Source: Candidatus Peregrinibacteria bacterium | Lineage (GTDB): Bacteria; Patescibacteriota; Gracilibacteria; Peribacterales; Peribacteraceae | Assembly (NCBI GenBank): GCA_016196225.1 | Contig: JACPXZ010000004.1 | Span: 1 to 53,248, forward strand | Direction of reading: 5' to 3' | Length of the DNA: 53,248 nt | In this document: positions 1 to 53,248 of the stretch, piece by piece | Layout of the letters: every line of letters starts with the position of its first letter | How positions within the stretch are numbered: the first letter of the stretch is position 1 | Made by a program: the position numbers and the translations under genes | The notes under the pieces: generated by a model | What the model was told of the DNA's origin: nothing | The model's input: only the letters and a program-made list of their open reading frames with translations | Databases searched by the model: none

Positions 1-614
1 AGGGTAATACCCGAGAACGCAATCGTCCCCGTAACCGTCCTTTGGACCGTGAAGGTTTGATCGGCGGTTGCATGGTTGAAGAGGATCGTTCCTGTAGAGG
101 TGAAATAAAGGTTATCCGCCCCTTTGCCACCGCGCGTGATAGACAACGCACCGGAGAGGGAGAGCTGCTTCATGGTCACCACTCCCCCCGTCTGGATATA
201 CGAACCGGTCGTCGTGACGATACCCGCCGATGTCGAGAGCAGTCGCCCGCTCTGCACACTGATGCCCTGACCCTTCACCACAAGCCATCCCGTCCCGACG
301 TTGACCGACCCGGTCCACGTTGCCGCCAGCGTGAGCGAAGCCATCTTTGCGATACCTGCCACATTGACATCCCCTCCCCCGGTATCGAAGGTAACTTTAT
401 CTTCATAGGTGGGTACGGCATTCGCGCTGGCACCCCCTTTGGTCGCAGACCAGTTGGCAGGAGTGAGCCACGCTGTTTTATCCGCCGCGCTATCACTCCC
501 GATCCAGTGCCGCTCGGCGGCCTCCGCTACCGTCGCACTAAAGAGGAGAAGCAAACCAAAAAGCAGTCCGCTCAAACGCGAGCAAACAGATTGACGGGAC
601 AAGTATGCCTGCAT
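1..614 (-). CDS. Secreted surface/adhesin-like protein, N-terminal part (runs off the window)
   Basis: Reading the minus strand from an ATG at 614 gives an uninterrupted frame of 204 codons to the window edge, with no stop. It begins with a Sec signal peptide: a basic/polar start, a hydrophobic core (GLLFGLLLLFSATV) and a probable cleavage after AEA. The mature part opens with HWIGSDSAADKTAWLTPANW, then becomes rich in Gly, Thr, Ser and Val with short beta-strand repeats (for example SVQSGRLLSTSAGIVTTTGS), as in beta-helix or autotransporter-like surface proteins that often open with a 'W...W' sheet motif. No catalytic motif is visible in this part. The function is unknown; adhesion or a surface layer is a guess. 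There is no Shine-Dalgarno sequence upstream. The opposite strand has a long open frame over the same bases, which lacks protein-like features and is rejected. Confidence 0.75.
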   Translation of the reverse strand, partial: MQAYLSRQSVCSRLSGLLFGLLLLFSATVAEAAERHWIGSDSAADKTAWLTPANWSATKGGASANAVPTYEDKVTFDTGGGDVNVAGIAKMASLTLAATWTGSVNVGTGWLVVKGQGISVQSGRLLSTSAGIVTTTGSYIQTGGVVTMKQLSLSGALSITRGGKGADNLYFTSTGTILFNHATADQTFTVQRTVTGTIAFSGIT

Positions 615-812
615 AATAAAGGAAGGGAAGGGATGGGAAGGGATCGATTAAACCCACCTATTCTCCATAACATTCGTAAACATGACAAGATCGAAGAATC
701 AAAACAACTTGCATCATCATCATATATATATTGAAACTTGTAATGATCGTCATGGTGCCAATCAAAAAATATCTCCCAACGATTTTCGAATCATTGCTAC
801 ATAGAGATCATA

Positions 813-840
813 TTGCAGAACAACAATATTCACCTACACT
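813..840 (+). promoter_or_regulatory. Promoter of the aminotransferase gene
   Basis: A -35 TTGCAG (813-818), 16-nt spacer and -10 TACACT (835-840) lie 9 nt before the ATG at 850. Transcription would start almost at the start codon. The rest of the 235-bp gap from 615 shows nothing else I can name. Confidence 0.6.
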
Positions 841-849
841 GTTTTTTCT

Positions 850-2244
850 ATGTCTTCCCATGACAACCTCGATGCCTTCCCTGGTTCCCACAAATCCGAA
901 CGGGAGGACACTGGCGATCCTACGAATGATAAAACAATACCCTCTGTCATCTTCCCCCCACCCGGTCCCCGCGCACAGGCGGTCATCCGTGATCACCGAA
1001 AGTATGTTACGGACACCCATGCCAAAGCTCCGTATGCGTTTGTCGCCGATCATGGCGACGGGAGTTTTGTCTGGGACGTGGACGGTAACTGCTACCTCGA
1101 CTTTGCAACCGGCATTGCCGTCAATAATCTCGGCCACAACCATCCTGCGATCACGCGGATCATCCAAGAACAAGCAGGCAAACTTTTGCATTATTCCGAT
1201 GCGGATTTTTATACCAAACCCTACGCCGATCTTTGTAAGCGTCTTGCTATCCTCGCCGGAGGGGATCACAAAGTTTTTTTAAGCAACTCCGGGACCGAGG
1301 CGGTAGAAGCCGCGATCAAGTTCGCCAAGTTTGCCACGGGGCGACCGTACGGCATCAGCTTTATCGGCGCCTTCCATGGACGAAGTGCGGGCAGTTTAAG
1401 TCATACCGCCAGTAACATCGTTCAACGCACCGGTTTTAGTACGCTCATGAGTCAATACGTTCATCATATCCCCTACCCTGATACCCATCAGGGGAAGTAT
1501 CTTGAGCGTCTCGATGAACTTGAAGGGAGCACCTTCCGGCGTCTTCTCAATCCGAGCGAAGTCGCCTACATCCTCATCGAACCGATTCAAGGCGAAGGCG
1601 GATATCTCGTCCCGCCAAAAGAGTATATCCAGCGTTTACGACGGATCTGCGACGATCATGGCATCCTCCTTATTGCAGACGAAGTCCAGACCGGTGCCGG
1701 GCGAACGGGAACCATGTTTGCCATGGAGCACTTCGGCGTGCAACCGGATATCACGACGATGGCCAAAGGTCTCGGGAACGGCACTGTCATCGGCGCAACG
1801 ATCAGTCGTAATACCGTCGCAAAAAAATTAACGCCCGGAACGCACTCATCAACCTTCGGTGGGAATCCCGTCTCCTGCCGCGCAGCGCTCCAAGTGCTCG
1901 ATGAGCTAAAAAATGGCGTTATGGATAATGCGTATTTCCAAGGTGCCAATCTCCGTTCACGCCTGCATGGTCTCCGTCAGATCTATCCGCAACTGATCCA
2001 TGATATTCGCGGAATGGGCCTCATGATCGGCGTGGATTTTGCTCCCAAAGGAGATGACCCCCTGGAATACAAAGACCTCCGTGATCGGATCGTGAGGCGC
2101 GCATTTGAAAGCGGACTCCTCACACTTGGCTGCGGTCCATCCTCGATCCGCATGGTCCCGCCCCTCAACATCAATAACCGCGAGGTGGATATCGGCGTGG
2201 ATATTTTTGAGAAGACGTTAGGGGAGATTGAAGAAATACACTAA
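850..2244 (+). CDS. Class III PLP-dependent aminotransferase (4-aminobutyrate/ornithine aminotransferase-like)
   Basis: A 464-aa fold-type I PLP enzyme of the acetylornithine/GABA aminotransferase family, moving an amino group from an omega-amino or amino-acid donor to a 2-oxo acid in the cytosol. Visible family motifs: NSGTEAVEAA (residues about 146-155, phosphate binding), EPIQGEGG (244-251), ADEVQTGAGRTG (276-287, with the Asp that contacts the pyridine nitrogen) and TTMAKGLGNG with the Schiff-base Lys at 306. STFGGNPVSC follows further on. An N-terminal stretch of about 35 polar residues precedes the domain. Length is normal. Exact substrate cannot be read; archaeal and bacterial members include GABA, ornithine and broad amino-acid transaminases or racemases. 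It is followed by carB with a repeat-filled 200-bp gap. No argD or gab partner genes are nearby, so the pathway is unclear. Confidence 0.88.
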   Translation: MSSHDNLDAFPGSHKSEREDTGDPTNDKTIPSVIFPPPGPRAQAVIRDHRKYVTDTHAKAPYAFVADHGDGSFVWDVDGNCYLDFATGIAVNNLGHNHPAITRIIQEQAGKLLHYSDADFYTKPYADLCKRLAILAGGDHKVFLSNSGTEAVEAAIKFAKFATGRPYGISFIGAFHGRSAGSLSHTASNIVQRTGFSTLMSQYVHHIPYPDTHQGKYLERLDELEGSTFRRLLNPSEVAYILIEPIQGEGGYLVPPKEYIQRLRRICDDHGILLIADEVQTGAGRTGTMFAMEHFGVQPDITTMAKGLGNGTVIGATISRNTVAKKLTPGTHSSTFGGNPVSCRAALQVLDELKNGVMDNAYFQGANLRSRLHGLRQIYPQLIHDIRGMGLMIGVDFAPKGDDPLEYKDLRDRIVRRAFESGLLTLGCGPSSIRMVPPLNINNREVDIGVDIFEKTLGEIEEIH

Positions 2245-2271
2245 GACTTCGACCTGAGAATCGCTTGCGCA

Positions 2272-2306
2272 CCCCTCCCGACGGGAGGGGACTAAGGGGA
2301 GGGGGT
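2272..2306 (+). repeat. GC-rich palindromic repeat family R1, copy 1
   Basis: A perfect palindrome CCCCTCCCG-A-CGGGAGGGG at 2272-2290 is followed by a purine tail (actaaggggaggggg). It matches, as reverse complement, the copy at 2341-2375, so the two could pair. The position right after the aminotransferase stop could also give transcription-terminating structure, but no T run follows. Confidence 0.75.
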
Positions 2307-2340
2307 AAGATGTGTTTGTTTGTATTGCAGACCAAACGGA

Positions 2341-2375
2341 CCCCCCCTCCTTAATCCTCCCCCTCAAGGGGGAGG
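2341..2375 (-). repeat. GC-rich palindromic repeat family R1, copy 2
   Basis: Stem CCTCCCCCT / AGGGGGAGG (2356-2364 and 2367-2375) with the tail ccccccctccttaat upstream, so the unit reads on the minus strand. It is almost identical to the copy inside leuS at 30843-30877. It lies 70 bp before the carB start. Confidence 0.75.
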
Positions 2376-2447
2376 TGCTCCCACCGGGAGAAAGAAAAAG
2401 GCATTGAGACGTTTTTTTCCTCCAGAATGTGCTACCCTTCCGCCGGC

Positions 2448-5400
2448 ATGGGATCCCCCCGCACCATTCTCCTCCTCGGATCCGGCGCACTCAAAATCGG
2501 CGAAGCGGGAGAGTTTGATTATTCCGGAAGTCAGGCGATCAAAGCATTTAAGGAAGAGGGACACAACGTCATTCTCATCAATCCCAACATCGCCACCAAC
2601 CAAACATCGTGGGGTCTTGCCGATCGCGTGTATTTTGTACCGGTCACGCCCGAGTTCACCGAGCGCGTGATCATCAAAGAAAAACCGGATAGTATCGCGC
2701 TCGGCTTTGGCGGACAAACCGCGCTCAATTGCGGTATCGCACTCGAGGAAGATCATGTTTTTCGTAAACATAACGTGGAATGTCTTGGGACGTCCGTGGA
2801 AAACATTCGGAAAACCGAAGACCGCGCCCTCTTTAATAAAGAACTCCGTTCCATCGATATCGACGTCCCGCGTTCTCGAGCCTGCACCACCATTGGAGAG
2901 GCACTACTCTCCGCACAGTCCATTGGTTTTCCCCTCATTGTCCGCGGTGCCTTCGCCCTTGGCGGCAAAGGGAGCGGCCGTGCAACAACCAAGGAAGAAT
3001 TAGAGGATCTGCTCAAGGTGGCATTTGTCGAATCCCCGCAGGTGCTCATAGAAGAAGATCTCACCGGCTGGAAAGAAGTCGAATACGAAGTCGTGCGGGA
3101 CCGCGCCGACAACTGCATCACGGTCTGCAACATGGAAAATGTCGACCCGATGGGGATCCATACCGGCGAATCGATCGTCGTCGCTCCGAGTCAAACACTC
3201 GATAATATCGAATACCATATGCTCAGATCAGTGGCACAGAAGGTCGTTCGACATTTTGAGATCGTCGGAGAATGCAACATTCAATATGCGCTCGATCCCC
3301 ACTCCCGCCGGTATCGGGTGATCGAAGTGAACGCACGACTTTCTCGCAGTTCTGCACTCGCCTCCAAAGCAACAGGTTATCCTCTTGCATTCATCGCAGC
3401 AAAACTGGCCCTCGGGCATCCTCTCCCGATGCTTCGCAATTCGATCACCAAGGTGACCTCCGCCGATTTTGAACCGGCCCTTGATTACGTTGCCGTCAAA
3501 ATCCCCCGTTGGGATTTGCAGAAATTTCGGTTTGTCTCCGAGCAGGTGACGAGCGAAATGAAATCGGTCGGCGAAGTGATGGGACTCGGACGCACATTTG
3601 AGGAGGCGCTCCAAAAGGCTGTCCGCATGTTGAACATCGGCGCCGACGGCCTGTGGCATCATCCATTCACCTTCGGGGGCGGCAAACGTGAACTCCTCTC
3701 TCCGACTCCACGGCGTCTGTTTGCAACGGCCCATGCCATCCGCGAGGGAACGGCGATTGACGACATCGCCAAAGCGACAGGCATCGACCGCTGGTTTTTA
3801 GAACGTATCCATGCGTGCGGGGAGATCGCACGGGCCATCGAACGAACGACTCCTCTCTTACCGTCTCTTCTTGCACAAGCAAAACGGGCGGGATTTTCGG
3901 ATAAAAGCATCGCTCACCTCCAAAAAAGAAAACCGGAAGAAATCCGCAAACTCCGCCACGACTGGAAGATCCTCCCACTCATCAAACAAATCGATACGTT
4001 GGCGGGGGAGTTCCCTGCTCGAACAAATTATTTATACACAACATATCATGGAACAGAGCATGATATACCCTTCCCGACTCCTGCGACAAAAGAACGTGTC
4101 ATTGTTCTTGGAGGAGGACCGTACTCCATCGGTTCGTCCGTCGAATTCGATTGGTGCTGCGTCCAGGCGGCGCACGAACTTAAAGAACAGGGTTACGACG
4201 TCATCATGATCAATTCCAACCCCGAAACCGTGAGTACGGACTACGACGAGTGTGATGTGCTCTTCTTCGAAGAGCTCACCCTCGAACGCATTCAGGATAT
4301 TGTGCAGTACACTCATCCCAAAGGAGTCCTGATCTCCATGGGCGGCCAGATCCCCAACTCCCTCGCTCTCAAACTCGCGGAACAAGGGGTCCCCATCCTC
4401 GGGACTCTCCCCGGCAACATCGATCGCGCGGAAAATCGCCATACATTCAGCTCTCTTCTCGATACCCTCAAGATCGATCAACCCCTGTGGCAAGAATTCA
4501 CCGATGTCAAAAGCGCTCAACAGTTTGCACAAAAAGTCGCCTACCCCGTCATCGTCCGGCCAAGTTATGTCCTCTCGGGGGCTGCGATGGCCGTGGTGCA
4601 TTCCAGCGATGACCTTGCGGCATATATTGGGCAAGCCGCGCTTGTCACTCCCGAGGCGCCGGTCGTTATTTCAAAATTCGAACAAGGCGCAAAAGAAATC
4701 GAAATGGACGGCGTTGCACAGGAGGGAGTCCTTGTGATCACCGCGCTCTCCGAGCACATCGAAAACGCCGGAGTGCACTCGGGCGATGCGACCATCGTTC
4801 TCCCCCCTCAGCGCGTCAATATCGAGACGATGCAGCAGATGAAACTCATCGCCAAAAACATCGTCCGGGAACTCTCTATTTCGGGACCGTTTAACATGCA
4901 ATTCCTTGCCAAGGATAATCGGGTCAAAGTCATCGAATGTAATCTCCGCGCCAGTCGGAGTTTTCCGTTCGCGAGCAAAGTCACCGGCTACAATTTTGCC
5001 CGCATTGCGCTCCAGGCGATTTTGGGAAAAGCGGACCCTCGTGAGCGGTATCAAACGCTCGATCTCAACCACATCGGCGTGAAGGCGGCCCAGTTCAGCT
5101 TTTCACGACTCAAGGGAGCCGACCCCCTTCTCGGCGTCGAGATGGCGAGCACTGGCGAAGTCGGGTGTTTTGGTATGAATGCGCAACAAGCGCTCCTCAC
5201 CGCGATGATCGCTGTCGGATTCCGCATGCCGAAAAAAAATATTCTTCTCACCATCGGTCACCTCGAAGATAAGATGGACATGCTCGATACCATCCGTACA
5301 CTTGCAAAACTTGATTTTCGACTCTATGCCACCAAAAACACCCACGACTTTCTTGCGGCGCGGGATTTGAGTTCTGTCCTGCTTTTTAAAGTCAATGAGC

Positions 5401-5636
5401 CCCGCAGTCCGAACATTCGCGAATATTTGGAAGAACGCCGCGTCGACCTTGTCATCAATATCCCCTCGGAGCGTTCAGGACAACAACAAACAGACGGATA
5501 CCTTATCCGTCGTCTGGCGATGGACCGTGGGATTCCTCTGATCACCAACGTTCAACTCGCCAAGCGTCTCGTGGAGGCCATCGCCCAGGAACCCCTCGAT
5601 TCTCTCCCCCTCCTCCCCTGGCCGAATCTCTTGTAA
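2448..5636 (+). CDS. carB: Carbamoyl-phosphate synthase large subunit
   Basis: A 1062-aa enzyme that makes carbamoyl phosphate from bicarbonate, ammonia and two ATP, the first step of pyrimidine and arginine synthesis. Order of parts: first ATP-grasp half (about 1-390; LLLGSGALKIGEAGEFDYSG), linker/oligomerisation region (390-540), second ATP-grasp half (540-930; VLGGGPYSIGSSVEFDWC), and a C-terminal MGS-type regulatory domain (930-1062; KKNILLTIG, then DLVINIPSERSG). Length matches the family (E. coli about 1073). The wording of many motifs (NPNIATNQTSWGLADRVYF, TGWKEVEYEVVRDRADNC, VNARLSRSSALASKATGYPL) is that of eukaryotic CPS/CAD and Bacteroidetes-type enzymes rather than E. coli CarB. 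The ATG at 2448 was preferred over 2427 because MGSPRTILLLGSG starts the domain directly. No carA (glutaminase subunit) is in the window. Confidence 0.95.
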   Translation: MGSPRTILLLGSGALKIGEAGEFDYSGSQAIKAFKEEGHNVILINPNIATNQTSWGLADRVYFVPVTPEFTERVIIKEKPDSIALGFGGQTALNCGIALEEDHVFRKHNVECLGTSVENIRKTEDRALFNKELRSIDIDVPRSRACTTIGEALLSAQSIGFPLIVRGAFALGGKGSGRATTKEELEDLLKVAFVESPQVLIEEDLTGWKEVEYEVVRDRADNCITVCNMENVDPMGIHTGESIVVAPSQTLDNIEYHMLRSVAQKVVRHFEIVGECNIQYALDPHSRRYRVIEVNARLSRSSALASKATGYPLAFIAAKLALGHPLPMLRNSITKVTSADFEPALDYVAVKIPRWDLQKFRFVSEQVTSEMKSVGEVMGLGRTFEEALQKAVRMLNIGADGLWHHPFTFGGGKRELLSPTPRRLFATAHAIREGTAIDDIAKATGIDRWFLERIHACGEIARAIERTTPLLPSLLAQAKRAGFSDKSIAHLQKRKPEEIRKLRHDWKILPLIKQIDTLAGEFPARTNYLYTTYHGTEHDIPFPTPATKERVIVLGGGPYSIGSSVEFDWCCVQAAHELKEQGYDVIMINSNPETVSTDYDECDVLFFEELTLERIQDIVQYTHPKGVLISMGGQIPNSLALKLAEQGVPILGTLPGNIDRAENRHTFSSLLDTLKIDQPLWQEFTDVKSAQQFAQKVAYPVIVRPSYVLSGAAMAVVHSSDDLAAYIGQAALVTPEAPVVISKFEQGAKEIEMDGVAQEGVLVITALSEHIENAGVHSGDATIVLPPQRVNIETMQQMKLIAKNIVRELSISGPFNMQFLAKDNRVKVIECNLRASRSFPFASKVTGYNFARIALQAILGKADPRERYQTLDLNHIGVKAAQFSFSRLKGADPLLGVEMASTGEVGCFGMNAQQALLTAMIAVGFRMPKKNILLTIGHLEDKMDMLDTIRTLAKLDFRLYATKNTHDFLAARDLSSVLLFKVNEPRSPNIREYLEERRVDLVINIPSERSGQQQTDGYLIRRLAMDRGIPLITNVQLAKRLVEAIAQEPLDSLPLLPWPNLL

Positions 5637-5642
5637 TTTGGC

Positions 5643-5671
5643 TTGCCTCCTGCTCACCCTGTCCCTACACT
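5643..5671 (+). promoter_or_regulatory. greA promoter
   Basis: -35 TTGCCT (5643-5648), exact 17-nt spacer, -10 TACACT (5666-5671), then 13 nt to the greA ATG. It begins 7 nt after the carB stop, so greA can be transcribed independently, with a leader of only about six bases. This promoter also argues against an upstream start at 5643. Confidence 0.65.
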
Positions 5672-5684
5672 TCCCCTACTCACT

Positions 5685-6245
5685 ATGTCTGATGATGATT
5701 TTCTCATCGATGAGGATCTTGCGGAGGCCTCTGCCGCATCCGGAGGGAGCGGAGCAAGCGATGACGACGAAGAGCTGACGCTCCTCACCCGCGAGGGGTT
5801 AAAAAAGCTGAAAGAAGAATTGGACGAGCTGAAAAATGTCCGCCGCAAGGAGGTTGCCCAGCGTCTCAAAGAAGCGATTTCATACGGTGATCTCTCCGAG
5901 AACTCCGAATACGAGGAAGCAAAAAACGAACAGGCATTTCTTGAAGGCCGGGTCCTCGAACTGGAGCGTAAAATTAAAAATGCAAAGATTATCACCGAGC
6001 GCCGCAGTGAAAAACGGGGGAAAGAAATCACCGTCGGTTCCACAGTCACCTTCCGTAATCGAACCAAACAATCCGATGAAGAGTCGTTCACCATCGTTGG
6101 CGCCACCGAAGCGGATCCTTTCGATGCGAAGATCAGCAACGAATCTCCCATTGGAAAGGCTCTCCTTTCTCATTGTTCAGGTGAGACGATCAACATCGAC
6201 ACTCCCGCGGGACTCATGCGATACGAAATCCTTAAGGTACAATAG
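5685..6245 (+). CDS. greA: Transcription elongation factor GreA with acidic N-terminal extension
   Basis: A 186-aa protein that enters the RNA polymerase secondary channel and stimulates cleavage of backtracked RNA. After an acidic extension of about 34 residues (MSDDDFLIDEDLAEAS... SDDDEELT) comes the usual GreA coiled coil (LLTREGLKKLKEELDELK; DLSENSEYEEAKNEQAFLEGR, which carries the acidic tip residues) and the C-terminal FKBP-like domain (SPIGKALLSHCSGETINI). The canonical protein has about 158 residues, so the extension is the odd part. The start at 5685 is chosen because the frame upstream overlaps the promoter. The stop is followed after 5 nt by a small coiled-coil gene. Confidence 0.93.
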   Translation: MSDDDFLIDEDLAEASAASGGSGASDDDEELTLLTREGLKKLKEELDELKNVRRKEVAQRLKEAISYGDLSENSEYEEAKNEQAFLEGRVLELERKIKNAKIITERRSEKRGKEITVGSTVTFRNRTKQSDEESFTIVGATEADPFDAKISNESPIGKALLSHCSGETINIDTPAGLMRYEILKVQ

Positions 6246-6250
6246 CGGGT

Positions 6251-6634
6251 ATGACCGACCCCACATTGATTATTCCGGACGATATCAAAAAAAAACACTC
6301 CGCATTGATCCCCCTTATTGTGCGATCCGAGAGTATGAATGGGGAAGAAAAACAATACTGGATCAACATCCTCCCCGTGATGACCCCGGAACAAATCGAA
6401 AAATTAACCAAGATCCTCCAAGATGAACGACGACAACTCGATCTGATCGATGCGAAATATGCAAAAAAAATCGAGACCATCGGCCAGGAAGAATTTATCA
6501 AAAAGGTCGAGGAAGAACATCGTTCCCGACGTCAGGAGCGAAGCCTTGCGGAACGAGCAGCCGAAACCGAAGAACACCATACTGAGGAGGACATTCTCCA
6601 GAATATCAAGAACGATCAGGATCAACCGCGATGA
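6251..6634 (+). CDS. Small charged helical protein, function unknown
   Basis: A 127-aa protein with no domain I recognise. It is strongly charged and almost wholly predicted helical, with a likely coiled coil in the second half (QIEKLTKILQDERRQLDLID, then EEFIKKVEEEHRSRRQERSL). It lacks a signal peptide and membrane segments, so it should be cytosolic. Start: a -10-like TACAAT (6238-6243, overlapping the greA stop) ends 7 nt before the ATG, so it may have its own leaderless transcript besides greA read-through. Its last 13 bp overlap the end of holA on the other strand. Proteins of this kind occur in Patescibacteria; a link to transcription through greA is only positional. Confidence 0.7.
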   Translation: MTDPTLIIPDDIKKKHSALIPLIVRSESMNGEEKQYWINILPVMTPEQIEKLTKILQDERRQLDLIDAKYAKKIETIGQEEFIKKVEEEHRSRRQERSLAERAAETEEHHTEEDILQNIKNDQDQPR

Positions 6635-7593
6635 ACAGATGATATCGCTAGCACACACTGATCAATCAACGCATGAAGTTCCGTCGAATCGTCCGCAGTC
6701 GCACGTAAAGAGCCTGTTTTGAGCGCATGATCCATTTCGACAATCCGATCGATAAGGAGCCGCATATCGCGAAGGCGTATGTGGCAGGCAAGAGGAAGCA
6801 AAGATCGAACAGCCAACGGATGAATACCATGCGCATCCGCAATATCCTGCGCATGTTTGCATCCTTCCTTTACCGCAGCCGTTACTACGGTGAGCTCACG
6901 CAGCATTTTGAGAAGCATGTTCCAAAGCGCAAAAGGATCTTGTCCCCCGGCAATGAGTTTTTGCGCGTACGCAAGAGCGGAGGCCGTATCCCCACGAACC
7001 ACGATATCGGTCAGTTGCCATATGACCCACTCACGGGATGGCACGACGACGCGATCGATGTCACTGACGGTAATTTCTTTTCGGCCAAGGATAAGTTTTT
7101 GTATCTCTTGATAAAGCATATCCTGATCCGTTCCGATATAGTCAAGAAGTCGAACTTTTGCATCACGCAGAATGCTCACGCCTCCAGATCGCACAACGTC
7201 GTCGATCCATACATGAAGACGAGGTCCTTTAAGAATAGAAAATGTTTGACACTGGGCATGTTTAAGAAGAACCCGTGCCGCCCCGCTGCGCCGATCGATT
7301 TTTGGACTTATAAACAAGACAATCACTTGAGGATGAATATGGAAAAGAAGATTTTCCATTTCTTCGGTTGTCCATCGGGGTATCCCTTCGATAATCACAA
7401 GACGCGCCGCTGCAATAAACGGCGCAACCGAAACCTCATCCAAAAGCTCACGGGATATCAAATGTCCTCCCTCAAGAGATCGAAAATTCTCCATATTGTG
7501 CTTCTCAATAAAACACGTCACCCACTTCCGTCGCTCTTCGCGAATGGCAAAGATATTCTCCCCGCTAAACAGAAACACATGATGAGGCGCCAT
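6622..7593 (-). CDS. holA: DNA polymerase III delta subunit
   Basis: A 323-aa clamp-loader subunit that opens the sliding clamp during replication. The N-terminal part resembles the family start (HHVFLFSGENIFAIREERRKW), then comes an AAA-like core without a canonical P-loop, as expected for delta (VIIEGIPRW; VIVLFISPKIDRRS), the lid segment with GTDQDMLYQEIQKLILG, and a helical collar domain containing WQLTDIVVRGDTASALAYAQ and DPFALWNMLLKMLREL. Length fits the family (about 330-345). The start is placed at the ATG at 7593 rather than 7599 because a -10 TAGGAT (7602-7607) lies 8 nt before it but only 2 nt before the earlier ATG. It converges on and overlaps the preceding gene by 13 bp. Confidence 0.88.
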   Translation of the reverse strand: MAPHHVFLFSGENIFAIREERRKWVTCFIEKHNMENFRSLEGGHLISRELLDEVSVAPFIAAARLVIIEGIPRWTTEEMENLLFHIHPQVIVLFISPKIDRRSGAARVLLKHAQCQTFSILKGPRLHVWIDDVVRSGGVSILRDAKVRLLDYIGTDQDMLYQEIQKLILGRKEITVSDIDRVVVPSREWVIWQLTDIVVRGDTASALAYAQKLIAGGQDPFALWNMLLKMLRELTVVTAAVKEGCKHAQDIADAHGIHPLAVRSLLPLACHIRLRDMRLLIDRIVEMDHALKTGSLRATADDSTELHALIDQCVLAISSVHRG

Positions 7594-7681
7594 CACCATG
7601 TATCCTAGAACACTCCATCCGGTTTAAGCCACTATATGGGATAACGCAACATATAAAGATACAAAGTCAACTTTTCTCCCA

Positions 7682-7710
7682 TTGAGAAAACAACGGTTTT
7701 TCTCTATAAT
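7682..7710 (+). promoter_or_regulatory. Strong promoter of the dockerin operon
   Basis: -35 TTGAGA (7682-7687), 17-nt spacer, perfect -10 TATAAT (7705-7710), then only 8 nt (aagaagaa) to the ATG at 7719. This is the best sigma70 match in the window and implies a leaderless mRNA for the first gene of the surface operon. Confidence 0.8.
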
Positions 7711-7718
7711 AAGAAGAA

Positions 7719-8045
7719 ATGAAAACTAACTTCCTTGCTCACTTCCCCCGCCGTACCGTAAGCATCCTGACATTGGGTATGCTCTGCGTCGTTGGATCGT
7801 TTGCGGTGGGTATACGGACGGCAGGTGATGTCCGCACAATCAGTCCGCTCTCCGCCGAAACGCTCGAACTCCCGGGAGATATCGACGACAACGGGAAAAT
7901 CGACTATGTCGATGTCATCCGAATCCTGGAAATAGCTCAAGGATACCGCGAACCGACCCCAAGAGAACTACATGCAGATCCAAATGGAGACGGCGTTTTA
8001 ACGGTTGATGATGCGATCGCGCTCCTCCACGAACTCCGCCTCTGA
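7719..8045 (+). CDS. Secreted dockerin-domain protein
   Basis: A 108-aa protein: signal peptide or N-terminal anchor (residues 1-32, core VSILTLGMLCVVGSFAVG), short linker, then a complete type I dockerin. The two calcium-binding F-hand repeats are GDIDDNGKIDYVDVIRIL (about 53-70) and ADPNGDGVLTVDDAIALL (about 86-103), each with the D-x-D/N-x-D/N-G pattern and the following helix. Dockerins bind cohesin modules non-covalently to build extracellular assemblies. Here the dockerin is essentially the whole mature protein, with no catalytic module, so it may act as an adaptor. The next gene, 11 bp on, encodes a cohesin-like domain on a membrane anchor, so the pair may bind each other; that pairing is inferred. 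Confidence 0.85.
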   Translation: MKTNFLAHFPRRTVSILTLGMLCVVGSFAVGIRTAGDVRTISPLSAETLELPGDIDDNGKIDYVDVIRILEIAQGYREPTPRELHADPNGDGVLTVDDAIALLHELRL

Positions 8046-8056
8046 TCCCTCCACCC

Positions 8057-9304
8057 ATGGCCTCCCGTGATCTTACGCAATGGCTCATCAGAGGAGGGTT
8101 GATCCTCACCGTCTATATAAGCATCGTCCCGCGCAGCGCTCTTGCCGCCCCCGAAGGGGCACGTTTGATTCTCCGTCCTCATTGCGAGGAATCATCGGGA
8201 GAATCCGAGAGTTCAGAGTGTCCGCTGTTTTCCATTCGCAATCCTCTCACACGAGAGACGCCAATATTCAAAAAAGATGATCTTCTGGATATGGATCTCG
8301 TTCTCATTCAGGATAACGGCCTTCCCATCAACCGCATTCGCACATGGCTCGCCTACGATCCGAATATTCTCGACGGTGATCTCCTCGAAACCAATACGGA
8401 TTTTCCTGACACGGCACCGGGAGAGCATGACTTCGCCCCATCGGAGGGATATATCAAGATCGATATCAGTGTGTCGGGCACAAACGAAAAACAAGATACG
8501 GAAATCATCCTTGCGCGTATCCGCATGCGCGTACGGCAAAGCACCGTTCCATCCACACCCATCAGTTTTTATGATGTAGCTCAAGGAACGGATGGACATA
8601 CGATGGTGATCAGTGGTGAGGGAACAGATGCGCGCAATATCCTCTTCCCGGAACTCGGTTCCCTCCTGGTCCGAATGGAAAACGCTCAATCTTCATCGTC
8701 CCCTACGGTTGCCGACCATCCGCCGATACCACCGATTGCAAAGCAGACAAACATCTCCCCTCCGCAACCGACCGTTCTCCCGAAAACTCTTCCGACCGCT
8801 GCGCGGCCGAATCCTCCTACGCCTGTAACTCCCTTCACCCTTCTCCAAATACAAAATATCGGTGTCACCACCGAAGAAGTCAATATCTTCCTTGGGTGGG
8901 ATCCTCTCTCCACGCCCGATCTTATCGGATACAACGTGTACTACGCATCACGATCCGGAGAATATATCCACAAGCGCAGTCTCGATGCGACGGCGACCAG
9001 CACCACCGTCCGCGATCTTCCGATCGGAGTAAAATACTTTTTTGCCATTCGGGGTGTCAACCGGGCCCAGCAGGAAAGCGCATTTAGTAAAGAAGTCGCC
9101 GTGACTACCGGTAATCCTGCGTCGTCCACCGCACCGCTTGCTGCCAGTATGATCCCTCGTACCCCTCCCGCTCTTCGTACGCCGTTGCACAGCACAACGG
9201 TTCCCGGTCAAACAGGAATCTCATCGTGGCTTGGAGCCATGATGATCGGTGTTGCCCTGATCGGAACGATTCTCGCTATCCGCAAACAATTACTCCTGTC
9301 GTAA
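8057..9304 (+). CDS. Membrane-anchored cohesin-like and fibronectin type III protein
   Basis: A 415-aa surface protein. A signal peptide (1-31, ending ALAAP) precedes a domain of about 180 residues with the layout of cohesin-like beta sandwiches (DLLDMDLVLIQDNGLPINRI, AYDPNILDGDLLE, EIILARIRMRV). A Pro-rich linker (about 218-258) leads to a fibronectin type III domain (about 262-350; NIFLGWDPLSTPDLIGYNVYY, GVKYFFAIRGVN). The end is a transmembrane helix (SWLGAMMIGVALIGTILAIR) and a short basic tail, so the body faces outside. The cohesin assignment rests on fold-like pattern and on the dockerin gene next door and is less certain than the FN3 domain. The following gene starts 1 nt after the stop, so both are co-translated from the promoter at 7682. 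Confidence 0.75.
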   Translation: MASRDLTQWLIRGGLILTVYISIVPRSALAAPEGARLILRPHCEESSGESESSECPLFSIRNPLTRETPIFKKDDLLDMDLVLIQDNGLPINRIRTWLAYDPNILDGDLLETNTDFPDTAPGEHDFAPSEGYIKIDISVSGTNEKQDTEIILARIRMRVRQSTVPSTPISFYDVAQGTDGHTMVISGEGTDARNILFPELGSLLVRMENAQSSSSPTVADHPPIPPIAKQTNISPPQPTVLPKTLPTAARPNPPTPVTPFTLLQIQNIGVTTEEVNIFLGWDPLSTPDLIGYNVYYASRSGEYIHKRSLDATATSTTVRDLPIGVKYFFAIRGVNRAQQESAFSKEVAVTTGNPASSTAPLAASMIPRTPPALRTPLHSTTVPGQTGISSWLGAMMIGVALIGTILAIRKQLLLS

Positions 9305-9305
9305 G

Positions 9306-10139
9306 ATGGTTGCCTCTCTCCATCCGCATTGGCACAGCACCGATACCGAAGAAGTTTCTGTCCCGGTGCATGCATCAAAAACCCATACAGAGCCCGTTCG
9401 CCGATATGCCGTCCGCCATCCGGCAGCAATCGTCGGTGTCATGCTGGTACTCGGACTCGGAATGGTATTTGTACGTGGCGTTCAGGAATTGCGGGGACAA
9501 GCAGGTGGTTCTCCGGTCATTATTCGTATCACTCCTGCCGGACTGGAACCCCAGGATGTGTCTCTCTCCCCCGGACAAACGATCACGTGGCGTAACGAAC
9601 AGGATGCCCCCCATATCCTCACATCCGACGCACTTCCGGTCGAGGGAGGAATACTCTCGACTCCCCATATTCTCCCCGGCACTGACTTCAGCGCGCGTAT
9701 CGCGCCGGATGCTGAGCCTGGCAACTTCACCTATGTCTCTCTTACAGCAGAAAACATTACCGGAACGGTGACGATCGCGGCTCCTGCGCCCACTCCTCTG
9801 CCCTCCTCCATCGCCGCTCCAGTCTCCGCCGGACCCTCACGACCCATCGCCGCTCCAGTCTCCGCCGGACCCTCACGACCCATCGCGCCATTGGCATCGA
9901 TCCCGCGGAATCCCTACGCTCTGGAAGGAACGCCCATTCCTCCATCTCCCGCTCTATCCCCGCAGATCCCTCCGCTCCCGCCCTCCTCCAGAGGGACGCC
10001 TCTCCCCCCCCTTGCTGCAAGCGTTCGCCCCTTCACTCAACCCCAAACGGGTCCGCGCGGCATGGGCGCCGCATTGATCATCAGTATGATTCTCGTCGTG
10101 GGCCTCTGCGTCCGTCTCACACGAAAAGGACACTCTTGA
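9306..10139 (+). CDS. Membrane-anchored cupredoxin-like protein with Pro-rich stalk
   Basis: A 277-aa protein. A cytosolic N-terminus of about 40 residues (HPHWHSTDTEEVSVPVHASK) is followed by a membrane segment (PAAIVGVMLVLGLGMVFV), a plastocyanin-like beta sandwich at about 72-155 (VSLSPGQTITWRNEQDAPHIL, PGNFTYVSLTAENITGTVTI), a Pro/Ala/Ser stalk and a second membrane helix near the C-terminus (GAALIISMILVVGLCV). One His of the copper site is present (APHIL) but the usual Cys and Met ligands after FTY are not, so copper binding is doubtful. The stalk holds a perfect 12-residue duplication (IAAPVSAGPSRP). It belongs to the dockerin operon. Function unknown; electron transfer is unlikely given the missing ligands. 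Confidence 0.7.
   Translation: MVASLHPHWHSTDTEEVSVPVHASKTHTEPVRRYAVRHPAAIVGVMLVLGLGMVFVRGVQELRGQAGGSPVIIRITPAGLEPQDVSLSPGQTITWRNEQDAPHILTSDALPVEGGILSTPHILPGTDFSARIAPDAEPGNFTYVSLTAENITGTVTIAAPAPTPLPSSIAAPVSAGPSRPIAAPVSAGPSRPIAPLASIPRNPYALEGTPIPPSPALSPQIPPLPPSSRGTPLPPLAASVRPFTQPQTGPRGMGAALIISMILVVGLCVRLTRKGHS
9810..9881 (+). repeat. Perfect 36-bp tandem duplication in the cupredoxin-like gene
   Basis: Two identical 36-nt units, 9810-9845 and 9846-9881, encode IAAPVSAGPSRP twice, and a third partial unit (atcgcg) follows. The identity at third codon positions indicates a very recent duplication of the stalk, probably by replication slippage. Confidence 0.9.
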
Positions 10140-10172
10140 TCGTCGATATCAAAGGAGTAGCATCCGATCTCC

Positions 10173-10436
10173 ATGAGTTCTTTAATGATCCTTCGTAGGG
10201 CATTGGAGCAAGAGAGTACCCTGCAGGATCGTATCCCTTGTAACGAGAGAATCGTTGTTGTCTTTGACGAACCTGCACGTCTCCTCGCAAGGCGCCTCGC
10301 TCAGAGAATGAACCACCTTATGCGACAGGGCAAAACATGTTTAGATACCGAGCATCAAATACTTGACGAATTTCGATACGAAATCCTGATGTGCGGGATC
10401 CGACTGCTTCAAGATACTCTCGTCCTTAGAGAGTAA
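10173..10436 (+). CDS. Small protein of the surface operon, function unknown
   Basis: An 87-aa protein that I do not recognise. It is predicted to be mostly helical, rich in Arg and Leu, without signal peptide or membrane segment (MSSLMILRRALEQESTLQDR; ERIVVVFDEPARLLARRLAQ). It lies 33 bp after the cupredoxin-like gene and 3 bp before an alternative start of the DUF5667 gene, on the same strand, so it is probably co-transcribed. An AAGGAG at about 10151 lies too far upstream (16 nt) to be a normal ribosome site for this ATG. It is the least supported member of the operon; its tight fit between neighbours is the main argument that it is real. Confidence 0.5.
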   Translation: MSSLMILRRALEQESTLQDRIPCNERIVVVFDEPARLLARRLAQRMNHLMRQGKTCLDTEHQILDEFRYEILMCGIRLLQDTLVLRE

Positions 10437-10535
10437 AAAATGAAGTTAAGTTTACTTGTCTCTCTCGGGACGGGACCCCTTGCATATTCGGCCTATATTC
10501 TGTCACGATACGCGTACCTGTTCCCCTCTCTTTCT

Positions 10536-12812
10536 ATGAGACCTGTTCATCGTATTGTCTGTGTTATTTTTTCTCTGTGTCTCCCCGGATTCGTCGCCGC
10601 ACAAGAAAACAGCGATGTCGAGGTATCCCTTGATGCAGAAGCACAACTGGAGGCAGCCCTCCCCGAACTCCCCGATCCGGGCATTACTCCGGATAGCCCC
10701 TTCTTTATCGTTGAACAACTCATCGAAACCATCGGTGATACCCTCACGTTCAATGCGGAAGCAAAGGCCAAACGACAGGGCGAGAGGGCACTTGAGCGTA
10801 TTGCAGAGGTGAAAGCGATGTTGGCTGAGAGCGGAGTATCACCCCGCGGGCTCTCGGTCGCCCTCCAGAAGATCGAAGACCACGCAAGCAAAGCGGCATC
10901 GAATGCAAAAGACCCTTCTCTTGCCAAGAAAATCGATAGCACTCTTGAGGTCCAAAATGTCCTCCTGAAAAAAATAATCGACGAAAAAAAACGCCAACTT
11001 CATGCAGAAAACAAAGAACGAAAGCACGCTCTCCATCGTCAATTGATGGAAAAACTGCTCACGCGAGCGGACGATGAAGCACAAAATCTTGAAAATGAAC
11101 TTTCTGAAACCGATACCCAGACCGAAGCCTTCGAAATACTCCTCGACGAGGCTTTGAATTCTACAGAGAACGCGCTCCAAGAACAGGAAAAAGTCCTCGA
11201 GCAATCATTGGATGAAACGGACCGACAACGTGAAGAATTTGAGCACAATGTTCGCGCGGCAATGAAGGAAAGAAAAAAAGTTCTCCACATGCACCTCAAA
11301 GAGCTCCGCACTGCACTCAACAAGAAAGAACATGCCCTCAAAGAACAACTCAAAGAGGCAATCGAACTTGGGGAAGATGAAGAGATTGAACATCTCACGG
11401 CAGAATTCTCGGCTTCGGTCCAAACGGACGCAGCACTCCAAGCGGATGTACAAGTGGCTGATACGCTTGTCACCGGAGGCGAGGCAGACGTCGAAGTCTT
11501 TCTCCTCCAAAACACCGAAACGGATCTCGCAAAACTTATGGAGCACGAACGATCCTTTCTCGACCAAGTTTCCCAAGGGGCCGACCTCGTCTTTAAGGTA
11601 AAAAGGAAAGCTCATGAACTCCGTCTTGATGCCGAGGAAAAGGCATTAAACCTCAAGGGGAAAAAATTGGGACATGAGATTGTGAAACGACGCCAAGAAT
11701 GTTTGGATATGAACGTCCAAAATCTTGGTCAATGTATTGCAGAACGTGCACGAGCACTCCAAACCGATTTGGAACAGGTTGCGTTGGAAGAAAAAGTGGT
11801 CGCAGAAGAGCAGGAAAATCTTTCCGAGGAATCCAACGCGGAAGAACGACAGTTCGACGAATCCCTCATGATGCGAAAACGTGCCCTTGAGACCTTCCAA
11901 TCCTTAAAAAATTCCCCGGAACGTCTCCTCGATGCCTCCCAAAAATTCTCCGAGAGGGCCAGCGAAGCAGAGCAGCAATGGCAAGAGAAAAGAGAGTTAC
12001 TCAAGGAAGAGCGACGGACCAATGAGGAAGGTATTCGTGAACGCATGAAGGAAGGTAAAGAAGCCATTCGGACGGAATGGAAGGAATTCCTCAAGACCGA
12101 TTTTGATCCGAAAGAACTGAAGATGATGCAGGAGGAACGTCGTATGGAACAAAAAGATCTTCTGGAGGGTGCCAAAGAAGAACGGACGGAGGTTCGGGAA
12201 GAATTCAAAGAGGGCATGGGGGAGATAAAGGAGGAACGTAAGATGATGAAGGAAGAGATGAAAGAAGAACGCCCAATGATGAAGGAAGAAATAAGAGAAG
12301 AACGCCCAATGATGAAGGACAAAGACAGCGAGGAGCGTTCCGAAAAGCAGCGGATGAAGGAAGAAGAAATGCGGATGTTCATCGAAAAGCGCGATCAACT
12401 CCTTAAGGAGGAGCGGAAAGAAATGGATAAGCCGACAGAAACCTCGTACCCACCGGAGAACAGAGGTGAAGATATGCCAGTGAAACAGTTAATCCCTCGT
12501 TATCCTTCACGAGATATACCCGACCGGCGTCCCGAGGAAACCCGGTACAAGGATCCTCCTCCGACCGATCGCCCCTCCGATGAAAAATCGGCCTCCCCTT
12601 CGCGCCCCACGGACGAAAAACCCCCTCCTCCAAAGCGCCCAGCGGACGAAAAACCCCCTCCTCCGAGACGGGATGAGGGTCAGAGTGGCGAAACGAATAT
12701 TGAGGGACGCGGAGAGGTCAAAGGAGACGTCCAAAGTGACAATGACGGACCCCGCGGCGGTGTGCAGTTTGAATTTGAGGAAAAATGGGAAACGACCGGC
12801 GATAGCTACTAG
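10536..12812 (+). CDS. Secreted DUF5667 protein with a very long coiled coil
   Basis: A 758-aa exported protein. From the ATG at 10536 it opens with a clean signal peptide (MRPVHRIVCVIFSLCLPGFVAAQ); the frame extends to an ATG at 10440, 3 nt after the previous stop, which cannot be excluded. Residues about 40-110 match DUF5667, with the family signature PDSPFFIVEQLIETI and a helix that begins TFNAEAKAKRQGERALERIAE. Then follow about 500 residues of nearly unbroken charged helix with Glu/Lys/Arg heptads, increasingly repetitive near 12230-12330 (EERPMMKEE repeats), and a Pro-rich tail of repeats such as DEKPPPP (12590-12670). No membrane anchor is seen. It looks like a rod or tether outside the membrane, last gene of the dockerin operon. 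Function unknown. Confidence 0.8.
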   Translation: MRPVHRIVCVIFSLCLPGFVAAQENSDVEVSLDAEAQLEAALPELPDPGITPDSPFFIVEQLIETIGDTLTFNAEAKAKRQGERALERIAEVKAMLAESGVSPRGLSVALQKIEDHASKAASNAKDPSLAKKIDSTLEVQNVLLKKIIDEKKRQLHAENKERKHALHRQLMEKLLTRADDEAQNLENELSETDTQTEAFEILLDEALNSTENALQEQEKVLEQSLDETDRQREEFEHNVRAAMKERKKVLHMHLKELRTALNKKEHALKEQLKEAIELGEDEEIEHLTAEFSASVQTDAALQADVQVADTLVTGGEADVEVFLLQNTETDLAKLMEHERSFLDQVSQGADLVFKVKRKAHELRLDAEEKALNLKGKKLGHEIVKRRQECLDMNVQNLGQCIAERARALQTDLEQVALEEKVVAEEQENLSEESNAEERQFDESLMMRKRALETFQSLKNSPERLLDASQKFSERASEAEQQWQEKRELLKEERRTNEEGIRERMKEGKEAIRTEWKEFLKTDFDPKELKMMQEERRMEQKDLLEGAKEERTEVREEFKEGMGEIKEERKMMKEEMKEERPMMKEEIREERPMMKDKDSEERSEKQRMKEEEMRMFIEKRDQLLKEERKEMDKPTETSYPPENRGEDMPVKQLIPRYPSRDIPDRRPEETRYKDPPPTDRPSDEKSASPSRPTDEKPPPPKRPADEKPPPPRRDEGQSGETNIEGRGEVKGDVQSDNDGPRGGVQFEFEEKWETTGDSY
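12230..12670 (+). repeat. Internal codon-level repeats in the coiled-coil gene
   Basis: Near-identical units gaagaacgcccaatgatgaa occur at about 12267 and 12298, giving EERPMMK twice. Further on, gacgaaaaaccccctcctcc is repeated at about 12611 and 12647, giving DEKPPPP twice. Both point to slippage-driven length change in the rod and the tail. Confidence 0.75.
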
Positions 12813-12833
12813 CCCCTTCTACAACGATCATCG

Positions 12834-13712
12834 TTAGCAGGGTCTGCTGTTTCGTAAAAATGCTGTGACTAACCGCGTGGCCTGGAGGAGATTTTCTACC
12901 CGCACGTGTGCCGGAACGTCCGTGTTGCTATGCGCAATGCCTCCAAAATTTCTTGGATGGCAATGCCGACCTTTCAATCGTCGCCACTGATTCATATCGA
13001 GACTACAAAGCTGAGTGGCAGGAATCCCCTTCTTCGCAAATGGCACATGGTCCGCAAAAGAAAGACAATGATCCCCTCGATACAGTGGTACTCCAATTCT
13101 TTCAGCAATTCTTCCCAACTTTGCATTAATTTCATCGTCACTAACGATATCGTGACCATGATCGACTAAAAAAAGATCCGGTGCTGACCCCAGACACTCC
13201 AGATCGATCATCTGTGCAATACGCTGCCGGAGAGATATTGACGAAAAAGAATCGGCATAATGTTTGGCTCCAAGTAGTCCTCGTTCCTCCAAATCGAACG
13301 ATGCGAATGCAACGGGTAAACCCGACTCTTTGATCTGTCGTGCGGTCTCGACCATGACGGATAACGCAGAGGCATTATCGTCTGCCCCCTGTCCCGCACA
13401 ATAATCATGATGCGCCACAATCCACGTCTCATGGTCACACTCTTCCCCTTCCCGAAAAATCACATTGCAACAAGGACGCTTGTAATAAGACCAAGGATAG
13501 ACATCACCGGTATATCCCATCTCTTCAAACTTTGAAAGCAGCACCTCCATCCGTGCACGGGATGCAGCGAGATACTCGTTGAGCTTCCCCGAGAGAGAAT
13601 AGGGGTAATACTTTTCCGCATCAAAAAATGGTGACACCCCACAGATGTCCTCAACATGTTGTCTAAGCAGCAATGGATCCGCGAGCTTTTCGTTTTCAGG
13701 AGCGATGGACAT
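12834..13712 (-). CDS. M28-family metallopeptidase (cytosolic aminopeptidase-like)
   Basis: A 292-aa zinc peptidase of the M28 (aminopeptidase Y / glutaminyl cyclase-like) family. The metal site is readable: the His of WIVAHHD (about 98-104), the Asp of GADDNASA, the Glu pair of FDLEERGLLGAKHY (general base and ligand), the Asp of MIDLECLG, and a late His in the NFGGIAHSNTD segment. No signal peptide is present, unusual for M28, so action on cytosolic peptides is likely. Substrate cannot be inferred. A -10-like CATAAT (13719-13724) ends 6 nt before the ATG, supporting the start and a leaderless transcript. Downstream it faces the end of the DUF5667 gene across 21 bp. Confidence 0.85.
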   Translation of the reverse strand: MSIAPENEKLADPLLLRQHVEDICGVSPFFDAEKYYPYSLSGKLNEYLAASRARMEVLLSKFEEMGYTGDVYPWSYYKRPCCNVIFREGEECDHETWIVAHHDYCAGQGADDNASALSVMVETARQIKESGLPVAFASFDLEERGLLGAKHYADSFSSISLRQRIAQMIDLECLGSAPDLFLVDHGHDIVSDDEINAKLGRIAERIGVPLYRGDHCLSFADHVPFAKKGIPATQLCSLDMNQWRRLKGRHCHPRNFGGIAHSNTDVPAHVRVENLLQATRLVTAFLRNSRPC

Positions 13713-13858
13713 AGAAAAATTATGATATCAGCAGGCGTTGACTTTCCAAGACCTCTCGAGATAATAATCCCCTGCTTTTTTGTTGCTCCGTTGCCTCTAC
13801 ACGAAAAGACATAATAATAAAAAGATTTTCCAAAGCGCAAAAATATTTTTATCACCAC

Positions 13859-13890
13859 TATACATCAATTAATTGATTAATTGATATGTA
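13859..13890. repeat. AT-rich palindrome, copy 1
   Basis: A 32-bp near-palindrome whose left 15 bases TATACATCAATTAAT are identical to those of copy 2 at 14017-14048, starting 158 bp later. The right arm differs only in the last bases (gatatgta instead of gatgtata). The 400-bp gap 13713-14112 holds these two copies and the tRNA-Tyr promoter, but no gene I can support. Confidence 0.8.
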
Positions 13891-14016
13891 ATGATTATTA
13901 TCTTATTGGTGTGGGGAAATTAGACTTTCGGAATCTCTCAAAGAATGATCTCCAACCCACCATGAAAGGAAAAATACAAACCGCAATATTTGTCTCCTAA
14001 ACAATACTAAACGTCT

Positions 14017-14048
14017 TATACATCAATTAATTGATTAATTGATGTATA
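14017..14048. repeat. AT-rich palindrome, copy 2 (perfect)
   Basis: Perfect inverted repeat: arms TATACATCAATTAAT and ATTAATTGATGTATA around a 2-nt centre (TG). It lies 25 bp upstream of the tRNA-Tyr -35 box. Possible roles are an operator pair for a dimeric regulator, ends of a small mobile element, or an attachment site beside the tRNA; the sequence does not decide. Confidence 0.85.
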
Positions 14049-14072
14049 CGTTCATATTGTACAGAACCATCG

Positions 14073-14101
14073 TTGATATGCATTTCTTGCAAGTGTGATA
14101 A
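14073..14101 (+). promoter_or_regulatory. tRNA-Tyr promoter
   Basis: -35 TTGATA (14073-14078), 17-nt spacer, -10 TGATAA (14096-14101), 11 nt before the first base of the tRNA. Confidence 0.55.
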
Positions 14102-14112
14102 GATGACCCTGT

Positions 14113-14197
14113 GGGTCGGTACCGAAGTGGTCAAACGGGCCTGACTGTAAATCAGGTGGCTTCGCCTTCGGGGGTTCGAATCCCTCCCGGCCCACCA
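14113..14197 (+). tRNA. tRNA-Tyr (anticodon GTA)
   Basis: A class II tRNA with a long variable arm. Acceptor stem GGGTCGG pairs with CCGGCCC, the anticodon arm is CTGAC-TGTAAAT-CAG with anticodon GTA, a variable stem-loop follows (GGCTTCGCC region), and the T arm is GGGGG-TTCGAAT-CCCTC. Discriminator A and an encoded CCA complete the 3' end. Confidence 0.95.
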
Positions 14198-14271
14198 CTA
14201 TTTTTGAGGGAAACCTTTCCTTCGGCTCCACTCAGGACAAGATCATTTCCTCAATCCCCCTTTCCCCTCAA

Positions 14272-15690
14272 ATGAAGAACAATGCGATCTTGGCTACTCT
14301 CGGAGGAATGGTGGGTATCCTCTCGATGACATTGTACGGTGGTGGCGGCACGACTGCCTCTCCTCTCCTTGCATCAGTAGACACTATAACCATTTGCCAC
14401 GTCCCCAATAACAAAACAATGGATCTCCCGTTACCTGCCCTTGAGGGACATATGAGCCACGGTGATTATCTTGGGACCTGCACAGACGTGACACCGGAGG
14501 AGCCCGTCACGCCACGTATAGATACTGCCCAGCCATCAGCAAATACGCCGGGAGTTCATCGCGGACGCGGCCTCGGCGAACATGCCGCCGTCATACACCG
14601 TGTATTCCAAACGTATGGTCTCCATGAGAATGCCCCTTATCAATACACCTTCCATCATGAAAACATTCGTCCGACTGCCTTTGTGTCAGCAACCACATCA
14701 GCAGAGTGGACACTCAAATTGCACGCCGCCTGCTGCAGCATGTTCCGCTATCTCGAGAGACTCCACACCGTCCGTCCTTCACTCCATCCCGGCTACGTCG
14801 ACTGGATTACCGGACAGGTGGCAACGGCCGTCGGAGAAGATCCCACTCTGATCAAAGCCGCACTCCTCGGATTCGCCCATACTCATCCGAGCGCGAGCGG
14901 ATTCATCCGCAGTATCACCGAAGAAGGATGTGCGGCAAACCCCTATGTCTCTGGCGGCGACGCTACAAAACTTACCCGTGAACAACTCAAAAAAGGCGCA
15001 TTCCGCAAACCGGATGAACATCTTCACGCCACTTCTGGCGTTCCTTCCCCATTCACAATTCAACCCCATAATGAAACCGGTGCAGAGATTGCATTTACCA
15101 TTATGGATGGTGAACAAGTATTCACCGACTATGGCATCAACCACACCAAAGAACTTCATCTCCTCGTGGTCCGTGATGACGTACGGCATTTTAGTCATAT
15201 CCATCCTACACGTGACACGGCTGGAATATGGCATGTGCCCTTCATTCCCGAAGCCAATGGAACCTACTGGATCTATGCCGACTTTGTCGAGAAGGACGGT
15301 AAGCCCCATACCATCCGGTTTGAACGGACGTACGACGGGGATACCGGTCCTTACGGCATCCTCAAAACAACCACGAAGACAAAAAAACTCGGAGAACTCT
15401 TTGTCACACTTACCGTAGAACCGTATCAAGAAGGAGCACTTTTTACCTACCACATACGAGATGCGTACGGGAACACTCCGGAATTACAGCCATATCTCGG
15501 CGCCATGGGACATGGGATCCTCCTCTCATCTGAGGGAGATTTGGTCCATACGCACCCATCCCTCGCCGGAGATACCCTCGTCTTCCACATCCCTATTCCA
15601 ACAAAGGATTTCTACCGTATCTTTACCCAGTTTCAAATCGCCGATGAAGTACAGACCGTAGAATTCGACTGGCAACCTACTCCTGAATAA
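14272..15690 (+). CDS. Secreted His-rich protein with YtkA-like/metal-associated beta domains
   Basis: A 472-aa exported protein. After an N-terminal hydrophobic segment (ILATLGGMVGILSMTLYGGG) comes the short motif TITICHVPNN...GHMSHGDYLGTC (about 39-70), a Cys/His module often found near the N-terminus of secreted proteins. A middle region contains HAACCSMFRYLERLH and GFAHTHPSASG. The C-terminal half has two beta domains recalling those beside copper-handling proteins: ELHLLVVRDDVRHFSHIHPT with GTYWIYADFV, and YLGAMGHGILL with LVHTHPS and FYRIFTQFQ. The regular H-x-H-P motifs suggest metal binding, but function is unknown. It overlaps the end of the ABC transporter by 14 bp on the other strand. 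No SD is present. Confidence 0.72.
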   Translation: MKNNAILATLGGMVGILSMTLYGGGGTTASPLLASVDTITICHVPNNKTMDLPLPALEGHMSHGDYLGTCTDVTPEEPVTPRIDTAQPSANTPGVHRGRGLGEHAAVIHRVFQTYGLHENAPYQYTFHHENIRPTAFVSATTSAEWTLKLHAACCSMFRYLERLHTVRPSLHPGYVDWITGQVATAVGEDPTLIKAALLGFAHTHPSASGFIRSITEEGCAANPYVSGGDATKLTREQLKKGAFRKPDEHLHATSGVPSPFTIQPHNETGAEIAFTIMDGEQVFTDYGINHTKELHLLVVRDDVRHFSHIHPTRDTAGIWHVPFIPEANGTYWIYADFVEKDGKPHTIRFERTYDGDTGPYGILKTTTKTKKLGELFVTLTVEPYQEGALFTYHIRDAYGNTPELQPYLGAMGHGILLSSEGDLVHTHPSLAGDTLVFHIPIPTKDFYRIFTQFQIADEVQTVEFDWQPTPE

Positions 15691-17455
15691 ACCCGCTGAC
15701 TTGGGCTCGCCAAAGCTTTGCATACATTCCGTCACGAATGAGGAGCTGATCGTGCGTCCCATCCTCGATGATCTCTCCATTCTCCAGAACAATCAGACGA
15801 TCCATCGCCTGGAGAGTCGAGAGTCGGTGTGCAATCGCAAGAACGGTTTTCCCCTTCATGAGTTCTTTCAGCGCCTTCTGGATGGCCGATTCACTCTCGC
15901 TATCGAGCGAACTCGTCGCTTCATCCAGGACAAGGATCTGAGCATCCTTGAGCATCGCCCGTGCAATGGCAATACGCTGCCGCTGGCCACCGGAGAGCTT
16001 CACCCCCCGTTCGCCAACATAGGTATCGTATCTGTTCGGGAGTTCTTGGATAAAATCGTCGGCCTGCGCAAGTTTGGCGGCAGATTCTATCTCACTATCC
16101 GATGCATCAAGCTTCCCATAACCAATATTATCGCGAATCGTTCGATGGAAGAGCGTGATGTCTTGCGGCACCATCGCAATGCTCCTCCGCACACTCTCCC
16201 GCCGGACGGTCCGGATATCCTGACCATCGATTTTAATCCTTCCCTCCTGCACATCGTATTGCCGGAGCAGGAGTGCCGTGAGTGTCGTCTTCCCCGCACC
16301 GCTCAAACCGACAAGACCAACCTTTTGTCCAGCGGGGATCCTTAATGTAAGTCCGGTAAATATGGGACTGCGGCCATAGCTAAAACCAATGGAATCAAAG
16401 AGGATATCCCCTTCGGTAGCCTTGAGTTCCTTTGCGCCGGGCACATCGGTGATCTGATGTGGCTTTAAGAGCTCCTCCAATCCTTCACTGATCTGTCCAT
16501 ACTTATCCATAAAATCCGTCATCTTGTATCCGATAAAGAAGAGCGACCGCATGATACCGATCACGATCGTCGTAATCATGACAACGGTACCGATGGTGAT
16601 GACACCGCGCTCAAGGAGCAGCAACGCCGTCCCGAACATCCCGGCAATGAATAACGCAATGAGCGCTCCATTGGTAAATAAGATCCACTCCGAGAGCCAC
16701 CAGTTGTACATATCCGCAGAGCGATATTTTTCGATAAACGTATCGAGATACTCCCGCTCGTACATATGATGCCCATACTGATGCACGGCAGAAATATTCG
16801 AAGTGACATCCACCATCTTCCCCTTGAGGATCGACGCGTGCTCGGCCACCGCATACGCATGCCGCTGTTTACGAAATACAAGGTATGTATTGACCGCAAG
16901 GAAGAGCATGACCCATCCACCAAGGATCAAACCCAACCGTGCATCCGCCCAGAATGCCAGTACAAAACTCCAGACAAATCCGACCACCAGTGAAAGAAAG
17001 TCCCACAATGCCGTGGAGATCATATCGCCCGTCCCGGCTGCCGCATTACTGATCTTGTTGATAATGGCACCGGCAAAGCGCTCGTTAAAGTACGTACTGC
17101 TATGCCCGGTAAGATACGCAAAGAGTCTGCGACTCACGGTCGCACGCACTCCCGTGATCCACTGCATTCCGCAAAAACCGCTGCATCGCCAGATACTTTC
17201 ATCAATGAAGAATGTTGCAGGGTACGCCATACCCCACGCCCACATCATCGATGTATCTTCAAAACCGTTCTGAACGGCAACCTGCGCAGCATCGACAAGA
17301 AACTTAAGCTCCAGTGTAAGCAGGCCACCCAACGCTTCGCCTAAAACCACGGCGCTGATCGCACCAATCACCCACCAACTATGTTCGCGGCTCATCGTCC
17401 ATACAAACTTCAGCGGGTTTCTTGGAAGCCTATCAAGAGCGTTACTTGCATGCAT
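15677..17455 (-). CDS. ABC exporter half-transporter (MsbA/multidrug type)
   Basis: A 592-aa fusion of a six-helix permease (about 1-315) and an ATPase domain, working as a dimer in the cytoplasmic membrane to export lipids, drugs or peptides. ATPase motifs: Walker A GLSGAGKTT, Q-loop MVPQDITLF, signature LSGGQRQRIAIARA, Walker B ILVLDEATSSLD and the H-loop AIAHRLSTL. Long transmembrane stretches include WWVIGAISAVVLGEALGGLL and GALIALFIAGMFGTALLLL. The ATG at 17455 (MHASNALDRL) was preferred over one 90 bp upstream, which would add Cys-rich residues lying inside the neighbouring gene. It overlaps the end of the upstream reductase gene by 14 bp, so the two are probably co-transcribed and may serve the cell envelope. 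Confidence 0.9.
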   Translation of the reverse strand: MHASNALDRLPRNPLKFVWTMSREHSWWVIGAISAVVLGEALGGLLTLELKFLVDAAQVAVQNGFEDTSMMWAWGMAYPATFFIDESIWRCSGFCGMQWITGVRATVSRRLFAYLTGHSSTYFNERFAGAIINKISNAAAGTGDMISTALWDFLSLVVGFVWSFVLAFWADARLGLILGGWVMLFLAVNTYLVFRKQRHAYAVAEHASILKGKMVDVTSNISAVHQYGHHMYEREYLDTFIEKYRSADMYNWWLSEWILFTNGALIALFIAGMFGTALLLLERGVITIGTVVMITTIVIGIMRSLFFIGYKMTDFMDKYGQISEGLEELLKPHQITDVPGAKELKATEGDILFDSIGFSYGRSPIFTGLTLRIPAGQKVGLVGLSGAGKTTLTALLLRQYDVQEGRIKIDGQDIRTVRRESVRRSIAMVPQDITLFHRTIRDNIGYGKLDASDSEIESAAKLAQADDFIQELPNRYDTYVGERGVKLSGGQRQRIAIARAMLKDAQILVLDEATSSLDSESESAIQKALKELMKGKTVLAIAHRLSTLQAMDRLIVLENGEIIEDGTHDQLLIRDGMYAKLWRAQVSGFIQE

Positions 17456-18326
17456 AAAACCGCAGCAGCATAAGGGCATGCATCGCCTCCTCCATCCGCT
17501 GATGTACATCCGGAAGGGCAATCCCCTCTTGTTCCAACTTCCCATTACTCAATACGCAATTACTCCGACCCGTCCGCGCCACCTCAGGAAGATCCGCAAG
17601 AGTAAGCCGTTCGAATTCATGTTCGGGTTGAACAATTTTTTTGTACAAATTCATAATATCGAAGGGCGACATCGTCCCGGGATTGACCATGTTATAGATC
17701 CCGATCGCGCGCTTTTCGATCAATGTTTTTGCCGTATCCAGCAAATCCGGAATATACGTGAGAGAATTCTGGACATCGAGCACTCTCTTATATTTGCAAA
17801 GCTTTATAATGAGATTGCGATCACTCGGCATAGAGTCAAACGGCATCCGGAGTCTCAGAATAAGAATATTAGGGAAGTCTTTGAGGATTTGCTCCGACCA
17901 GAGCTTTGTCTTTGAGTAAAAACTGCCAAAGAAGTTGGGTGGATCTTCTTCCGTAAAACCACAGTCGGATCCCCCCCCCTTCCTCCCCCCCCGATGGGGG
18001 GGGTGTCCCCCGCCTTCATAAATACAACCAGAACTTAAGTGCACCCAATAGATTCCTCGTTTGCTACATTCTTCGAGAAGAACAAGCGGACCAGTTACAT
18101 TTGATCGAAGCGTTTCGATTTTGTGCTCCTCACACCAGTCGATGTTGGGGCGACCGGTTTTCCCTGCAGTATTAATCACGACATCCGGTTTTTCAGTATC
18201 CAGAATACGGGCCAGTTCCTTTGTATCCGCAATATCAACGTTAGAGGTCTCTGCATCGGGATACAGCGACAAAAATCGCTGTCCGAGATACCCCCGCCCA
18301 CCGAGAATCAGAACACGCATAGACAT
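17442..18326 (-). CDS. NAD(P)-dependent sugar-nucleotide reductase (rhamnose-synthesis type)
   Basis: A 294-aa extended short-chain dehydrogenase. The Rossmann motif LGGRGYLG opens the protein, HLSSGCIYE follows, and the catalytic YxxxK is FYSKTK. The sequence GFTEEDPPNFFGSFYSKTK and the segment LRLRMPFDSMPSDRNLI with YNMVNPGTMS closely resemble the epimerase/reductase half of eukaryotic nucleotide-rhamnose synthases, so TDP/UDP-4-keto-6-deoxy sugar reduction is the likeliest reaction. A repeat-derived peptide (GGGHPPHRGGRKGGGSD) interrupts the loop between SSGCIYE and GFTEED; see the repeat at 17969-18012. Starts at 18326 and 18320 are both possible. It runs divergently from ftsK with about 41 bp between starts. 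No other rhamnose genes are in the window. Confidence 0.82.
   Translation of the reverse strand: MSMRVLILGGRGYLGQRFLSLYPDAETSNVDIADTKELARILDTEKPDVVINTAGKTGRPNIDWCEEHKIETLRSNVTGPLVLLEECSKRGIYWVHLSSGCIYEGGGHPPHRGGRKGGGSDCGFTEEDPPNFFGSFYSKTKLWSEQILKDFPNILILRLRMPFDSMPSDRNLIIKLCKYKRVLDVQNSLTYIPDLLDTAKTLIEKRAIGIYNMVNPGTMSPFDIMNLYKKIVQPEHEFERLTLADLPEVARTGRSNCVLSNGKLEQEGIALPDVHQRMEEAMHALMLLRFYACK
17969..18012 (-). repeat. R1 palindromic repeat inserted in the sugar-reductase gene
   Basis: Arms of eight C and eight G (17985-17992 and 17996-18003) around GAT, with a C-rich tail, in frame inside the coding region. It is translated as PPHRGGRKGGG, similar to the leuS insert PHRGRIKEGG. Confidence 0.8.
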
Positions 18327-18351
18327 ACTCGTATCAAACCATAAACACAGG

Positions 18352-18357
18352 TACAAT
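18352..18357 (+). promoter_or_regulatory. -10 element of ftsK
   Basis: TACAAT ends 10 nt before the ATG at 18368 and overlaps an earlier in-frame ATG at 18356, which therefore cannot be the start of a transcript made from it. No clear -35 is seen. Confidence 0.5.
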
Positions 18358-18367
18358 GGTATCCCGT

Positions 18368-20608
18368 ATGTCCCGATCTTCTCGATCTTCCCGAAAGCCC
18401 CAAGAACGCAAGAACCGCAAAATTGTTATCCATCACTCCGTGAGTGGTATCTTACAGATCGCTGCCGGTATCCTCCTCTTTCTTATCCTGCGAGAACAGG
18501 GCGGAATTCTTGGCCATTCTTTCGCCTATGTTCTCACGTTTCTTTTTGGTAAATGGAGCATTGTATTTCCATTGTTCCTCGGTATCTCCGGCATCATTCG
18601 CTTGGCAAGCCCCTCCACCACCCTCGAATCCCGACGATCTCTTGGTCTCACTATTTGTCTTCTCTCTTTTTTTGGCCTCGTTCACATCGGCGCCCCCTTG
18701 GAAGATATCGCCCTTAAGCGCGATACCTTAGCCGGAGCCGTCGGATTTATGGTGAGCTTTCCCTTCCTTGCTTTTGCCAGTCGCGCCATCGGATATACCG
18801 TCCTTACAGCAGGAGTGATAAGCGGTATGATCATCGCATTTCAACAAGATATCAGTGGATGGTTGCATTCTCGCCGTACACAACAAAAAATCTCCTCACG
18901 TCCGGCATCACTAAAACAAGGTGTTGTAGCTCCCGAAGTTCTTGAATGGGACGATGAACACGAAGATGAAGAAGGAGAAAACGAAGAATCACCGGAACTC
19001 AATATTGTTCGTCCCACCTTCGCCAAGGCTGCGGTGGGCAAACCTTCTTCCACAAAAAAACTTGCGAAGGAAAAGGCAAAAGAAATCGCCAAAAAGCGAA
19101 CTCAAATGTTAGAAGTGACGGATACGCGATTCGAGGAATGGCAGTTCCCGGAGTATGACCTGCTCGATTCCGCCCACAGCGAACTTGTCGTCAATGATGA
19201 AGAGCTTAAACGCCAGGCAAAAATCATCGAAGAAAAACTCGGAGAATTCGAACTCGAGGTTATTGTCCGTGACGCCCGGCCCGGGCCGACCGTTACCCAG
19301 TTCACCTTAGAACCCGCCGAAGGGATCCGTCTCAGTAAAATCGCAAATCTTAAGGATGATCTTGCCTTGGCGCTCGCTGCCCAAACCCTTCGGATCGAAG
19401 CCCCGATCCCCGGGAAATCCCTTGTCGGGATCGAGATGCCTAATCGCAAACGAACGCATGTGCACCTTCGCGAAATTCTCGAAAGCGACCAATTCCTCAA
19501 AAACTCTTCGTCGCTGGTCCTCCCGCTCGGTCGGGATGTCTCGGGCGAAGCCGTCGTCGCGAACCTCGAGGGTATGCCGCATCTCCTCATTGCCGGCGCC
19601 ACCAACTCCGGGAAGTCTGTTTGTATCAATACCATCCTCATGAGCCTTCTCTTCCAAAACGCTCCGCACGAACTCAAGCTCCTCCTCATCGACCCCAAAC
19701 GCGTGGAATTAATGCCCTACGCCGGCATTCCGCATCTGCTCCATCCCGTCATTACAGAAGCCGATAAAGCCCTTCAGGCGTTCCGCTGGGCCGTTGCGGA
19801 GATGGGCCGCCGTCTTCATCGCTTCTCCGATCAAGGCGCACGGAATATCGACGAATATAACGAAAAACAAAAAGATCAGGATCACATGCTCCCCCGCATT
19901 ATTATCGTGATTGATGAACTTGCCGATCTCATGATGCGGCAACTGCGGCGCGATACCGAGACGATGATCGTGCGCATTGCCCAGATGGCCCGGGCAGTCG
20001 GGATGCATCTCATCATCTCCACGCAACGCCCGAGCGTCGATGTCATCACCGGCCTCATCAAAGCCAATGTCCCAAGTCGCATTGCCTTTCGGACCGTGAG
20101 CTCCGTGGATTCGCGCACCATTCTCGATGGCATTGGAGCGGAAGATCTCCTCGGCGAAGGAGACATGCTTTATATGACCGCCGCCACCCCTAACCCCGTA
20201 CGTATCCAAGGGATTTATGTCTCCACAAAGGAAGTCCAACGCGTCATCAATGCGGTCAAAATAGCCGGTGGTGGACGCATCACCGAGCAGATCGGGATCG
20301 CAGAGGACAGAGATAATGACGATCCAAGTGATGGTAATGGCGCAGATTATGGCAGCCACTCTCCCCCCCCAACTATTGACCTCGATGCGGATGATACTGG
20401 AGGGGATGATCTCTTCTTCGAAGCGGTACGGGTCGTAAAAATGAGCGGCAAGGCATCGGCCAGTCTTTTGCAACGACAATTGAAGGTCGGTTATGCGCGG
20501 GCGGCACGGTTACTGGATATCATGGAAGAGAGAGGTCTCATCGGCCCAGTGGAAGGCGCCAAAGCCCGCCAGATCTACCGAGAGAATTTGGAAAAGGTAG
20601 GAGTGTAA
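18368..20608 (+). CDS. ftsK: DNA translocase FtsK
   Basis: A 746-aa septal DNA pump that moves chromosome termini to daughter cells. The N-terminal region has four hydrophobic segments (ILQIAAGILLFLILREQ; FAYVLTFLFGKWSIVFPLFL; SLGLTICLLSFFGLVHI; FMVSFPFLAFASRAIGYTVL). A short acidic linker follows (DDEHEDEEGENEE), then the alpha/beta motor: HLLIAGATNSGKSVCINTIL (Walker A), IIIVIDELADLMM (Walker B), and ISTQRPSVDVITGLIKANVP. The C-terminal gamma winged helix that reads KOPS-like sites is present (GKASASLLQRQLKVGYARAARL). The linker includes the repeat-derived peptide PTFAKAAVGKP (19013-19044). The linker is much shorter than in E. coli, as in many FtsK/SpoIIIE proteins. The ATG at 18368 follows a -10 box. 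Confidence 0.94.
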   Translation: MSRSSRSSRKPQERKNRKIVIHHSVSGILQIAAGILLFLILREQGGILGHSFAYVLTFLFGKWSIVFPLFLGISGIIRLASPSTTLESRRSLGLTICLLSFFGLVHIGAPLEDIALKRDTLAGAVGFMVSFPFLAFASRAIGYTVLTAGVISGMIIAFQQDISGWLHSRRTQQKISSRPASLKQGVVAPEVLEWDDEHEDEEGENEESPELNIVRPTFAKAAVGKPSSTKKLAKEKAKEIAKKRTQMLEVTDTRFEEWQFPEYDLLDSAHSELVVNDEELKRQAKIIEEKLGEFELEVIVRDARPGPTVTQFTLEPAEGIRLSKIANLKDDLALALAAQTLRIEAPIPGKSLVGIEMPNRKRTHVHLREILESDQFLKNSSSLVLPLGRDVSGEAVVANLEGMPHLLIAGATNSGKSVCINTILMSLLFQNAPHELKLLLIDPKRVELMPYAGIPHLLHPVITEADKALQAFRWAVAEMGRRLHRFSDQGARNIDEYNEKQKDQDHMLPRIIIVIDELADLMMRQLRRDTETMIVRIAQMARAVGMHLIISTQRPSVDVITGLIKANVPSRIAFRTVSSVDSRTILDGIGAEDLLGEGDMLYMTAATPNPVRIQGIYVSTKEVQRVINAVKIAGGGRITEQIGIAEDRDNDDPSDGNGADYGSHSPPPTIDLDADDTGGDDLFFEAVRVVKMSGKASASLLQRQLKVGYARAARLLDIMEERGLIGPVEGAKARQIYRENLEKVGV
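19013..19044 (+). repeat. Dispersed repeat R2 inside ftsK
   Basis: CCACCTTCGCCAAGGCTGCG plus ggtgggcaaacc is nearly identical to 30886-30912 inside leuS (CCACCTTCGCTAAGGCTACG...). In ftsK it is read as TFAKAAVGKP, in leuS on the other strand as PAVALAKVGG, so the conserved unit is DNA and not a protein motif. Confidence 0.8.
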
Positions 20609-20617
20609 AATATCTTC

Positions 20618-21211
20618 ATGGACCTCTTTCTCGCCACTTCCAATAAAGGGAAAATTATCGAGATCTCGGATGCTCTTGAAAGTCTCCCCATCATTATTCG
20701 GACACTTGATGATTTTCCTCCTCTCCCATCCCCGGAAGAAACAGGCAGCTCTCATAAAGATAATGCTCTTCTCAAAGCGCACTATTACTTTGCTCACTCT
20801 AACTTCCCCACCCTTGCCGATGATTCCGGCCTTACGGTCGAGGCACTAGGGGATGAAATGGGTCTTTATACGCGCCGATGGGGAGCCGGTCCCGATGCAT
20901 CCGATCAGGAATGGGTAGAACATTTTTTACACCGCATGAAATCTGAACCAAACAAACGTGCACACTTTACTTGCATCCTTGCTTTTATCGATCAGGATAA
21001 TCAAACGTATATCTTCGAAGGAAAATGTTCCGGCATGGTTACGGATGGTCTTGAAGCAGATTATCTCCCCGGCCTCCCGATCTCCGCTTGCTTTATCCCT
21101 GATGGACAAACCAAAGTATTCTCAGCTCTCGAGATTGAACAAAAAAATAGTACAAGTCATCGCGGTCGCGCGGCGCTCGCCTTTAAAACATTTATAAGAT
21201 CAAAAATATAG
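20618..21211 (+). CDS. rdgB: Non-canonical purine NTP pyrophosphatase (Ham1/RdgB-like)
   Basis: A 197-aa cytosolic housekeeping enzyme that hydrolyses ITP, dITP and XTP to the monophosphate and diphosphate, keeping damaged purines out of nucleic acids. The family start LFLATSNKGKIIEI (nucleotide-binding loop), FPTLADDSGLTVEALG (metal-binding Asp residues) and the later F-E-G-x-C-S-G segment (YIFEGKCSGMVTDG) and STSHRGRAALAF end are all recognisable. The usual GxSYDPxF motif is replaced by LEADYLPGLPISACFIPDG, somewhat degenerate. Length is normal. It starts 9 nt after the ftsK stop and is probably co-transcribed. No other recognisable feature lies in the 40-bp gap to the next gene. Confidence 0.85.
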   Translation: MDLFLATSNKGKIIEISDALESLPIIIRTLDDFPPLPSPEETGSSHKDNALLKAHYYFAHSNFPTLADDSGLTVEALGDEMGLYTRRWGAGPDASDQEWVEHFLHRMKSEPNKRAHFTCILAFIDQDNQTYIFEGKCSGMVTDGLEADYLPGLPISACFIPDGQTKVFSALEIEQKNSTSHRGRAALAFKTFIRSKI

Positions 21212-21251
21212 ATCAGATTTTTTACTTTAAAATAGGGATGTATATGAATTA

Positions 21252-21779
21252 TTAAAATATATCATTCTCAGAATCTAAGTGTTCTTCTGCCAGAATCCAT
21301 TCCACTTCTCGCCCATACTGCTCCCGATACCCCTGGATCACTCTTCGGCATCGATGTATGTGAGTGTTCATCATCGAAACCTTTTTCCTTGTGCTGTTGA
21401 AAAGCCACGCCATTCCACCGATATCAACCGCGACTCCTATTCCCGCAACAATGGGCCCAATATCCCCCCGTGCTGCTGCTGCTGCAATGAGAGCTCCAAT
21501 GAACGATGCAGGAAATAAAATCGGTTTACAGAGAGCGGCCAAAAGAGCCTTTCGACGTTCGATCAGGAGTACTCGTAAATCTTTACAGGACTGTCGACAG
21601 ATTGTCTCTATTCTCCCTTTTTTAATACGCTCTCGTTCATAGCAAGACATCCCTGTAAATTCTGCTTCATCCGCTGCTCGTTCCTCTCTCTCCAGCTCCG
21701 CCAAAAATTCTTCTATAGAAAGGATATTTCCTTCTCCTTCGAGAGCCATATCTTCGAACGAAAGGTCGATGTTCGACAT
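21252..21779 (-). CDS. Membrane protein with acidic N-terminus, function unknown
   Basis: A 175-aa protein that I do not recognise. The first 55 residues are acidic (DLSFEDMALEGEGN; FLAELEREERAADEAEF), followed by a basic helix (RERIKKGRIETICRQSC), two adjacent hydrophobic segments (LFPASFIGALIAAAAARG; IGPIVAGIGVAVDIGGMAWLF) and a basic/charged C-terminal helix. The topology would be a membrane hairpin with both ends inside. A good promoter supports it: -35 TTGAAT (21811-21816), 16-nt spacer, -10 TAGAAT (21789-21794), 9 nt before the ATG. It shares no obvious operon with neighbours. Confidence 0.68.
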   Translation of the reverse strand: MSNIDLSFEDMALEGEGNILSIEEFLAELEREERAADEAEFTGMSCYERERIKKGRIETICRQSCKDLRVLLIERRKALLAALCKPILFPASFIGALIAAAAARGDIGPIVAGIGVAVDIGGMAWLFNSTRKKVSMMNTHIHRCRRVIQGYREQYGREVEWILAEEHLDSENDIF

Positions 21780-21788
21780 AGAAAGGGT

Positions 21789-21816
21789 ATTCTATCTGAA
21801 TACATATTGAATTCAA
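21789..21816 (-). promoter_or_regulatory. Promoter of the acidic membrane-protein gene
   Basis: On the minus strand: TTGAAT (21816-21811), 16-nt spacer, TAGAAT (21794-21789), then 9 nt to the ATG at 21779. Confidence 0.6.
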
Positions 21817-21827
21817 TATAATTATTT

Positions 21828-24791
21828 TTATATAGGGCTAAAGTCCAAATTCGTAATTTTTTTCCAAACAGAAGAAATCACCTGTTTTAATTCTTTTTTC
21901 TCCGGTTCGTTTATCGAAAACACTCGTTCGACGGGTTTTTCCCCTCGTTCTCCGACAAAATCCAATACGAACTCTTCCGGATGAAGGTAGGGGCACGCCC
22001 CTTCGAGAAGAAGGGCATAAAAGGTTAACTGGCGGAAGTAATCGCCTTCCCGAATCTCTTTTTCGCTCCGGATACGCCCCGTTTTAAAATCAATCACCCG
22101 AACGCTGGCACTTTCCACAGCTACTCGATCGATACGATCGATCTTCCCCTTAAGAGGAATATCTTTGAGATGCATCGAGACATTTCGCTCAATAGAATCC
22201 ACACACGGTTTTGTTCCTGTAAGACGGTGCCGGTAGTACAACGGGAGTGATTCTTTTCCATGAAGAATCAAACGCAACCGTTCCTTCTCGATGAGAGCCT
22301 CACGCTGCGTAAGGTAGAGCTCAAAAACACGCAAAAATTCTTCCTGCGGCATCATTTCTCCACGCTTACAACGGAGTGCCCATTCTTTAAGGGCAAAATG
22401 TACGGCATTCCCGTACACCAAACTTGATTCTTTTGCTTGAGGCGTTTGCAGGAGATCCGAGGTAACAAATTCTTCCGGATTCTCTAAAAAACGATTGAGA
22501 GATGTCACCGACAGCCAGAAATCTTTTACGCGCATCTGCAGGAATGCCTTTAATTCGCTATCCATGACCCGCGGCTTCTTTGCAAGAACAAAGGATGATA
22601 GCAATGGGCTGCGTTCCTCTTCACACACATCTCCGCATTCCGCCAAAAATCGCGAGGGCATCTGGGGACGGTTGCTCCCTCCCTGGGATCGCTCCGAAGG
22701 ACACACAAAAATCACCTCTTTCCGTGCACGGGTGATCGCAACATAGGCCAAACGACGTTCGTCCTGCCCTTGTTCAAAGACTCTCTGCTCCTTCTCCCAT
22801 CCAAACAGAAGATGGAGGGGGAGTGTCAATGATGGCGGATGCCGCCGACGATCCCAATGTCCTTCACGAAAGGACGAAAGAATCACCGTATCAAACTCCA
22901 ATCCCTTGCTTTGATGGGCGGTCATAAGCTGCACCCCGCGATCGCAGAGTTTTGGAGGCTCGTAGGTCAAACGCAACTCCGGATAATCGGACGAGAGATA
23001 CAAATCAATATCACTCAAAAGGATATCAACGGTATAACCCGGATTCTCATATGTCCGATATTTGATACGATCAAAAAATACCTGCAATGGAACATACTCG
23101 AGAGGATCAATCTCCGATCCAACATGGGGGATCAGACCCGACTCCTTAAGTAATGCTTCCAGTGTTTGGACAACCGTTCTTGTTTCAATCTTATGGTAAA
23201 GATTGAGTAAAACATCACGTGCATGAATAAGCGATGTTCTATTGTAATAATACAATATGGCACCCCCCTCTTCCGGGATATCCAGATCCAAAAGAACCTG
23301 ATAAAGTGACTGATGCCTCTCTCGTGAACGGAAAAAGAGTCGCCCCAAATCCGCCGGATGGCACCCAAAACATGCACATCCAAGCGCACGCGCAAGAACA
23401 CTACTCTCGCAGGGGCATCTCACGGCCCTGAGAAGGATTACCACCTGCTGGACACCCGGATCGCTCAGCAGATCGAGCTTGCCACGCATCTCTACAGGGA
23501 TCCCTCGTGATTGGAGAGTGTCATAGAGCGGGAGAAGCTCGGTATTGGTTTGAGTAAATATGGCAATTTCTTCCGGTTTTTGGCCGCTATGAAGCCGTTC
23601 ATCAACCATATCCGCAATCACCGATGGTTCTGTCAAGTCGCTTGGGGTCTTTATATATCGGGGACGCGTTCCGGATGGTAGCAATGCAGCCGACGTTAGG
23701 TTCTTGTCCAGACCCGGAATCATTTTTGTCAGTCGCTCCGTATTGTGTTCAATCAGAGAACAAGCAGCATGGAGAACGGATGCACTACACCGATAACTTT
23801 TCGTAAGGATAATGATCTTCGTATCTTGAAACCGCTCCCGGAAGGCAATCATATTTTGGAGATTGGCCCCCTGAAAGCGATAAATCGCCTGATCATCGTC
23901 ACCGACGACAAAAATATTGGGGCTCTCGTCGGTATGTAGGGAGCGCGTCAGTCGATCAATTAAGCGGTATTGCGCTCCGTTCGTATCCTGAAATTCATCG
24001 ACCAGAATGTATTGGTAACGCTCCTGGAGAGCGGACAGTATCCAATCTTCCTCCTCTAAAACGTCCAAAACCCTAAGGATCATATCCTCATAATCATAAC
24101 GTCTGGTCGTCCTTAACATCGCCTGATACGCATGGAATAGCGTAAGAAATTCTTTGAACTTCTCTGCCAGAATGACGCTGCGTTCATGCACTTTTGTCCC
24201 AGCGGACCCGAGTGAAGACATTTCCGACTCGTAGGCTTCTGCAATACCATTAAGAACATCTTCACTTGCCACCCCCTCGCGCTTGAGGAGACTGATCTTC
24301 GAAAGAATCTCCATTGTTTTTGAATATGGATATTTTCGGTTTATCAGTCTATTAAGAGAAATATTTTGATCAATTATTTTATTCATTTCTCGCACCCGCT
24401 CCAGATCACTAATCTGCTCTAAAAGGGACCATTCTTCAAAAATATCCGGATACGACAGAATAATATCATTACAAAAACTGTGAATCGTCTGTATGGTCAC
24501 GCCATACGCCTCAACTCCGATAAGATTCCGCAACCTCTCTCGCATCGCCTTCGTTCCACTGACCGAAAACGTAAGGCAGAGGATATTGCCCGGTCGCATT
24601 TGTGTACGACGAAGGATTTGTGCGACCCGCATCGCGAGAACCTGTGTTTTTCCCGTTCCGGGACCCGCAATGACCATGATAGGTCCTTCGATCGTATCAA
24701 CGGCATTCTTTTGAGCAGCATTGAGTTTTTGATATTCGTCGTCAAACAATGTTGAGTCCTTTTTGGCTCCCTTTTGACGAATCGTTCTCAT
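21828..24791 (-). CDS. UvrD/Rep-family helicase fused to a RecB/Cas4-type nuclease
   Basis: A 987-aa superfamily 1A DNA helicase. Helicase motifs: Q/I region LNAAQKNAVDTIEGPIMVIAGPGTGKT (Walker A GPGTGKT), Ia LTFSVSGTKAMRERL, II ILVDEFQDTN, III VVGDDDQAIYRFQGA, IV SYRCSASVL, V LMTAHQSKGLEFDTVI and VI RRLAYVAITRARK. The C-terminal 200 residues carry a PD-(D/E)XK nuclease: YGNAVHFALKEWA, LKGKIDRIDR and VRVIDFKTGRIR hold the expected His, Asp, Asp and Lys. Cysteines near the end of the nuclease that would mark an iron-sulfur cluster are not seen. It is like AddA/AdnB-style or Bacteroidetes UvrD-nuclease fusions and should act in DNA repair. The start at 24791 lies 7 nt after a -10 TATAGT (24799-24804); the GTG at 24800 overlaps that box. 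Confidence 0.9.
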   Translation of the reverse strand: MRTIRQKGAKKDSTLFDDEYQKLNAAQKNAVDTIEGPIMVIAGPGTGKTQVLAMRVAQILRRTQMRPGNILCLTFSVSGTKAMRERLRNLIGVEAYGVTIQTIHSFCNDIILSYPDIFEEWSLLEQISDLERVREMNKIIDQNISLNRLINRKYPYSKTMEILSKISLLKREGVASEDVLNGIAEAYESEMSSLGSAGTKVHERSVILAEKFKEFLTLFHAYQAMLRTTRRYDYEDMILRVLDVLEEEDWILSALQERYQYILVDEFQDTNGAQYRLIDRLTRSLHTDESPNIFVVGDDDQAIYRFQGANLQNMIAFRERFQDTKIIILTKSYRCSASVLHAACSLIEHNTERLTKMIPGLDKNLTSAALLPSGTRPRYIKTPSDLTEPSVIADMVDERLHSGQKPEEIAIFTQTNTELLPLYDTLQSRGIPVEMRGKLDLLSDPGVQQVVILLRAVRCPCESSVLARALGCACFGCHPADLGRLFFRSRERHQSLYQVLLDLDIPEEGGAILYYYNRTSLIHARDVLLNLYHKIETRTVVQTLEALLKESGLIPHVGSEIDPLEYVPLQVFFDRIKYRTYENPGYTVDILLSDIDLYLSSDYPELRLTYEPPKLCDRGVQLMTAHQSKGLEFDTVILSSFREGHWDRRRHPPSLTLPLHLLFGWEKEQRVFEQGQDERRLAYVAITRARKEVIFVCPSERSQGGSNRPQMPSRFLAECGDVCEEERSPLLSSFVLAKKPRVMDSELKAFLQMRVKDFWLSVTSLNRFLENPEEFVTSDLLQTPQAKESSLVYGNAVHFALKEWALRCKRGEMMPQEEFLRVFELYLTQREALIEKERLRLILHGKESLPLYYRHRLTGTKPCVDSIERNVSMHLKDIPLKGKIDRIDRVAVESASVRVIDFKTGRIRSEKEIREGDYFRQLTFYALLLEGACPYLHPEEFVLDFVGERGEKPVERVFSINEPEKKELKQVISSVWKKITNLDFSPI

Positions 24792-24881
24792 CGGCATCAC
24801 TATACAGGATATCTGTATTCCCTTTATTTAAAAAAACTCTATACTGTATACTGTTTTTGTATCCCTTTCCCCTTATTTTTT

Positions 24882-25076
24882 ATGGATCTCGGATCTGTTG
24901 CGTGGCTGCTTGCCGTCGTCGGTGCCCTTAACTGGGGACTCGTTGGCCTCGGCGGCTTTCTTGGTGGCGACTGGAATGTCGTCCATGTGGTTCTCGGCGC
25001 TTGGCCGCAGGTGGAGTGGTTGGTGTATGTCCTCGTAGGCTTGAGTGGTTTGTATCTCGTCGTCAATAAAAAGTAG
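24882..25076 (+). CDS. DUF378 small membrane protein
   Basis: A 64-aa membrane protein with the DUF378 layout: first helix WLLAVVGALNWGLVGLGGF, short loop (GGDWNVVHVVLGAWPQ) and second helix VEWLVYVLVGLSGLYLVV ending in basic residues. The ALNWGLVG and VLVGLSGLY motifs are typical of this family, whose role is unknown. A longer frame begins at 24774 but runs through the helicase promoter and lacks family residues; the ATG at 24882 gives the exact family length. Two overlapping TATACT hexamers lie at 24840-24852, about 30 nt upstream, without a clear -35. Confidence 0.85.
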   Translation: MDLGSVAWLLAVVGALNWGLVGLGGFLGGDWNVVHVVLGAWPQVEWLVYVLVGLSGLYLVVNKK

Positions 25077-25092
25077 AACTTCCTACAAGCAA

Positions 25093-25124
25093 CAAAGAAT
25101 AGACGTTCAATCGTCTATTCTTTG
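25093..25124 (-). terminator. Perfect 13-bp hairpin at the rpoD end
   Basis: CAAAGAATAGACG / CGTCTATTCTTTG around TTCAAT. It spans the rpoD stop codon and lies between rpoD (minus) and the DUF378 gene (plus), so it could end both transcripts. There is no long T run on either side, so intrinsic termination is likely but not certain. Confidence 0.55.
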
Positions 25125-26594
25125 CTCTGCCCGGATTTCGATCTCATCGGCACAATAATCGCACTTGAGAAGTGGTTTTCCATACTTATTGACCTGCACC
25201 ATCTGTCCGCGATGACACTTTTGACAAAGCGTACTATGTGATATCGGACGCGATGTCCCCCGCTTGGGCGGAAGGCCGAACTCACGAATCGTTAGAGACC
25301 TGGGATGATCGCGCATTTTTTGAAGTACTTTTGCTTCAATTTGGCGGATCCGTTCCCGTGTCACCCCAAATTCACGACCGACTTCTTCCAGCGTATGACC
25401 GATCCCATCCTTTAATCCAAATCGCATCTCGATGATGCGTCGCTCTCGCGGTGTAAGGAATTCTAACATCGCATGAACATTTTCACGTTTGAGCTGACGA
25501 TTGGCGGATTCGAAAGGATTAATGGCATCTTCGTCTTCGATAAAATCTCCCAATTTGCTGTCTTCTTCGGATCCCACCGGCGCCTCAAGAGAAACGATAT
25601 CCTGACTGATCCGCTGAATGTGACGCACTCTCTTGATATCCATATCCATTTCGACCGATAGTTCTTCCACTGTTGGTTCGCGGCCGAGTTCCTGGACCAG
25701 ACGACGTTGGGTATGCGTGAGTTTATTGATCGTCTCCACCATATGTACGGGGATACGAATCGTCCGCGCCTGATCCGCAATCGCGCGCGTGATTGCTTGC
25801 CGTATCCACCAAGTAGCATAGGTGGAAAATTTGAATCCCCGCTCGGGATCGAACTTTTCTACCGCCCGGAACAGCCCGATATTCCCTTCTTGGATCAAAT
25901 CCAAAAAACTGAGTCCCCGTCCGATGTACTTTTTGGCAATACTCACGACCAATCGAAGATTTGCTTCGGCAAGTTGTTGCTTTGCCCCCGCATCGCCCTT
26001 CCGAATGCGACGTGCCAGTTCCACTTCTTTACGCGCATCAATCAGCGGAACACGACCGATCTCCGAAAGATACATGCGAACGGAATCATTGCTGATTTCC
26101 AATAAATCGATTTCCCGCTCTTTGCGTCGTTTAAGACGCTCTTCGGCACTCAATTCTTTCTCATCAATGGCGATACCTGCAGTAGCCACCACTTGCATAA
26201 TGTCTTCATTTTCTCCTTCGGTCATTTTTCCGACGACCGCTTCTTCCTCGTCTTCGTCTTCCTCTCCTTCTTCCTCTTCTGCGCTATCGGATACGATTTC
26301 CGTTAAATCTTCCGTTGGTTCCGGGATTTTAAGATTCCCTTCCTTGCCCTTCTTTTCCCAGATAAGCACATCTTTGACATCAATCACTTCAATCCCGAGA
26401 TCCACCAGTAATGAATAAATCTCATCGAGAAGATCGACGTTCTCCTCTGCATTGGGAACCGCTGCAATAATCTCCTGATGGGTGACATAACGCTGCTCCC
26501 GCCCCTTCTTGATCAGGTGTGTCACCTTATCCGGATACTTCTTGAGATCTTCCTCTGTGGGTTGTGCGATGAATTTTCGCGGATGTGAGGCCAT
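25107..26594 (-). CDS. rpoD: Primary sigma factor RpoD with an added C-terminal zinc ribbon
   Basis: A 495-aa housekeeping sigma70 factor, which directs RNA polymerase to promoters. Region 1.1-like N-terminus ([19 protein letters not shown]), an acidic stretch (about 95-130), region 1.2 ([16 protein letters not shown]), region 2 ([42 protein letters not shown]), region 3 ([13 protein letters not shown]) and region 4 ([22 protein letters not shown]). The normal protein ends soon after RSLTIREFG. Here about 50 residues follow, with Cys 457, 460, 478 and 481 ([13 protein letters not shown]...LLKCDYC), a CX2C-X17-CX2C zinc ribbon. It lies downstream of dnaG as in the classical dnaG-rpoD arrangement. 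A TATACT about 50 nt upstream may be its promoter. Confidence 0.95.
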
Positions 26595-26715
26595 ATTTTC
26601 ACAGGCAAAGCGATCAGAAACGACGCCCCGCAGGGATACTCAATAAGTATACATCACGAAAGGGGTTCGTCCGTATGCTTTTTTTGCGATTTTTGGCATT
26701 CTTGCGCAATATATG

Positions 26716-28464
26716 TTAAATCCCCCCCACAGCCATTTTCCGCAGTTTAATGACCTCCTGATACTGCACTTCCAAACGACGAACATCCTCATGTTTTTCA
26801 TCTTTTTTTGCCCGAAGAATTTCTTCCTTGAGCATCTTCTGACGTATGCGAATCGCATCCTGATTGGCGATACGAATATTGCGTTTGATCTCGCGAACGG
26901 CAAACGAATCGGTCCAATCGGAAAAATGCTCCTCACAAAAGAGTTGGAGGATCCCTATCCGTTCTCGATACTCCTTGGAAATATCCGGGATCAAACAATC
27001 AAACGATATTCCTTCGTTGGTTCCCGATACGAGCGCATAAAGAACCTTTGCTATTCCTTCAGTCGGTACAATCAAATCATGAAAAAGTTCCCGGTATTGA
27101 GGGTAAAGCAGAAGTAAGCCGAGAGCGATTTCCACCGTTGCAAACAATCCCCCTTGGTGAGTAACGGATGGTAACGGATCACTGCGATTTGTAGGAACCG
27201 CCATTGCGCGATGAATATCGGCCTGCAATGCGGTCTCCGTTGTTCCGAATACGGACGCCGCCTCCGCAATATAATACTCACGCTCCACCATACTCGAGAT
27301 ACTAAGGATCAATGGAATGATTCTATCCAGTGCATGGCGTTTCCCCGCGGCATCGTTGGAGGCTCCTCTCATATCCAGTTCTTTGAACACAAGTTCAAGA
27401 TACGGTCGCCCGCCATCGCGAAGAAGTTCCGTGAGCATAGGCAAATTGTCTTGAGCAAGATCTGCGGGATCTTTTTTGGGGAGAAGAATGGAACGGACTT
27501 GCACCCCTTCCTGACTTAAAAGAATAAAAGAACGCTCTGCAGCCTCCTGCCCTGCACGGTCCTGATCGAGCAGAAGAATGACCGTATCGGCACAGCGCTT
27601 CATGAGGCGTACGTGCTCCTCAGTAAGAGCTGTTCCGCACGGCGAAATCACATTACCAAATCCTGCCCGAACAACGGCAAGAACATCGAAGTATCCCTCT
27701 ACAAGAATCACTTCCCTCTTCTCCCGAATATATTCTTTTGCACGATGGAGATTAAATAATATCGCACTTTTTCGATACAGCGACGAGTCCGGTGAATTCA
27801 TGTACTTGGGATCGCCTTCCCGCATGGCCCGACCTCCAAAACCAACGACTCGCCCGGCCCCGTCATGGATCGGGAAGATGATGCGATGACGAAAATAATC
27901 CCGCATATGTTCGTCTTTGAGATCACGCTGTATCGCTAATCCTGCCATCTTGATGACCGTACGGGAGAATCCCTTTGTAAGGAGATGTTCATACAATGCG
28001 CGTCCGCTACCCTGCGCAAAGCCGATCCCAAACTGTCCCTCCTCCTCCTCCGTTACTCCTCGACCACGCATATACGCACGCATATCCGACTCTTGTTTCA
28101 GAGCATGACAAAAAAACACTGCACTTGCATCCAGACACTGTCGGAGACGCTCTTTTTCATCTTTGGGGAGAGAGGACCCGCTGTGCATACTGATTTTTAT
28201 GCCGACCTTTTCTCCAAGATCCCGGAGAGCCTCTCGAAAGTCGACGCCCTCGATCGTTTGGTAAAAACTGAAAATATCCCCCCCTTTTTGACAGGCAAAA
28301 CAGTACGCAATCCCTTTGTCCGGGGAGACGAGTAAACTGGGATGAGTATCTTTATGGAATGGACAAAGACAGACAAATCCCCGACCTTTTTTTTGGAGAT
28401 GACAATATTGCCCAACCAACGTCTCAATGGGTAATCGCGCTTTGATATCGATGGTGGGATCCAT
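26716..28464 (-). CDS. dnaG: DNA primase
   Basis: A 582-aa primase that lays RNA primers at the fork. N-terminal zinc-binding domain with C-x2-H...C-x2-C (CLCPFHKDTHPSLLV; IAYCFACQKGG), the catalytic TOPRIM core (VGFGGRAMREGDPKYMNSPD; VILVEGYFDVLAV; VILLLDQDRAGQEAAERS) and a C-terminal helical helicase-interacting region. Length is normal. The start at 28464 follows a -10 TATAGT (28473-28478) by 8 nt; this box overlaps the stop of the acyl-CoA-ligase-like gene 9 bp upstream, so dnaG and rpoD can be expressed separately from it. The 121-bp gap down to rpoD holds no other gene. Confidence 0.95.
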   Translation of the reverse strand: MDPTIDIKARLPIETLVGQYCHLQKKGRGFVCLCPFHKDTHPSLLVSPDKGIAYCFACQKGGDIFSFYQTIEGVDFREALRDLGEKVGIKISMHSGSSLPKDEKERLRQCLDASAVFFCHALKQESDMRAYMRGRGVTEEEEGQFGIGFAQGSGRALYEHLLTKGFSRTVIKMAGLAIQRDLKDEHMRDYFRHRIIFPIHDGAGRVVGFGGRAMREGDPKYMNSPDSSLYRKSAILFNLHRAKEYIREKREVILVEGYFDVLAVVRAGFGNVISPCGTALTEEHVRLMKRCADTVILLLDQDRAGQEAAERSFILLSQEGVQVRSILLPKKDPADLAQDNLPMLTELLRDGGRPYLELVFKELDMRGASNDAAGKRHALDRIIPLILSISSMVEREYYIAEAASVFGTTETALQADIHRAMAVPTNRSDPLPSVTHQGGLFATVEIALGLLLLYPQYRELFHDLIVPTEGIAKVLYALVSGTNEGISFDCLIPDISKEYRERIGILQLFCEEHFSDWTDSFAVREIKRNIRIANQDAIRIRQKMLKEEILRAKKDEKHEDVRRLEVQYQEVIKLRKMAVGGI

Positions 28465-28472
28465 GGATCCGT

Positions 28473-28478
28473 ACTATA
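28473..28478 (-). promoter_or_regulatory. -10 element of dnaG
   Basis: TATAGT on the minus strand, 8 nt before the ATG, inside the stop region of the upstream gene. No convincing -35. Confidence 0.45.
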
Positions 28479-30579
28479 TACCCTTCTTCAATGCAAACGC
28501 CGATCCATTCCACATGGCAGCGATCTCTGCCGCAAAATATTCTTCGGTTTTACGCGGATGGGGGGCACCCGATGCCATCCGAATATCCGGAGGGACATCT
28601 CCAATGATCCGAAATGAATCGATGTATGCTCGTTGTTTGACAATCTTTAGCCGAAGTCGTTTTTCGACTTCATGCTGAAAAAGGAAACGGATTCCCGGAT
28701 GACTCCATTCCGGATGATCCGGATCAAACCCATCCATAGGATGTTCCAAACAATATTCTTTGATGGTATCAATCTTCGGGAAGATCAATACACCTAATCG
28801 ATCTTGCCCATTCCCAACGACCAATGCATCCTTGATCATCGGGCTTTCTTTGAGCAACGCCTCCATGGGAACAGGAAGCATAGATGCCCCCTTCCACTTC
28901 ACCATTCGTTTGAGCTGTCGCTCGTGGAGAATCACCTGTCGGGCGGCAGTTAAAACCTCCGTTGCGATCTCCACCACTTTCCCCTGATCTCCGGTGTGAA
29001 GCGCCTGATCGGGGACCAATTCTTCCTGCAATCCTGCGTCCCGATATTGTGAAACCCCCGGTCCGGCGATACAAATCTCTTCGTTGCCGTCGGCATTTTT
29101 TTCGATCCACGCAACGCTCCCCGCAACGGTGTCACCGACACTTGCCGCAAAATGCCCCTCTCCAAACTTGGCAATGCCGCACACTCCGGCTTCCGTAAGA
29201 CCATACCCCGAATGAAGTTCAATCCCCGGATAGTCGGGTGACCCTTTAAGAGCCGAAAAGAACGCGTAATCCTCTGCCAAAAGTTTTGCCCCTCCACTAA
29301 TCCCCCACCGCAAGGAACCTATCCCCGCACGACGACGAATCGTCGGATAGAGGAGATGCGCAATCGCCGCACGAATACCTGTTTTGATTGCCGTACATGC
29401 AGAGCCTTCCGGAATATTTTTTGCATACTCTTGCAAAAATGATTTCCAATACATGTCTGTTTTTTCGATCAGACAGACATCGCCTGTTCTGCGTGCACGG
29501 GCAATATCCGCCCATGCCACCCGTACCATGTCTCGTGCAAGAACCGAACGGACAAATCCCGGAACTTTCTGTTCGATACTCGTCCGCAAATATCGCCAAA
29601 AATCCGGAATAGCCGCAAATAATTCGAATCTTCCGTCCTGCAAGAGTGACGGACCGCCTTTTTTGAGACACCGAAGATCGGCCAACGTCACTTCTCCCCC
29701 CATGCTCAACGCCATTCCAAGCATCGTTTCTCCAAAAACATGATACGGCGGTAGTATATGGAGGTATCGCACGCCGGGAGGCGCATTAAGCACTCCCGGT
29801 GTTACGCAATATTGATAGAGCATATTGGCATGCGATACTTCCACCATTTTGGAAGAGAGCCCGCCCGTGCCGGGACTATAAAAAATAATGGCGTTATCGG
29901 ATATGCCAACATGCCGAGACCGATCCCGCAGTTCAGATTGTTCCATATCATGAGTGACGGGTTGACCGATCGCGCGCACGATACGTTCATCATCTTTATG
30001 AGTCACGCCAAAGATATGCTGTGTCGATCGCAGCATATTGATATGAGGAAATTCAACCGAATCTGCCCCTAGCACATGATGAATGGAACGCTCTTCATGA
30101 AGCGCCAACCATGGAACGTGCGCACGTTCCATCGCTTCGGCGGTCGTCATTCCCGCTTCTTCAATCCGCTCCGTCCACGGCAGAACGATTGCCCCGATGT
30201 ACTGGCAGGCAAGTTTGAGCACCAATGCATCAATATTATTTTCGGATACAATGCCGACACGCTCCCCGTGCTGAATCCCCAAACGAAGCAGCTCGCAAGC
30301 TCGCAAACAAACCGATTCTAAAAGTTGATGATACGTCAGGACATTTGCATCATGGGTATCTTCGTCTGGCGACTCACGGAGAGCCACTCTATCTCCGTAT
30401 CGATGAGCAAGGAATTCAACAAACGCGCCGATATTGCGTACCGGCAATGTATCAATGATTTCCTGATTCACTCGCAGACGATCCTCTTTTGTCCCCCAAC
30501 GCAGACGATCCCGGTAATCCGGTGGAAAATCCTTCTCTCCCCGCACATGTGATGGAAGAGTAACATCTTTCCCCAGCAT
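28474..30579 (-). CDS. AMP-forming acyl-CoA ligase-like protein (ANL superfamily)
   Basis: A 701-aa member of the adenylate-forming superfamily, by layout closest to long-chain acyl-CoA ligases: N-terminal part with VALRESPDED and ACELLRLGIQHGERVGIVSEN, the phosphate loop YSPGTGGLSSKMVEVSH, the later ELHSGYGLTEAG (A5) and LHTGDQGKV (A7), and a C-terminal lid with KRMVKWKGASMLPVPMEAL. The phosphate loop departs from the canonical TSGTTGxPKGV: the Thr-Thr-Gly run is T-G-G and the Pro-Lys is S-K. The protein may activate a different acid or be weakly active. No acyl-carrier or fatty acid synthesis genes are in the window. It starts 12 nt after the leuS stop, with a -10-like TAAGAT (30589-30594) over that stop. 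Confidence 0.75.
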   Translation of the reverse strand: MLGKDVTLPSHVRGEKDFPPDYRDRLRWGTKEDRLRVNQEIIDTLPVRNIGAFVEFLAHRYGDRVALRESPDEDTHDANVLTYHQLLESVCLRACELLRLGIQHGERVGIVSENNIDALVLKLACQYIGAIVLPWTERIEEAGMTTAEAMERAHVPWLALHEERSIHHVLGADSVEFPHINMLRSTQHIFGVTHKDDERIVRAIGQPVTHDMEQSELRDRSRHVGISDNAIIFYSPGTGGLSSKMVEVSHANMLYQYCVTPGVLNAPPGVRYLHILPPYHVFGETMLGMALSMGGEVTLADLRCLKKGGPSLLQDGRFELFAAIPDFWRYLRTSIEQKVPGFVRSVLARDMVRVAWADIARARRTGDVCLIEKTDMYWKSFLQEYAKNIPEGSACTAIKTGIRAAIAHLLYPTIRRRAGIGSLRWGISGGAKLLAEDYAFFSALKGSPDYPGIELHSGYGLTEAGVCGIAKFGEGHFAASVGDTVAGSVAWIEKNADGNEEICIAGPGVSQYRDAGLQEELVPDQALHTGDQGKVVEIATEVLTAARQVILHERQLKRMVKWKGASMLPVPMEALLKESPMIKDALVVGNGQDRLGVLIFPKIDTIKEYCLEHPMDGFDPDHPEWSHPGIRFLFQHEVEKRLRLKIVKQRAYIDSFRIIGDVPPDIRMASGAPHPRKTEEYFAAEIAAMWNGSAFALKKGI

Positions 30580-30591
30580 TAACCGGTCATC

Positions 30592-33084
30592 TTACTCGTC
30601 AACGACAAAATTGACAAGTTTGCTTTTCACCACGATTTCTTTTGTGATGATCTTCCCCCTGAGAAAGGTTTGGACATGCGGATGGTCTTTTGCCAACTGC
30701 ACGATATGTTCCTGCGTACTTTCGCGATTCACATCAATATTCGCCCGCACCTTTCCATTGATCTGCACCACTATCGTCATGGTATCGGATAACAAGAATT
30801 TTGGATCGAACGTTGGCCAACATTGATTCACTATAAACTCTCTACCCCCCTCCTTAATCCTCCCCCTATGGGGGAGGTGCCCCCCCACCTTCGCTAAGGC
30901 TACGGCGGGCAGGCGCGGGGGGAGGGAAATTTTTTCCCACAATTCTTCCGCCAAGTGCGGGGCCATTGGACTCAAGAGCAGTACAAAAATTTTTGCTGTT
31001 TCTTCATCCATCCCCCTTTTTTCGACCGCATTCAAAAATTCCATCAATGCAGCAATGGCGGTATTAAACCGGAAGTTCTCAATATCTTCTGTCACCTTCT
31101 TTACCGTCTTATGCAACAACCTTTCTATATCCTTTCCCTCATTATTTTTCTTGATTCCCTTTTCAAATAGTCTCCAAACCCTCTGCACAAATCTTTCAAT
31201 CCCTTTTATCCCCGTATCACTCCAGTCGCCTCCATCGGTGAACGGCCCCATGAACATGAGATACATCCGGAAGACATCGGACCCGTATCGTTCCACAAAC
31301 GTATCAGGAGAAACGACGTTTCCCCTGGACTTACTCATTTTTGCCCCTTTATTCGTAATAAGCCCTTGATGAATCAATTTTTTGAACGGTTCTTCACTTG
31401 ATACATAGCCAAAATCATTAAGTGCCATCATTATAAATCGCGCATAGATGAGATGCATGCATGCATGCTCCGGTCCCCCGATGTACAGATCCACCGGCAT
31501 CCACTTTTTTTCGAGATGGGGATCGATAAACTTTTTCAAATCTCCTTCCATCAAAAAACGCAAATAGTAAAACGACGAACAAACGAAGGTGTCCATCGTG
31601 TCGAACTCCGGCACCCACCCCTTCCCGAATATTTTTTCTGTCCGCTCTCTAAATTCTTTGGAATGTTTGAGCGGAGATTCGCCTGTGGGTTTAAATTCGA
31701 CATCGGTCGGGAGGAGCCACGGCAAATGCTTTTCGGGGATCGGATGAGGGTTTCCATCCGGATCGTATACGACCGGTATCGGCGCCCCCCAATACCGTTG
31801 ACGGGAAACAAGCCAGTCGCGGAGGCGATATTGCACCTGATGCCGCCCGATTTCTTTATCTTCCAACCATGCTACGATCTTCTTTTTTGCTTCTGATGTT
31901 TTGAGCCCATTGAGGAAACTGGAGTTGATACAGGTACCGTCAGTGGTAAACGCTGCTAAGGAATTTTCTACCCCCTCTCCCGTACCCTCCCCCCGAGGGG
32001 GAGGGGCAACCACTTCCTTCACTGGCAAATCGTATGTCTTGGCAAATTCCCAGTCCCTCTCATCGTGAGCGGGGACTGCCATCACCGCTCCCGTGCCGTA
32101 ACTTGAAAGAACGTAATCGGCAATCCAGACGGGGATTTCTTCTTCGGTTGCAGGATTGATGGCATATGCGCCGGTCCAGACACCTGTTTTTACTTTATTC
32201 AAATCCGTCCGTTCGAGATCGGTCTTTTTACGCACGTTTTCCTGATATGCATGGACTGCTCCGATATGACCCTTAGGGGTGATCGTCTCGACCATCGGGT
32301 GCTCCGGCGCGAGCACGATATACGTCGCCCCAAAGAGCGTATCGGGCCTCGTCGTAAATACCGTAATGTTTGATGATTCATTTTTAATGTTAAATTCGAT
32401 GACCGCACCTTCGCTCTTACCAATCCAGTTGCGTTGCATGAGCTTCGTTTTTTCCGGCCAATCCAAATGTTCTAACCCATCGAGCAGCCGCCCCGCGAAG
32501 TCCGTGATCCTGAAAAACCATTGCGGGAGCGGTTTTTGGATCACCTGCGTCTCACACCGTTCGCAATGCCCATCCTGACACTGTTCGTTGGCAAGAACCG
32601 TCTGACACGATGAACAATAATTCACATGCGCTTCCTTCTTATAGGCAAGACCGTGTTTATACATCTCCAGGAACAACCACTGGGTCCAGCGATAGTACTC
32701 CGGACTCGACGTATTAAGACTTTTGCTCCAGTCGAATGTCACTCCCATCCGTTTAAATTGCTGGATCATGTTTGTAACATTCTCCTGCGTAGACGTCGCT
32801 GGAGGGATGCCGCTCTTAATGGCAAAATTTTCTGCCGGGAGCCCAAAGGCATCAAATCCCATCGGATGGAAGACCTCTTTCCCCTTCATCCGCAAAAACC
32901 GGACATAGCTATCAGGAATGGAATACTGATACCAATGCCCCACATGCAACTGTGCTCCACTTGGATAGGGGAACATCACGAGGCAATAAAACGGATCAGG
33001 GGCCTTTTTAAGATCGAATTGAAATACGTGAGCCTCCTCCCATGCAGCTTGCCACTTTTTTTCGGTATTTTGTGCATTGTACAT
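30592..33084 (-). CDS. leuS: Leucyl-tRNA synthetase carrying two repeat-derived inserts
   Basis: An 830-aa class I synthetase that charges tRNA-Leu. HIGH motif FPYPSGAQLHVGHW (about 36-49), zinc-type knuckle CSSCQTVLANEQCQDGHCERC, CP1 editing domain with VFTTRPDTLFGATY, KMSKS as KGAKMSKSRGN, and the anticodon and C-terminal domains (TIVVQINGKVRANIDV). Two stretches are not part of the family: APPPRGEGTGEGVE in the editing domain (31970-32006) and LPAVALAKVGGHLPHRGRIKEGG near the C-terminal domain (30843-30912), both encoded by palindromic repeats seen elsewhere in the window. Reading stays in frame across both. A -10 TAAGAT (33091-33096) ends 6 nt before the ATG. It is divergent from deoC. 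Confidence 0.95.
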   Translation of the reverse strand: MYNAQNTEKKWQAAWEEAHVFQFDLKKAPDPFYCLVMFPYPSGAQLHVGHWYQYSIPDSYVRFLRMKGKEVFHPMGFDAFGLPAENFAIKSGIPPATSTQENVTNMIQQFKRMGVTFDWSKSLNTSSPEYYRWTQWLFLEMYKHGLAYKKEAHVNYCSSCQTVLANEQCQDGHCERCETQVIQKPLPQWFFRITDFAGRLLDGLEHLDWPEKTKLMQRNWIGKSEGAVIEFNIKNESSNITVFTTRPDTLFGATYIVLAPEHPMVETITPKGHIGAVHAYQENVRKKTDLERTDLNKVKTGVWTGAYAINPATEEEIPVWIADYVLSSYGTGAVMAVPAHDERDWEFAKTYDLPVKEVVAPPPRGEGTGEGVENSLAAFTTDGTCINSSFLNGLKTSEAKKKIVAWLEDKEIGRHQVQYRLRDWLVSRQRYWGAPIPVVYDPDGNPHPIPEKHLPWLLPTDVEFKPTGESPLKHSKEFRERTEKIFGKGWVPEFDTMDTFVCSSFYYLRFLMEGDLKKFIDPHLEKKWMPVDLYIGGPEHACMHLIYARFIMMALNDFGYVSSEEPFKKLIHQGLITNKGAKMSKSRGNVVSPDTFVERYGSDVFRMYLMFMGPFTDGGDWSDTGIKGIERFVQRVWRLFEKGIKKNNEGKDIERLLHKTVKKVTEDIENFRFNTAIAALMEFLNAVEKRGMDEETAKIFVLLLSPMAPHLAEELWEKISLPPRLPAVALAKVGGHLPHRGRIKEGGREFIVNQCWPTFDPKFLLSDTMTIVVQINGKVRANIDVNRESTQEHIVQLAKDHPHVQTFLRGKIITKEIVVKSKLVNFVVDE
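30843..30912 (-). repeat. Composite R1 + R2 repeat inside leuS
   Basis: R1: CCTCCCCC / GGGGGAGG (30859-30866 and 30870-30877) with the tail taccccccctccttaat. R2 follows at 30886-30912 and matches the repeat in ftsK. Together they add about 23 residues in frame near the C-terminal domain. Confidence 0.85.
31970..32006 (-). repeat. R1 repeat inside the leuS editing domain
   Basis: Arms CCCTCCCCC / GGGGGAGGG (31985-32005) followed on the minus strand by tacgggagaggggg. Translated in frame as APPPRGEGTGEGVE. Confidence 0.8.
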
Positions 33085-33093
33085 AACCCTATC

Positions 33094-33122
33094 TTAAGCT
33101 AAGATGCATCACTTCGTATACT
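33094..33122 (+). promoter_or_regulatory. deoC promoter
   Basis: -35 TTAAGC (33094-33099), exact 17-nt spacer, -10 TATACT (33117-33122), 15 nt before the deoC ATG. It overlaps the leuS -10 on the other strand, so the two genes share a 53-bp divergent promoter region. Confidence 0.5.
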
Positions 33123-33137
33123 CTTCTCACCCGCTCT

Positions 33138-34076
33138 ATGTCTCCCCTGGAACAGCCCCAAACCGACTCATCAAAAATTACCGCAGAGGATGTGATGAAC
33201 ATCGTGATCGAACATGCAGAGAAAGCAAAAATCCCCGCTAACGAGCTCGACGTGCGCGGTCACCGATTCGAAACCCAAATTGTACTTCTCAATCCCGTAC
33301 GCCTTTCTCTTCCGGCCGAAGTCGCCAAGCTCGCAAAGATGATCGATCATACCTACCTTACCATGACTCCTGATGATCCCTTAGCGGATCTGGAAAAAGT
33401 AATCACCCTCTGCCGCGAGGCAGGACAGTATGGTTTTACATCGGTCTGTGTCCGACCCAATCATGTTGCTCTCGCAAGTCGGTTGCTCAAATACTGGCAG
33501 ATCAACGATGTTGCTGTTTGTGCGGTCATTGATTTTCCAGAAAAAAAGGGGGACATCGCAGGAGCAAAAAGCCCCGACGAAAAATCAGCCGAGGCAGCGA
33601 TCGCGCAGTTGAATGGTGCAACCGAGTTCGACGTGGTTTTGGATTACCAAGCGGTCCTTCGTGAGGATAGTGAATGCGCGCGCCAAGGAGTTTATGCTGT
33701 TTGCAACCACGTCAAAGATAGAGACCCGCGTGCAATCGTCAAAGTGATTATGGAAACCGCACTTTTGCAAAATTGGGGTGGGGGCATTGCGGTAAGTAAC
33801 GCATGTGATGCCACGATTGACGGAGGTGCGGACTTTGGTAAAACTTCAACAGGATTCGCTCTTGAGGGAGGGGCAACAGTAATGGATGTCTATCATTTGA
33901 GTGAACTCCTCCACCCCTGCGGCGTCCAGGTAAAAGCATCCGGTGGGATCCGTGGTCTCAAAACCGTTGAACTCATGCGTCATGCAGGACCCGAGGATCA
34001 CGGAGCGGACCGCTTGGGATTAAGTTCTAGTTTGGCAATCATCAAAGAAAAGATGGAACAGATTGGCAAAGTTTGA
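33138..34076 (+). CDS. deoC: Deoxyribose-phosphate aldolase
   Basis: A 312-aa class I aldolase that splits 2-deoxyribose 5-phosphate into acetaldehyde and glyceraldehyde 3-phosphate in deoxynucleoside breakdown. The TIM-barrel signatures are clear: FTSVCVRPNHV, VCAVIDFPEKKGD, EFDVVLDYQAV (catalytic Asp), IVKVIMETALL, GADFGKTSTGF (Schiff-base Lys) and VQVKASGGIRG (second Lys). About 65 N-terminal residues precede the barrel, making it longer than E. coli DeoC (259 aa) and closer in size to eukaryotic enzymes. The promoter at 33094 is recognisable. The R1 palindrome follows the stop, before der. No deoA/deoB/deoD neighbours are present. Confidence 0.92.
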   Translation: MSPLEQPQTDSSKITAEDVMNIVIEHAEKAKIPANELDVRGHRFETQIVLLNPVRLSLPAEVAKLAKMIDHTYLTMTPDDPLADLEKVITLCREAGQYGFTSVCVRPNHVALASRLLKYWQINDVAVCAVIDFPEKKGDIAGAKSPDEKSAEAAIAQLNGATEFDVVLDYQAVLREDSECARQGVYAVCNHVKDRDPRAIVKVIMETALLQNWGGGIAVSNACDATIDGGADFGKTSTGFALEGGATVMDVYHLSELLHPCGVQVKASGGIRGLKTVELMRHAGPEDHGADRLGLSSSLAIIKEKMEQIGKV

Positions 34077-34089
34077 AAGTTTCGCTCTA

Positions 34090-34127
34090 TTTTTCCCTCC
34101 CCCGACGGGGGAGGGCCAGGGAGAGGA
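34090..34127 (+). repeat. R1 repeat between deoC and der
   Basis: CCCTCCCCC-GAC-GGGGGAGGG followed by ccagggagagg. Intergenic copy of the family; its hairpin could also block read-through, though no T run follows. Confidence 0.75.
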
Positions 34128-34143
34128 AAATACGCACACGTGA

Positions 34144-34149
34144 TATATT
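34144..34149 (+). promoter_or_regulatory. Extended -10 of der
   Basis: TGATATATT: TATATT (34144-34149) preceded by TG-N, 6 nt before the ATG at 34156. No -35 is evident. Confidence 0.5.
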
Positions 34150-34155
34150 CCCTCT

Positions 34156-35499
34156 ATGTCCCGCATCCCCACGGTTGCCATTATCGGACGGCCGAATACC
34201 GGCAAGTCGACGTTGTTTAACCGACTCGTCGGGAAACGCCGTGCCATTGTGAGTGAAATCCCCGGGACAACCCGGGATCAAATCGCACAATTGGTTTCTC
34301 TTCCTTCCCTCGACTATCTCCTTATTGATACCGGAGGACTCGGAGGAGGATCAGAGGATCTTGACCTCGAAAAGGATGTTGCCGCTCAATCCCTCCTTGC
34401 GATTGCCTCCGCAGATCTCATCCTCTTTACCGTCAACGGACAAGAACTGCTCACGGCGAGCGACGGAGAAGTTGCTTCGATCCTGCGTAAAAAACGAAAA
34501 CGCCACGTTCCGGTTATTCTTGTGGTTACCAAATGCGATAACCCGGACATTTGCAATGCCGCACCGGAGTACCTGCAATTGAATATTACCAATCATATTG
34601 TCGCTATCAGCGCCGCCCATAATATCGGCACAGATGAGCTTCAAAAAAATATCGCCGATCATCTTCAGTCCCTTCATTTTGATACAGCAGGAAGCAGAAA
34701 GCAGGAAGCAGAAAACGTCCCACGGATTGCGATCGTAGGCAAACCCAATGTCGGGAAATCCTCTCTCCTCAATGCGCTTATGTCGGACCCCGAGCGTTTA
34801 AGAGCTCCTCGTCTTGTCTCGGACAAACCGGGAACCACACGCGATACCACCGATACCGTCATCCGACATCAGGAAAAAGAATATCTCTTCGTCGATACCG
34901 CGGGACTCAAATCTCATGCCTATACGAAGGAGAATATCGAGTTTTATACTCAACTTCGGAGCGTCCAAGCCCTTGCGCAAGCCGATATCGTTCTGTTGAT
35001 CGTTGACCTTAAAGAGCAGATCAGCAGGCAAGACAAACGTATCGCCCAAATGACCATGGAGGAAGGAAAAGCACTCATCATCCTTGCCAACAAAATAGAT
35101 CTTCTATCGACTTCCGCGCGCGCGGAAGCACTCAAGCTCCTTCGTTTTAGCCTCTCCTTTTGTGCGTTTGCTCCGATCCTCCCGTGTTCAACGGTGACCC
35201 GCGACGGTCTCCTCAAGATTTTTCCATTGATCGAAATCGTTACCCAAAACCGGAATCGATTCATCGCCACCAAAGACCTTAACAACTGGTTTGCGGAGGC
35301 TCTGCAACGTCATGCATCGTCAGGACTCACCCGCGGTAAATTCATCACACAGGCAGAAGGCGTCCCCCCCACATTTGTGCTCTTTACTGCGGATCCGAAA
35401 AAAATCAAAGTCAGTGAGCTCAAATACCTTGAGAATACTCTTCGTCAATCCTTCGCCTTTGAGGGCACTCCGATCCGATGGGTGACAAAAAGAAAATAG
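34156..35499 (+). CDS. der: Ribosome-assembly GTPase Der (EngA)
   Basis: A 447-aa essential protein with two tandem GTPase domains and a C-terminal KH-like domain, needed for maturation of the 50S subunit. G1 motifs GRPNTGKST (about 11-19) and GKPNVGKSS; G3 DTGG and DTAG; G4 TKCD and NKID. The C-terminal domain runs from RNRFIATKDLNNWF to IRWVTKRK. Between the GTPase domains the linker contains TAGSRKQEAEN, encoded by a perfect 14-nt tandem repeat (34687-34714). The first G4 motif reads TKCD instead of NKxD, a known variant position but worth noting. It converges on the LOG-family gene with 4 bp between stops. Confidence 0.95.
   Translation: MSRIPTVAIIGRPNTGKSTLFNRLVGKRRAIVSEIPGTTRDQIAQLVSLPSLDYLLIDTGGLGGGSEDLDLEKDVAAQSLLAIASADLILFTVNGQELLTASDGEVASILRKKRKRHVPVILVVTKCDNPDICNAAPEYLQLNITNHIVAISAAHNIGTDELQKNIADHLQSLHFDTAGSRKQEAENVPRIAIVGKPNVGKSSLLNALMSDPERLRAPRLVSDKPGTTRDTTDTVIRHQEKEYLFVDTAGLKSHAYTKENIEFYTQLRSVQALAQADIVLLIVDLKEQISRQDKRIAQMTMEEGKALIILANKIDLLSTSARAEALKLLRFSLSFCAFAPILPCSTVTRDGLLKIFPLIEIVTQNRNRFIATKDLNNWFAEALQRHASSGLTRGKFITQAEGVPPTFVLFTADPKKIKVSELKYLENTLRQSFAFEGTPIRWVTKRK
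34687..34714 (+). repeat. 14-bp tandem repeat in the der linker
   Basis: gcaggaagcagaaa occurs twice without a break. Since 14 is not a multiple of three, the second copy is read in a different frame (SRK / QEAE). The whole block lies in the flexible linker between the two GTPase domains. Confidence 0.85.
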
Positions 35500-35503
35500 A
35501 GAG

Positions 35504-36190
35504 CTATCCCCCGCTCCCCGGTTGGGATATTTCCCCATTACCCAACTCTTTCTTCACTCCCCGTATTGCTTTTGTATCCTTTACTCGGCCATCCTGATGG
35601 ATCGGGAGAGGAAAGGCTTTGATGACAATTTCTAACTTATCCAAAAGCGCCGCCGGATCGTCGTCAAAAACCATGTTAGGGGGAATTTCGCGCTTGCAGA
35701 GTTCTTTGACAATGTGCGGGATCGAATTGGAAATCCCACCCGAATTGGTGAGGATCCCCGTCGGCCGCCCCTCATCATAGGCAATGGTAAACTCGTTGAG
35801 CGTCCCGATACCGCCACCGATGATCACAATCCCATCCGATGAGCGGATATTGATGATATCGCGTTCCATAAATCCCATCCCCGTATACATAATGATGTCA
35901 TGATCGTGCGGAGATTTGTATTCGTTGACATGTTCGTATTCCGAGAATGCCGGTGAGATACCAAGAGTAAACCCTCCTGCGGCCTGGGCCGCAATCAACG
36001 CATCATTGGGAAGCCCCGGACACGCTCCGTTGATAAAAATATGTCCCCGACGCGCAATTTCTTCTCCCAGCTTGTGTGCCTTGTCACGCGCCTGCTCGCT
36101 CTCAATCTGCGGACCGCTCGCGGATCCCATGACACCGATCTTGAGGGGATGAAAATGCCGGCTGCCGTGATATTTTTCCTGTGGCTTCAT
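35504..36190 (-). CDS. LOG-family (TIGR00725-like) nucleotide phosphoribohydrolase-type protein
   Basis: A 228-aa Rossmann-like protein of the Lonely-Guy family. Members hydrolyse (cytokinin) riboside 5'-monophosphates to base and ribose phosphate, or bind nucleotides. The motif GGGIGTLNEF (a variant of PGGxGTxxE) sits in IVIIGGGIGTLNEFTIAY, and GMGFMERDIINIRSSDG supplies the expected Met-x-x-Arg (MERD). The start KIGVMGSASG follows the family opening. The substrate is unknown here. Its ATG overlaps the TGA of the upstream small secreted protein by 4 bp (ATGA), a sign of translational coupling. The last 20 residues are a loose tail. Confidence 0.85.
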   Translation of the reverse strand: MKPQEKYHGSRHFHPLKIGVMGSASGPQIESEQARDKAHKLGEEIARRGHIFINGACPGLPNDALIAAQAAGGFTLGISPAFSEYEHVNEYKSPHDHDIIMYTGMGFMERDIINIRSSDGIVIIGGGIGTLNEFTIAYDEGRPTGILTNSGGISNSIPHIVKELCKREIPPNMVFDDDPAALLDKLEIVIKAFPLPIHQDGRVKDTKAIRGVKKELGNGEISQPGSGG

Positions 36191-36372
36191 AACTCAAATA
36201 AAGCTCCGGAAGCGGACCCCTCCACTACTCGGGGATCCACATGGATCTCCACCCTGAACGCAGTATCTAAACCTTGGAGAAACGCCATCAGGGGATGCGC
36301 AAACCCTTTCGGGGGCTGAAACGCAATAAGGGCATACAGTCCCACCAGACCAAATATCAATATTTGTTTCAC
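36187..36372 (-). CDS. Small secreted or membrane-tethered protein (GTG start)
   Basis: A 61-aa protein starting at GTG 36372. It begins with a hydrophobic segment typical of a signal peptide (KQILIFGLVGLYALIAFQPP), then QGLDTAFRVEIHVDPRVVEG. I do not recognise a family. Three points support it: a -10 TAAAAT (36379-36384) ends 6 nt before the GTG, its stop overlaps the LOG gene start by 4 bp, and its frame is signal-peptide-like. It may simply lead translation of the LOG gene. Confidence 0.55.
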   Translation of the reverse strand: MKQILIFGLVGLYALIAFQPPKGFAHPLMAFLQGLDTAFRVEIHVDPRVVEGSASGALFEL

Positions 36373-36401
36373 ATCATTATTTTATCACAAAACGGGAAAT
36401 G

Positions 36402-36447
36402 GCGCTACCCCCCCCCTTCTCCATCCTCCCCCGCCGGGGGAGGTACC
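36402..36447 (-). repeat. R1 repeat downstream of mltG
   Basis: CCTCCCCC / GGGGGAGG stem around GCCG with the tail gctaccccccccttctccat. It lies immediately after the mltG stop (36452), between mltG and the small secreted protein, both on the minus strand. Confidence 0.75.
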
Positions 36448-36451
36448 CCCA

Positions 36452-37462
36452 CTACTTCAAATACTTATATTTGTTGATGTTATGTTCTTCATTGGTAATG
36501 GCATATCGAATGTTGCCATCATGCCCATGAAGGTAATACCAGTATTCGGACTCCTCCGGATGCAACGCGGCTTCGATACTTTTGATACCGGGACTCGCAA
36601 TGGGTCCCGGGGGAAGACCGCGGAATTTTCGGGTGTTATACGGTGAAGAATTGTTCAAATCTGCACCGGTGAGGGCACTGGTCGTTTTTTCCAGAATATA
36701 TCGGGTCGCTGCGTCGACATCGAGCCCGCGGCCGGCATCAAAGCGCTTCCAGAGTATCCCGGCCACCACCCGCCGCTCCTCATCCGTTCGCGTCTCCTTC
36801 TCAATAAGAGAGGCCATCGTTATGATTTCATGGAACGAACGCCCGGACCTTTCAGTATCAACCGCGAATCGATCCAGCACGCGTTTGCGGAACGTGGAAA
36901 GCAGCCTTTCCAAAAAGAACTTTGGCTCAAAATCATCGGCAACAATGAAATACGTATCCGGATAGAGATATCCTTCGATGAGCCCGCCACGCTTCGCCAA
37001 TGAAGATTTTTTACCGATGGGGAGAAAGTCGAACGAAGAAAAATCGCACGCCTGCGCACACCGGATCAATGCTCCCGTTTGGATCAGATGTTTTGCGGTA
37101 AGCAATGTATCAATATCCTTGACCGTCCATCCTTCAGGAACCGTGACGATCATCTCCTGCCCCACGCCCGTCGATAGGACATTATTTATTTCTTCCACGG
37201 TCATCGAGGGGCGCAGCACAAACGACCCCGCCTGGAATACCGCATCGGGATGATGAAATTTAAGAAAAACTCTGAACGCCAACCCCGATCGGATCATCCC
37301 CTCCTCTTCGAGCATGTCAGTAATCGAAGATATGGACGACCCCGAGGGGATCGTGACCGTCCGGCGCAGCTCGCTCCCCATATCCACCGGCAATAATGAA
37401 TACTGATACCAAATAACAGCACTCCCTACAGCAACGATGAGGAAAATACTTAATTTTTTCAC
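36452..37462 (-). CDS. mltG: Endolytic murein transglycosylase MltG
   Basis: A 336-aa membrane-anchored enzyme that cuts nascent peptidoglycan glycan strands and ends their synthesis. N-terminal membrane helix (LSIFLIVAVGSAVIWYQYSL), a LysM-like portion (VTIPSGSSISSITDMLEEEG) and the YceG catalytic domain with EGYLYPDTYFI, ITMASLIEKETRTDEERRVVAGI (catalytic Glu in LIEKET) and SPYNTRKFRGLPPGPIASPG. Length is normal. The start codon is GTG at 37462, with a -10 TAAGAT (37469-37474) ending 6 nt before it. It shares a 35-bp divergent promoter region with ybaB. Its presence shows that the organism builds peptidoglycan. Confidence 0.92.
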   Translation of the reverse strand: MKKLSIFLIVAVGSAVIWYQYSLLPVDMGSELRRTVTIPSGSSISSITDMLEEEGMIRSGLAFRVFLKFHHPDAVFQAGSFVLRPSMTVEEINNVLSTGVGQEMIVTVPEGWTVKDIDTLLTAKHLIQTGALIRCAQACDFSSFDFLPIGKKSSLAKRGGLIEGYLYPDTYFIVADDFEPKFFLERLLSTFRKRVLDRFAVDTERSGRSFHEIITMASLIEKETRTDEERRVVAGILWKRFDAGRGLDVDAATRYILEKTTSALTGADLNNSSPYNTRKFRGLPPGPIASPGIKSIEAALHPEESEYWYYLHGHDGNIRYAITNEEHNINKYKYLK

Positions 37463-37468
37463 GCGCCT

Positions 37469-37491
37469 ATCTTAGATGACCATGGTACGAT
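37469..37491. promoter_or_regulatory. Compact divergent promoter of mltG and ybaB
   Basis: Minus strand TAAGAT (37474-37469), 6 nt before the mltG GTG; plus strand TGG-TACGAT (37486-37491), an extended -10, 6 nt before the ybaB ATG. Only 35 bp separate the two start codons, leaving no room for untranslated leaders. Confidence 0.6.
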
Positions 37492-37497
37492 AGTCAC

Positions 37498-37791
37498 ATG
37501 GTCTCCTGGTCCAAAGCACGGGATATGTTCCGTCTCCAACGGGAGGCAAAAAAAATTCGCAAAGAATTAAAGAATATCCATGTGGAAGAGGAAGCACAGG
37601 GAGTAAAGGTCATTGTGACTGGTGAACAAAAGGTTCACCGTATTGAGATTGGCCCAGATGTGCCCCGTGAGAATATTTCAGAACTTCTCACCGATGCGCT
37701 CAATCGTGCTCTTGCTAAAGCACAAGTGGTGTCGGCCGATAAGATGCAAGGGGTGATGGGGGAGATGGGATTAGGGATGGGGAATGAGTGA
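37498..37791 (+). CDS. ybaB: YbaB/EbfC-family nucleoid-associated protein
   Basis: A 97-aa small DNA-binding dimer that bridges or coats DNA. The N-terminal helix FRLQREAKKIRKELKNIHVE, the beta strand VKVIVTGEQKVHRIEIG and the C-terminal helix (LLTDALNRALAKAQVVSADKMQ) follow the family, which often ends with a Met/Gly-rich segment as here (GEMGLGMGNE). Members usually lie beside recR or dnaX; here the neighbours are mltG and a TraD/VirB4-like ATPase, whose stop codon faces this one 4 bp away. Confidence 0.85.
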   Translation: MVSWSKARDMFRLQREAKKIRKELKNIHVEEEAQGVKVIVTGEQKVHRIEIGPDVPRENISELLTDALNRALAKAQVVSADKMQGVMGEMGLGMGNE

Positions 37792-37795
37792 TGTA

Positions 37796-40408
37796 TTACC
37801 CCGTAATCCCAATCCGATCCTCAATTTCCTGATCGACGAAAATCTTTTTTCTTCCATATTTCATCCGACTATATTCTTTGATTAATTCCGCGAGTTTTTC
37901 ATTGCGGCCGGATTCGTCCCAAATCGTCGTCATACTGAACGGCCGTGAGGTCACATTGTTGATATTGAGTTTGCAGTAACAATTGAAGTTGGGGACGCCG
38001 ATGACATCTTGCTCGGAGAGCACCGGCGCAAACTCTTTCGCCATGTATTCCGCATCCTCGGCGCCGATCTTAAAGCTCATGACGGTACCGACGTTCCCGA
38101 ATACCGCATCGCGCATCTTGCTGCTGCTCTCGCCATACGCCGAGGTCTTCCCGACCAGTTGTCCGATGTATTGATGCGCCATGATAAGACCAAGTTCGTA
38201 TTTACGGGCTTCGGAGAGAATGGTCGCAAACGCATCCGTGACAAAGTTTTGGAACTCGTCCACATAGAGGTAAAAACGCTTCCGCTGTTCACGGGGAACA
38301 TCGGCCCGCGCAAGAGACGCCATACTTATTTTATTTACAAAGATGAGACCGAGGAGCTGCGCGTTAGTATCTCCGATCTTCCCTTTGCTTAAATTAATGA
38401 GGAGCACCTTCCCTTCGTCCATGACTTTCCGGATATCAAAGGCAGACTTGGGCTGCCCGATGATATTGCGGATCGTCGTATTGGTGATGAACGGCCCGAA
38501 CTTCGCGCTGAAGTACGGGATCATTTCCTCGCGTTCGCGGGCGCCGGTCTTGGCATACTCATGTTCCCAGAAACTCCGCACCACCACATTGCGGCACTTG
38601 GCCACCTTGTATCGCATAAATTCTTCATCCACAAACATACGGGGGACATCGAGTAGGGTCGCCCCCTCCTCTTCGTCATCCATCAACGTAAGACACCCAT
38701 TGCGGAAATAATGCTGGATTCGCGGACCAAAGATCTCGTTCCCGAACATTTTAATGAAAATCTCCATAGCATCGATCGATGCGCGATCCTTCTCTTCCGG
38801 TGTGGAGGCCTCGAGCATATTGAGTCCCATCGGTCGCTGCGTATCGGAGGGATCAAAGACAACGATATCCTTGGCCCGCTCTTTGGGCGTATGCGCGAGA
38901 GCGTCCTCGATGAGATCGCCGTGTGGATCAACCATGCAGAGTCCCGTACCGTTCGTGATATCCTGACGAGCCATGTAGTTAAGAAGCACGGATTTTCCCG
39001 TACCGGATTTCCCGATGATGTAGTGATGACGCGTTCGGTCTTTGTCGAGAAAACGAATTTTGGTTTCGACGGCGCGATGACGATTGATACCAATGATAAT
39101 CCCTTCTGTGGGGACATCGGGAGGTGGCGGAAGCACTTTGGATGTGATCCACTGGATAATCGGGATCTTGTTGTACCGACTGTCCGGGAAATGAAACAGA
39201 GCCGCCAATTCCTTCTCCACCAGTAAATTTTCCTTATGGCAAAAACCATTCAACCGGTGCTTCCATAACCAGTAGATCCATCGGGTATTCCATTTGTGCG
39301 GGAAGAATGGAACAAACATACGCCGGTTTTGGAATGCATTACCGTGAAGATCCTTAAAGACGTTGAATGCAATCTGAAGATTGTTGGTGATATCGAGCGC
39401 GCGATCCATCGTCTTCCCCGAGCCAAGAAAACGCAGACTCACATGAAAATAACTCATCCCCCCTTTCTCTCCCATGCGCTTATAGAGCTCTTCTTCGGAC
39501 TGGACCATACGAACAAATGCATCGCCCCGACTGGCTCCGGGCGCGTCTGTCCCCCCGCCTTTCTTGAGACTCCCCATCATCTCGAACATAAACCCAATAA
39601 GGGGAATATGGGAAAGCCATCCGACTTTTCGTCCTTTAAATCCGATATTTGCGTGGTGCCTCGTCCGTTTGCCCCAGCGATTGCTAAACGACGGGGTGAT
39701 CACCAGCTGTACGGTCGCCGACTCGTCTTCGTTGAGCTTGCTCAAAACGTTCGCAATATCATTAAGCGGATCTTCCTGCATTTGATCGTACTCACGGATC
39801 GGATACACATATAACTTTTCGCACGACAGGTTATATCCGACACAGACTTGCCCTTCACGACGCATATCCGGCGTCTGCTCGACTGTCACTTCGGCATCCG
39901 TATAAAAGGCGGTGATTTGCTTTTCCACAATCGAGACAAGTTTTGGCTGAGTGAGGACATAAAATGAAAGTTGCCCCTTCTCCACAAACATTTCAAAACT
40001 GATCGTGGCATATCGAAAGATCCAGAAATGCAAATACTCCCAAAAATCGAGATTGCGGACTTCCCAGAGCGCCCGATAGAGCTGTTCCATCACCGCGATT
40101 TTTTCTTTGAAATCTTTTTCGGTCCGCTTTTCCTGATCAATTTTACTATCGGACCGGGGGAGGCTCACCTTCATCGATACGAGCTTTTTGGACATATGGA
40201 GTGCATACCACAAACGAAAACATCGCACGCCCCGTTTCCAAGTAAGCGTTATCGCCACGCAAACAACAATCGATATGATGGGATGTTCCCATACGACGTC
40301 AACCGTACGGAAAAGAAGATCGACGTCAAAAACAGTGATCCCAACGCTGTACGCTACGCCAAGAGCTCCGATGAGGAGCAGCCACGGGACAATTCGTAAA
40401 AATGCCAT
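37796..40408 (-). CDS. TraD/VirD4- or VirB4-like ATPase with N-terminal membrane helices
   Basis: An 870-aa protein: two N-terminal membrane segments (LRIVPWLLLIGALGVAYSVG; ISIVVCVAITLTW), a region of about 350 residues resembling the N-terminal part of type IV secretion ATPases, and a C-terminal motor of the TraD/HerA class: HHYIIGKSGTGKSVLLNYMA (Walker A), MVDPHGDLIED, FYLYVDEFQNFV (Walker B), LIMAHQYIGQL. Such proteins feed DNA or protein into type IV secretion or pilus machines. The ATG at 40408 is chosen over 40417 because the -10 TATAAT (40420-40425, as TGCTATAAT) lies 11 nt before it but 2 nt before the other. A VirB2-like pilin gene lies 4 kb away. Export of DNA, DNA uptake and pilus function remain equally possible. 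Confidence 0.82.
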   Translation of the reverse strand: MAFLRIVPWLLLIGALGVAYSVGITVFDVDLLFRTVDVVWEHPIISIVVCVAITLTWKRGVRCFRLWYALHMSKKLVSMKVSLPRSDSKIDQEKRTEKDFKEKIAVMEQLYRALWEVRNLDFWEYLHFWIFRYATISFEMFVEKGQLSFYVLTQPKLVSIVEKQITAFYTDAEVTVEQTPDMRREGQVCVGYNLSCEKLYVYPIREYDQMQEDPLNDIANVLSKLNEDESATVQLVITPSFSNRWGKRTRHHANIGFKGRKVGWLSHIPLIGFMFEMMGSLKKGGGTDAPGASRGDAFVRMVQSEEELYKRMGEKGGMSYFHVSLRFLGSGKTMDRALDITNNLQIAFNVFKDLHGNAFQNRRMFVPFFPHKWNTRWIYWLWKHRLNGFCHKENLLVEKELAALFHFPDSRYNKIPIIQWITSKVLPPPPDVPTEGIIIGINRHRAVETKIRFLDKDRTRHHYIIGKSGTGKSVLLNYMARQDITNGTGLCMVDPHGDLIEDALAHTPKERAKDIVVFDPSDTQRPMGLNMLEASTPEEKDRASIDAMEIFIKMFGNEIFGPRIQHYFRNGCLTLMDDEEEGATLLDVPRMFVDEEFMRYKVAKCRNVVVRSFWEHEYAKTGAREREEMIPYFSAKFGPFITNTTIRNIIGQPKSAFDIRKVMDEGKVLLINLSKGKIGDTNAQLLGLIFVNKISMASLARADVPREQRKRFYLYVDEFQNFVTDAFATILSEARKYELGLIMAHQYIGQLVGKTSAYGESSSKMRDAVFGNVGTVMSFKIGAEDAEYMAKEFAPVLSEQDVIGVPNFNCYCKLNINNVTSRPFSMTTIWDESGRNEKLAELIKEYSRMKYGRKKIFVDQEIEDRIGITG

Positions 40409-40419
40409 AAAATCCATAA

Positions 40420-40428
40420 ATTATAGCA
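40420..40428 (-). promoter_or_regulatory. Extended -10 promoter of the TraD/VirB4-like gene
   Basis: TTTTTCTGCTATAAT on the minus strand. The same TTTTCTGCTATAAT string precedes the 3D-domain gene (43063-43076) and the pilin gene (44184-44197), suggesting co-regulated envelope genes. Confidence 0.65.
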
Positions 40429-40482
40429 GAAAAATGCATTTCACGCTCACGGGGAAACTTGCAAAAATTCAAAAATATTTCT

Positions 40483-41520
40483 CTATGAACACTCGACGAC
40501 CCGCATCCTCATCTTCCGCCGCCGACCTTCGGGCGTCCCGACGATAAAAATGTACTCCCCGGGGATGGCCGGCTTAAAGGTAAAACGCTCCTTGGGGCCG
40601 ACAAAATCCTGGAATCTTTGGCGATTCCCATCGGGATACGTTATCCAGTCCATCACAAAAAACCGATTCGCCCCAAGCCAAAGAGTTTCTCCGAGAGAAA
40701 GAACATGAGGAATACCACGATGAAAACGGGTATCCTTTGTAATCCGCCGTTGATACCGACGCTCGAGCGCGCATCCGGATACCAGATCAGTATCACCCAA
40801 TCGTTGAAACGTTGCCTGCAAAACCCCTCGTGAAGACGGGGCAATACTTTCGAATGCCGCACGGCTTAAATCCATATCACGCCCGTCAATGTATGGTCCG
40901 CGGTCATTGATCCGCACAACGACACTCTTCCCATTATCAATGTTCGTGACTTTGACCAAGGTATCCTGAGGGAATGTGCGATGTGCCGCGGTCAACGCAT
41001 TCATATCAAATGCCTCGCCGAACGCCGTCCCGTCGCCATGAAAATCTTCTCCATAAAAACTCACGGTATGAACTTCATTCGTGAGGACGGTATCAAGATC
41101 CGCCATCAGCGATGTTAATCGATCATGAAAAACGGTCTGATTCAACGGAGTATCCGGAAATAAAATAGGATAGGCACGAATAAGATCCATCAGATGTTCG
41201 CGTTGCATCGCGGTAATGTCCCGCACATTGCGCGTGCGGTATAACCATAAAAGAGCATCCTCAAGACGCAGGGGATCCTCGGGATAAAAATGTTCGTCAG
41301 CATCAAGAATTTTTCGGTTTTTCGCCCAAGTGATCTCCAAAAAACCGGGATTCCCCGGTTGCACATCAGCAAAATATTCTGTTTGCCTGGTCTCGTACGC
41401 CGGTCGTGAAATAGATCGCCAAAGCATCAAAAATCCCTCTCGTCTCGAAAGTATGTCCTCTTCCGCATGTACAGGAAAAAAACTAAGTATCAGAATGAAA
41501 CATATTCCTAAAAACGGCAT
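40483..41520 (-). CDS. Secreted RlpA-like double-psi beta-barrel protein with SLH-like region
   Basis: A 345-aa exported protein: signal peptide MPFLGICFILILSFFPVHA, then a region of about 100 residues with S-layer-homology-like repeats (YFADVQPGNPGFLEITWAKN; DPLRLEDALLWLYRTRN), then the RlpA double-psi beta barrel (SFYGEDFHGDGTAFGEAFDM, AHRTFPQDTLVKVTN, RINDRGPYIDGRDMDLSRAA) with the conserved Asp and His of this lytic-transglycosylase-like family. The final 90 residues form another beta-rich segment. It should bind or cleave the wall. The start at 41520 is chosen because the frame upstream reads through the dispersed repeat at 41579-41672, which encodes no family sequence. Confidence 0.8.
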   Translation of the reverse strand: MPFLGICFILILSFFPVHAEEDILSRREGFLMLWRSISRPAYETRQTEYFADVQPGNPGFLEITWAKNRKILDADEHFYPEDPLRLEDALLWLYRTRNVRDITAMQREHLMDLIRAYPILFPDTPLNQTVFHDRLTSLMADLDTVLTNEVHTVSFYGEDFHGDGTAFGEAFDMNALTAAHRTFPQDTLVKVTNIDNGKSVVVRINDRGPYIDGRDMDLSRAAFESIAPSSRGVLQATFQRLGDTDLVSGCALERRYQRRITKDTRFHRGIPHVLSLGETLWLGANRFFVMDWITYPDGNRQRFQDFVGPKERFTFKPAIPGEYIFIVGTPEGRRRKMRMRVVECS

Positions 41521-41578
41521 ACAGAGAGTGTAACTCAAAGGACCAAGCACTAGATACACAAACAACATACATAAACAT

Positions 41579-41672
41579 GTCATCCTGAGGTGCATTGAAA
41601 AATTTTTTATGATGCTTCGAGGCTCGCTACGCTCGCACCTCAGCATGACATAGAGCAATGCCTCGAAGGATC
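41579..41672. repeat. Dispersed inverted repeat R3 (intergenic)
   Basis: Contains TGTCATCCTGAGGTGCA (41579-41595), then tatgatgcttcgaggctc (41608-41625), an inner palindrome ctcgctacgctcg, cacctcagcatgacat (41636-41651) and finally tgcctcgaaggatcat. The outer parts are inverted copies of each other, and the unit recurs at 46585-46731. Confidence 0.85.
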
Positions 41673-41689
41673 ATGAAAGAATGTACAAA

Positions 41690-43051
41690 TTATAGTGCCT
41701 GCCATCCCTCTCCTCTCACCCGTCGATATACCGCAAGGGTGTAATCGCGCTGCAACGAACGCAGAGTTGCCGGTCCCACATATCCCGCCGCAGGATCCGA
41801 TGCATCCTTCACTAATTTTTTATCCATTTGATACTGCAACACCGATGTATTGGTCAGCGGCCCAAAAACGCTGTTGATTTCTTTTTCTGGGAAATATCCT
41901 TGACGCGCTAAAATCATCTGGAGTAAACGCACGTGATCACCCGTATCTCCCATCCCTAAAAAGGATTCCAATCGTTCTCCCTTCTTGGTGAGATATTTCC
42001 GTACATCATTCACCAATAAAAACTTTTCTGCACGCTCCCGGGTCTTTACCCGATCCCATTCGGCAAGGAGTTCTTTGCGCGTTAGGGGCCCAATTTGCCC
42101 CGCCCCCGGACTGTCCGGTCCACCAGCCAAACGATATTTTTGCTGCGCGTTTAAGATCGCCGTACCGAGCATATCGGAATACAGACCATCCGTTCGTCCC
42201 TTATAGTACCCTAAAAATCGGAGTGTCCGCTGTGCAAGTTGAATCTTAGACGGGGCGCTCTCCGCACTCACAAATGGGATAGGACCATCATTGATGCGAC
42301 GTGCAAGGAGGTAGGCTGCTGTACGTTCAGTGAGATGATCTAACGGTTCTTTGATATGAAAATCCCGCACAAATCCGGCAAGTGCGCTTCTCGTCACCGT
42401 ACTAAAGTACCCCGTAACCGGATGCGAAAAATATCCTGCCTTCCGTAAAAATTCCTGAAGCAACATAACGGTATATCCCCGATCTCCCACCTTTGGATTC
42501 ATACCCAGTAAATCGAAATCAAGCGTCGAATAGATCTTGAGTTTTTCGATATCAAGAGGGAGATTCTCCAATACCACCGAAACATTCGGCTGCGAGGAAC
42601 CGATCGGAAAGACCCGCCCCCGCATACGGACTTCTCCCAGTGCCAATGCCCGAGCAAGTCCCTCTTCTCCATGCCCCACCCAAATATCCAACCGATGCGT
42701 CCCATCCTTTTGTTCATTGATTGCCCCGCCACGGTCATGAACTTTTACCGTTCCAATGCCGGGTAAATGAATCACTGTTCCAAAAGGATAACTAGATGGA
42801 GCCGCCGCCATCCCCGCATAGACCGATGTGCCATCGGCTGCCCGTACTCCCTCTCCATTCAACACACGATCACGGCGCACCCCCCCTTTTACATAGCAAC
42901 ACTGATCGGGAAGAGCGGAATAATATGCGGTAATCACAAAATCCTGATCAAACGGCTCACTGGGGATCGTACTTCGCCCTTCCAATGGAACTGCAGCCGC
43001 AATGAATGCGATAATCGCAAGAATATGGCGAGGGATTTTTTTTGTTTTCAT
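41690..43051 (-). CDS. Secreted 3D-domain protein with peptidoglycan-binding repeats
   Basis: A 453-aa exported wall protein: signal peptide (IPRHILAIIAFIAAAVPLEG), a 3D (Asp-Asp-Asp, MltA/RpfB-like) barrel at about 38-150 with FVITAYYSA, YPFGTVIHLPGIGTVKVHDRGGAI and HRLDIWVGHGEEGLARALALG, which supply the Asp residues of a transglycosylase-like site. Then come two or three PG_binding_1-like modules (GDRGYTVMLLQEFLRKAGYF; TQRTLRFLGYYKGRTDGLY; GDHVRLLQMILARQGYFP). It would cut or remodel peptidoglycan. The start ATG at 43051 lies 11 nt after TGCTATAAT (43063-43071). Confidence 0.85.
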   Translation of the reverse strand: MKTKKIPRHILAIIAFIAAAVPLEGRSTIPSEPFDQDFVITAYYSALPDQCCYVKGGVRRDRVLNGEGVRAADGTSVYAGMAAAPSSYPFGTVIHLPGIGTVKVHDRGGAINEQKDGTHRLDIWVGHGEEGLARALALGEVRMRGRVFPIGSSQPNVSVVLENLPLDIEKLKIYSTLDFDLLGMNPKVGDRGYTVMLLQEFLRKAGYFSHPVTGYFSTVTRSALAGFVRDFHIKEPLDHLTERTAAYLLARRINDGPIPFVSAESAPSKIQLAQRTLRFLGYYKGRTDGLYSDMLGTAILNAQQKYRLAGGPDSPGAGQIGPLTRKELLAEWDRVKTRERAEKFLLVNDVRKYLTKKGERLESFLGMGDTGDHVRLLQMILARQGYFPEKEINSVFGPLTNTSVLQYQMDKKLVKDASDPAAGYVGPATLRSLQRDYTLAVYRRVRGEGWQAL

Positions 43052-43062
43052 GTTTTCCCATC

Positions 43063-43076
43063 ATTATAGCAGAAAA
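43063..43076 (-). promoter_or_regulatory. Extended -10 promoter of the 3D-domain gene
   Basis: TTTTCTGCTATAAT on the minus strand ends 11 nt before the ATG at 43051. Shared string with 40420 and 44184. Confidence 0.65.
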
Positions 43077-43132
43077 GAGGGATTGAAAAAAAGGAGGAAT
43101 GGAGGGAGGGGTTGGCGCGCCGGCGTTTTGGC

Positions 43133-43160
43133 GCCACCTTTGTCCGGCGACAAAGGTGGC
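43133..43160. repeat. Perfect inverted repeat downstream of the M24 peptidase
   Basis: GCCACCTTTGTC-CGGC-GACAAAGGTGGC, 12-bp arms, with a neighbouring GC palindrome (ggcgcgccggcg). No T run follows, so it is recorded as a repeat rather than a terminator. It lies 16 bp after the stop of the peptidase gene. Confidence 0.75.
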
Positions 43161-43175
43161 CTCTAAAATAAATAT

Positions 43176-44159
43176 TTACACAAAAACCATATCTTCCAAC
43201 CGTATGCCAAACTTCCCCGGGATGTATACCCCCGGTTCGATCGTGATCACCTCGTTTTTAAGAAGAGGAATATCCGGACCCTTCGACGAAATACTGACTC
43301 CCTCATGAATCTCCAATCCCACTCCATGCCCGAGGCCGTGACAGAAATATTTTTCGAAGCCGTGCTTTCGTAAAACCTTCCGCGCGATCTGATCCAATGT
43401 ATGCGTCATCACCCCAAATTTGACTGCTGCTTTTGCTTCCTCTTTTGCTTCCCGAACCGCATCATAGATACGTTGCTGCAGCGATGTCGGTTTTGCCGCA
43501 AAATACACTTCGCTCCGGTCTGCACAATATCCTTTGTATCGAGCTCCGATATCAACCTGGACGATATCGCCTTTTTTTAACCGGCGATCAGTCGGCCGAT
43601 GATGGGGGCGACTGGTATTGCTCCCAAAGGCAACAATCGACTCAAACGCCATCCCATCTGCGCCGAGTTCCCGCGCCTGACATTCGAGCATCCATGCAAG
43701 CTCTTTCTCTGTGGGGAATCTCTTCATCTGTTTTGCAACGTCCGACAATAATTGTTCCGTAATCGAAAGGGCGAAGCGAATATTCTGCAATTCTTTGGGA
43801 GATTTTTGCCGCCGGAATCGTTCGATAATCCCAACATAACGAACAAATTTTGTGTTCTTATATTTTCTTTTCCAGTTCATAAAAGTTTCTATTGATATTC
43901 TGTCAGATTCTATCCCACAAGAACGAATATTTTTGAATATTTTTTCAAATGCCGGCATGAGCCGAACGCATACCCCTTTCTGCACATTTTTTTTTGCTAT
44001 TTCTTCCTCCAATGCATACACAAAGAGCGTACATCCGTGCGATCTCATCAACAAAAGACTCCCGTCAGCGTTCACACCCGTCAGATATTGAATATTGGCC
44101 GGATGCGAGACCAGAAATGCCTCGGTATGGATCGAATTTCTGATGTCACAGAGAGACAT
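43176..44159 (-). CDS. M24-family Xaa-Pro aminopeptidase-like protein
   Basis: A 327-aa creatinase/aminopeptidase P-type metallopeptidase. The N-terminal creatinase domain (about 1-110, NIQYLTGVNADGSLLLM) is followed by the pita-bread catalytic domain with all five metal ligands in place: VQVDIGARYKGYCADRSE (two Asp), GLGHGVGLEIHE (His), ITIEPGVYI (Glu) and IRLEDMVFV (Glu). It releases N-terminal residues before proline. The protein stops directly after the last ligand motif, about 15-20 residues earlier than usual, close to an inverted repeat. A -10-like TATTCT (44170-44175) ends 10 nt before the ATG. It is divergent from the pilin gene. Confidence 0.88.
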   Translation of the reverse strand: MSLCDIRNSIHTEAFLVSHPANIQYLTGVNADGSLLLMRSHGCTLFVYALEEEIAKKNVQKGVCVRLMPAFEKIFKNIRSCGIESDRISIETFMNWKRKYKNTKFVRYVGIIERFRRQKSPKELQNIRFALSITEQLLSDVAKQMKRFPTEKELAWMLECQARELGADGMAFESIVAFGSNTSRPHHRPTDRRLKKGDIVQVDIGARYKGYCADRSEVYFAAKPTSLQQRIYDAVREAKEEAKAAVKFGVMTHTLDQIARKVLRKHGFEKYFCHGLGHGVGLEIHEGVSISSKGPDIPLLKNEVITIEPGVYIPGKFGIRLEDMVFV

Positions 44160-44183
44160 GATGCTCCCTAGAATACATGGCTT

Positions 44184-44197
44184 TTTTCTGCTATAAT
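44184..44197 (+). promoter_or_regulatory. Extended -10 promoter of the pilin/PKD operon
   Basis: TTTTCTGCTATAAT (TG-C-TATAAT), 24 nt before the pilin ATG at 44222. The leader would be only about 17 nt and has no Shine-Dalgarno sequence. Confidence 0.7.
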
Positions 44198-44221
44198 ACT
44201 TTGATATTCCTCCCCCCCTTT

Positions 44222-44593
44222 ATGTATAGAGCAATACGGAACACGTTGCGTATAAGCGCCCTCCTTTCCACCTTCTTGTACCCTGCCATACTCTCTGCGG
44301 CGATCTTTGGAGGAGGCGGAGTTGCTCAGGGTATTGGTGCAGCAGGAGGCATCGTCGGTCTCTCACGAAAAAGTATTCGTGGCATCATTACCGATATTGC
44401 GATCACCGTCATCAATTTTGCCGGACTGGCCGCAACAGCAACCATCATTGCGGCAGGATTTATGCTCATCTTTGACTGGGGCAACGACCAACTTAAAGAA
44501 CGCGCCAAAAAAGCAATGATCTACTGCATCATCGGACTCGTCGTTTTGCTCTTTGTCCGCGCCATTATCTTCTTTGTCCTAAGCTTTGCATAA
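44222..44593 (+). CDS. VirB2/TrbC-like pilin
   Basis: A 123-aa membrane protein: an N-terminal signal/hydrophobic segment (ISALLSTFLYPAILSAAIFG), a Gly-rich stretch (GGGGVAQGIGAAGGIVGL), then two long hydrophobic helices (IITDIAITVINFAGLAATATIIAAGFMLI and AMIYCIIGLVVLLFVRAIIFFVL) with a short basic loop (NDQLKERAKK). The size and two-helix hairpin match VirB2/TrbC-type pilins of type IV secretion systems, which polymerise into the extracellular pilus. Sequence identity is low, so the call is structural. The ATG at 44222 was preferred over 44177, which overlaps the promoter. The PKD protein gene starts 4 nt after its stop. Confidence 0.65.
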   Translation: MYRAIRNTLRISALLSTFLYPAILSAAIFGGGGVAQGIGAAGGIVGLSRKSIRGIITDIAITVINFAGLAATATIIAAGFMLIFDWGNDQLKERAKKAMIYCIIGLVVLLFVRAIIFFVLSFA

Positions 44594-44596
44594 ATC

Positions 44597-46576
44597 ATGT
44601 TCATACACCGACAAACATTTCTCTGGATCGGCGTAAGCGCGGCAATCGGCTTCCTCTCACTCGGTACGACACTGGTAACAGCATTCGAGACGAATCCCAA
44701 CACCAGCGAAGAATCGCTCTCCATCACTGCGGGTGATGTGTTTGAAATCCTTGCGGTGAGTGATATTCGACTCCCGCGATATTCCTGGATCCTGACACGC
44801 AACCGGCAGTTTTTGCAAGCGGGCCAGACGGCAGCTTTTCGCAACCGATTCCTGGAACCCGGAACCTACACACTCAATGGTCAGATACAGGGGGAGGATG
44901 GGACAATCCTGTCTCATACGATCTCCATTTCGGTCACTCCCCGCTCCAACACATATCCGGAAGAACCTGCTGATACTACTCTTGATCAACAGGCACTGGC
45001 CCGCACAATCCCCTTCCAAAACTCCGCCAACCGTATCATTCTGAATGACAATAAAAAGACATTGCTCCTCATGCCTCTCCGATCATCTCTTGCGCTTGAT
45101 CTCCTCCCCTCTATCGATACCAATGGTGACGGCATTCCTCAAAACGATCAGGATACCCTTAATACATTCTTTCAGGAAGAAGGCACTCCGCTCTTCCTAT
45201 GGATTGCATCACCTTTGACCGAAAAAACCCTGATGATCCATGACACATTGGACCCAACCATCACTCCACAAATGGTCCGTGTTGTATCACGGACACATGC
45301 GGAATCACAAAACATGCTCACCGGAGAAATACAGATTACACATATCACACAAAACGATAGATCCGTCGCATTTTCCATTGCATTCGAAGGAGATACACAA
45401 CCGGGTATTCCCCTTCTGTATGAATGGAATTTTGACGACGGTGAAAAGAGCCTAGTCAATGCCCCCGTTCACACATTTGTAAAAAGTGGTACCTACAATG
45501 TGAATGTTCATCTCCGCAATCTCAACACCAACGAAACGGTGGCTACTGCTCAAATACCTATTACCGCCGGCAACGATGCTCCCGCTCCCGAGACGCCCAT
45601 TCCTCCTCCCCTGCAAGAACAAGAGCCGGAAGAGTCCCCGATGGAAGGGGCCAAATCTTTTTTACCTGTTATAGGCGTGGGTGCGGGAATCATCCTCGGT
45701 CTGGTTATTCTTGGAACAGGAATACTCTTTATCCTCAAAAAAATAAAAAGGGGCCGGTCAACGGCAACCATTGTCGCACGTTTGGAAGAAAAGGTTGTCA
45801 AAGAAAAAGATGAAGAAGAACCCCGCCTGTCGAATGGGCAGACCAAAAGTTTTCCGATTGATCAACCGGATAAAAAGGTGACTGCCTTCGAGGAAGCTGC
45901 CACTCCTACGTGGCTTAAAAAGGAAGAACAAACAAACTCACCGTCTTCGGCCGACTCGACAAGCTCACGACCTTCGGCAGATGCTGCAGTGGTTCCTCCA
46001 TGGCTCAGTGGAACACCTAAAACATCCCCTTCCACTCCCCCGACCATTCCTCCTCCAGCCCCAAAACCGGTTGCTCCTCCGGTCCCCGTTGCTCCGCAAC
46101 CGGTTGCTCCTCCCCCTCCACCGCCTCCCAAAAAGCCCGTTCCTCCCATCACCGCTCCTACTCCTCCGCCTCTTCCAAAGCCAACGATCATCACTCCTCC
46201 CAAATCTCCGACACCACCAACGCCTGTGGCCCCTCTGTCTCCTCCAAAACCTGTAACACCGTCTTCAAAGCCACCGATCACGAGTCCGAAACCACCAATA
46301 TCTCCCCCTATCCCTCCCACCGCTCCCCCTCCAAAACCACCAATGACTATTCCTTCTAAAGAAACGAACGAGGCACCCATCGCCTTTGTTCACGTTGATA
46401 GCATTCAACCTACAAAGTCGTCAGAACCTCTTAAATCTCCTCCCCCTTCTCTACCTCCAACTCCTCCAAAAGATTCACAAGTTTCGAAAGCCATGCCTAT
46501 CCCTGCTCCTATTCCCTCTCCACCAAAACCTACGGAATCTACCCAACCTAAAAAGGAAGACCAGCCATGGATTTAA
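44597..46576 (+). CDS. Membrane-anchored PKD-domain protein with long Pro-rich cytoplasmic tail
   Basis: A 659-aa protein. After a signal peptide or helix (TFLWIGVSAAIGFLSLGTTL) comes an extracellular part of about 320 residues with Ig-like beta content, a segment with TNGDGIPQNDQDTL and a PKD domain (LLYEWNFDDGEKSLVNAPVHTF, KSGTYNVNVHLRNL). A membrane helix follows (VIGVGAGIILGLVILGTGILFILKK) and then about 280 residues of cytoplasmic tail dominated by Pro/Lys/Ala repeats (PKPVAPPVPVAPQPVAPPPP). The tail contains a repeat-derived peptide SADSTSSRPSADAAV (45945-45977). The operon link with the pilin gene suggests an envelope complex. Its Pro-rich tail may bind partner proteins, as do similar tails elsewhere; none is identifiable. 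Confidence 0.75.
   Translation: MFIHRQTFLWIGVSAAIGFLSLGTTLVTAFETNPNTSEESLSITAGDVFEILAVSDIRLPRYSWILTRNRQFLQAGQTAAFRNRFLEPGTYTLNGQIQGEDGTILSHTISISVTPRSNTYPEEPADTTLDQQALARTIPFQNSANRIILNDNKKTLLLMPLRSSLALDLLPSIDTNGDGIPQNDQDTLNTFFQEEGTPLFLWIASPLTEKTLMIHDTLDPTITPQMVRVVSRTHAESQNMLTGEIQITHITQNDRSVAFSIAFEGDTQPGIPLLYEWNFDDGEKSLVNAPVHTFVKSGTYNVNVHLRNLNTNETVATAQIPITAGNDAPAPETPIPPPLQEQEPEESPMEGAKSFLPVIGVGAGIILGLVILGTGILFILKKIKRGRSTATIVARLEEKVVKEKDEEEPRLSNGQTKSFPIDQPDKKVTAFEEAATPTWLKKEEQTNSPSSADSTSSRPSADAAVVPPWLSGTPKTSPSTPPTIPPPAPKPVAPPVPVAPQPVAPPPPPPPKKPVPPITAPTPPPLPKPTIITPPKSPTPPTPVAPLSPPKPVTPSSKPPITSPKPPISPPIPPTAPPPKPPMTIPSKETNEAPIAFVHVDSIQPTKSSEPLKSPPPSLPPTPPKDSQVSKAMPIPAPIPSPPKPTESTQPKKEDQPWI
45945..45977 (+). 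repeat. R4-like repeat inside the PKD gene
   Basis: cttcggccgactcgacaagc plus tcacgaccttcgg; the core cgacaagctca matches the widespread 'tcgacaagctcagg' unit, also present intergenically at 46885-46902. It is translated in frame as SADSTSSRPSAD. Confidence 0.65.
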
Positions 46577-46584
46577 GGAACATT

Positions 46585-46731
46585 CTTTTATGATACTTCG
46601 AGGCTCGGCCAAAGGCCTCACACCTCAGCATGACATATTTATGTTTGTTTTATGTTTTACAAAACAGCATACACATACATGTCACCCTGAGGTGCGACGA
46701 ACGCAGTGAGGAGCCTCGAAGGGGCATAAAA
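46585..46731. repeat. Inverted pair of R3 units
   Basis: Left unit 46585-46636 (ttttatgatacttcgaggct ... cacctcagcatgacat) and right unit 46679-46731 (tgtcaccctgaggtg ... gagcctcgaaggggcataaaa) are reverse complements over most of their length, separated by an AT-rich 42 bp. RNA from either strand could form one long hairpin. Confidence 0.88.
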
Positions 46732-46824
46732 TGAATTTTCATTCATTGACTTTGAATTAATCATCGTTATCATAAACGTATCCTTCACATCATCGTTCTA
46801 TCCAGAGTGGCGTGAGCCCCGGTA

Positions 46825-46859
46825 CCAGTGCTTTGCACGGTACAGGGCGCGAGCACTGG
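46825..46859. repeat. Small inverted repeat
   Basis: CCAGTGCT and AGCACTGG flank 19 nt (ttgcacggtacagggcgcg). Likely part of another dispersed element. Confidence 0.6.
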
Positions 46860-46884
46860 CTCGTTGACCGCCCCCCAACCCTAT

Positions 46885-46902
46885 CCTGAGCTTGTCGAAG
46901 GA
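46885..46902 (-). repeat. R4 unit (tcctgagcttgtcgaagga)
   Basis: Carries the cgacaagctca core on the minus strand; related cores occur at 45945-45977 and, less exactly, at 14219-14241 (ttcggctccactcaggacaag). Confidence 0.6.
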
Positions 46903-47019
46903 TGAACGGGTGGGACCACCAGCCCCGTACGGGGAATGATAGATCAGCCATTGGCTCTTAAAGTATCTAACTTCCTTTACGGGGGAAGGATTTTTTATAT
47001 TTCTCTTCCCCCATTCTTT

Positions 47020-48368
<1,349 letters not shown>

Positions 48369-48376
48369 TCATTATT

Positions 48377-48409
48377 AAAAAAAGGCGCCGTACCTGTGGT
48401 ACGGCGCCT
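48377..48409 (-). terminator. Strong rho-independent terminator
   Basis: GGCGCCGTACC-TGT-GGTACGGCGCC (48384-48408), 11-bp GC-rich stem, followed on the minus strand by TTTTTTT (48383-48377). It ends the minus-strand membrane-protein gene; it is the only textbook intrinsic terminator I see in the window. Confidence 0.85.
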
Positions 48410-48434
48410 CGATGTGATGGAACCTCTTGCAGAC

Positions 48435-48911
48435 CTACACCCTTTTACCAAGAAGGTTCCGCCCCAATTCCAAAGTACACACGATCGCCATGCAGATCAT
48501 GAACAACGATCCCGGAATCGGCGCAATGAGAAAATGGAGCACTCCGCGAACCCATTGAGCCGTCCGACTGATGTACGTCTCGCGAGCAATCGCTTCCTGC
48601 TTGTCGGGGTTATCGCAGTCCGCCGCGGTTATGTGACCGAGCCGGTCATGGTGTAATCCGCGTTCACCCAGAAGGAGTCGCATATCGGCGAGGCGATGCC
48701 TCCGCGCCCTTGCCCAACTCCAAGGGCAGTACACGCCGAAGTAATCGTGGATCAGGAGGCGAAACCCTTCGCGGAAGAAGTTCTTGTGGAACTTCCAAAA
48801 CCCATCCTTGTGTTTGAGAGTAATCAGCCTGCCATTCAGATCTGCACCGTTGCAGTATGTAACGAAAAAGCAAGGAACTGCCACCAGAAGCCACAAAAGA
48901 ACATATGTCAT
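48435..48911 (-). CDS. Membrane protein with Shine-Dalgarno start, function unknown
   Basis: A 158-aa protein that I do not recognise. Two hydrophobic segments near the ends (YVLLWLLVAVPCFFVTYC; WVRGVLHFLIAPIPGSLFMICMAIVCTLE) flank a basic, aromatic middle (KDGFWKFHKNFFREGFRLLIHDYFG) with RARRHRLADMRLLL. The start at 48911 is supported by AAGGAGAG 7 nt upstream, a true Shine-Dalgarno sequence that most genes here lack. A frame extends to 49064 but enters the lipoprotein gene. The gene ends with the terminator at 48377. This control style differs from its neighbours and hints at recent acquisition. Confidence 0.7.
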   Translation of the reverse strand: MTYVLLWLLVAVPCFFVTYCNGADLNGRLITLKHKDGFWKFHKNFFREGFRLLIHDYFGVYCPWSWARARRHRLADMRLLLGERGLHHDRLGHITAADCDNPDKQEAIARETYISRTAQWVRGVLHFLIAPIPGSLFMICMAIVCTLELGRNLLGKRV

Positions 48912-48912
48912 C

Positions 48913-48925
48913 GGTCTCTCCTTTC
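48913..48925 (-). promoter_or_regulatory. Shine-Dalgarno site of the membrane-protein gene
   Basis: AAAGGAGAG on the minus strand, 7 nt before the ATG at 48911. Decides the start of that gene against the longer frame to 49064. Confidence 0.7.
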
Positions 48926-49056
48926 TGGAATAAACCAGAATTTTTGGGTTCCATCTACGTTGTAAAAGAGCATGTCTCTCCCCCGTGGAGAGAGGACTCT
49001 TCTTACATGTTACTCCTCTAGGAGTATGCTGGTAAGCATTCATTCCCCCATTCGTT

Positions 49057-49635
49057 ATGTCCAATCGCGTTCCTCTGCTCTCATCCCTTATCCTCAGTTC
49101 GGCAATGGTTCTCCCCGGATGTACCCGTAGCGCTCCTCCGATCCAACATCATCAACAATCCGTAAAACACAACATTGGCCAAGTAACAACCCCACCTTCC
49201 TCAGCTGAGGATGTCCCCCCATTGCTTCCGGATGTCTGGTCGCTCCCCGACGGGGACATCCCTTTTGATCAGACTGTCTATGTGAATATTGACGACCCCG
49301 AGAGTCCAGGGAAGATCGCGCAGATATCGGTGCAGTTTGATAGCGAAGAGAACATTCTCTACTTTGACGAAAAACCTTTTGCGCTCTATTCCATTGGCCG
49401 CCTCACCCTCCGTTGCAAAGTGACGAAAGTCACCAAGACGGGTGATACGATCATCATGACCGGCAAGGCCCTCATCGGGAAGGGATCTTCCGAGTGGCAA
49501 CGCAAACAAATGCAGGATCTGTGTACCAAGATTCGCGACCCCAACTTCGAAAAATATGACTTCCCTCTGGACTCGTCGATCGGGGAACAGATCGGCAGAA
49601 TCGTTCCGTATAAGAGTGAAGTGGAAAACGAATAA
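49057..49635 (+). CDS. Putative lipoprotein, function unknown
   Basis: A 192-aa exported protein with a lipoprotein signal peptide (LLSSLILSSAMVLPGC; lipobox LPGC, Cys at about 22). A Pro/Ser linker is followed by a beta-rich domain of about 125 residues (DIPFDQTVYVNIDDPESPGK; AQISVQFDSEENILYFDE; LTLRCKVTKVTKTGDTIIM) and a helical end (SSEWQRKQMQDLCTKIRDP). I do not recognise a family. It should sit on the outer face of the cytoplasmic membrane. The gap of 145 bp upstream holds small hairpins (gtctctccc/ggagagagg; actcct/aggagt) but no clear promoter. Confidence 0.75.
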   Translation: MSNRVPLLSSLILSSAMVLPGCTRSAPPIQHHQQSVKHNIGQVTTPPSSAEDVPPLLPDVWSLPDGDIPFDQTVYVNIDDPESPGKIAQISVQFDSEENILYFDEKPFALYSIGRLTLRCKVTKVTKTGDTIIMTGKALIGKGSSEWQRKQMQDLCTKIRDPNFEKYDFPLDSSIGEQIGRIVPYKSEVENE

Positions 49636-49716
49636 CGTGCATACAGAAAAGGAATATTTATGGAGGTTTATTTTTTTACAAAGGCGAGTAGACTCCCCAG
49701 TTGAATTCTCAACACC

Positions 49717-53099
<3,383 letters not shown>

Positions 53100-53145
53100 G
53101 AAATCTCATGTTCTTTTTGTAACTTGGATTCAATAATCTAACGCA

Positions 53146-53167
53146 ACGGATCATATGATGGATCCGT
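53146..53167. repeat. Inverted repeat in front of the transposase-like gene
   Basis: ACGGATC (53146-53152) and GATCCGT (53161-53167) flank a TATGAT -10-like box (53154-53159) that ends 8 nt before the ATG. It may be an operator or part of an IS end. Confidence 0.5.
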
Positions 53168-53248
53168 ATGCATATCACAACCTATCAACGACTTACTCAT
53201 GAAGAACGAGAAGAAATTAGCCGTAGTCTGGCGCGGGGAGAAAAAATG
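53168..53248 (+). CDS. IS30-family transposase-like protein, first 27 residues
   Basis: The window ends inside this frame. It reads MHITTYQRLTHEEREEISRS, then LARGEKM. This matches the N-terminal HTH_38 pattern of IS30-type transposases (YxxLTxEERxxIxxLLxxG). It suggests an insertion sequence or a derived regulator directly upstream of gyrB. With only 27 residues the call is provisional; the catalytic DDE domain would lie beyond the window. Confidence 0.55.
   Translation, partial: MHITTYQRLTHEEREEISRSLARGEKM

Follow-up and report, generated by a model that had tools for sequence, protein, structure and literature searches.

A single dockerin–cohesin pair, apparently reused as a cell-envelope fastener in Peribacteria

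Cohesin–dockerin systems and the Peribacteria locus

Cohesin–dockerin locks are known mainly from cellulosomes, in which they occur in many copies and vary fast. The locus described here shares with the cellulosomal type I pairs (2ccl, 1ohz and 4uyp) the folds of its dockerin protein, A, and of the cohesin in its neighbor, B, but differs in having one copy of each, a dockerin free of cargo, no multi-cohesin scaffoldin and an N-terminal helix on the dockerin protein. In the non-cellulosomal glycosidases of Clostridium perfringens (2w1n and 2ozn), a cohesin is followed by FN3 as in B, and the 2ozn dockerin is among the weaker structural matches of A. However, according to the entry titles the C. 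perfringens modules are parts of glycosidases, whereas here no catalytic domain was found and B ends in a membrane helix.

Cohesins and dockerins without presumed cellulose degradation have been described from Archaeoglobus fulgidus and ANME archaea, and in the relevant passage an attachment role at the outer layer is suggested for those of ANME (PMC9012536). As described there, the ANME proteins differ from species to species, with as many as five cohesins in some of them, in contrast to the one conserved pair in fixed order found here. In the small-celled Omnitrophota, a giant open reading frame with non-cellulosomal dockerins is among proposed adhesins (PMC10066038); it resembles an arrangement of the Peregrinibacteria type described below, although the passage on it names no cohesin partner and here cohesins are adjacent. 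We found no description of a cohesin–dockerin system in Peribacteria or Peregrinibacteria in the open-licence PMC literature. Neither word occurs in the Peribacteria genome paper, which mentions a sortase A (PMC4736985), and the phylum names are absent from the text of PMC11557425. By fold, the A–B pair belongs with the cohesin–dockerin locks; it is not a cellulosome. The tiny and uncultured Peribacteria hold a single matched dockerin–cohesin pair that is apparently reused as a cell-envelope fastener rather than for plant digestion.

The window, by which we mean the whole stretch of DNA analyzed (53,248 nucleotides), is one of the 38 contigs of a 1.09 Mb genome; the named relatives in which its genes recur are Candidatus Peribacteria, together with further MAGs classed as Peregrinibacteria. 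The sequence-only reading had proposed a five-gene surface scaffold, and all five open reading frames, A to E, lie on the + strand where it had placed them (Table 1). NCBIfam assigns no family to A, B, C or E.

Table 1. Features of the locus, in coordinates of the window, with residue ranges in the encoded proteins.
Feature	Position	Strand	Residues	Description
holA	6622-7599	-		Divergent neighbor 5' of gene A
Candidate sigma-70-type promoter	7682..7710	+		TTGAGA-17-TATAAT; -10 ends 8 nt before ATG of A
Gene A	7719..8045	+		108 aa; N-terminal hydrophobic helix, conserved juxtamembrane segment, dockerin
A hydrophobic helix			11-36	N-terminal; AlphaFold model
A juxtamembrane segment			28-46	Conserved across family
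A dockerin domain			50-108	Type I-like
A dockerin, first predicted calcium loop	7878..7913	+	D54-D65	
A dockerin, second predicted calcium loop	7977..8012	+	D87-D98	
Gene B	8057..9304	+		415 aa; signal peptide, cohesin, Pro/Ser-rich linker, FN3, xTG + membrane helix + basic tail
B cohesin	8153..8686	+	33-210	Model matches 4uyq_A; homologues match PF00963
B FN3	8825..9115	+	257-353	Pfam fn3 7.7e-6, over cut-off; structural matches 258-353
B sorting-signal-like C terminus	9203..9301	+		PGQTG, membrane helix 390-414, basic residues
Gene C	9306..10139	+		W motif HPHWHSTD, membrane helix, cupredoxin-fold domain, Pro-rich linker, QPQTGP + membrane helix + R/K
Gene D	10173..10436	+		87-aa ORF; in line physically, unconserved
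Gene E	10536..12812 (ORF from 10440)	+		Secreted, charged, rod-like, DUF5667; in line physically, not conserved with A–C

Domains and sorting-signal-like tails of A, B and C

Gene A, read from sequence as a minimal dockerin, is a dockerin despite a sub-threshold Pfam score: against Dockerin_1 (PF00404) the window protein reaches 18.4 bits (cut-off 22.9), but 21 of its 32 homologues match the family at E≤0.01 (best 6.6e-9). Both predicted calcium loops are conserved in the family alignment, acidic ligands included, with D54, D65 and G59 present in 32, 31 and 30 of 32 sequences in the first, and D87, D91, T95 and D98 in 32, 30, 31 and 32 in the second. In the AlphaFold model of A (26 sequences, mean pLDDT 79.5, low confidence at about residues 31-50), the three-helix domain superposes on the Clostridium thermocellum dockerin 2ccl_B with a Z of 10.4 and an rmsd of 1.2 Å over 59 residues. 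Foldseek on this model gave E-values of 0.011 and higher only. Solved dockerins are also matched by the family profile, although other EF-hand proteins appear among its best PDB hits. Residues 28-46 of A, which cover the last part of the hydrophobic stretch and the segment behind it, have a mean top-residue share of 0.62, close to that of the two EF-hand stretches (0.61 and 0.66) and unlike that of the signal peptide region of B (0.38), so that the N-terminus of A looks like more than a throw-away signal. This pattern of conservation suggests a functional membrane-proximal segment. A may instead be cleaved and secreted rather than held in the membrane, and it contains a T-A-G that we take to be a possible signal-peptidase site.

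As modeled, B consists of a cohesin, an FN3 domain and a C-terminal membrane helix, with a sequence of its own that is too divergent for the Pfam Cohesin family (PF00963): window B has no match, whereas at E≤0.1 the family is matched by 21 of its 25 homologues, with 5.6e-11 as the best value. The sequence-only reading had let its case for B depend on the first domain modeling as a cohesin, and the AlphaFold model (mean pLDDT 83) superposes at residues 34-209 on 4uyq_A with a VIA-align Z of 14.5 and an rmsd of 2.4 Å over 136 residues. The best Foldseek match is 2w1n, another cohesin–FN3 pair (2.2e-12), and FN3 is the most conserved part of the protein (mean top-residue share 0.66). The fn3 match lies over the Pfam cut-off, and the C-terminal helix is present in the model. 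The description of B as a membrane-anchored cohesin-like/FN3 protein stands. The gene B of one locus (L068) is interrupted by TGA codons, and TGA is apparently recoded in that genome.

C had been called cupredoxin-like, and of this the fold, as judged from sequence, survives and the copper Cys does not. Window C by itself finds no relevant Pfam family, but Cupredoxin_1 is matched by 18 of 25 homologues, and plastocyanin by the family profile at 1e-8. The domain spans about residues 70-159. At the position of the plastocyanin copper-Cys, the alignment has Ser in 22 of 25 sequences and Cys in none, while the aligned His is retained in 16 of 25; C thus appears from its alignment to be a cupredoxin fold with the copper Cys replaced. 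We rejected a blue-copper electron carrier on the absence of this Cys in 25/25 sequences. The family also has a conserved N-terminal Trp motif (HPHW in the window).

Both B and C end in xTG, a membrane helix and Arg/Lys residues, reading PGQTG in window B and QPQTG in window C. The canonical sortase motif is LPXTG, and neither window motif contains LP. G387 of B is invariant (25/25 rows), as is the Gly before the last helix of C (25/25), and among the 172 open reading frames of at least 80 aa in the window, a tail of xTG/SG, helix and K/R occurs only in B, C and a short frame at 24480-24755. An automatic motif finder recovered the tail in 32/33 B and 29/33 C sequences but sometimes took a nearby TG/SG, so the alignments were relied on. 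Each of the 40 genomes searched for a sortase has one; in the window genome, which is among them, it lies at a contig edge (C2:3111-4331). It is on the cassette contig in 16 of 23 family relatives and on another contig in the other 7; in all 16 linked cases the orthologue lies upstream beyond greA with 45-57% identity to that of the window genome, in 15 of them on the cassette strand. We give this linkage little weight because the whole stretch is syntenic. Judging from the tails, a sortase could act on both B and C.

Gene order, copy number and relatives

Pfam Dockerin_1 and Cohesin gave no match at E≤0.001 in the window genome, so profiles had to be built from alignments. The dockerin profile matched 34 of 36 family genomes, exactly once in 32 of these, and in all 34 the dockerin gene lies directly before B. 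The dockerin is missing from G018 and from G034 (66% complete), and the pair is not always exclusive, since G011 and G024 have two and three matches, that is, one and two further dockerin-like matches. The search for further dockerin genes that the sequence-only reading had called for returned only A in the window genome. For B, a single protein query against the genome contigs confirmed nothing and a 25-row alignment was too diverse, but an 8-row alignment worked and identified B as the only cohesin in the window genome, two other B-profile matches covering FN3 only (one 805-aa frame).

Gene order was counted in 32 family loci fetched with flanks; holA adjoins in 32/32, A precedes B in 31/32 (the exception being L059) and C follows B in 32/32, with the C of L031 cut by a contig end. 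G006 and G032 are outside this set, and in both A and B are adjacent by coordinates. The holA(-)/A/B order is conserved in relatives, conservation of gene order having been one of the checks named with the five-gene proposal, although the locus lies inside the conserved core neighborhood carB-greA-holA and synteny alone is thus weak functional evidence. One lineage (G018/L059/L084 and L081) lacks A but has retained B and C, C being seen there for L059, indicating that B has a role or partner without this dockerin. A comparison of cohesins with and without A (29 versus 2 sequences, the presence of A in the larger set being unconfirmed row by row) revealed no contact residue clearly separable from lineage. 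In a phylum sample of 286 genomes, searched at a threshold of 1e-8 that misses remote forms of B, B was full-length or split in the 13 family genomes sampled, and matches beyond the family were mostly to FN3, with three short cohesin-side matches.

The candidate promoter before A has 11 of 12 consensus bases and is the best of 11 candidates between 5000 and 15000, where shuffling predicts 7.4. In all 32 family sequences the -10 box is 6-10 nt from the A start codon, and in 26 of them the distance is exactly 8 nt, so the A mRNA probably has no leader or almost none. Such spacing is not special to A, as 8 of 34 window genes examined have a -10-like box at 6-11 nt from their start codons. In L059, which is without A, the same promoter is followed at once by B, and TATAAT lies 8 nt ahead of the B start codon.

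More distant Peregrinibacteria/Patescibacteria have a second arrangement, in which another cohesin gene, encoding about 180-240 aa with a lipoprotein-like start, precedes B and C. This second cohesin is present in 11/11 records (L105-L114 and L118), and in 8 of them a protein with a C-terminal dockerin is encoded upstream of the two cohesin genes on the same strand; in the remaining three (L105, L106 and L111) the sequence upstream of B ends within about 4 kb. Five of eight same-class loci (L063, L065, L066, L068 and L069 among L063-L070) also have the second cohesin. Of three dockerin-ending proteins compared with Pfam, those of L114 and L108 match Pfam Dockerin_1 at 5e-11 and 1.6e-7, and that of L107 matches a bacterial Ig-like domain and no Pfam dockerin. 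Giant neighboring proteins carry Ig-like domains, and one in L066 ends in a Dockerin_1 match over the cut-off (2.1e-6). Dockerins and cohesins thus cluster in both arrangements, the dockerin being borne by large proteins in one case and by a minimal carrier in the second. These arrangements are not independent, B and C being common to them by descent. Because the cohesin–FN3 protein of these relatives lies beside a second cohesin and Ig-like, dockerin-ending giants, the older role was probably that of holding large surface proteins on the cell.

A proposed dockerin–cohesin fastener and its alternatives

As the best reading, we consider it somewhat probable that A and B form a dedicated one-to-one, calcium-dependent dockerin–cohesin fastener of the envelope with C beside it, a reading in which we infer both the binding and the calcium. 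A, B and C would then make up one envelope unit of Peribacteria. B would be exported and then either retained at the surface through its C-terminal helix or attached by sortase, at xTG, to the wall, presenting one cohesin on an FN3 stalk, while A would hold a single calcium-loaded dockerin near the membrane via its N-terminal helix. The dockerin would plug into the cohesin in a calcium-dependent 1:1 complex, tying membrane-proximal A to surface-anchored B, and C would form a second, double-anchored stalk next to this lock. Such a unit would be a structural envelope fastener and not an enzyme scaffold; the earlier suggestion of a structural complex in place of a cellulosome gains support because the window genome has exactly one dockerin and one cohesin. 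A bolder version, which we regard as less probable, is a calcium-switched rivet in which membrane-embedded A locks one-to-one into sortase-anchored B, so that the wall or surface layer is clamped onto the cytoplasmic membrane. This rivet would be core equipment of the whole family, derived from the apparatus that holds giant Ig-like proteins in related Patescibacteria.

If A were instead exported and released, the pair could recruit a small soluble calcium protein to B, which would act as an adhesin toward a host or partner cell. The adhesin-like modules of B with their highly conserved FN3, the possibly cleavable signal of A and the description of Peribacteria as at best semi-independent in their genome paper (PMC4736985) are all compatible with this, but we judge it unlikely: the N-terminal region of A is conserved like a functional segment, and the core-like presence in 34/36 genomes is easier to reconcile with a component of the envelope than with a host-specific adhesin, for which one would expect variation. 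Somewhat less plausible still is that the cohesin of B has lost dockerin binding and that A works alone as a membrane protein that binds or senses calcium, the two being neighbors by inheritance only. The lineage that keeps B without A and the failure of the Pfam cohesin model to detect window B point in this direction; against it, 21/25 B homologues do match that model, A is by structure a full dockerin and no generic EF hand, and dockerin-ending proteins and cohesins cluster in 8/11 records of the other arrangement.

Two further readings extend beyond the pair. A common strand, short gaps and the lack of a predicted + strand terminator between C and E are what would be expected if A to E were a single surface system with E as its rod, and D and E may indeed be co-transcribed with A–C. 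However, 39 relatives yielded neither a match to D at E≤0.01 nor a full-length homologue of E, and the genes downstream of C vary between relatives, so the proposed five-gene scaffold shrinks to three conserved genes and its unity is in our estimation highly improbable. E itself is much as it had been described, a 758-aa, signal-peptide-bearing protein from 10536 contained in a 790-aa frame from 10440, with DUF5667 (PF18915) at 3e-11 and 44 bits (cut-off 27). It is from cellulosomes that cohesins and dockerins are best known, as stated in the passage cited above (PMC9012536), and a vestigial or minimal cellulosome docking enzymes might be imagined. We put almost no faith in it, as the single dockerin sits on a 108-aa carrier without cargo; a cellulosome is rejected for the window genome, which has no multi-cohesin scaffoldin and no several dockerin enzymes and, with one module of each kind, leaves none possible.

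The pair could supply an orthogonal binding module. The rivet version, if true, would mean that the cohesin–dockerin lock is used in general cell-envelope architecture. The second arrangement suggests a testable evolutionary path from a holder of giant proteins to a minimal fastener. Kept at one fixed position in 34 of 36 genomes of an uncultured family, a private pair would provide a minimal natural system in which to ask what the lock does outside cellulose degradation, and it offers a concrete way into the construction of the patescibacterial cell surface.

Start sites and promoters between holA and the dockerin gene

The dockerin gene probably starts nearly leaderless, with its ATG exactly 8 nt after the -10 box in 26 of the 32 family sequences compared, and in L059, a family locus that has lost this gene, the start codon of the cohesin + FN3 gene lies 8 nt behind the same -10 box. 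A GTCAA stretch 5' of the dockerin gene promoter is found again in most relatives. On the minus strand it reads TTGAC, and is possibly the -35 element of a promoter for the divergent holA.

Apparent recoding of TGA in a same-class relative

In L068, a same-class relative locus, the cohesin + FN3 gene has an open reading frame only when TGA encodes an amino acid, as in code 25; the window's genome differs in this.

Other proteins of the window and its genome

Features discussed, in window coordinates unless a locus is named
Feature	Position	Strand	Locus or context
127-aa protein	6251-6634		adjoins greA
GTCAA stretch	7665-7675
Near-leaderless dockerin gene start	7682-7719	+
472-aa protein	14272-15690
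873-aa protein with VirD4/TraD-like coupling-protein ATPase domain	37796-40417
Protein that has three peptidoglycan-binding stretches and matches a 3D domain weakly	41690-43051
Cohesin + FN3 gene	5404-6522		L068
FN3-bearing frame, 805 aa	about 39790-40353	minus	contig C33, window's genome (G000)

Pfam and NCBIfam searches returned no match for the 472-aa protein, and a Pfam search placed no family above cut-off on the 127-aa protein, which is retained in most family loci at 41-58% identity. Most family relatives carry frames of about 700-900 aa similar to the 805-aa FN3 frame, which may represent a further conserved surface protein.

Follow-up and report, generated by a model that had tools for sequence, protein, structure and literature searches.

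Box C-type palindromic repeats in frame within leuS and other genes of a Peribacteria genome

A short palindromic repeat, R1, is dispersed through the genome of a member of the Peribacteraceae and lies in frame within many housekeeping genes, among them the gene for leucyl-tRNA synthetase (leuS), which contains two copies. A genome search, comparisons with homologs and Pfam domain assignments each bear out this description, which an earlier note on leuS had anticipated. Judged by its sequence, R1 is a form of the Box C motif of Escherichia coli, also called the intrastrand-triplex (PIT or TM) motif. The translation of palindromes inside genes was already known, and what is new is that the Box C / TM family is heavily intragenic in Patescibacteria. 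In an incomplete search of the literature, we came across no description of intragenic Box C / TM repeats, whether in Patescibacteria or elsewhere. The window, the 53,248-nt stretch of DNA that we analyzed, is contig C12 of a 1.085-Mb genome assembled in 38 contigs (97.7% complete). The closest named relatives of its LeuS protein belong to Candidatus Peribacteria / Peribacteraceae, which places the genome in the Patescibacteria (CPR).

Architecture and identity of R1

We compared R1 searches with reversed patterns in the genome, shuffled sequence in the 53-kb window and shuffled tails in a test of mirror symmetry. The R1 core CCTCCCCnnnnnGGGGAGG, allowing up to two mismatches, occurs at 82 sites per strand in the genome versus 7 for the reversed control. 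A stricter CCTCYCC form gave 59 exact degenerate matches versus 0, and the genome-wide count is thus above chance. The window contains 24 matches, compared with a mean of 1.56 and a maximum of 6 in shuffles. Sequence inspection and the window pattern search confirmed that the four intergenic copies reported earlier at 2272, 2341, 34090 and 36402 are real (Table 1). The window also contains a 32-nt AT-rich near-palindrome, TATACATCAATTAATTGATTAATTGATATGTA, that occurs twice 158 nt apart (13859-13890 and 14017-14048), and a perfect direct tandem duplication of 36 nt at 9808-9879.

Table 1. leuS, R1 copies and the nested second repeat in the window
Feature	Position	Strand	Evidence
leuS, leucyl-tRNA synthetase, 830 aa, with two in-frame R1 repeats	30592..33084	-	ORF, Pfam
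Composite R1a repeat within leuS, 86 nt: R1a hairpin, nested second repeat, closing G-rich arm	30844..30929	+	
R1 core palindrome CCTCCCCC-TAT-GGGGGAGG, within leuS	30859..30877	.	
CTTCGCTAAGGCTACGGCGGGCAGG, another dispersed repeat, lying inside the leuS R1 composite	30889..30913	+	
R1b repeat within the leuS editing domain	31970..32006	+	
Intergenic R1 variant CCCCTCCC-GAC-GGGAGGGG, one half of a doublet	2271..2306	-	
Intergenic R1a copy, doublet partner of the 2271-2306 copy	2342..2375	+	
Degenerate intergenic R1 copy (C8-GAT-G8), seventh in the window, missed by the earlier note	17971..18003	+	
Intergenic R1b copy, downstream of a deoC-like gene	34095..34130	-	
Intergenic R1a copy, adjoining the 3' end of an mltG/yceG-like gene	36408..36443	+	

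The R1 unit is about 36 nt long and consists of three blocks separated by two loops: a C-rich block, its G-rich complement and a mirror copy of the latter. Mirror symmetry between the second and third blocks held at 7.67 of 8 positions across 52 copies, versus 5.82 of 8 for shuffled tails. The core loop is 3 nt long in 54 of 64 copies and is occupied by about 20 different trinucleotides; the stems are near-constant. Copies were assigned an orientation and a subfamily (R1a, R1b or R1c) by rule, and R1a, a near-perfect mirror, dominates. Oligonucleotides of E. coli Box C fold as a triplex in vitro (PMC4666352), and the symmetry of R1 suggests that it may form one too.

Since a unit of about 36 nt corresponds to about 12 codons, exact insertions are frame-neutral whatever their origin. 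R1 repeats in frame with a 36-nt period in a tandem array at L076:9743-10129 (C38:38742-39128 of this genome), where three R1a units are found (APLLYPPPQGEV three times). We considered whether the 36-nt unit represents a coding adaptation and rejected this idea. The 3-nt loop is equally dominant in intergenic copies and in the genomes of the relatives G019 and G012, which indicates that the 36-nt length is a property of the family.

R1 is not a new element. The consensus and the matches in E. coli place it in the Box C / TM family, described for E. coli (TM_ECO) by Holder et al. 2015 (PMC4666352). R1 and Box C share a three-block architecture, a length of 34-37 nt, the consensus CCCTCTCCC-nnn-GGGAGAGGG-TTA-GGGTGAGGG, variable loops with more conserved stems, close inverted pairs and the lack of a known transposase. 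When a 41-nt R1c copy was searched against E. coli, 5,359 of 5,426 genomes matched, at a median of 17 places, and none of 60 matched records sampled down the ranking had an annotated feature beneath the match. R1a differs from E. coli Box C in its stem (CCTCCCCC/GGGGGAGG), and its third block is changed to match.

Two other repeat systems resemble R1. As reviewed in PMC10969869, Rickettsia palindromic elements (Ogata et al. 2000, 2002) also lie in frame in many unrelated genes, with nearly half of the copies genic, but they are about 150 bp long and have other sequences. The likeness noted earlier is one of behavior and not of sequence. The GTAG/CGTC REPs (Di Nocera et al. 2013, PMC3733652) are short palindromes that occur as singles and dimers and in frame in genes, including some tRNA synthetase and repair genes in several species. 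R1 differs from them in that both tags are absent, a mirror third block is present and no association with RAYT was seen.

Two inserts in leucyl-tRNA synthetase

Both R1 palindromes that had been reported in leuS were confirmed to lie within its single open reading frame, which encodes the Pfam editing, catalytic and anticodon domains. The editing-domain copy adds about 12 residues (LeuS 361-372, PPPRGEGTGEGV). The C-terminal insert had been described as 12 residues long. It exists, but it spans about 26 residues (722-747) because R1 is joined there to another repeat, CTTCGCTAAGGCTACGG, in a composite.

We aligned the window's LeuS with 44 relatives, rows that represent fewer than 44 independent genomes because some loci are one genome present in two collections (for example, L089/L109 and L085/L107). 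The window's LeuS is at most 72% identical to these relatives. Neither R1 peptide was found in any of the 44 aligned sequences, and the peptides are thus not common to distant relatives. Comparison with outgroups at this level of identity suggests that the inserts were gained in this lineage and not deleted in the relatives. Both inserts leave the residues that are invariant in the alignment untouched and the Pfam domains undisturbed, in agreement with the earlier statement that the synthetase motifs are intact.

An AlphaFold2 model of LeuS built from 35 sequences (mean pLDDT 84.6) contains four segments with pLDDT below 50. Two of these, 366-377 and 723-747, are the inserts, which appear as coil between well-modelled elements. 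The other two (46-49 and 586-589) are short catalytic-site loops that, by position, we take to be the HIGH and KMSKS motif regions. Stable structures are predicted for the coding strand of leuS (-53.5 and -19.9 kcal/mol), the former being a closed multi-hairpin formed by the composite repeat.

The C-terminal insert lies between the ELWE-x-LGG helix and the QxWP motif. The nested repeat TTCGCTAAGGCTACGG (30890-30905) occurs at 16 sites in the genome versus 1 in the control. FAKASGG-type peptides occupy the same alignment position in L079, L083, L094 and L105, and other peptides are found there in L089/L109 (SFRAQSRSDTSS), L103 (RDSERSEESSRT) and L082. The FAKASGG DNA repeat belongs to the same family as the nested second repeat and lies inside leuS of G022, G027 and G030, where we verified its coordinates. 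An RDSERSEES-type peptide also occurs at the site; its status as a repeat in G008 is weak, as that genome contains no more than two near-matches to its DNA. Because the site holds different repeat peptides in several genera, we conclude that it is a recurrent insertion point at which several repeats have landed. A broader reading is possible but doubtful: unrelated small folding repeats (Box C, CTTCGCCAAGGCTACGG types and others) may have been planted independently and repeatedly at the same permissive protein loop in this lineage. Structured repeats of about 12 codons would then be a general, frame-neutral source of new loops that spread without a transposase.

R1 within genes across the genome

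We examined the placement of R1 over about 0.79 Mb of the 1.085-Mb genome, with genes called by a purpose-built dicodon model (coding fraction 0.85; some gene-end calls are doubtful). Called genes contained 30 of 64 copies overall and 24 of the 47 copies with a clear orientation. Given the expected fraction of 0.85 (p = 6e-8), R1 is depleted in genes, yet it is far from excluded. By our calculation from these counts, R1 density is about fivefold lower in genes than between them. Box C in E. coli, in contrast, is always intergenic (PMC4666352), which is a reported property and not part of the motif definition. Intergenic R1 copies are found in tandem and convergent gaps, although these numbers are small.

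R1 is in frame within leuS and at least fifteen other genes, where it adds about 12 to 26 amino acids. Eighteen copies lie more than 40 nt inside genes, 10 in sense and 8 in antisense orientation. The repeat is read in several frames, giving peptides such as PPPRGEG, HLPHRGRIKEGG, TSPIGGGLRRG and PLLNPPPKGEV. An open frame at R1 is partly built into gene calling, and for some copies at gene ends translation is doubtful; comparisons with homologs provide independent evidence. Alignment with solved homologs showed an 18-residue gap at R1 in MiaA, a 17-residue gap in FolP, and a gap or alignment break in Rpe, SufU/IscU, MnmA, TrmH, LeuS and DeoB. These gaps and breaks support the identification of R1 as an insertion. 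Pfam domains span R1 in ATP-citrate lyase (two copies), IleS, a PMT mannosyltransferase, an alpha/beta hydrolase, a glycosyltransferase and a polysaccharide pyruvyl transferase. Host enzymes apparently tolerate R1 peptides in loops. The peptides are presumably made and near-neutral. Among 32 copies inspected in four related genomes, 8 fell in called genes, and one of the host genes looks from its sequence like GatB. An IleS-like protein of 1,188 aa (L059:16436-19999; C22:76436-79999) contains two inserted histidine-phosphatase (His_Phos_1) domains within the synthetase in addition to its R1 insert.

Origin and spread of genic copies

We consider it very probable that within the Box C / TM family R1 forms the Peribacteria branch and that its genic copies are tolerated survivors, translated as loop linkers. 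In this model, R1 copies would multiply within the genome and those landing in genes would mostly be lost, with a surviving fraction that we estimate at about one-fifth relative to intergenic copies. Genic copies would survive because they are about 12 codons long, are open in most of the six frames and land in surface loops. The survivors would be translated as disordered linkers rich in Pro, Gly and Arg, and leuS would carry two of them.

R1 could alternatively be a non-autonomous element of the REP/REPIN type whose single-stranded hairpin is excised and pasted by an HUH/Y1 tyrosine transposase (RAYT). R1 does form a hairpin with an asymmetric tail and is frequently found in doublets, and Y1_Tnp domains are present in 32 of the 59 genomes that we searched, including this one. 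The repeat also has a strand bias with respect to GC skew, though a weak one (32 of 47 copies, p = 0.019). This bias would fit a single-strand or replication-linked process without being proof of one; a strong replication-strand bias was rejected. However, the numbers of R1 copies and Y1_Tnp domains were uncorrelated among 35 genomes of the family (rho 0.01), and 5 of 10 R1-rich relatives (at least 10 copies) lacked Y1_Tnp. The tags of known REPs were rare or missing at R1 (GTAG at 6 of 47 copies, CGTC at 0 of 47). Contigs C4, C6 and C18, which bear the Y1 genes of this genome, contain no R1, either beside those genes or elsewhere, though these contigs are short and of doubtful membership. Mobilization by RAYT/Y1 thus finds no support in the family search, the flanking sequences, the correlation of copy numbers or the tags, and we consider it unlikely. 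The earlier note had called R1 a selfish or structural DNA element; we were unable to link it to a transposase, a tag or a target duplication.

Genic copies might instead be kept for a function; for example, a hairpin or triplex could delay translation or replication, or the peptide could serve as a useful linker. The stable structures predicted for leuS and the conservation of stems beside variable loops would fit such a role. Against it, R1 lies in unrelated genes, in both orientations and in several frames, encodes differing peptides and is not conserved between genera; E. coli Box C had no promoter, terminator or polymerase effect when tested (PMC4666352). We regard a retained function as quite improbable. 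R1 is also GC-rich and simple, and its peptides might be common Pro/Gly-rich linkers, or artefacts of assembly, with no more than a resemblance to a repeat. This explanation is highly implausible given the near-exact stems common to genic and intergenic copies, the zero count of the reversed control, the genic inserts of the same kind in related genomes (8 of 32 copies) and the absence of the inserted segments from leuS relatives.

Nearly every E. coli genome carries Box C / TM repeats, which were reported from that species as confined to intergenic DNA and lack an established means of spreading. That about half of R1 copies sit in open frames in housekeeping genes suggests that the intergenic confinement of Box C reflects selection and not insertion preference. 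This small-genome lineage offers many natural R1 insertions, whose boundaries, choice of target and age could be determined. Annotators should be aware that peptides such as PPPRGEG, HLPHRGRIKEGG and FAKASGG derive from repeats when they occur in candidate-phyla proteins.

Several observations concern Y1 transposases themselves. The contigs that carry them in this assembly, C4 (L023), C6 (L025) and C18 (L036), may be foreign to the genome. Around the Y1 gene and the histidine-kinase genes of C4 lie many copies of GTAGTCGCCCGATTTATCGGGC, a REP with the canonical GTAG tag; this contig may be contamination of the assembly. The LeuS proteins of relatives L211 (G010), L213 (G002), L105 (G030), L214 (G020), L215 (G035) and L220 (G026) contain an in-frame Y1_Tnp domain (an IS200-type HUH transposase) between residues at about 235-240; the window's LeuS lacks this domain. 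The HxH motif and the tyrosine helix are conserved in the five complete LeuS-borne domains. A class I synthetase of G041 (L216) likewise holds Y1_Tnp, and Y1 matches were found in open reading frames of about 950-1,240 aa in G062, G071 and G138.
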